Shown: positions 1-20,942 of the stretch, one piece after another
How the letters are laid out: each line of letters starts with the position of its first letter
How positions within the stretch are numbered: position 1 is the stretch's first letter
Source of the DNA: Eudoraea sp.
GTDB taxonomy: Bacteria; Bacteroidota; Bacteroidia; Flavobacteriales; Flavobacteriaceae
Assembly: GCA_013041785.1 (NCBI GenBank)
Contig: JABDRK010000214.1
Span: 1-20,942, forward strand
Direction of reading: 5' to 3'
Length of the DNA stretch: 20,942 nucleotides
Translations under genes and position numbers: made by a program
Notes under the pieces: model-generated
What the model was told of the DNA's origin: nothing
Databases searched by the model: none
The model's input: only the letters and a program-made list of their open reading frames with translations

Positions 1-361
1 GTAGTATAAAAGCCGGGTCGGAAAAAGACGCATAGGCTTCTTCGAGCATATTTTTGGCGGATTCTTCCAAAGAATTCCCGCCGATTTCCCGGATGAGGAT
101 GCGATAGTTCGCTTTGTCTAAATCGAGCAGCATGCCTACAATGCCCCCGGAACTTTGATGGCCATCGATGAATTCCCCTGAGGAAGTAGCCCCTATTAGG
201 TCGATGCCCTCTTTTTTGAAGATTTCACATAGGGCCTTCCTGTCTTGCTTTACCGAGACAAAAACAATGGCCAGGGTTGGGGCAAATCCATCAGACATAG
301 CCTTTTGTAAGGCTACTTTGAATTCCCCCGTAGAACCTGCTTTAATTGATTTTGACTTCAT
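1..361 (-). CDS. FIST-domain sensory protein, N-terminal part (cut by window edge)
   Basis: The minus strand reads open from an ATG at 361 to the window edge, giving the first 120 residues. The start is fixed by an in-frame TAA five codons upstream. The protein begins MKSKSIKAGSTGEFKVALQK and continues with 'GFAPTLAIVFVSVKQDRK' and 'GIDLIGATSSGEF'. This is the pattern of the FIST N-terminal domain, in which a predicted strand is followed by a glycine-rich GATSSGEF-like turn. FIST domains are predicted small-ligand sensors, often of amino acids, and are commonly found beside or fused to histidine kinases or diguanylate enzymes. No signal peptide or membrane segment is visible, so it is probably cytosolic. 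The neighbouring gene to the right is a divergent GAF histidine kinase. The C-terminal FIST_C part should lie outside the window. The ligand is unknown. Confidence 0.85.
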   Translation of the reverse strand, partial: MKSKSIKAGSTGEFKVALQKAMSDGFAPTLAIVFVSVKQDRKALCEIFKKEGIDLIGATSSGEFIDGHQSSGGIVGMLLDLDKANYRILIREIGGNSLEESAKNMLEEAYASFSDPAFIL

Positions 362-756
362 GCGTTCAGCTACTTACATTTTTATTAAACACCTACAGCA
401 GACCTGGGAAATTAGAGCAAATGTTTAGCAATTCTGTCCCCTTTTACATTACACAACAAAATGGTTTTGATGGTATTTCGGCTGTCATTTTTTAAATATC
501 GCATTACAACCCTAATATTACAAATAATTGCTTGGATATACATCTGTTTCTCATTAGAAGAAAGTGCGGTTTAACCTAAACGAGAATCCGTTTCCTGAGA
601 CAGATGCAATCGTGAATAGATCAATTTTCGATTAACCTTTTTAATTATTCTTTAAACATAATTTGTCAGCTATTTGTCTATACAATTTTTGATATTAAAA
701 AACGTTTTTTAAGTGGTCTTGAGTTAGCTCCGGATCAATTAGAAACCTCACCTTAC
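362..756. other. Divergent intergenic region without a gene
   Basis: This AT-rich 395-bp stretch separates the divergent FIST and GAF-kinase genes. I see no coding frame with family resemblance, no tRNA and no strong hairpin. An AATTTTTG at 684-691 is one base off the Bacteroidota -7 consensus TAnnTTTG and could serve the kinase, but it is weak. The TGA-N6-TCA box found later in the window is absent here. Confidence 0.5.
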
Positions 757-1989
757 ATGATTACACCTAAAACCCACGTTCGGGAACGAGATAGATTGGC
801 AGTGCTGGGATCCTACAATATTATGGATTCCCTTCCTGAAGAAGATTACGACAACCTTACTGCCATCGCTGCTGAAATATGTGGTACACCCATTTCCCTG
901 ATCAGTCTTGTAGATCAGGACCGACAATGGTTTAAATCAAATCACGGTTTGGAAGCAAAGGAAACACCTAAGGAATATGCCTTTTGTGCACACGCTATCA
1001 ATAATCAGGACGAAATGTTGATTGTTGAGGATTCCAGAGAAGACGTTCGGTTTAATGACAACCCTCTGGTGACCGGCGAACCCGGGGTGATTTTCTATGC
1101 AGGTGTCCCTCTGGTGGGCGCGGATGGTTTACCGCTTGGAACCCTTTGTGTTATCGACAAAAAACCTAAGGAGCTAAGTCCCGGGCAAATTAACACACTG
1201 AATAACCTCTCCAAACAGGTTATGAATCTGTTAGAATTGAGACGTACAAAAGCGCTTTTGGAACGAACCGTGATATCGCTGAGGGAAAAGAATGACGACC
1301 TGGAGCAATTTGCCTATAAAGCAGCGCATGATCTTAAGTCTCCGCTTAACAACATATCAAGTACTGCAGAATTATTTACTGACTGCTATAAACATGCTTT
1401 GGATGAAGAAGGTACCACCATGCTTTCCTTTATTCAGAACGCTTCCAAAAAACTCAAAAGCCTTATTGAAGGATTGCTGGAATACAGCAAAAGTGATGCC
1501 GTTTTGCGGGAGATAAAAGAAGACGTTGATCTGCAGGAATTGAACAATGAAATATGCGGTTTATTCTCAGCAGATGCCGATGTCTCCATGACTTTGCTTT
1601 CCGATCTGAAAAACATCAATATTAACAAAGCAGCCATCTACCGCATCCTCATTAACCTGGTGGGTAATGCCGTTAAATACAATGACAAGGATAAGGTGGA
1701 GCTCCAACTGGCGGTTACTGAGGGTGAAAATATGTATGAATTCCATATAACTGATAATGGGCCCGGGATCGAAAAGAAACATCAGGACTATATCTTCCAA
1801 ATATTCCAAACCCTGGGAACCACCGATCGCTTCGGGGATACAGGAAATGGAATAGGCCTGGCAACGGTTAAAAAACTTATCGAAAAAATGGGGGGATCCA
1901 TATGGCTGTTTTCTAATCCTCCGAATGGTTGTACGTTTTCATTCCAACTGGAAAAGGAACGGCAAGCCTATATGGAAATTGAAAAATAA
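757..1989 (+). CDS. GAF-domain sensor histidine kinase
   Basis: A soluble 410-residue histidine kinase. Residues about 20-165 form a GAF domain of the type common at the N terminus of free-standing sensor kinases, with motifs 'ISLVDQDRQWFKS', 'FCAHAI' and 'FYAGVPL'. A HisKA dimerisation domain follows, with H-box FAYKAAHDLKSPL and phosphoacceptor His191. The HATPase domain has N box NLVGNAVKYND (Asn300, Asn304), G1 box DNGPGI (333-338), an F-like box around 347-352 and G2 box GNGIGL (363-368). All catalytic motifs are intact. There is no transmembrane helix or receiver domain, so the signal is probably an intracellular small molecule or redox cue. No response regulator adjoins it, making it an orphan within this window. 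The start ATG lies close to the conserved RLAVLGSYNIMDSLPE opening of this GAF family. Confidence 0.93.
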   Translation: MITPKTHVRERDRLAVLGSYNIMDSLPEEDYDNLTAIAAEICGTPISLISLVDQDRQWFKSNHGLEAKETPKEYAFCAHAINNQDEMLIVEDSREDVRFNDNPLVTGEPGVIFYAGVPLVGADGLPLGTLCVIDKKPKELSPGQINTLNNLSKQVMNLLELRRTKALLERTVISLREKNDDLEQFAYKAAHDLKSPLNNISSTAELFTDCYKHALDEEGTTMLSFIQNASKKLKSLIEGLLEYSKSDAVLREIKEDVDLQELNNEICGLFSADADVSMTLLSDLKNININKAAIYRILINLVGNAVKYNDKDKVELQLAVTEGENMYEFHITDNGPGIEKKHQDYIFQIFQTLGTTDRFGDTGNGIGLATVKKLIEKMGGSIWLFSNPPNGCTFSFQLEKERQAYMEIEK

Positions 1990-2182
1990 ACACTCCTGAA
2001 AAATTGGAAATACACAACAAAAGGAAAAAATTCACTATTACATCTTATTTACCTCTAGGGAACCCGTCTTTTCGGTTAACTCCTGCATAGTGTATCCGTA
2101 TTGTGCATAACGCAACTTTCATTATCTTATGGTTTGTATAAGCCGGGGTAAATTTTCCCACGGCATACCTATCCTTTAGATC

Positions 2183-3616
2183 ATGAAAAGTCTTCTTTTA
2201 TTTATCCTGCTCGCTATATTCAGTCTAAATATTTATGCACAACAACAGGACCTTAGGGCGGAAGGCATGGATTGGCTACCCATTAGACCTGATGTCAAGG
2301 CGGGAAGTTTATGGGTTCCGGAAAACCACGATAATCCCGGAGGAAAAAAAATAGAGATCGCCTACATAATCTTAAAAGCAAGAGATACAACGGTTCAACA
2401 CTTTCCCCTGATCTTTTTTTCAGGAGGGCCAGGAGGTAATACCCTGGTTCCCGGATTAGTAAATTTTATCCTGGAGCAGCCCATGCGGCAGGAGCGGGAT
2501 ATTATCCTGTTCGACCAAAGGGGCATTGGGTACTCCTCCGCCTTACCCGACATGTCTTTTGACTCTTTTCACATCATGGCCAAAAATGTTAATGAAGCTG
2601 AAGAACTTATTCTTAACCGGCAAATGATCAGAGAATTTCAGGAACGCTGCAAAGCCGAAAATATCAATCCTGCGTATTACAACACCCATCAAAGTGCTCA
2701 AGATGTTGGGCTGTTATTTGCGCATTTGGGGTATGGAAAATATAACCTCCTTGGCGGTTCATACGGTACGCGTCTTGCTCGGGTGGTGCAGGACTTTTTT
2801 CCGGAATATATCCATAGCTCAGTGTTAGACTCTCCGGCTCCGATGAGCGGGGATTTCCTGCTCAACCGACTAGATAGTTTTTCCCTTGCTTTGGGTCGGA
2901 TCTTTGACTATTGTAAGGGAAACGAGAACTGCAATACCCAGTACCCAAACCTCATAAAAGACTATTTCGAGGCAATCAACAAACTCAAGACAACCCCCCT
3001 TACCACCAAAATGGGGGACACGCTTGAAGTGACCATCAATGCCCAGGATGGAATCTATCTATTGAGAAGATTACTTTACCAGAATAACTCCAGGGAAAAA
3101 GCTCCGGAACTCATTCATGCCTACCTCAAAGGAGAAGGAGAAGTGATTCAGGAAGTACTACAGGCAGAATATTTCCTGACAGGTGGCCTTAACCTGAGTA
3201 TGCTGCTCTCCGTTGAGAAGTATGAAAATTTTAACCGGGCCAATACTGCAGAGGTTATAGAAGATCACTATAAAAAGTACCCCTATCTTCCCGTTAAACT
3301 GGGATTTTTAGATGCCTTTTATCAAGCCGGAATGGAATGGCATGAGGCGAACCTTCCTATAGAGGAAAGGCAATTCAAAATTTCGCATATCCCAACTCTT
3401 ATACTGGTGAACCAGTTTGATCCGGTAACTCCACCGAAAAATGGCTACCTCTTTAAAGAAAAACTGCCCCGCGGACAATTACTGGTACTGGATGAAGGTG
3501 GACATGGAGGCGGCAACCAGGAATGCAAAAACCGGGTCATCCAAAATTTTATGAGCCATCCGGAAGCCGAGCTGGATATCAGCTGTATGCATATATACGA
3601 TAGTAAAAAGAAATGA
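2183..3616 (+). CDS. Secreted alpha/beta hydrolase, prolyl/tripeptidyl aminopeptidase-like (S33)
   Basis: A 477-residue serine hydrolase. Residues 1-20 are a signal peptide (a Lys, a hydrophobic core of Leu, Ile and Phe, then IYAQ), so it is exported, probably to the periplasm. The alpha/beta-hydrolase fold shows an oxyanion segment 'FFSGGPGGN' (78-86), 'DQRGIGYS' (111-118), nucleophile elbow GGSYG with Ser193, acid Asp413 in 'NQFDPVTPP', and His441 in 'EGGHGGG'. The 'GGPGG...DQRG.G.S...GGSYG' order is typical of S33 prolyl aminopeptidases and tripeptidyl aminopeptidases with a TAP-like C terminus. It likely trims short peptides from their N terminus, but an esterase role cannot be excluded. 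The gene stands alone, with only 18 bp to the convergent gene on its right and 193 bp upstream. Confidence 0.88.
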   Translation: MKSLLLFILLAIFSLNIYAQQQDLRAEGMDWLPIRPDVKAGSLWVPENHDNPGGKKIEIAYIILKARDTTVQHFPLIFFSGGPGGNTLVPGLVNFILEQPMRQERDIILFDQRGIGYSSALPDMSFDSFHIMAKNVNEAEELILNRQMIREFQERCKAENINPAYYNTHQSAQDVGLLFAHLGYGKYNLLGGSYGTRLARVVQDFFPEYIHSSVLDSPAPMSGDFLLNRLDSFSLALGRIFDYCKGNENCNTQYPNLIKDYFEAINKLKTTPLTTKMGDTLEVTINAQDGIYLLRRLLYQNNSREKAPELIHAYLKGEGEVIQEVLQAEYFLTGGLNLSMLLSVEKYENFNRANTAEVIEDHYKKYPYLPVKLGFLDAFYQAGMEWHEANLPIEERQFKISHIPTLILVNQFDPVTPPKNGYLFKEKLPRGQLLVLDEGGHGGGNQECKNRVIQNFMSHPEAELDISCMHIYDSKKK

Positions 3617-3634
3617 AGTGTTGGCACAATCGCA

Positions 3635-4531
3635 CTAGGCATTGCTTCCCTCAGCCTCCTTGTCATAATTGTTATGCAGCGCCAGGATTAGCACCCCAAA
3701 GCTCACGGCCGATATGATCAGAATATTGTTGGTGATACCCTCCACACTAAAAGACAAGCGGATAAGAATGGTGGAAATGATAAAGCCCGAGTTACGGATT
3801 ACCGTATTGAACTTGTCTGTGTGAAATAGGGAAAAGAGCAGCAAGAGTACATCGGCCAGGATAAGCACTGTAAAGAACTCGTTGAAGAAAATATCATTGA
3901 TATCCCCGAATCGATCTGCCTTTTCAGCATGTAAGATCAAGGCGCTGTACACCCACCTTCCAAAACTGTAAAAGGCGAGGGTCAGAAAGATCGGCACCAG
4001 GAGCACTGCCAGTGACTTTTTCCTGAAAATAAAATTTTTAAGCGTAGCGCTCACCCCTTCTTTTTCTTCCTCCCCCTTTACCTCTCTTTTATTGAGCCTG
4101 CCAAACAAAAGGATTAAGCCAAACAGGACTACGGTGGTTATTATATCAAAAGTTAGTTGTAGGTCGTACGTATTCTCGAACCAGTCAGACACCAGGTTTA
4201 AATTGGCCAGGTCCTTAAAAATCCTGCGGATTACGACCAGGGTAATGATCTCATATTGTTTGCTGATATACTGGGAGATGGATTTGGGCAGATAATACAC
4301 CAACAGGTAGACTTCATAAATAAGTATAAATGAAAAGGGCGTATAGATGGCGGCTATAGGGCTTTTGAGCAAATCGGAATCAGGCCAGATATTTAAGTTT
4401 CCTACTTCATTGATGCCGATCAGGCCTAGGTGCAGCAGAAAACTTATGATGGCTACCGTTATGATTACCCGCTCACTTTTCCTCTTGGTCTGCTCAGAGA
4501 GCATTTTTCTAAACAGGTAATTGATTAACAT
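3635..4531 (-). CDS. Conserved seven-helix integral membrane protein, function unknown
   Basis: A 298-residue protein with about seven predicted membrane helices: 21-41, 58-82, 125-146, 172-196, 215-237, 243-263 and 268-286. A charged loop with many Glu and Lys lies at 147-171. The segment YEVYLLVYYLPKSISQYISK, followed by 'YEIITLVVIRRIFKDL', is the most distinctive part and resembles a conserved hypothetical family I associate with marine Flavobacteria. It has no transporter or enzyme motif that I can name. It begins 20 bp after the stop of the DUF2237 gene, so the two are probably co-transcribed from the region near 5066. The first ATG was used. A start at Met10 would leave all helices intact. 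Confidence 0.75.
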   Translation of the reverse strand: MLINYLFRKMLSEQTKRKSERVIITVAIISFLLHLGLIGINEVGNLNIWPDSDLLKSPIAAIYTPFSFILIYEVYLLVYYLPKSISQYISKQYEIITLVVIRRIFKDLANLNLVSDWFENTYDLQLTFDIITTVVLFGLILLFGRLNKREVKGEEEKEGVSATLKNFIFRKKSLAVLLVPIFLTLAFYSFGRWVYSALILHAEKADRFGDINDIFFNEFFTVLILADVLLLLFSLFHTDKFNTVIRNSGFIISTILIRLSFSVEGITNNILIISAVSFGVLILALHNNYDKEAEGSNA

Positions 4532-4551
4532 TTCGAGTCCTTTTGGGTTAT

Positions 4552-4929
4552 TTAAGCGCCGTTTAGATTGTTAAGATACTCGTATTTTCTGAGTAGTTCA
4601 ATTGAGGTAAACTCAAGCGCTTTACTATTTGTGGCTTCCAGGACCACTGCGGGGGCCACTCCTGCCCGTTCAGCTTCCAGCCAACGACTGATGCAGAGGC
4701 ACCATCTGTCTCCCGGCTTCAATCCCGGAAACTGCCATTGGGGAATGGGGGTTATCAGATCATTACCCTTCTGTCTGCTAAATTGTAAGAATTCTTCTGT
4801 GACCACAGCACAAACCACATGGGTACCCGTATCCATGGCCATAGTTCTGCAATATCCGTCACGGAAATATCCGGTTAGGGGATCCAGGCAACAGGGTTGA
4901 AGTTTATTTCCCAGGACGTTTCTGTTCAT
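4552..4929 (-). CDS. DUF2237 family protein
   Basis: A 125-residue protein matching the small DUF2237 family along its length: 'NVLGNKLQPCCLDPLTGYFR', 'DGYCRT', 'HVVCAVVTEEFLQFSRQKGN', 'FPGLKPGDRWCLCISRW', then 'GVAPAVVLEATN'. Conserved cysteines (the CC pair, the C of DGYC, the VCAV Cys and the CLC pair) suggest metal or redox chemistry, but the biochemical role of the family is not established. A longer frame opens at a TTG at 4962. I prefer the ATG at 4929 because family members begin just before NVLG. It lies upstream of the membrane protein gene (20-bp gap) and diverges from folE. Confidence 0.88.
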   Translation of the reverse strand: MNRNVLGNKLQPCCLDPLTGYFRDGYCRTMAMDTGTHVVCAVVTEEFLQFSRQKGNDLITPIPQWQFPGLKPGDRWCLCISRWLEAERAGVAPAVVLEATNSKALEFTSIELLRKYEYLNNLNGA

Positions 4930-5065
4930 CGGTTTGGAATAAAAGGAAATGCCGCCACCCAAGAAAAGTCAATACTAAACAACCTAACCACTAAATCTAA
5001 GTCTGACTTCTGCTTCATAGCAATTTCTTCCCCGAAAAGAGGTCGGATGGCGTCATTAACCACAA

Positions 5066-5073
5066 CAAATATA
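5066..5073 (-). promoter_or_regulatory. Possible -7 element for the DUF2237/membrane-protein pair
   Basis: The minus strand reads TATATTTG here, an exact match to the Bacteroidota -7 consensus TAnnTTTG. A TTA triplet 18 bases upstream could stand in for the -33 TTG. It would give a leader of roughly 130 nt before the ATG at 4929. The assignment rests on consensus matching alone. Confidence 0.35.
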
Positions 5074-5183
5074 CAAGTTTTGTTTAAACTTTAACATTTA
5101 TTATTAAACATAATATTTACTTTTAACCTTATATAAGATTAAAAAACCGATCTCACATACTTAATCAGGTAAATACAATAAAA

Positions 5184-5891
5184 ATGAAAGAAGATAACGC
5201 CCTCTGGGATACTATAATTGATTCAAAAACCATATTGAACGGTCATGCTCATGAAGAGCTCGGGGACGACCACTTTTTTACAGGTGGCCTGGAAACCCCA
5301 ATGAAACCAGATGCGTTCGAAAAGAACGACGAAGAAAAAAAAGAGACTATTGCACACCTTTTCGCCCAGATTATGGATACCCTGGGACTCGATTTAAACG
5401 ATGACTCACTGAGGGGAACACCGAAACGGGTGGCTAAAATGTACATCGAGGAAATCTTCTCCGGACTGGACCCGAAAAACAAACCCAAAGTAGCGCTGTT
5501 TGACAACAAATACCAGTATAACCAAATGCTGGTAGAGAAAGATATCACCTTCTACTCCAACTGCGAGCACCATTTTGTTCCCATCATAGGAAAAGCCCAT
5601 GTTGCTTACATTTCTTCAGGGAAAGTTATTGGATTGTCCAAGCTTAACCGTATGGTACAATACTACGCAAAACGCCCTCAGGTACAGGAACGTCTAACCA
5701 ATCAAATCGGGGTGGAACTTCAGCAATTGCTAGATACGGAGGATGTTGCAGTTATCATTGATGCCAAGCACCTGTGTGTTTCTTCAAGAGGGGTACAGGA
5801 TGATACCTCAGCTACCGTGACCTGCTTTTACGGTGGAAAATTCAACAGCCCCCAAAAGATTGCAGAATTGCAGCATTACCTAAAAAGTTAA
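5184..5891 (+). CDS. folE: GTP cyclohydrolase I (FolE, zinc type)
   Basis: This enzyme converts GTP to 7,8-dihydroneopterin triphosphate, the entry step to tetrahydrofolate and other pterins, in the cytosol. The 235 residues cover the whole family. The catalytic region shows 'FYSNCEHHFVPIIGKAHV' with Cys127 and His130. A second cysteine, Cys198, lies in 'KHLCVSSRGVQD'. Together they form the expected zinc site, so this is the zinc-dependent FolE and not the FolE2 type. 'IGLSKLNRMVQYYAKRPQVQ' and 'RGTPKRVAKMY' are further family signatures. The first about 50 residues are an acidic, less conserved extension. The start ATG follows an A-rich leader typical of the phylum. The gene is monocistronic, divergent from the DUF2237 gene, and followed by a large hairpin at 5916-5981. 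A TACTTTTA at 5118-5125 may be its -7 element. Confidence 0.96.
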   Translation: MKEDNALWDTIIDSKTILNGHAHEELGDDHFFTGGLETPMKPDAFEKNDEEKKETIAHLFAQIMDTLGLDLNDDSLRGTPKRVAKMYIEEIFSGLDPKNKPKVALFDNKYQYNQMLVEKDITFYSNCEHHFVPIIGKAHVAYISSGKVIGLSKLNRMVQYYAKRPQVQERLTNQIGVELQQLLDTEDVAVIIDAKHLCVSSRGVQDDTSATVTCFYGGKFNSPQKIAELQHYLKS

Positions 5892-5915
5892 CATAACACA
5901 CCTGCTATCATGCTA

Positions 5916-5981
5916 ATACTCCTTATTTGTTACCTGTTCAAACGCATCCTTTGGAAGGTTCCGGTAATAAATAAGGAGTAT
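5916..5981. repeat. Long inverted repeat between convergent genes
   Basis: The arms ATACTCCTTATTTGTTACC (5916-5934) and GGTAATAAATAAGGAGTAT (5963-5981) are complementary over 19 positions, with one G-T wobble. The 28-base loop holds a smaller CCTT-TGG-AAGG hairpin. It lies between the stop of folE (5891) and the stop of the minus-strand lipoprotein gene (6003). It would fold in RNA from either strand, so it probably ends or protects both transcripts. It has no T-run after either arm, so it is not a canonical intrinsic terminator. A relic of a small mobile palindrome is an alternative. Confidence 0.75.
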
Positions 5982-6002
5982 CGCTAATGGCCAATTACCT
6001 GC

Positions 6003-6659
6003 TTATCTGCTGATGATTTCCTCTTCATCAGCCTCGTGGAAGATAACGTCTTCCTCTGTCATGGCAACTACCAGTAGCCTGATATAATCATCAACCGCTT
6101 TCCTGATATTAATAGGGTCTGTAATGTCTATAGACCCCCTCCAGATCAACCTGCGTTCTTTCCCAATGCAAATGCAATAGAGGGAAGTTTCGGCGTGGTA
6201 TACCGTAAACTCTTCGTAGTAATTATCATCAAAATAAATATTCTGATGGGTCAGGTAATCTTCCTGGAACTCATACTCATAACCTTCAATATCGGCTATG
6301 CGTTTGGCAAACGACTGCCGGTTCTCTGATCCCAATACCTTGGTAAACAAAATGGCATCAAAATCTTTCTCCAGGAGTTGTTGTTCTACAGCATTCAGTT
6401 CCTCCTCAGTACGGGGCGAATTGGTAAATTCAACATCAAAGAGGTCAATACTACGCATGGCCTCCACCCCGCTTTGAGTTAACTCCCGTTTCATTTTGGT
6501 TTCGAAAAGTTCCCGTCCTTCCTCATTGGGGGTCATCCCCACAACGAGTACTTTATAGGCGTCGAAAACAACCACTTCCGGGTTTTTCCAGGTATTGATA
6601 AGCTCAGCTGTTGAGCATCCCAGTAAGCAACATACGATGAATACAATTCCTTTTTTCAT
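6003..6659 (-). CDS. Putative lipoprotein, function unknown
   Basis: A 218-residue protein with a lipoprotein signal peptide: MKKGIVFIVCCLLGC, with lipobox LLGC and lipidated Cys15. Serine at +2 is compatible with outer-membrane sorting. After the Cys comes 'ELINTWKNPEV', then 'KVLVVGMTPNEEGRELFE', a pattern I recall from small lipoproteins of Flavobacteria with no known function. The mature part is acidic, with an Asp/Glu-rich tail. It begins 6 bp after the stop of the upstream helical protein gene and is the last gene of the long minus-strand run. This suggests the envelope is one target of the stress response encoded there, but no catalytic motif is visible. Confidence 0.8.
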   Translation of the reverse strand: MKKGIVFIVCCLLGCSTAELINTWKNPEVVVFDAYKVLVVGMTPNEEGRELFETKMKRELTQSGVEAMRSIDLFDVEFTNSPRTEEELNAVEQQLLEKDFDAILFTKVLGSENRQSFAKRIADIEGYEYEFQEDYLTHQNIYFDDNYYEEFTVYHAETSLYCICIGKERRLIWRGSIDITDPINIRKAVDDYIRLLVVAMTEEDVIFHEADEEEIISR

Positions 6660-6665
6660 GACGAT

Positions 6666-7100
6666 CTAATTCAGTAAGCGTTTCTGCTTTTCTTGTTTAA
6701 TAACTCTAGTCAACAGGTTGAAAAGCTGTGTTTTCAAATCCCGATAGTCTTCCAGATAGCCTTGCATTAGCTGCAGTAATTCCAGATGGGTTTCCCGGTA
6801 GGCCTTTTCCATTTTGGGCTGGTCTACATCATCAATCATAATCTCTAACTGATTTTCATGAACCTGTACTTTCTTTAAAAGTCTGTCCAATTCATTTTCC
6901 GCATCGAGTATCTCTCCTACCAGTTGCTTGCTTTTATCATAAATTTTATGATTGATGAGTTGTTCAGTGTAGGATTTAACCAATCCGTTCAGAAACCGTT
7001 GTTCATCTTTTATAAACTTCAATTCAGATAACCAGGCTAGCGTGGCGCTGTGCATTTCTTCCGGACTGATCCATTCGATATAGCGAGGTTTTGTTCCCAT
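6666..7100 (-). CDS. Helical coiled-coil protein, paralogue of 7220-7645
   Basis: A 144-residue, charged, almost wholly helical protein with no signal peptide or membrane segment. It resembles its upstream neighbour along its length. 'MHSATLAWLSELKFIKDEQR' pairs with LHAATRSWISSMRFIEDELT. 'HENQL' at 81-85 pairs with HENSL. 'YRETHLELL' and 'LKTQLFNLL' pair with YRDRHRELH and LKTEIFNYA. The pattern suggests a helical bundle or coiled coil that may pair with the paralogue. I do not recognise a named family. It sits 6 bp before the lipoprotein gene and 119 bp after the paralogue. The start ATG gives an N terminus of the same length as the paralogue's. Confidence 0.78.
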   Translation of the reverse strand: MGTKPRYIEWISPEEMHSATLAWLSELKFIKDEQRFLNGLVKSYTEQLINHKIYDKSKQLVGEILDAENELDRLLKKVQVHENQLEIMIDDVDQPKMEKAYRETHLELLQLMQGYLEDYRDLKTQLFNLLTRVIKQEKQKRLLN

Positions 7101-7219
7101 GGTGTTCCGTTTTATATGTATCTATTAAGTTTTCTTTAAGCAAGCCGGTATTGGCCGGATTCCTCAAACATTCCCAAATCCAAATTACCCCGAATTTGCT
7201 TCAGATACCATGACCAAAA

Positions 7220-7645
7220 TCAGCTCGGAGGTTTGCGTTTCTTCAAAACCCCACCGGCATAGTTGAAGATCTCGGTTTTCAGTTTCTGATAATCGGTTTC
7301 AAACAACAGGTACTCAATATGGAGTTCCCGGTGCCTGTCTCTATAGCTTTTACCGCCGGGATGGTCCTTACATTCGAGTACCCCACTTAAACTGTTCTCG
7401 TGTTCCCGGAGCTGTTTGGTGATGTTCTTTTTTTGTTTGTTAATGGTTTGTAGCCGCTCCAGATAATCCTGCAGCCGCTCGAAGAGGTTGGGCGTATTTG
7501 GCTCAAAAACATAGGAGTGCAGCAAATTTTCAATAAACGTCAACTCATCTTCAATAAATCTCATTGAAGATATCCAGCTTCTGGTGGCCGCATGCAATTG
7601 CGAACAGCTCAGCTGTTCCGTACGGATCTGATTTTTTTCTTTCAT
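7220..7645 (-). CDS. Helical coiled-coil protein, paralogue of 6666-7100
   Basis: A 141-residue basic helical protein without export signals, related to the downstream neighbour as described in that entry. The open frame extends upstream to a TTG at 7693. I chose the ATG at 7645 because it places 16 residues before the conserved LHAAT motif, matching the 15 before MHSAT in the paralogue. Two Cys are present (in SCSQ and ECKD), while the paralogue has none. The tail ends KKRKPPS. The gene follows the beta-CASP RNase gene by 68 bp. A role as a helical partner of that RNase or of the ribosome would be a guess from position only. Confidence 0.75.
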   Translation of the reverse strand: MKEKNQIRTEQLSCSQLHAATRSWISSMRFIEDELTFIENLLHSYVFEPNTPNLFERLQDYLERLQTINKQKKNITKQLREHENSLSGVLECKDHPGGKSYRDRHRELHIEYLLFETDYQKLKTEIFNYAGGVLKKRKPPS

Positions 7646-7713
7646 GGCCTGGGGATTTGCGAATAAAATAATTTCCGGGAAGGAAGAATACAATGATATT
7701 GATCAGCAGCTAC

Positions 7714-9081
7714 TTAAAGCCAGAGAGTTACCGATTCATTCAGCTTCGGAATGTGCGGTTTCCATCCAAGTGTATCCCGGATCTTAGAATCAAATCCCTC
7801 CAGGGCTGTAGGTTCCCCATGGATCAAAAATACACCTTCGGGGATGTTTTTAATCGCCCCCATCCATTTCAAAAGGTCGGCCTGGTCTGCATGGGCCGAT
7901 AAGCTCTGCATATGAGAGATTGTAGCTTTTACTTCGTAGTATTTTCCAAAGATCTTGATTTCCGGTTCCCCTTCCAGCAGTCTGCGACCCCGGGTCCCTT
8001 CGGCCTGATACCCAACCAGCAGCACCTGGGTTTCCGGATGATCAATCAATTGCTTGAGATAGGTCAGGATCCTGCCCCCGGTTACCATTCCACTGCCGGC
8101 TATTACGATTTTTGGGCGGGGATCATCTATTACTTCCCAGGTTTCCCGGTAGGAACTTACCAGATTGATATGATTGCACATTGCATGGTACTCTTCCATG
8201 GGCAGTTTGTGACAATTGGGGAAACGCTCAAAAATCTCCAGGACATTTTGCCCCATGGGACTGTCTACGATTATCGGAATATTGGGAATTCTATTGTGTT
8301 TGTAGAGCCGCCACAAGAGGAACATCAGCGACTGCAGTCGTTCCACTGCAAAACTCGGGATCAGTAAACTACCCCGGTTTCTCAATGCGTTATTGGTCAG
8401 CGTAATCAATTGGGATTCCACTTCCTCATCGGGATGCAATTTATTCCCATAGGTACTCTCAATAAACAGGTAGTCTGCCCATTCGGGTTCTTTTGGGGGA
8501 GACAGCAACAAATCTACATATCGGCCCAGGTCGCCTGAGAATAACAAAATGCGGCCATTGATCTCAATTTCAATATAGGTGGAACCAATGATGTGGCCAT
8601 TGTATCTAAATCGGTACCGGATATGTTCAGAAGCCTTTATCCATTCATCTTCTTCGGCAACATGAAACAAGTCCAGGGTACGCTCCGCTTCCTTAACTGT
8701 ATAGAATGGAAGCGCAGGTTTGTGTCTACTGTACCCTTCTCGGTTGGCTTTTTCTGCTTCTTCTTCGTGGATCCTCGCACTGTCTAGTAAAATAATCTCT
8801 GTAATTCCCAGCGTGGGTGCCGTGCCTATAATTTCACCAGCAAAACCTTCTCTGAGTAGCCTGGGCAAATAACCCGTGTGGTCCAAATGACCGTGGGTAA
8901 GGAGTACCAGGTCAATTCCCTGTACATCTACGGGTAAAGGCTTCCAGTTTAATTCGCGGAGCGCCTTTATGCCCTGGAACATCCCACAATCGACCAGAAT
9001 TTTAAGTTCCGGAGTTTCCAGGTAGAACTTGGATCCCGTAACTGTCCCTGAAGCTCCTAAAAACTGTACTTTCACTTGCAT
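7714..9081 (-). CDS. Metallo-beta-lactamase/beta-CASP RNase (YSH1/CPSF-73-like)
   Basis: A 455-residue soluble enzyme of the metallo-beta-lactamase fold with a beta-CASP insertion, as in the RNA-specific nucleases CPSF-73 and archaeal aCPSF. Visible metal ligands are HGHLDH (63-68), His163 in 'YNGHIIGS', and Asp184 in 'FSGDLGRY'. Beta-CASP motifs are A (Glu208 in 'FIESTYG'), B (His397 in 'SLSAHADQADLL') and C (His421 in 'LIHGEPTAL'). The RMMBL-type C-terminal part includes 'VLLVGYQAEGTRGRRLLEG' and 'IFGKYYEVKA'. All catalytic residues are intact. It probably acts as an endo- and/or 5'-exoribonuclease, but which RNA it cuts is unknown. It lies 10 bp after an ATP-cone/nuclease-like gene, inside the USP operon, which points to RNA turnover during stress. 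Confidence 0.92.
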   Translation of the reverse strand: MQVKVQFLGASGTVTGSKFYLETPELKILVDCGMFQGIKALRELNWKPLPVDVQGIDLVLLTHGHLDHTGYLPRLLREGFAGEIIGTAPTLGITEIILLDSARIHEEEAEKANREGYSRHKPALPFYTVKEAERTLDLFHVAEEDEWIKASEHIRYRFRYNGHIIGSTYIEIEINGRILLFSGDLGRYVDLLLSPPKEPEWADYLFIESTYGNKLHPDEEVESQLITLTNNALRNRGSLLIPSFAVERLQSLMFLLWRLYKHNRIPNIPIIVDSPMGQNVLEIFERFPNCHKLPMEEYHAMCNHINLVSSYRETWEVIDDPRPKIVIAGSGMVTGGRILTYLKQLIDHPETQVLLVGYQAEGTRGRRLLEGEPEIKIFGKYYEVKATISHMQSLSAHADQADLLKWMGAIKNIPEGVFLIHGEPTALEGFDSKIRDTLGWKPHIPKLNESVTLWL

Positions 9082-9091
9082 AATTCAGGTC

Positions 9092-9937
9092 TCAATGTTG
9101 GCACAGACTTGCGATCTCCTTCACAATTTTCCGTTTCCTGTTTTCTGATACCCCCAGATGGTCCAGGTAAAAAGTATCCTGCATCAGTTGTCGGCATAGC
9201 ACAACATCTCTGCTAAGCAAAAATTGCTTTTCCCGGGAACTCAACAAGGTAGACACGGTGATGGGGTATAACCCCAGGCGATCGATACGACTTTTCAAAC
9301 TATTTTTTTTCGGATAGTCCCAACTCAGTAAATACAATCCCGCGCACTTTCCGTAGGCGATAGCATCCCGGGTAAAGCGGGTATTGGTCACTACCCAGGC
9401 CTCATCAGGCTGCCGGGTTTTGCTGTACTCATTATCCGGGGACAACTTCACATCTTGGTATCGGGAGTGGATATAGAGCGGGATTTTTACATTGCAATTC
9501 CGCCCCTGTTCCCCGTGAAACTTACATTCTACAAGAATAAGCTTTTGCCCTTTTTCGGCAATTACATCTATTTCGTGTTTTACACAATGTCCCTGAAGCA
9601 CCTTACCCACCTCCGTGCGATATCCCGAGTAATGTAAAATGGCATTTATGAATTTTTCAAAGGGAAATCCGGTAGGGCCCAGTTCATAAATGGCCTTTTT
9701 AAGCTTATAGCGGGATGCCGATATTGGCTTCTTTTTCTTTAACAAGGCATAAGCCCGGTTATAGAGCTCCTTGGTGGTAATGCCTTCATAGAGTTCTCCC
9801 TTTACCTGCTCCAGGATACTTTGAACAAGGTCTGGATTAGCACCACTTCTTTTCAGAGATTGTTTGAGCTTTTCTTCTTTGAAAGGCACGGATTCACCCG
9901 AGAATTTTACAATATGGATTACGTTTTCAGGCATCAA
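9092..9937 (-). CDS. ATP-cone protein fused to a restriction-endonuclease-like domain
   Basis: A 281-residue two-domain protein. Residues about 5-90 are an ATP cone: 'HIVKFSGESVPFKEEKLKQS', then 'GITTKELYNRAYALLKKKK' and 'SASRYKLKKAIYELGPTGF'. ATP cones bind ATP or dATP as allosteric switches in NrdR and class I/III ribonucleotide reductases. Residues about 92-205 look like a PD-(D/E)XK nuclease of the Mrr-like type: 'HEIDVIAEKGQKLILVECKF', with Asp124, Glu137 and Lys139 in the expected D...ExK order. 'EAWVVTNTRFTRDAIAYG' resembles the Mrr tail. I infer a nucleotide-gated nuclease, with activity unproven. Met1 and Met2 are adjacent possible starts. It overlaps no gene, and its 10-bp gap to the RNase gene suggests joint action. 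Confidence 0.85.
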   Translation of the reverse strand: MMPENVIHIVKFSGESVPFKEEKLKQSLKRSGANPDLVQSILEQVKGELYEGITTKELYNRAYALLKKKKPISASRYKLKKAIYELGPTGFPFEKFINAILHYSGYRTEVGKVLQGHCVKHEIDVIAEKGQKLILVECKFHGEQGRNCNVKIPLYIHSRYQDVKLSPDNEYSKTRQPDEAWVVTNTRFTRDAIAYGKCAGLYLLSWDYPKKNSLKSRIDRLGLYPITVSTLLSSREKQFLLSRDVVLCRQLMQDTFYLDHLGVSENRKRKIVKEIASLCQH

Positions 9938-9972
9938 CCTAATTTAGCTTTAAACTAACAGGAATGCTATAA

Positions 9973-10395
9973 CTATAGGGATCGGTCGGGGCTCATTCCA
10001 AAAACTTCCCTCACCAGGGCTTTGAACTGGTTGTGGGTCATACTGTCTGCTTTTTGTACCGTCCCTGCTTTCTGGGCGAGGTCGCGACGATTGTCTTCCA
10101 GCCATTTGTGAAACTGTGCATAGGTATTTCCCGGACCGAAGAGCGCTATTGCCTGCGGATTTTTTAAACTACCGGCAATTCGCTCAAAAAAGGCCTTGAG
10201 CTGATGTTTTTCCCTTTCGGTATACTTGCTGTCCTGAACCACGTCTTGCGGACCCCACTTCGACTTGGATCGTGAACCGCCTTTGGGATGGAAGAATTCT
10301 ACTTCCGATTCAAGGGTTTTAAACATTTCCTTTTCGTTCTCAAGGGTAACCAGATGGGCTTTTTCTTTATCAAGCCAAACACCAATGTATTTCAT
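9973..10395 (-). CDS. Small eRF1-domain-3-like protein of unknown function
   Basis: A 140-residue soluble protein. It opens MKYIGVWLDKEKAHLVTL, the strand pattern seen at the start of small Bacteroidota proteins annotated as hypothetical or as bacterial eRF1/host-attachment relatives. It contains 'AIALFGPGNTYAQFHKWLED' and ends with 'TVQKADSMTHNQFKALVREV'. The 'FGPG...' turn plus '.ADKMT..Q....V...F' end resembles archaeal eRF1/Pelota domain 3 and the bacterial eRF1-like families. There is no GGQ motif, so it cannot catalyse peptide release. The middle (about 35-60) is basic and variable. It lies 11 bp after a USP gene and 35 bp before the ATP-cone gene. A ribosome-associated role is an inference from fold resemblance. 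Confidence 0.75.
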   Translation of the reverse strand: MKYIGVWLDKEKAHLVTLENEKEMFKTLESEVEFFHPKGGSRSKSKWGPQDVVQDSKYTEREKHQLKAFFERIAGSLKNPQAIALFGPGNTYAQFHKWLEDNRRDLAQKAGTVQKADSMTHNQFKALVREVFGMSPDRSL

Positions 10396-10406
10396 AGGAT
10401 GTAATT

Positions 10407-11255
10407 TTATTTGTGATCATTGAGTGCCAGTATCGGGATACTGTAATTATAACCCAATTCCTGCACCAGGGGTTTGGAGAGTATCTTTCCCAGGAAGGTA
10501 TGCTTACGGTTAATAAACGCAATCATTTCGCTTTCCCGGCTTTCCACAAAAGCCCCTATCCCCTTATGGATTTTCATATCTTCCAGGGAATGGAAACTGT
10601 GATCAGAGCCCTCGAGTATAGCCGTTAACAATTCGAGATTACTCTCCTGTTCTCTATTCAATTTATTTTCTTTTTTAATATGGAGCACGCGGATGAAAGC
10701 CTTGTGCAAACGGGCGATTTCCAGCAGGTATTTCAATTCTCTTCGCTTATAGGTCACCTTGTAGTCTGTTGGGAATACAATTTCCCGGGGAAGACTGTAA
10801 CGATAATCCTGGGGAACTGCCAATACCGGGCATTGGGTTACTCCTTCCATCACGTTGATAGTATTGGTGCCGAAGATGATACTTTCGGCCCCGGTGATTC
10901 CCTTAGTACCCATAACAACCAGGTCAATATCGTATTGGGCAATGGTGCTTTTCATGGCAAACAAAAGTGAATTAAAGGTTGCAATGGTGTGGTAATGGTG
11001 CCTGGGATTGTCAAAATGCAGGTCAAGGGTATCGAGCAGTTTGGCCAAGCCCGTTTCGGACTCTTCCCGGGCAGCTTCATAGGCGATATCACCGGGTTCT
11101 GGTGGCGTCAGACTATCTATGCTGTAGCCACCGATACGGAAAGCATTGAGAAAATAGAAATCACAAGGAACCTCTTTATAGAGCGCCACCGCGTAGCGAA
11201 TAGCATTCAGGGCATTATTTGAGAAATCTGTCGGTAGCAGTATCCTTCTGTTCAT
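10407..11255 (-). CDS. Tandem-domain universal stress protein (USP-A)
   Basis: A 282-residue cytosolic protein of two USP domains. Domain 1 begins 'RILLPTDFSNNALNAIRYA' and carries the ATP-binding signature G-2x-G-9x-G(T): Gly116, Gly119, Gly129 and Thr130. It is therefore a nucleotide-binding type, like MJ0577 or UspE/F, and unlike the non-binding UspA type. Domain 2 starts near 'EIVFPTDYKVTYKRRELK' (158-175) and has lost the glycine signature, with 'AFINRKHTFLGKILSKP' in its place, so it is probably structural. It follows USP-B by 63 bp. That gap contains its own box-controlled promoter, so it can be made from the long operon or on its own. Of the USPs here it is closest to USP-D: both have Pro-Arg-His before domain 1's third strand and the shared YKRRELK. 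Confidence 0.93.
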   Translation of the reverse strand: MNRRILLPTDFSNNALNAIRYAVALYKEVPCDFYFLNAFRIGGYSIDSLTPPEPGDIAYEAAREESETGLAKLLDTLDLHFDNPRHHYHTIATFNSLLFAMKSTIAQYDIDLVVMGTKGITGAESIIFGTNTINVMEGVTQCPVLAVPQDYRYSLPREIVFPTDYKVTYKRRELKYLLEIARLHKAFIRVLHIKKENKLNREQESNLELLTAILEGSDHSFHSLEDMKIHKGIGAFVESRESEMIAFINRKHTFLGKILSKPLVQELGYNYSIPILALNDHK

Positions 11256-11278
11256 TTCCGTGTGTATAGATACAATAC

Positions 11279-11321
11279 TAAATTTAAGTGCCTGATCGGC
11301 AGAATCCCATGATATATATCA
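11279..11321 (-). promoter_or_regulatory. CRP/FNR-like box and -7 element for USP-A
   Basis: TGATATATATCA at 11310-11321 is a perfect palindrome of FNR form (TGAT-N4-ATCA). Exactly 33 bp from its centre, on the minus strand, lies TAAATTTA (11279-11286), a close match to the -7 consensus TAnnTTTG. The last triplet of the box is also the TGA stop codon of USP-B, so this is an internal promoter inside the USP operon. The geometry fits a class II activator at about -41.5. TAGTATTG at 11273-11280 is an alternative -7 element, 39 bp away. Confidence 0.7.
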
Positions 11322-12167
11322 GTAAGATTCCGGGATGATCAGAAAGGGCACATCAATCTCAAAACTGATTCTTTTAATGACCCGCTCACGCATGAGGGTG
11401 CCCAGGAAGCCATGACGATAATAGATCATAGCTAGCATCCCGATCCCCAGTTCTTTAATAAAGGTGTTGATCACCTCTGTTTTGCTGGAAAAATCGGGCA
11501 TCCAGTGAATGGTATGCCTGATATCTCCCAGATAGTCACGCAGTGTATTGAGATTGGCTTTCTGCTTATTGGACAGTCTCCCCTCTTCGTTTATATGGAT
11601 AATCCTGACTGCGGCATTGCAAACTTTTGCCATATAAGTCAGCGGATGCAACACCTGAGCATCATAGTTGTGCTTATAGTCTGTGGTAAAGGCTATTTCA
11701 AAAGGGATTTCACATTCCTTTTCCCTGGGAACCACCAAAACAGGGCATTTGGGCAAGGCCCTTACCGTCTTGATCGCACTGCTCCCCATAAACACGGGAA
11801 TTGCATCAGTATGACCTGTATTGCCCATTACAACCAAATCAATTTCAAATTCCTCAACCACTTGTGTAATGACATCTGGCAAATGTCCTTTTCTAAGTAT
11901 GGTCTTGCGTAACTGTTTTGGGTTCGCTGCATCCAGATTAATACGATGGAAAGCCTGATCCAGGCCTTCCGTGGCTTCCTCTTGTAACTGCACGAGGAGG
12001 TTTCTGTTATCCCCTTTTTGCCGGCTGGGGCTTACCAACTCCGAATGTTCAGAGTAAACATTCAAAAGGTAAATCCGACAATCGACTTCCTTAAAAAGCT
12101 GGGTAGCATAGTAAAGAGCATTGTACGCGTTATTCGAAAAATCGGTAGGTACCAGTATGTTTTTCAT
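11319..12167 (-). CDS. Tandem-domain universal stress protein (USP-B)
   Basis: A 282-residue two-domain USP. Domain 1 starts 'KNILVPTDFSNNAYNALYYA' and has the nucleotide signature Gly115, Gly118, Gly128, Ser129. The loop 'GNTGHTDAIPVFMGSS' is the most diverged of the set, with Asn-Thr replacing the usual Thr-Lys or Thr-Arg. Domain 2 opens with 'EIAFTTDYKHNYDAQVL', where the first Pro of FPTDY has become Thr. It lacks the glycine signature. It starts only 2 bp after USP-C stops, so translation is probably coupled. Its stop codon TGA lies inside the regulatory palindrome of the next gene. Divergence of both signature loops suggests a specialised member, perhaps with a different nucleotide preference. 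Confidence 0.92.
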   Translation of the reverse strand: MKNILVPTDFSNNAYNALYYATQLFKEVDCRIYLLNVYSEHSELVSPSRQKGDNRNLLVQLQEEATEGLDQAFHRINLDAANPKQLRKTILRKGHLPDVITQVVEEFEIDLVVMGNTGHTDAIPVFMGSSAIKTVRALPKCPVLVVPREKECEIPFEIAFTTDYKHNYDAQVLHPLTYMAKVCNAAVRIIHINEEGRLSNKQKANLNTLRDYLGDIRHTIHWMPDFSSKTEVINTFIKELGIGMLAMIYYRHGFLGTLMRERVIKRISFEIDVPFLIIPESY

Positions 12168-12169
12168 GA

Positions 12170-13021
12170 TCAGTGGACATTAACAGCATCCGGGATCACC
12201 ATAAACGGAATCGTAACATGGAAGCCTATTTTTTTGATGACAGGTTCAATGAACAGACTTTCCAGGAAGGTGTGTTTGTTCTGAATCATTGCCAGTATCT
12301 GAACCTCCCGGGTTTTCTGGAAATTGTTTATTCCAGAGATAATCTCCTGACTGGGAACATCATGGAAGGCATGGGCTCTTTCTCCTATCAGGCCGCTGAG
12401 CTTTTTTCGATTATTTTCTTGATTTTCAGTAAGTTCATATCCCGTGGAGATATGCAGGACTTCAATACGCGATTCATGCAGATCAGTAATATTAAACAAG
12501 GCAGAAAAATGATCCTGGGTAAAATCAACCTCATAGTCAGTTGGGAAGAGAATTTCCTTGGGTTCCTTATAGTTGTAGATGGCAGGCACTGCAATTACGG
12601 GACATGTAGCTTTTTTGACCAGATGAACGGTATGGGTGCCCAGGAATATCTCTTTGGCCCCGGTTGCCCCCTGCGTACCCATAATGATCAGGTCCGCTTT
12701 TTCTTTCTTCACCATATCCAGTACCTCGTCAACCAGAATGTTAAACGCAGAGTGGGTAATATAGGTGTGCTTTGCATTCTTAAATTCAGTTTCAGCACGC
12801 TTTTTCATCTCGGAGAGGTGTTCGTCAGAATCCGTTTGATAAAAATCACCCAACCCAATTTGTCCCGGACTGTGCAGAATATACTCGGTCTGATAGATAG
12901 CCGGGGTAAAGGTATGCATCAGGTAGAATGTACAAGTTTCCTCCTTAAACAACTTAGCAGCGTATGCCAGGGCGTGGTACGCATTCTCGGAGAAATCGGT
13001 AGGGAGAATAATTTTTTTCAT
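12170..13021 (-). CDS. Tandem-domain universal stress protein (USP-C)
   Basis: A 283-residue two-domain USP. Domain 1 opens 'KKIILPTDFSENAYHALAYA' and has a canonical signature in 'GTQGATGAKEIFLGT' (Gly115, Gly118, Gly128, Thr129). Domain 2 opens 'EILFPTDYEVDFTQD' and ends 'IPFMVIPDAVNVH' without a glycine signature. The linker between strands 2 and 3 of domain 1 is longer and acidic ('FYQTDSDEHLSEMKK'). It sits 17 bp after USP-D and 2 bp before USP-B, with no box of its own, so it depends on the promoter upstream of USP-D. Confidence 0.93.
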   Translation of the reverse strand: MKKIILPTDFSENAYHALAYAAKLFKEETCTFYLMHTFTPAIYQTEYILHSPGQIGLGDFYQTDSDEHLSEMKKRAETEFKNAKHTYITHSAFNILVDEVLDMVKKEKADLIIMGTQGATGAKEIFLGTHTVHLVKKATCPVIAVPAIYNYKEPKEILFPTDYEVDFTQDHFSALFNITDLHESRIEVLHISTGYELTENQENNRKKLSGLIGERAHAFHDVPSQEIISGINNFQKTREVQILAMIQNKHTFLESLFIEPVIKKIGFHVTIPFMVIPDAVNVH

Positions 13022-13038
13022 CGCAAGGGGTTTTTAGT

Positions 13039-13884
13039 TTATCTCGAAAGATTCTGCAATACCAGAAATGGGATTTTTATGTGCAGTCCAAGCCAGTCGA
13101 GGGTCGACTGGTAGAGCATGTGTTCCAGGTGGGAATGTCTTGAATTCACCATAACCAGCAGATCAATATCATTATGCAGGATATATTTCGTAATAGCCAC
13201 GGTTTTGTCTTTATCCGGGGTGGCTTCAAATTTGATTCGGGCTTTATCCAGGCACTCCGCAAGGAACAAACGATTGTCTTCCTGACGCAGGGAGGGCTTT
13301 TTCAAGGGATCGATATACAGCATATGGATGGTGGACCTGAAGGAACCAGTCATCTCACATAGTAGTTTCAATTCTCTCCTTTTATAAGGAACCATATAAT
13401 TGGTAGGAAACAAGAGTTCCTTGGGGGGGTGATAGGCATAGTTTTCAGGAATGGCCAGCACAGGGGATTGCACGTATTTCAAAACCTGCAGGGTGTTGCT
13501 GCCAAATGTCATCTCCCTGTCGTTAGTCTCCCCCCGTGTACCCATGACCACTATGTCCATGTTCTCCGCATTTACCAGGTCGTTTATCTCATCCGTAAGG
13601 GTGCCAAAGGCAGATATGGTCTTGAATTTATGCCTGGGATTCGGGGCGTATTCCCGGATGTCTTCCAAAATTTTTACTAGTGCTTTTTGTGATTTTGCAT
13701 AGGTAACCTCCTTGAGTTCTTCCAGAAAAGGACGTTTAACAACCTGGTCTTGTTGATAGACTTCATCGGCATAGGCATGCAGAATGCATATATCGCTTCG
13801 CTCGTATTTGAAGATTTGACAGGCGTATTTTAGTGCATTAAATGCATTATCAGAGAAATCCGTGGGTACAACTATCTTCCGCAT
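13039..13884 (-). CDS. Tandem-domain universal stress protein (USP-D), first gene of the long operon
   Basis: A 281-residue two-domain USP. Domain 1 opens 'RKIVVPTDFSDNAFNALKYA', with signature loop 'GTRGETNDREMTFGSN' (Gly115, Gly118, Gly128, Ser129). The acidic insertion within the loop is unlike the other copies. Domain 2 begins 'ELLFPTNYMVPYKRRELK', where Asp of FPTDY is Asn, and keeps no glycine signature. It leads the ten-gene minus-strand run ending at 6003 and diverges from thioredoxin across a 132-bp region holding one central regulatory palindrome that can serve both genes. Confidence 0.93.
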   Translation of the reverse strand: MRKIVVPTDFSDNAFNALKYACQIFKYERSDICILHAYADEVYQQDQVVKRPFLEELKEVTYAKSQKALVKILEDIREYAPNPRHKFKTISAFGTLTDEINDLVNAENMDIVVMGTRGETNDREMTFGSNTLQVLKYVQSPVLAIPENYAYHPPKELLFPTNYMVPYKRRELKLLCEMTGSFRSTIHMLYIDPLKKPSLRQEDNRLFLAECLDKARIKFEATPDKDKTVAITKYILHNDIDLLVMVNSRHSHLEHMLYQSTLDWLGLHIKIPFLVLQNLSR

Positions 13885-13923
13885 AATGTGAAGCCTATAT
13901 GTTTAATCGTTCCAGACTGCCAT

Positions 13924-13997
13924 TAAAATTACTCTAAGGCCCAGTCCTAAACCATGATATAAATCAGTTAAGATTCTGTCCCAAATAAATACCTTAG
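13924..13997. promoter_or_regulatory. Bidirectional CRP/FNR-like promoter between USP-D and thioredoxin
   Basis: The near-palindrome TGATATAAATCA (13955-13966) lies in the middle. TACCTTAG (13990-13997, plus strand) is 33 bp from its centre toward thioredoxin. TAATTTTA (13924-13931, minus strand) is 33 bp from its centre toward USP-D. Both are one or two bases from the -7 consensus TAnnTTTG. A single bound dimer could therefore activate both transcripts at class II spacing. Leaders would be about 15 nt for thioredoxin and about 35 nt for USP-D. Confidence 0.72.
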
Positions 13998-14016
13998 TCC
14001 AGGAAATTCGAATAAA

Positions 14017-14313
14017 ATGAAAAGTAGTTTTAAAAAACTGGTTGCTTCAGATAAGCCAGTGCTTGTGGACTTTCACGCAGAATGGTGTGGCCCCTGCAAA
14101 ATGCTTGCCCCCATACTTAAGGAGGTAAAAGAGCAGATGGGTGAAAACATTAAAATCTTAAAGATTGATGTAGATAAGAACCAGCCAATAGCCGCCCGAT
14201 ATCAGATTCGTGGAGTCCCCACCATGTTGTTGTTCCGAAATGGCGAAATCGTTTGGAGGCAGTCCGGAGTTGTTCCAAAGGAGCAGATCCTAAAAGCCAT
14301 TGAAGCGGCATAG
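14017..14313 (+). CDS. Thioredoxin
   Basis: A 98-residue single-domain thioredoxin. The redox motif WCGPC (Cys24, Cys27) and cis-proline Pro68 in 'RGVPTMLLF' are intact, as is the buried Asp18 in 'LVDFHAEW'. It lacks a signal peptide, so it is cytosolic and reduces protein disulphides using thioredoxin reductase. It is slightly shorter than the usual 105-110 residues, with a trimmed first strand. His20 before AEW is less common than Trp or Phe. It is divergent from the USP operon and shares its central regulatory palindrome, which suggests that it is a stress-dedicated copy and not the housekeeping trxA. The transcript ends toward the hairpin at 14339-14358. Confidence 0.95.
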   Translation: MKSSFKKLVASDKPVLVDFHAEWCGPCKMLAPILKEVKEQMGENIKILKIDVDKNQPIAARYQIRGVPTMLLFRNGEIVWRQSGVVPKEQILKAIEAA

Positions 14314-14333
14314 CCCAAATTCCCGATACATTG

Positions 14334-14358
14334 AAAAAGCCCTGAAGTGATTCAGGGC
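14334..14358 (-). terminator. Intrinsic terminator after USP-E (hairpin also usable by thioredoxin)
   Basis: Perfect 8-bp arms GCCCTGAA (14339-14346) and TTCAGGGC (14351-14358) flank a GTGA loop. On the minus strand the stem is followed at once by TTTTT (14338-14334), a classical intrinsic terminator 13 bp past the USP-E stop. On the plus strand the same stem lies 25 bp after the thioredoxin stop but without a T-run, so it is stronger for USP-E. Confidence 0.88.
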
Positions 14359-14371
14359 CTCAACTAAATAA

Positions 14372-15211
14372 CTACTCATGGAGTACCAGGAACGGTACCT
14401 CCGTGTGATAGCTTATTTCTTCTACAGCCGGACGGAACAGTATCCGCTGGAAAAAGTTTAGATTTTTGGCAACCATCGCAATCATATCAATATCGCGACT
14501 CTCAACAAAACACTGTACAGCGGTCTCAAGCTTGCTGCCAGTAATGGTATGGAAACTATGCGATACACCTCTCAGATAATCGTGAAGGAATTCCTTGTTT
14601 TGTATCTGTTCCCGTGTCAATTCTTCCCCGCGCTTGGTTATATGCAATACCCTTAGGTTGGCTTCGTTCCTGTTGATGACACCAATAAGGGTGTCCAGCA
14701 CCTTTACATCGTAATTGATAAAGTAATCTGTTGGGAACGCAATCTCTTTTGGGATTTTATACTCGGCTTCCTCAGGAACAGCCAGAAGCGGGCATTTTAC
14801 TTTGGTGATTACATCACCGGTGTTGCTGCCAAGGGATACCTTTTTTAGTCCCGAGGCTCCCTTAGTTCCCATAATGATAAGGTCTATATGCTTATCCTGA
14901 ATCTCCCTTTTAATGCTGTCCACAAAGAAATCATAAAGGGCTATGGTAATGAAGGTATGCCTTTCATTGGGAAGGGTTTTATTAATTTGTTCTAAGAGTT
15001 CTTTCAGGTTTTTTTCACTTTCCTGAAGCATGGTCTCGCGCAGCATATCTGTACTGGCCTTAATTGAAGTTCCGGCTCCTGAATACGGGGGTAAGGGATT
15101 TATATGGAGCAGGTAAATCGTACAGCGCTCTTTTCGGAATAATTCCAGTCCGTAAGTAATGGCATTCCATGCGTTAGACGAGAAATCTGTTGGAATTAAT
15201 ATGCGTAACAT
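14372..15211 (-). CDS. Tandem-domain universal stress protein (USP-E)
   Basis: A 279-residue two-domain USP. Domain 1 opens 'LRILIPTDFSSNAWNAITYG' and has the canonical loop 'GTKGASGLKKVSLGSN' (Gly115, Gly118, Gly128, Ser129). Domain 2 opens 'EIAFPTDYFINYDVKVLD' and ends 'EVPFLVLHE', with the glycine signature replaced by 'AMVAKNLNFFQRILFRP'. A Gly-Pro-rich linker ('PPYSGAGTS') lies at 41-49. It is the last gene after the LOV kinase and the receiver-CRP regulator, 89 bp downstream of the regulator, with its own box-controlled promoter and a strong terminator. It may thus be both co-transcribed with its regulators and induced separately by them. Confidence 0.93.
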   Translation of the reverse strand: MLRILIPTDFSSNAWNAITYGLELFRKERCTIYLLHINPLPPYSGAGTSIKASTDMLRETMLQESEKNLKELLEQINKTLPNERHTFITIALYDFFVDSIKREIQDKHIDLIIMGTKGASGLKKVSLGSNTGDVITKVKCPLLAVPEEAEYKIPKEIAFPTDYFINYDVKVLDTLIGVINRNEANLRVLHITKRGEELTREQIQNKEFLHDYLRGVSHSFHTITGSKLETAVQCFVESRDIDMIAMVAKNLNFFQRILFRPAVEEISYHTEVPFLVLHE

Positions 15212-15235
15212 TTCGGGGTAAGTTTAAATAGGACA

Positions 15236-15278
15236 TAAAAGTAACATACCAAAGCTACCCTGTAAATGACGATTATCA
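15236..15278 (-). promoter_or_regulatory. CRP/FNR-like box and -7 element for USP-E
   Basis: The minus strand reads TGATAATCGTCA across 15278-15267, an imperfect palindrome of the TGAT-N4-(A/G)TCA form. TACTTTTA (15243-15236) is exactly 33 bp from its centre and close to TAnnTTTG. The implied leader is about 20 nt. The box lies in the 89-bp gap after the regulator gene, so it gives USP-E a private promoter. Confidence 0.7.
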
Positions 15279-15300
15279 TGTGCCCATGTTTCCCGGGCCA

Positions 15301-16353
15301 CTAACTGATATTCCGAAGGCGTTCTTCATCCAGGATTTGAATATCCCGGTCACAGATATCGATCAGGCCTTCCTTTTTAAAACTGGAAAGTGTGCGGATA
15401 AGCGTTTCTGTTGCCATTCCGGCTACCCCGGCAAGGTCGCTCCTCAGGATATGTATAGGCCCCTTGGCGTTGGACTGTAGTTTGTCTGCAAACCTTAAAA
15501 TGGTGTTGGCTGTTTTCTTTCGCACAGAACCATAGGCCATCTGAAGCAACTGATCCCGTGCATCGGTAAGGCTTTCGGCCATCAATTGCATCAGTTCCAT
15601 CACCAGGTCAGGGTTTCTAAATAACACTTCTTTGAGGGTGTTTTTGGCAATCCCTACACAACGCGTATCCTCCATGGCAGTTGCGTATTCCGGGTAGGGA
15701 ACGTTCCTGGTGAAACTGGTAAAGCCAAAGAAATCGTCAGGCTTGTGAATACCCGTGATCAGTTCCTTTCCCTGTTCTTCAAGTTTATGCGTTTTTACCA
15801 CCCCAGACACCACCAGGTAAACGATATTGGAATTATCACCCTCTCTATAAATGGTTTCCCCAAGCTTGAATTTATAATCCTTCCCATTGTCGAAAATAAA
15901 ATTCTTGAGTTCGTGGAGGTTTTGTATGTCTGCTCCCCTGAATATTTCGGAAGTTTTGGCCTCCCGGTCAAGATCCCTTAAGATGGCCATTTTCGCCATG
16001 CGGCTTTCTATAGCACCTATTAACTCTCCTTCTTCAAATGGTTTGGTGATATAGTCATCAGCTCCAAGTTCCATGCCTTTGCGAACGTCCCGTCGCTCGG
16101 TCTTGGCTGAAAGAAAAATAAAGGGGATGCCTTTGGTAGCCTCATTCTGTGAGAGTTTCTCAAGAACGGCATAACCGTCTAGTTCCGGCATCATTATGTC
16201 ACAGATAATAACATCCGGATTTCGCTCCAGGGCAAGCTGTATGCCCCTTTTTCCATTAGGTGCCGTAAACACTTGATAATTGGAAAGTTCCAATAACTCT
16301 GCAGTGCTTTCGCGCAGTACGGTGTCGTCCTCAATTAGCAGCACTTTCTTCAT
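15301..16353 (-). CDS. Response regulator: receiver domain fused to CRP/FNR-type DNA-binding module
   Basis: A 350-residue transcription regulator. Residues 1-120 are a receiver with acidic pocket Asp9/Asp10, phosphoacceptor Asp52 ('VIICDIMMPELDG'), Ser82 and Lys104 ('YITKPF'). Residues about 140-265 are a cyclic-nucleotide-binding-like barrel ('GETIYREGDNSNIVYLVVSG'). Residues about 275-345 are the CRP-type winged helix with recognition segment 'GMATETLIRTLSSFKKEGLI'. Glu316 and Arg320 match CRP Glu181/Arg185 and FNR Glu209/Arg213, which read the TGA core. Ile319 replaces the FNR Ser. Only Cys51, Cys232 and Cys334 exist, so there is no FNR Fe-S cluster. The input is thus phosphorylation, presumably from the LOV kinase encoded 57 bp upstream. 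TGA-N6-TCA boxes at neighbouring promoters are its likely targets. Confidence 0.93.
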   Translation of the reverse strand: MKKVLLIEDDTVLRESTAELLELSNYQVFTAPNGKRGIQLALERNPDVIICDIMMPELDGYAVLEKLSQNEATKGIPFIFLSAKTERRDVRKGMELGADDYITKPFEEGELIGAIESRMAKMAILRDLDREAKTSEIFRGADIQNLHELKNFIFDNGKDYKFKLGETIYREGDNSNIVYLVVSGVVKTHKLEEQGKELITGIHKPDDFFGFTSFTRNVPYPEYATAMEDTRCVGIAKNTLKEVLFRNPDLVMELMQLMAESLTDARDQLLQMAYGSVRKKTANTILRFADKLQSNAKGPIHILRSDLAGVAGMATETLIRTLSSFKKEGLIDICDRDIQILDEERLRNIS

Positions 16354-16410
16354 TGGACATCGGCATTCTTAGCTATGCTTCTAAGTTACGAATTATTATT
16401 GCCTTTTCCT

Positions 16411-18303
16411 TCAGGCACAGGCCTTATCATCTATGGGAAATACGAGAGTAAAGGTGGTACCTTCATTTTCCCTGCTGCTGAAACTAATCGATCCTCCAAG
16501 GTTATCGACATGGGATTTTACAATGTTAAGCCCGATTCCTGTACCCTGGGTAAGCAGTACGTTTTCGGCCCGGAAATAGCGTTCAAATATAAAGCGCTGG
16601 TCTTTTTCGGGGATTCCAATTCCCTCGTCTATTACCTTTATGACCAGCATATCATCCCCTGCTGTTACCTGGATATCGATTAGGGTATCCTCCGGAGAAT
16701 ATTTTATGGAATTATAGAGCAGGTTAGTCAACGCAAGGGAAACAATTTTCTCGTCCTGGCAAACCGTAAGATCATCTACATCCTTCGGATAGTTGATACG
16801 CTGCCCGCTTTTCAGCATCATATTGGCGTTGTAAACAACCTCATTGATTACTTTGCTCAATGAGAATTTAGTCAGGTTATACAACTCTTTTCCTTTTTCA
16901 AACCGTTCAATGGAAAGGAAATCGTTAAGAATATTGTTGAGGTGCTTTACCTCCCTTTTTATGGTCTTTAAATGCCTGTTCCTTTTCTCCTGACTTTCGG
17001 TTTCCTGGTATTTACCGACCAGTGTTGCCGAAGTCAGAATGGCACTTAGGGGTGTTTTAAACTCATGAGAAACCATAGATAAAAATTTGGTTTTCAACTC
17101 ATTGAGTTCAATTTCCCGCGACAGTGCTTCCTGCAGCTGCCTGGTCCTTTCTTCAACGGTGGCCTCCAGGCGATCCATATAGTTGCGTTTTTCTGTGATA
17201 TCCAGAATGATGCAGATAATAACCCGATTATCGCCCTTTTTTGAAGATTGGAGGTGAACTTCTACCGGGTATTCAGAACCGTCCTTGCGCTTCAGAAGTG
17301 TCTCCAGTATAATCTTTTCCCGACTTCTTCTGAAAATAGGTTCAAGTGCTTTGTGAAATTTAGCTTTGTTATATTGAGGCAACAGGGCGAGCAAGGACTT
17401 TCCCCGCAGTTCCTCAAGTGTGTATCCGGAGTTTATACAAGCTCCAAAATTGGCATGGCTGATCTTGAGGTTGTCTGCCTCCAGCACATAAATCTCGTTC
17501 AGGGATTCATTGAAAATCCGAACCAGGTAATTAACCTCCTGTTCGATATTTACCCGCAGGGTAATATCGTTTTGTATCCCGATAAAATGGGTTATGATGC
17601 CGTCCTCATTCTTAATGGGATTAATAGACACCTCGTTCCAGAAAAGGGTGCCGTCCTTTCTGTAATTTCGAACCTCAACCTGGCAACTCTCTCCTTTTTT
17701 TATGGCATTTCTCATGACCTGTACCCCTTCCTGATTACGGTCCTGATTCTGCAGAAAACGACAATTCCGGTTCAGAATTTCTGAGCGGGAATAGCCCGTT
17801 ATTTTCTCAAAGGCGCGATTGGCATAGATTATCGGATTGTCTGGCAGCAGGGCATCGGTTATTACAATACCGTTGTGTGCTGAATCGATTGCCTCGGTTT
17901 GCAGATTAAAGCTCTGCTGAAATTCCACTTCCTGGCTGATGTCGCGCACAAGCGCCAGGACATAATTGCGTTCATAAAGTTCAAAAGGGTGCAGGTCGAC
18001 CTTAAGGGGAAATTCCTCACCGGATTTTCGCTGGCCAAACAGGCATCTGTCCTCAACCATTTCCCCAGTTTTGGAGGATTTAAAGTATTTAGTGGTGTGT
18101 TCCTTATGTACTTTTTTAAATCGGTTAGGGATCAGGATGTTTAGCGATTGGCCAATAAGTTCCTCCCTGGTATATCCGAAGAATTTCAGTGCACGCCCGT
18201 TAATTGAAACTATCTCGTGTTCCCGGTTTACCACTATGATCCCTTCTGAAATCGCATCAGAAAGCAAGCGAAAAACACTACTGTCTTTCTCAAATTTACG
18301 CAT
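16411..18303 (-). CDS. PAS-LOV-PAS histidine kinase, probable blue-light photoreceptor
   Basis: A 630-residue soluble kinase without membrane helices. PAS-1 spans about 10-122. PAS-2 (about 135-250) is LOV-like: 'NRNCRFLQNQ' holds Cys181, the residue that forms the flavin adduct in LOV photoreceptors, with Arg182 and Gln185. Flavin contacts Asn213 ('RNYRKDGT'), Asn223 ('FWNEVSINP') and Gln244 ('FIGIQNDIT') are all in place. PAS-3 spans about 260-372. A coiled coil (373-405) leads to HisKA with His413 in 'MVSHEFKTPLSAI'. HATPase boxes are NLLYNSIKYS (Asn527, Asn531), DEGIGIP (559-565), FERYFR and GTGIGL (587-592). Blue light would modulate autophosphorylation. The next gene, the receiver-CRP fusion, is the likely partner. 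PAS-1 and PAS-3 may sense other cues. The leader has a poor TACAGTTA -7 candidate at 18395-18402, 32 bp from the box at 18425. Confidence 0.92.
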   Translation of the reverse strand: MRKFEKDSSVFRLLSDAISEGIIVVNREHEIVSINGRALKFFGYTREELIGQSLNILIPNRFKKVHKEHTTKYFKSSKTGEMVEDRCLFGQRKSGEEFPLKVDLHPFELYERNYVLALVRDISQEVEFQQSFNLQTEAIDSAHNGIVITDALLPDNPIIYANRAFEKITGYSRSEILNRNCRFLQNQDRNQEGVQVMRNAIKKGESCQVEVRNYRKDGTLFWNEVSINPIKNEDGIITHFIGIQNDITLRVNIEQEVNYLVRIFNESLNEIYVLEADNLKISHANFGACINSGYTLEELRGKSLLALLPQYNKAKFHKALEPIFRRSREKIILETLLKRKDGSEYPVEVHLQSSKKGDNRVIICIILDITEKRNYMDRLEATVEERTRQLQEALSREIELNELKTKFLSMVSHEFKTPLSAILTSATLVGKYQETESQEKRNRHLKTIKREVKHLNNILNDFLSIERFEKGKELYNLTKFSLSKVINEVVYNANMMLKSGQRINYPKDVDDLTVCQDEKIVSLALTNLLYNSIKYSPEDTLIDIQVTAGDDMLVIKVIDEGIGIPEKDQRFIFERYFRAENVLLTQGTGIGLNIVKSHVDNLGGSISFSSRENEGTTFTLVFPIDDKACA

Positions 18304-18424
18304 AAATCAAAGGTAAGGCTTTTACTGTTTAAAGTCCTGCGTTTTGTACCCTAAGAGGGCCGTATTAAATGTAATCAGGCAGGTATAGCATACATAACTG
18401 TAACTCAATTATCATGGGTTAATA

Positions 18425-18467
18425 TGACAAGTGTCATAGGAATTATCTTTCTTCTCACTTATGTTTC
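18425..18467 (+). promoter_or_regulatory. CRP/FNR-like box and -7 element for the HMA-like/TerB-like pair
   Basis: TGACAAGTGTCA (18425-18436) has perfect arms that extend to TATGAC and GTCATA (18423-18438). TATGTTTC (18460-18467), one base off TAnnTTTG, lies 33 bp from the box centre, giving a leader of about 12 nt. The box lies in the divergent region ahead of the LOV kinase, so feedback on the kinase gene is possible but less well supported. Confidence 0.72.
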
Positions 18468-18483
18468 CTCAAAATCCTAGAAA

Positions 18484-18729
18484 ATGGAAGCATTTGTTCG
18501 CCTAAGCAATCTCAAAAATTTACATGACAGTAAACGTATAGAACGCAACCTGCATAGAATTTTGGATGTGAGCCTCATCAGTATAGACATTCAGGATCAG
18601 GCCTTGCGGTTTCACTATGATGAACCGGGGGTATATGAAGAAGTGGTTCGCGAATTAAAGCGTCTGGGAAACCCAGTGATCAAATGCATTTACAGAGAAA
18701 AAGATAAGCTCATACCAACCTCTCAGTAA
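18484..18729 (+). CDS. Small HMA-fold-like protein lacking the CxxC metal site
   Basis: An 81-residue protein with the beta-alpha-beta-beta-alpha-beta pattern of heavy-metal-associated domains: 'MEAFVRLSNLKN', a helix, 'VSLISIDIQDQALRFHYDEP', a helix 'VYEEVVRELKRLG', then 'NPVIKCIY'. The usual MxCxxC loop is replaced by LSNLKNLHDSK, and the only cysteine is Cys68, so it probably does not bind copper or zinc in the normal way. It has no export signal. It is the first gene of a pair, one base before the TerB-like gene, and has its own box-controlled promoter. Its role in the stress response is unknown. The fold assignment rests on pattern, not on a search. Confidence 0.72.
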   Translation: MEAFVRLSNLKNLHDSKRIERNLHRILDVSLISIDIQDQALRFHYDEPGVYEEVVRELKRLGNPVIKCIYREKDKLIPTSQ

Positions 18730-18730
18730 T

Positions 18731-19120
18731 ATGGAAAATACAGCATTGAACACAACCTTGTTTGAAAATTTAGGAAAAGTATTTTATGCTATTGCAAATG
18801 CAGACCGCAACCTGCATGAAAATGAAATAGCACGATTAAAAGCGGAAATTGAAAAATACTGGAAGCCCATCTTTGCAGAAGCACCATACTCCATGGCGTA
18901 TTACATCTGGCATGCCTTTGAGCGTTGCAGGAGCAATAAGGTAGCAGCCGATAAAGCTTTTGAAGAATTTGCTTTATATTTTGAGCAGGAGCCGGGGCCA
19001 TTTACCGCCGAAATCCGTGAGTTGATCCTGGATACAGCGAATGCTATTGCCGCAGCTTATGCAGATAAAAACAAATCCGAACTGATCCTGCTGGCAAAAT
19101 TGCAGTTATTGCTCAAATAA
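18731..19120 (+). CDS. TerB-like all-helical protein, function unknown
   Basis: A 129-residue helical cytosolic protein. 'LGKVFYAIANADRNLHENEI' followed by 'ARLKAEIEKYW' resembles the first helices of the tellurite-resistance TerB fold, where an acidic turn (here Asp-Arg-Asn-Leu-His-Glu-Asn-Glu) precedes a helix. The end 'ILDTANAIAAAYADKNKSEL' repeats a similar Ala-rich helix plus acidic turn, suggesting internal symmetry. TerB-like domains have been linked to metal sensing and to membrane-associated stress complexes. Tellurite itself need not be involved. It starts one base after the HMA-like gene stops, so the two are translated together. It ends 9 bp before the convergent USP-F gene. Confidence 0.75.
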   Translation: MENTALNTTLFENLGKVFYAIANADRNLHENEIARLKAEIEKYWKPIFAEAPYSMAYYIWHAFERCRSNKVAADKAFEEFALYFEQEPGPFTAEIRELILDTANAIAAAYADKNKSELILLAKLQLLLK

Positions 19121-19129
19121 CACCACTTC

Positions 19130-19966
19130 CTATACCTGTATGGTAAGTACCGGTATTTCTGCCCTGTTGGCTACATCTTCTCCGATACTTCCTTTGAAAA
19201 AGTGAGCTAATCCCTTGCGCCCGTGGGTAGGCATGGCAATAATATCGGCTCCCACAGCTTCCGCATACTGGAACAAGCCTCCTTCAATGGAGTAGTCGCA
19301 AACAACATGAGAAGTGACGTTAGCAGGAATCTCCATGCGGTGGGCTACCTTAAAAAACAGGTCCCGCTCCTTGTAAATTTCCGCCGAGCTTTTAAATTTT
19401 TCGGTAGGTAAATTCACATAAACGACATGTATATCAACCGGCCAACGAGAAAAAAACTTTAGTGCGCTGGTATAGGCACTGAGATCTTCAATCTTATAAT
19501 CACAGGCATAGACTACGCGATGCGGTTTGTATTCCTGGCGCTGTTTCTTGACCACAAGCACAGGTATCTTTGCCGTCCGAACTACTTTTTCCGTATTGGA
19601 ACCCACAAAAATCCCACTAATTCCGCTGGCTCCATGAGATCCCATAACAATGAGGTCGGCTTTCACCTCCATAGCTACTTCATTGATCTCACTAAAGATT
19701 TTGTAATTCTGGACCATCTCATGAACTTTTAGATCTTTGAGGTAGGGTTGATCCCTGAATTCCTGAAATCGTTTTTGCGTAAGCTTCATATAATAATGGG
19801 CTTCCGCAGCTTCCTGTGATGAATCCTTCGTCAGTATAGCTTCCGAGAGGCCCATCATGTGGAGCAGTACAAGTTCAGACTTATTTTGCCTTGCGAGGGA
19901 TGCTGCAACCTCCAACGCATAGGTCGAATGTTCTGAAAAATCTGTTGGTACCAGAATTTTGTTCAT
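19130..19966 (-). CDS. Tandem-domain universal stress protein (USP-F), both halves near-canonical
   Basis: A 278-residue two-domain USP of a different subgroup from the other five. Domain 1 opens 'NKILVPTDFSEHSTYALEVA' and has 'GSHGASGISGIFVGSN' (Gly109, Gly112, Gly122, Ser123). Domain 2 retains a near-complete signature, 'MPTHGRKGLAHFFKGSIGED' (Gly249, Gly259, Ser260), with only the first Gly replaced by Pro246. It lacks the FPTDY motif of the other copies and has 'VVYACDYKIEDLSAYTSALK' instead. Two nucleotide sites per chain are therefore possible. It lies 22 bp downstream of the ribosome hibernation factor, so the two are very likely co-transcribed. It is the clearest link here between USPs and ribosome hibernation. 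Confidence 0.93.
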   Translation of the reverse strand: MNKILVPTDFSEHSTYALEVAASLARQNKSELVLLHMMGLSEAILTKDSSQEAAEAHYYMKLTQKRFQEFRDQPYLKDLKVHEMVQNYKIFSEINEVAMEVKADLIVMGSHGASGISGIFVGSNTEKVVRTAKIPVLVVKKQRQEYKPHRVVYACDYKIEDLSAYTSALKFFSRWPVDIHVVYVNLPTEKFKSSAEIYKERDLFFKVAHRMEIPANVTSHVVCDYSIEGGLFQYAEAVGADIIAMPTHGRKGLAHFFKGSIGEDVANRAEIPVLTIQV

Positions 19967-19988
19967 GTATAGAAATTTTATGACTAGG

Positions 19989-20288
19989 TCAATGCTTGTT
20001 AAAGACTTCTTTGCGTTTTTTTAGCTGGCCTTCAAGTTCCTTTATGGTAGCGGCGGCCGCCTTTTCAAAATTGTCCTCACTTGTTTTAGCAAATAGCCTG
20101 GGGCCGGGTGCACTTAGTTGAATTTCGCAAATCTTGCCTTTACCCGTGGGATCATTTTCCAATTTAAAATAAACATCTGCACTAATGATCCATTCAAATT
20201 TTTTCTCCAGTTTTCTGAGCTTGTTAGTTACTATATTGCTCATGGACTCACTGGTAGGCATTTGGACATATTGAATATTTATAGTCAT
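19989..20288 (-). CDS. Short-form ribosome hibernation promoting factor (HPF/RaiA family)
   Basis: A 99-residue protein covering the S30AE/HPF domain only, so it is the short form. 'MTINIQYVQMPTSESMSNIV' gives the first strand and helix. 'LRKLEKKFEWIISADVYFKL' is the typical basic helix and second strand, and 'KICEIQLSAPGPRLFAKTSE' precedes 'DNFEKAAAATIKELEGQLKK', the second helix. Family members bind the 30S decoding centre, silence ribosomes in stationary phase, and in the short form help make 100S dimers. Without the long-form C-terminal dimerisation domain, another factor may be needed. The gene precedes USP-F by 22 bp and has a TGA-N6-TCA box and -7 element ahead of it. Confidence 0.93.
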   Translation of the reverse strand: MTINIQYVQMPTSESMSNIVTNKLRKLEKKFEWIISADVYFKLENDPTGKGKICEIQLSAPGPRLFAKTSEDNFEKAAAATIKELEGQLKKRKEVFNKH

Positions 20289-20312
20289 ATGTAAAAAGAT
20301 TTAGATAGTAAT

Positions 20313-20355
20313 TAAAAGTACTTGCAATTCGAGTAGCATAAAATGACATTTATCA
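20313..20355 (-). promoter_or_regulatory. CRP/FNR-like box and -7 element for HPF/USP-F
   Basis: The minus strand reads TGATAAATGTCA across 20355-20344. TACTTTTA (20320-20313) lies 33 bp from its centre and is identical to the -7 element of USP-E. The implied leader is about 20 nt. The two promoters also share the TTTA-rich bases that follow the box. Confidence 0.72.
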
Positions 20356-20451
20356 GGCATCTCGCACTTCAGGTCCGGAAACACAAAACCAGTTGTTTAT
20401 TACAACGATTTTTAACCCATTTATAGTACGTTCCTTAAAGATAAGATTTAT

Positions 20452-20883
20452 TTAGTGATCTTTCAGTTGTTTGATCAAAACCACCAAAATCCCCAGAATG
20501 ATAAGGTTTTTTATAATATACTGACCCACAAGGGTAAGCCCGAATGGTGCCTGGGTAAATATCATATCGGGGAAGAAGATAAAGGGTGTGAACGTTAGCA
20601 GGATGTGCAGAAAGGCCACATACAGGGTAACTTTCCTGAACAGATTAAAAATGAGAAACAATCCTACAGATACCTCCCAAAAGGCAAGCAATATTATGGC
20701 CAGCCGATCTGAAAATACGTCCAATGTAAGGGCGCGAACGGTTTCCAGTGCTAAACCTTCTGCCGGACTTACTCCGGGAAAGAATTTCAGGGTGCCAAAC
20801 CAAAGGTACACCAGCCCGATAGCTATGGTTATGATTCCACTTTCACTTCGGCCTCTTCTGTAGAATATTACTCTTGCTTTCAT
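20452..20883 (-). CDS. DoxX-like four-helix inner-membrane protein
   Basis: A 143-residue membrane protein with four predicted helices at about 16-36, 60-80, 86-105 and 118-137. 'GLVYLWFGTLKFFPGVSPAE' and 'AFWEVSVGLFLIFN' (Trp69-Glu70) are DoxX-type landmarks, and 'GQYIIKNLIILGILVVL' closes the fold. DoxX relatives are small quinone- or thiol-linked membrane proteins, often paired with redox enzymes. The exact partner is unknown. The N terminus is basic (MKARVIFYRRGR), consistent with a cytosolic start. The upstream end is cut by the window at what may be another regulatory box. The leader is short and AT-rich. Confidence 0.82.
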   Translation of the reverse strand: MKARVIFYRRGRSESGIITIAIGLVYLWFGTLKFFPGVSPAEGLALETVRALTLDVFSDRLAIILLAFWEVSVGLFLIFNLFRKVTLYVAFLHILLTFTPFIFFPDMIFTQAPFGLTLVGQYIIKNLIILGILVVLIKQLKDH

Positions 20884-20904
20884 AAAAACAGCTTCAAAAA
20901 GTCG

Positions 20905-20942
20905 CTAATCTATACATATTGAATTTTCAAAAAGATGATAAT
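20905..20942 (-). promoter_or_regulatory. Possible seventh box-controlled promoter, cut by the window edge
   Basis: The plus strand ends ATGATAAT. TGAT at 20936-20939 could be one half of a TGAT-N4-(A/G)TCA box centred at 20941.5. The minus strand then has TAGATTAG (20912-20905), one base from TAnnTTTG, at 33 bp from that centre. Only half of the box is visible. Confidence 0.4.

Follow-up and report, generated by a model that had tools for sequence, protein, structure and literature searches.

In the FNR/Anr/FixK regulons of Proteobacteria, low-oxygen target genes are preceded by sites with a TGA-N6-TCA core. FNR proper recognizes TTGAT-N4-ATCAA with a helix of the form E-x-x-S-R, and its four cysteine residues hold a 4Fe-4S cluster. 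Class II sites are centred near −41.5, and in the class II promoters of E. coli CRP a site centred there overlaps the −35 region. In the rhizobial FixL-FixJ-FixK system, FixJ is a separate receiver-LuxR protein that switches on a separate fixK gene. In mycobacteria, the haem-sensing kinase of the DosR/DevR system controls numerous USP genes under hypoxia; DosR belongs to the LuxR-type regulators.

The window is the whole stretch of 20,942 nucleotides of Eudoraea sp. DNA that was analysed. Box 1 (11310..11321, minus strand, TGATATATATCA, centre 11315.5) serves UspA (gene 10407-11255), whose −7 element TAAATTTA is at 11279..11286 (minus); the TGA that terminates the preceding USP gene (11319-12167; stop codon at 11319-11321) falls inside this box. 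Box 2 (13955..13966, unstranded, centre 13960.5) is common to the divergent genes of UspD (13039-13884, minus) and thioredoxin (14017-14313, plus), with the −7 element TAATTTTA at 13924..13931 (minus) and a weak one, TACCTTAG, at 13990..13997 (plus). Since two divergent promoters share this box, there are six promoters from five boxes. Box 3 (15267..15278, minus, TGATAATCGTCA, centre 15272.5) serves UspE (gene 14372-15211) with TACTTTTA at 15236..15243 (minus). Box 4 (18425..18436, plus, TGACAAGTGTCA, centre 18430.5) is followed by TATGTTTC at 18460..18467 (plus) and serves an HMA-like gene of 81 aa (18484-18729) and a gene of 129 aa (18731-19120). Box 5 (20344..20355, minus, TGATAAATGTCA, centre 20349.5) serves HPF (19989-20288), for which TACTTTTA recurs at 20313..20320 (minus), and then UspF (19130-19966). 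Two looser boxes on the minus strand are located before small genes, namely a sixth (7694..7705) with TATTTTAT at 7663-7670 before gene 7220-7648 and a seventh (7211..7222) with TAATTTGG at 7180-7187 before gene 6666-7100. The coordinates that an earlier note had given for the five boxes and six −7 elements, and the 33 bp from box centre to 8-mer, were all confirmed. Read in the direction of transcription, the box has the claimed form TGAT-N4-RTCA in five of the six promoters and TGAC-N4-GTCA in one (18430.5). The proposed 8-mer TAnnTTT(A/G/C) needs a small correction: TAnnTTTx is present in five promoters, four ending in A and one in C, and the G ending does not occur. When TGAN6TCA followed by TAnnTTT was counted, the window contained five cases at a spacing of 23, none at 15–22, 24–29 or 31, and one at 30.

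The fixed spacing extends beyond the window. The own draft genome has 27 sites with the box at spacing 23, compared with 2 for the reversed pattern; the lack of such an excess was one of the results by which, according to the earlier note, the pattern would be refuted. When any spacing between 10 and 36 was allowed, 44 matches were listed, of which 25 were at 23 and at most 3 at every other spacing; the backwards control gave 7. Because 22 of the 27 sites lie outside the window, the idea of a local regulon was abandoned; the regulon is genome-wide and microaerobic in type. The 43 loci with the best matches to RR-Crp, a receiver - cNMP_binding - HTH_Crp_2 fusion encoded in the window (15301..16353, minus), gave 184 sites at spacing 23, 0–9 for any one of the remaining spacings (8–40) and 3 in the reversed control; these loci come from related species (41 with flavobacterial titles and two titled only Bacteroidetes) and every one is centred on RR-Crp. 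The fixed distance to the −7 element and the half-sites of CRP/FNR type were both borne out. In 53 pooled genomes, 662 sites were found versus 23 in the reversed-pattern control. The loci L075-L111, which carry RR-Crp homologues, showed a weaker peak with only 19 sites at spacing 23.

A logo of 218 sites, chosen by TGAY-N4-RTCA-N23-TAnnTT, showed T directly after the inner half in 94% and T before TGA in 11%. A −33-like T-(T/A)-(T/G) directly abuts the box, and 20 bp separate it from TAnnTT. The one constant distance from activator site to core promoter seen in the 43 loci, and a site that by its sequence touches or overlaps the −35/−33 element, are those of a class II promoter; as in E. coli CRP class II promoters, the site centre is predicted to be near −41.5, overlapping the −35 region. 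In contrast to the CRP (cAMP receptor) sites, TGTGA-N6-TCACA was found 0 times in the 43 loci. TTGA-N6-TCAA was likewise found 0 times at spacing 23 in these loci (50 boxes overall, 18 in reversed sequence). The intergenic position separates little (165/168 of the spacing-23 boxes versus 92/100 of the boxes at other spacings), because the latter are mostly the very same boxes.

Loss of the pattern in relatives had been named beforehand as a result that would count against it; the orthologue footprints, like the 43 loci, instead indicate conservation. A footprint was counted for matches of >50 bits whose alignment starts ≤25 residues from the N-terminus, in the 200 bp upstream within the locus. 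The box footprint was present upstream of 42/46 UspE, 20/20 UspD and 11/12 HPF orthologues and before 23/25 orthologues of the 129-aa protein. Same-locus negative controls gave 0/43 (RR-Crp), 0/20 (ATP-cone) and 0/19 (beta-CASP). The looser boxes were kept in 4/7 (sixth) and 4/14 (seventh) orthologues, and footprints were found for 2/23 UspB and 3/16 UspF orthologues. The thioredoxin arm of box 2 is weakly kept (7/22 orthologues, plus 5/22 at another spacing).

The genes downstream of the sites encode USPs, HPF, a radical-SAM HemN-type enzyme, cytochrome c, RseC and a POR-type oxidoreductase with ferredoxin, and the relatives add COX1, FixS and ScdA, with cbb3 oxidase genes included. The downstream gene was taken as a long ATG frame near the −7 element, which was absent at 4/76 and 6/63 sites; these 76 and 63 sites are part of 95 in six genomes with RR-Crp only and 87 in six with the FNR-like protein (see below) only, and genes without a domain scan were named by eye. 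The stress and dormancy functions previously ascribed to the box-bearing genes are supported. With the same arrangement standing before low-oxygen genes in the genome and in its relatives, the flavobacterial box arrangement seems to be the form that the classic oxygen-response regulon takes in this group. Similar targets are tabulated for FNR in PMC2908626, with UspA, FNR/FixK, a heavy-metal P-type ATPase and subunits I and II of cytochrome c oxidase standing alongside an entry beginning ‘oxygen-independent’, and hemN is found in its site table. The TGA-N6-TCA core is common to these promoters and the FNR/Anr/FixK systems. Compared with those systems, the box here is [C/A]TGAY...RTCAT rather than TTGAT...ATCAA, the recognition helix is E-x-x-I-R rather than E-x-x-S-R, the promoter is of the TAnnTTTG type, and many USP genes are included.

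The earlier note had pointed to a CRP/FNR-type regulator encoded among these genes. Such a protein is indeed present, but RR-Crp is a response regulator, and an equal or better candidate is encoded on another contig (C212). RR-Crp combines a cNMP-binding-like domain with a Crp-type HTH, as members of the CRP/FNR superfamily do, and its recognition helix reads TETLIR from residue 315. A structure model (mean pLDDT 80, pTM 0.40) adds only that residues 315–327 are predicted to be helical. E316, I319 and R320 are shared by 44/44 RR-Crp proteins and by the protein of C212, which is FNR-like. The homologues of L075-L111 mostly share these residues (E in 36, I in 31 and R in 37 of 37) and yet have only the 19 sites, so the helix alone does not predict the box. 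The FNR-like protein is assigned to the superfamily by HTH_Crp_2 and because it matches Crp/Fnr proteins of solved structure over its full length. Neither regulator has the features of FNR proper: I replaces the S of the E-T-I-S-R visible in the FNR chain in all 44 RR-Crp proteins and in the C212 protein, the TTGA-N6-TCAA site is missing at the spacing, three of FNR's cluster positions are occupied by Cys in the aligned C212 protein (C7, C10 and C109), and the C-x2-C motif is absent from the RR-Crp sequence.

Adjoining RR-Crp is a histidine kinase (16411..18303, minus), likely its partner, with a FixL-like PAS (His66), a LOV-like PAS (NCRFLQ), a third PAS, HisKA and HATPase. Among the PDB matches of the first PAS, 11/17 are named FixL or DosP, while a haem PAS protein and YddU account for two others. 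A histidine is conserved in 38/42 kinases at the putative haem-binding column of the alignment, which we take to be the position of the haem-binding His in known proteins; judged by sequence alone, the domain would be a haem PAS with a proximal His, as in FixL. A kinase with a FixL-like PAS, a receiver protein and a CRP/FNR-type activator of microaerobic genes also make up the FixL-FixJ-FixK system. Here, receiver and Crp-type output are a single protein in place of a separate receiver-LuxR FixJ and a separate fixK, and therefore there is no separate FixJ step. The pair points to a shortened FixL-FixJ-FixK route, with a LOV-like domain added in some kinases and, unlike the rhizobial system, 0 TTGA-N6-TCAA sites at the spacing. 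By analogy, the predicted haem-sensing-type kinase and the many USP genes also recall the DosR/DevR dormancy regulon in hypoxia, although the regulator there is LuxR-type and its site is unrelated.

The number of sites was compared with the regulators present. In the window's family, the mean per genome was 27.7 with both RR-Crp and the FNR-like protein (n=9), 12.2 with RR-Crp only (n=8), 7.2 with the FNR-like protein only (n=24) and 0 with neither, a class represented by one sampled genome. The RR-Crp orthologue cut-off (E <= 1e-105) and the counting of weak FNR-like matches in G057, G164 and G240 as absent were both decided after the scores were seen. Since sites remain in genomes without RR-Crp, RR-Crp as the sole reader was not supported. 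For genomes outside the family, the count was 364 sites versus 32 in the control (1.16 per Mb) where an FNR-like protein was present (n=89) and 24 versus 14 (0.20 per Mb) where it was absent (n=104); the latter genomes are smaller on average, and half of them are 0.3–0.6 Mb. The lone FNR-like-positive genomes of f8 and f14 had no site, and site counts may in part reflect lineage. With the same recognition residues, the FNR-like protein is no weaker a candidate than RR-Crp for the boxes of the window.

Our main reading, with a probability of roughly 0.7, is class II activation by CRP/FNR-type regulators with two candidate readers and low oxygen as the main signal. Specifically, a CRP/FNR dimer would bind [C/A]TGAY-N4-RTCAT centred ~41.5 bp before the start, contact the −33 region with its inner half and recruit RNA polymerase to a −7 element of Bacteroidota type, TAnnTTT(A/G). 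We infer that the FNR-like protein and RR-Crp both read this site, RR-Crp being driven by the adjoining kinase with its FixL-like and LOV-like domains. Oxygen shortage would be the main signal, and USPs, HPF, thioredoxin and the genes of microaerobic respiration and haem would be induced. We put forward more tentatively, and with some doubt, that Flavobacteriaceae use the two as interchangeable activators of their low-oxygen regulon, both reading one operator in one fixed position: an FNR-like protein and a FixJ-FixK fusion phosphorylated by a FixL-like kinase, with LOV added in some lineages. If true, one set of USP, ribosome-hibernation and respiration promoters would respond both to oxygen and, in the LOV lineages, to blue light, and loss of either regulator would leave the regulon intact.

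It is unlikely, but deserves weight, that the FNR-like protein activates alone, the targets of RR-Crp being other or merely overlapping and its position incidental. Of the ten half-sites in the window's boxes, eight carry A next to TGAY, as in FNR-only genomes (75/102) and unlike RR-only genomes (49/142); this comparison used only sites with T after the box (51 and 71, respectively), and single genomes overlap in the fraction (0.50–0.88 versus 0.00–0.63). As the window's inner bases lean towards the FNR-like protein, the role of RR-Crp here may be smaller than its location would imply. Likewise, the site excess outside the family tracks the FNR-like protein, and FNR-only genomes retain boxes before USPs. 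However, the cluster of box-bearing genes is syntenic with RR-Crp, and six RR-Crp genomes without an FNR-like match (including G240, whose best match of 6e-27 was counted as none) together keep sites before USP, HemN-type, FixS and cbb3 genes. The same adjacency, synteny and retention of sites would fit RR-Crp alone running a local two-component regulon in the window, close to the picture in the earlier note; we regard this as improbable, since the regulon spans the genome and G160, G200, G216 and G228, with no RR-Crp at E 1e-50, share the box, the spacing and many gene kinds.

We give very little credence to another reader from the superfamily, such as one responding to nitric oxide (HcpR/NnrR/DNR type) or to carbon status (MalR/Cur type). 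In its favour, PMC8510549 predicted carbon-availability sensing (MalR-like) for CRP/FNR homologues of a Flavobacteriales MAG. The HcpR and DNR boxes presented in PMC1274295 (TTGACnnnnGTCAA, GTAACnnnnGTTAC and CTTGATnnnnATCAAG) are a misfit, given the rarity of T before TGA among the 218 sites and the lack of TTGA-N6-TCAA at the spacing. The gene set is moreover rich in respiratory and haem genes, and the other two HTH_Crp_2 proteins of the genome differ at the helix (E-x-x-S-R on C391; neither E nor I on C56). That the pattern arose by chance, or from the AT richness of promoters, can be practically dismissed: single motif matches are common, with 15 of TGAN6TCA in the window, but box-N23-TAnnTTT occurs 5 times there versus a mean of 0.03 and a maximum of 1 in 100 dinucleotide-preserving shuffles, and the counts over the reversed controls in the own genome and the 53 genomes also refute it.

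Class II activation with two candidate readers would provide an operator, a spacing rule and a list of genes under low-oxygen control for a large group of bacteria from the environment; no title or abstract opening among up to 20 matches per literature search, in a collection covering a minority of subscription journals, described it. The geometry suggests that activators contact promoters of Bacteroidota in the class II manner known for Proteobacteria, despite the different −7 element. The common operator is also a possible reason why USPs, the hibernation factor and thioredoxin are found in one cluster.

Divergent use of a box, as in box 2, was also observed elsewhere. Of the boxes flanked by TAnnTTT on one side or both (n=161), 14 had TAnnTT at 33 bp on the second side too; these distinct boxes correspond to 20 oriented cases (six counted twice), compared with a mean of 3.0 at other spacings. 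The idea that divergent boxes carry A on both outer flanks was not supported (left flank 6/15 versus 51/190 distal flanks); pooling both flanks inflates the P value through the side adjoining the −7 element. At other divergent Trx/Usp loci, TAnnTT was present at 33 bp on both sides in 6/7.

Judged from sequence, the regulon proposed in the earlier note, of CRP/FNR kind and class II type, is real and conserved but extends genome-wide instead of being local. Its box is altered, its promoter is of the Bacteroidota type, and two proteins are candidate activators, one of which carries a fused receiver. The window contains five TGA-N6-TCA boxes. Each has a TA-type 8-mer whose centre is exactly 33 bp from that of the box, and two divergent genes share one box. 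This strict pattern (box-N23-TAnnTTT, designated as a site) was found 5 times in the window versus a mean of 0.03 in 100 shuffles. Pfam matches in the window include the Usp domain in all three USP proteins scanned (10407, 13039 and 19130), a thioredoxin, an S30AE/HPF protein, a regulator combining receiver, cNMP and HTH_Crp_2 in one protein (15301-16353, minus strand; RR-Crp) and an adjoining histidine kinase with three PAS stretches (16411-18303, minus strand). The 81-aa and 129-aa genes, labeled HMA-like and TerB-like by the reader of the earlier note, had no Pfam match, and the copper-chaperone-like match of the 81-aa protein (24 bits) is far below the curated cut-off of 77 bits. The USP gene 11319-12167 ends in a stop codon (11319-11321) that doubles as the TGA of the operator box of the next gene. 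A pattern scan of the window gave looser boxes at 7211-7222 and 7694-7705. The genes 7220-7648 and 6666-7100 (minus strand) each have a looser box and encode small proteins without Pfam match that are paralogue-like by eye; a box at the same spacing precedes their orthologues in some relatives.

The selection of 218 sites for a logo fixed Y, R and TAnnTT and left the remaining positions free. The logo reads (A)(A)(C/A)TGAY-W4-RTCAT-(T/A)-(T/G), followed after 20 bp by TAnnTT(T)(A/G). Bacteroidota promoters have the form TTG/TAnnTTTG, and the T following the inner half-site (94% of the 218 sites) is consistent with a shared TTG-like element at -33. With the 8-mer at about -12 to -5, the box would be centred at -41.5, the class II position. 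TAnnTTT was present at 33 bp on one side or both of 161 boxes; in 14 of these, TAnnTT also stood at 33 bp on the second side, versus a mean of 3.0 for the other spacings, and divergent Trx/Usp pairs carried the -7-like element at 33 bp on both sides in 6 of 7 loci.

Conservation was examined in the top 43 loci from the search with RR-Crp (L032-L074; 815,721 bases), in many of which the gene cluster is syntenic. Spacing 23 occurred 184 times, every other spacing from 8 to 40 occurred 0 to 9 times, and the same pattern read backwards (control) occurred 3 times at spacing 23. A site within 200 bp upstream was found for orthologues (USP letters being best-hit names) of UspE (42/46), UspD (20/20), the 129-aa gene (23/25), HPF (11/12), UspA (12/27), UspC (9/20), thioredoxin (7/22), the 218-aa (6/16), 142-aa (4/7) and 144-aa (4/14) genes, UspF (3/16), UspB (2/23), the kinase (1/8) and the HMA-like gene (1/1). 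Within the same 200 bp, none was found for RR-Crp (0/43), the ATP-cone gene (0/20), the beta-CASP gene (0/19) and the 140-aa gene (0/11). The ATP-cone gene (9092-9937, minus strand), whose product also has a Mrr-type nuclease-like Pfam match, has no box of its own and stays beside the beta-CASP metallo-hydrolase gene (7714-9081) in the syntenic cluster.

In the genome of the window (a draft of 2.37 Mb with 442 contigs and a completeness of 87.9%), 27 sites were counted versus 2 for the reversed pattern, and with the spacing free from 10 to 36, 25 of the 44 matches listed had spacing 23. In the fetched loci, none of the 27 sites is crossed by a frame of at least 100 aa. A convincing gene is lacking at C377 and at C262:107 (contig end), and the site on contig C391 is of another box type. 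Downstream genes, some further ones named by eye only, encode two further USPs, a HemN-type radical-SAM protein, cytochrome c, an RseC protein, a POR-type oxidoreductase with a divergent ferredoxin, a TonB protein and a DoxX-like protein (match slightly below the Pfam cut-off). On C176 (L004), a box separates a cytochrome c gene from a divergent one that is Rrf2-like by eye, and TAATTTGC is placed at 33 bp towards the latter.

In a survey of 246 Flavobacteriales genomes, the window's family had 662 sites versus 23 for the control in 53 genomes. The mean number of sites was 27.7 with RR-Crp and an FNR-like protein (n = 9), 12.2 with RR-Crp only (n = 8), 12.8 with a more distant RR-Crp and an FNR-like protein (n = 11), 7.2 with the FNR-like protein only (n = 24) and 0 with neither (n = 1). 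Outside the family, where FNR-like matches are more distant (about 30-41% identical) and FNR-like-negative genomes are smaller on average, 364 sites versus 32 were found with an FNR-like protein (89 genomes) and 24 versus 14 without (104 genomes); the values for family f6 were 99 versus 9 (28 genomes) and 2 versus 2 (23 genomes). In a phylum sample of 158 genomes, other orders of the class had 59 sites versus 3 in 21 genomes, and other classes had 0 to 3 per genome.

The kinase may indicate the signal. By name, FixL and DosP account for 11 of the 17 PDB matches of its first PAS, a haem PAS protein and YddU add another two, and the column that we take to be the haem-binding position holds His in 38 of 42 sequences (window and 41 relatives). 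From the FixL-like sequence together with the gene set, we infer that the main signal is oxygen. The second PAS resembles a LOV domain and has NCRFLQ, a photoactive-type Cys motif, which is also present in the kinases of five of the 41 relatives (L032, L052, L059, L064 and L072); that of L057 has NCSFLQ. These kinases have at most 420 aa in 26 relatives (shortest about 370), 467-516 in 8 and 625-631 in 7.

Four HTH_Crp_2 proteins are encoded in the window's genome. RR-Crp, whose receiver Asp52 is conserved in 43 of 44 sequences (one gap), and the FNR-like protein on contig C212 share E, I and R in the aligned recognition helix; the C391 protein has E-x-x-S-R, and the C56 protein lacks E and I. 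However, RR-Crp homologues in loci L075-L111 mostly have the same helix residues, yet only 19 sites at spacing 23 were found there, which counts against a simple rule that the helix predicts the box. Fetched sites lie upstream of USP, HemN-type, COX1, FixS, ScdA and POR genes in RR-only genomes and of USP, HemN-type, cbb3, FixS and ScdA genes in FNR-only genomes, where the FNR-like gene itself is preceded by a box. The inner base is A in 49/142 half-sites of RR-only versus 75/102 of FNR-only genomes, with overlapping fractions per genome (0.00-0.63 and 0.50-0.88); the values are 28/48 in the window's genome, 8/10 in the window and 176/318 in the 43 loci. Gene content and these counts suggest that the regulon can be supported by either protein; the window boxes lean towards the preference of the FNR-like protein. 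The C212 gene has as neighbours a USP gene and, by eye, a heavy-metal P-type ATPase gene; the same gene kinds cluster near an FNR/FixK gene, according to locus numbers in PMC2908626.

A different box, TGACYNNRGTCACTG(C/T)A, occurs at the same 33-bp spacing on C391 (L019, L030) and in L112 and L130. It is the sole match, once the T after the box was dropped from the pattern, in the genome without both main regulators (G236), and TGACYNNRGTCACTG(C/T)A boxes therefore probably belong to a separate regulon. In the window's genome this box adjoins a Crp protein with the helix REVVSR, and there and in L130 (by eye) it precedes a YgaP-like membrane gene.
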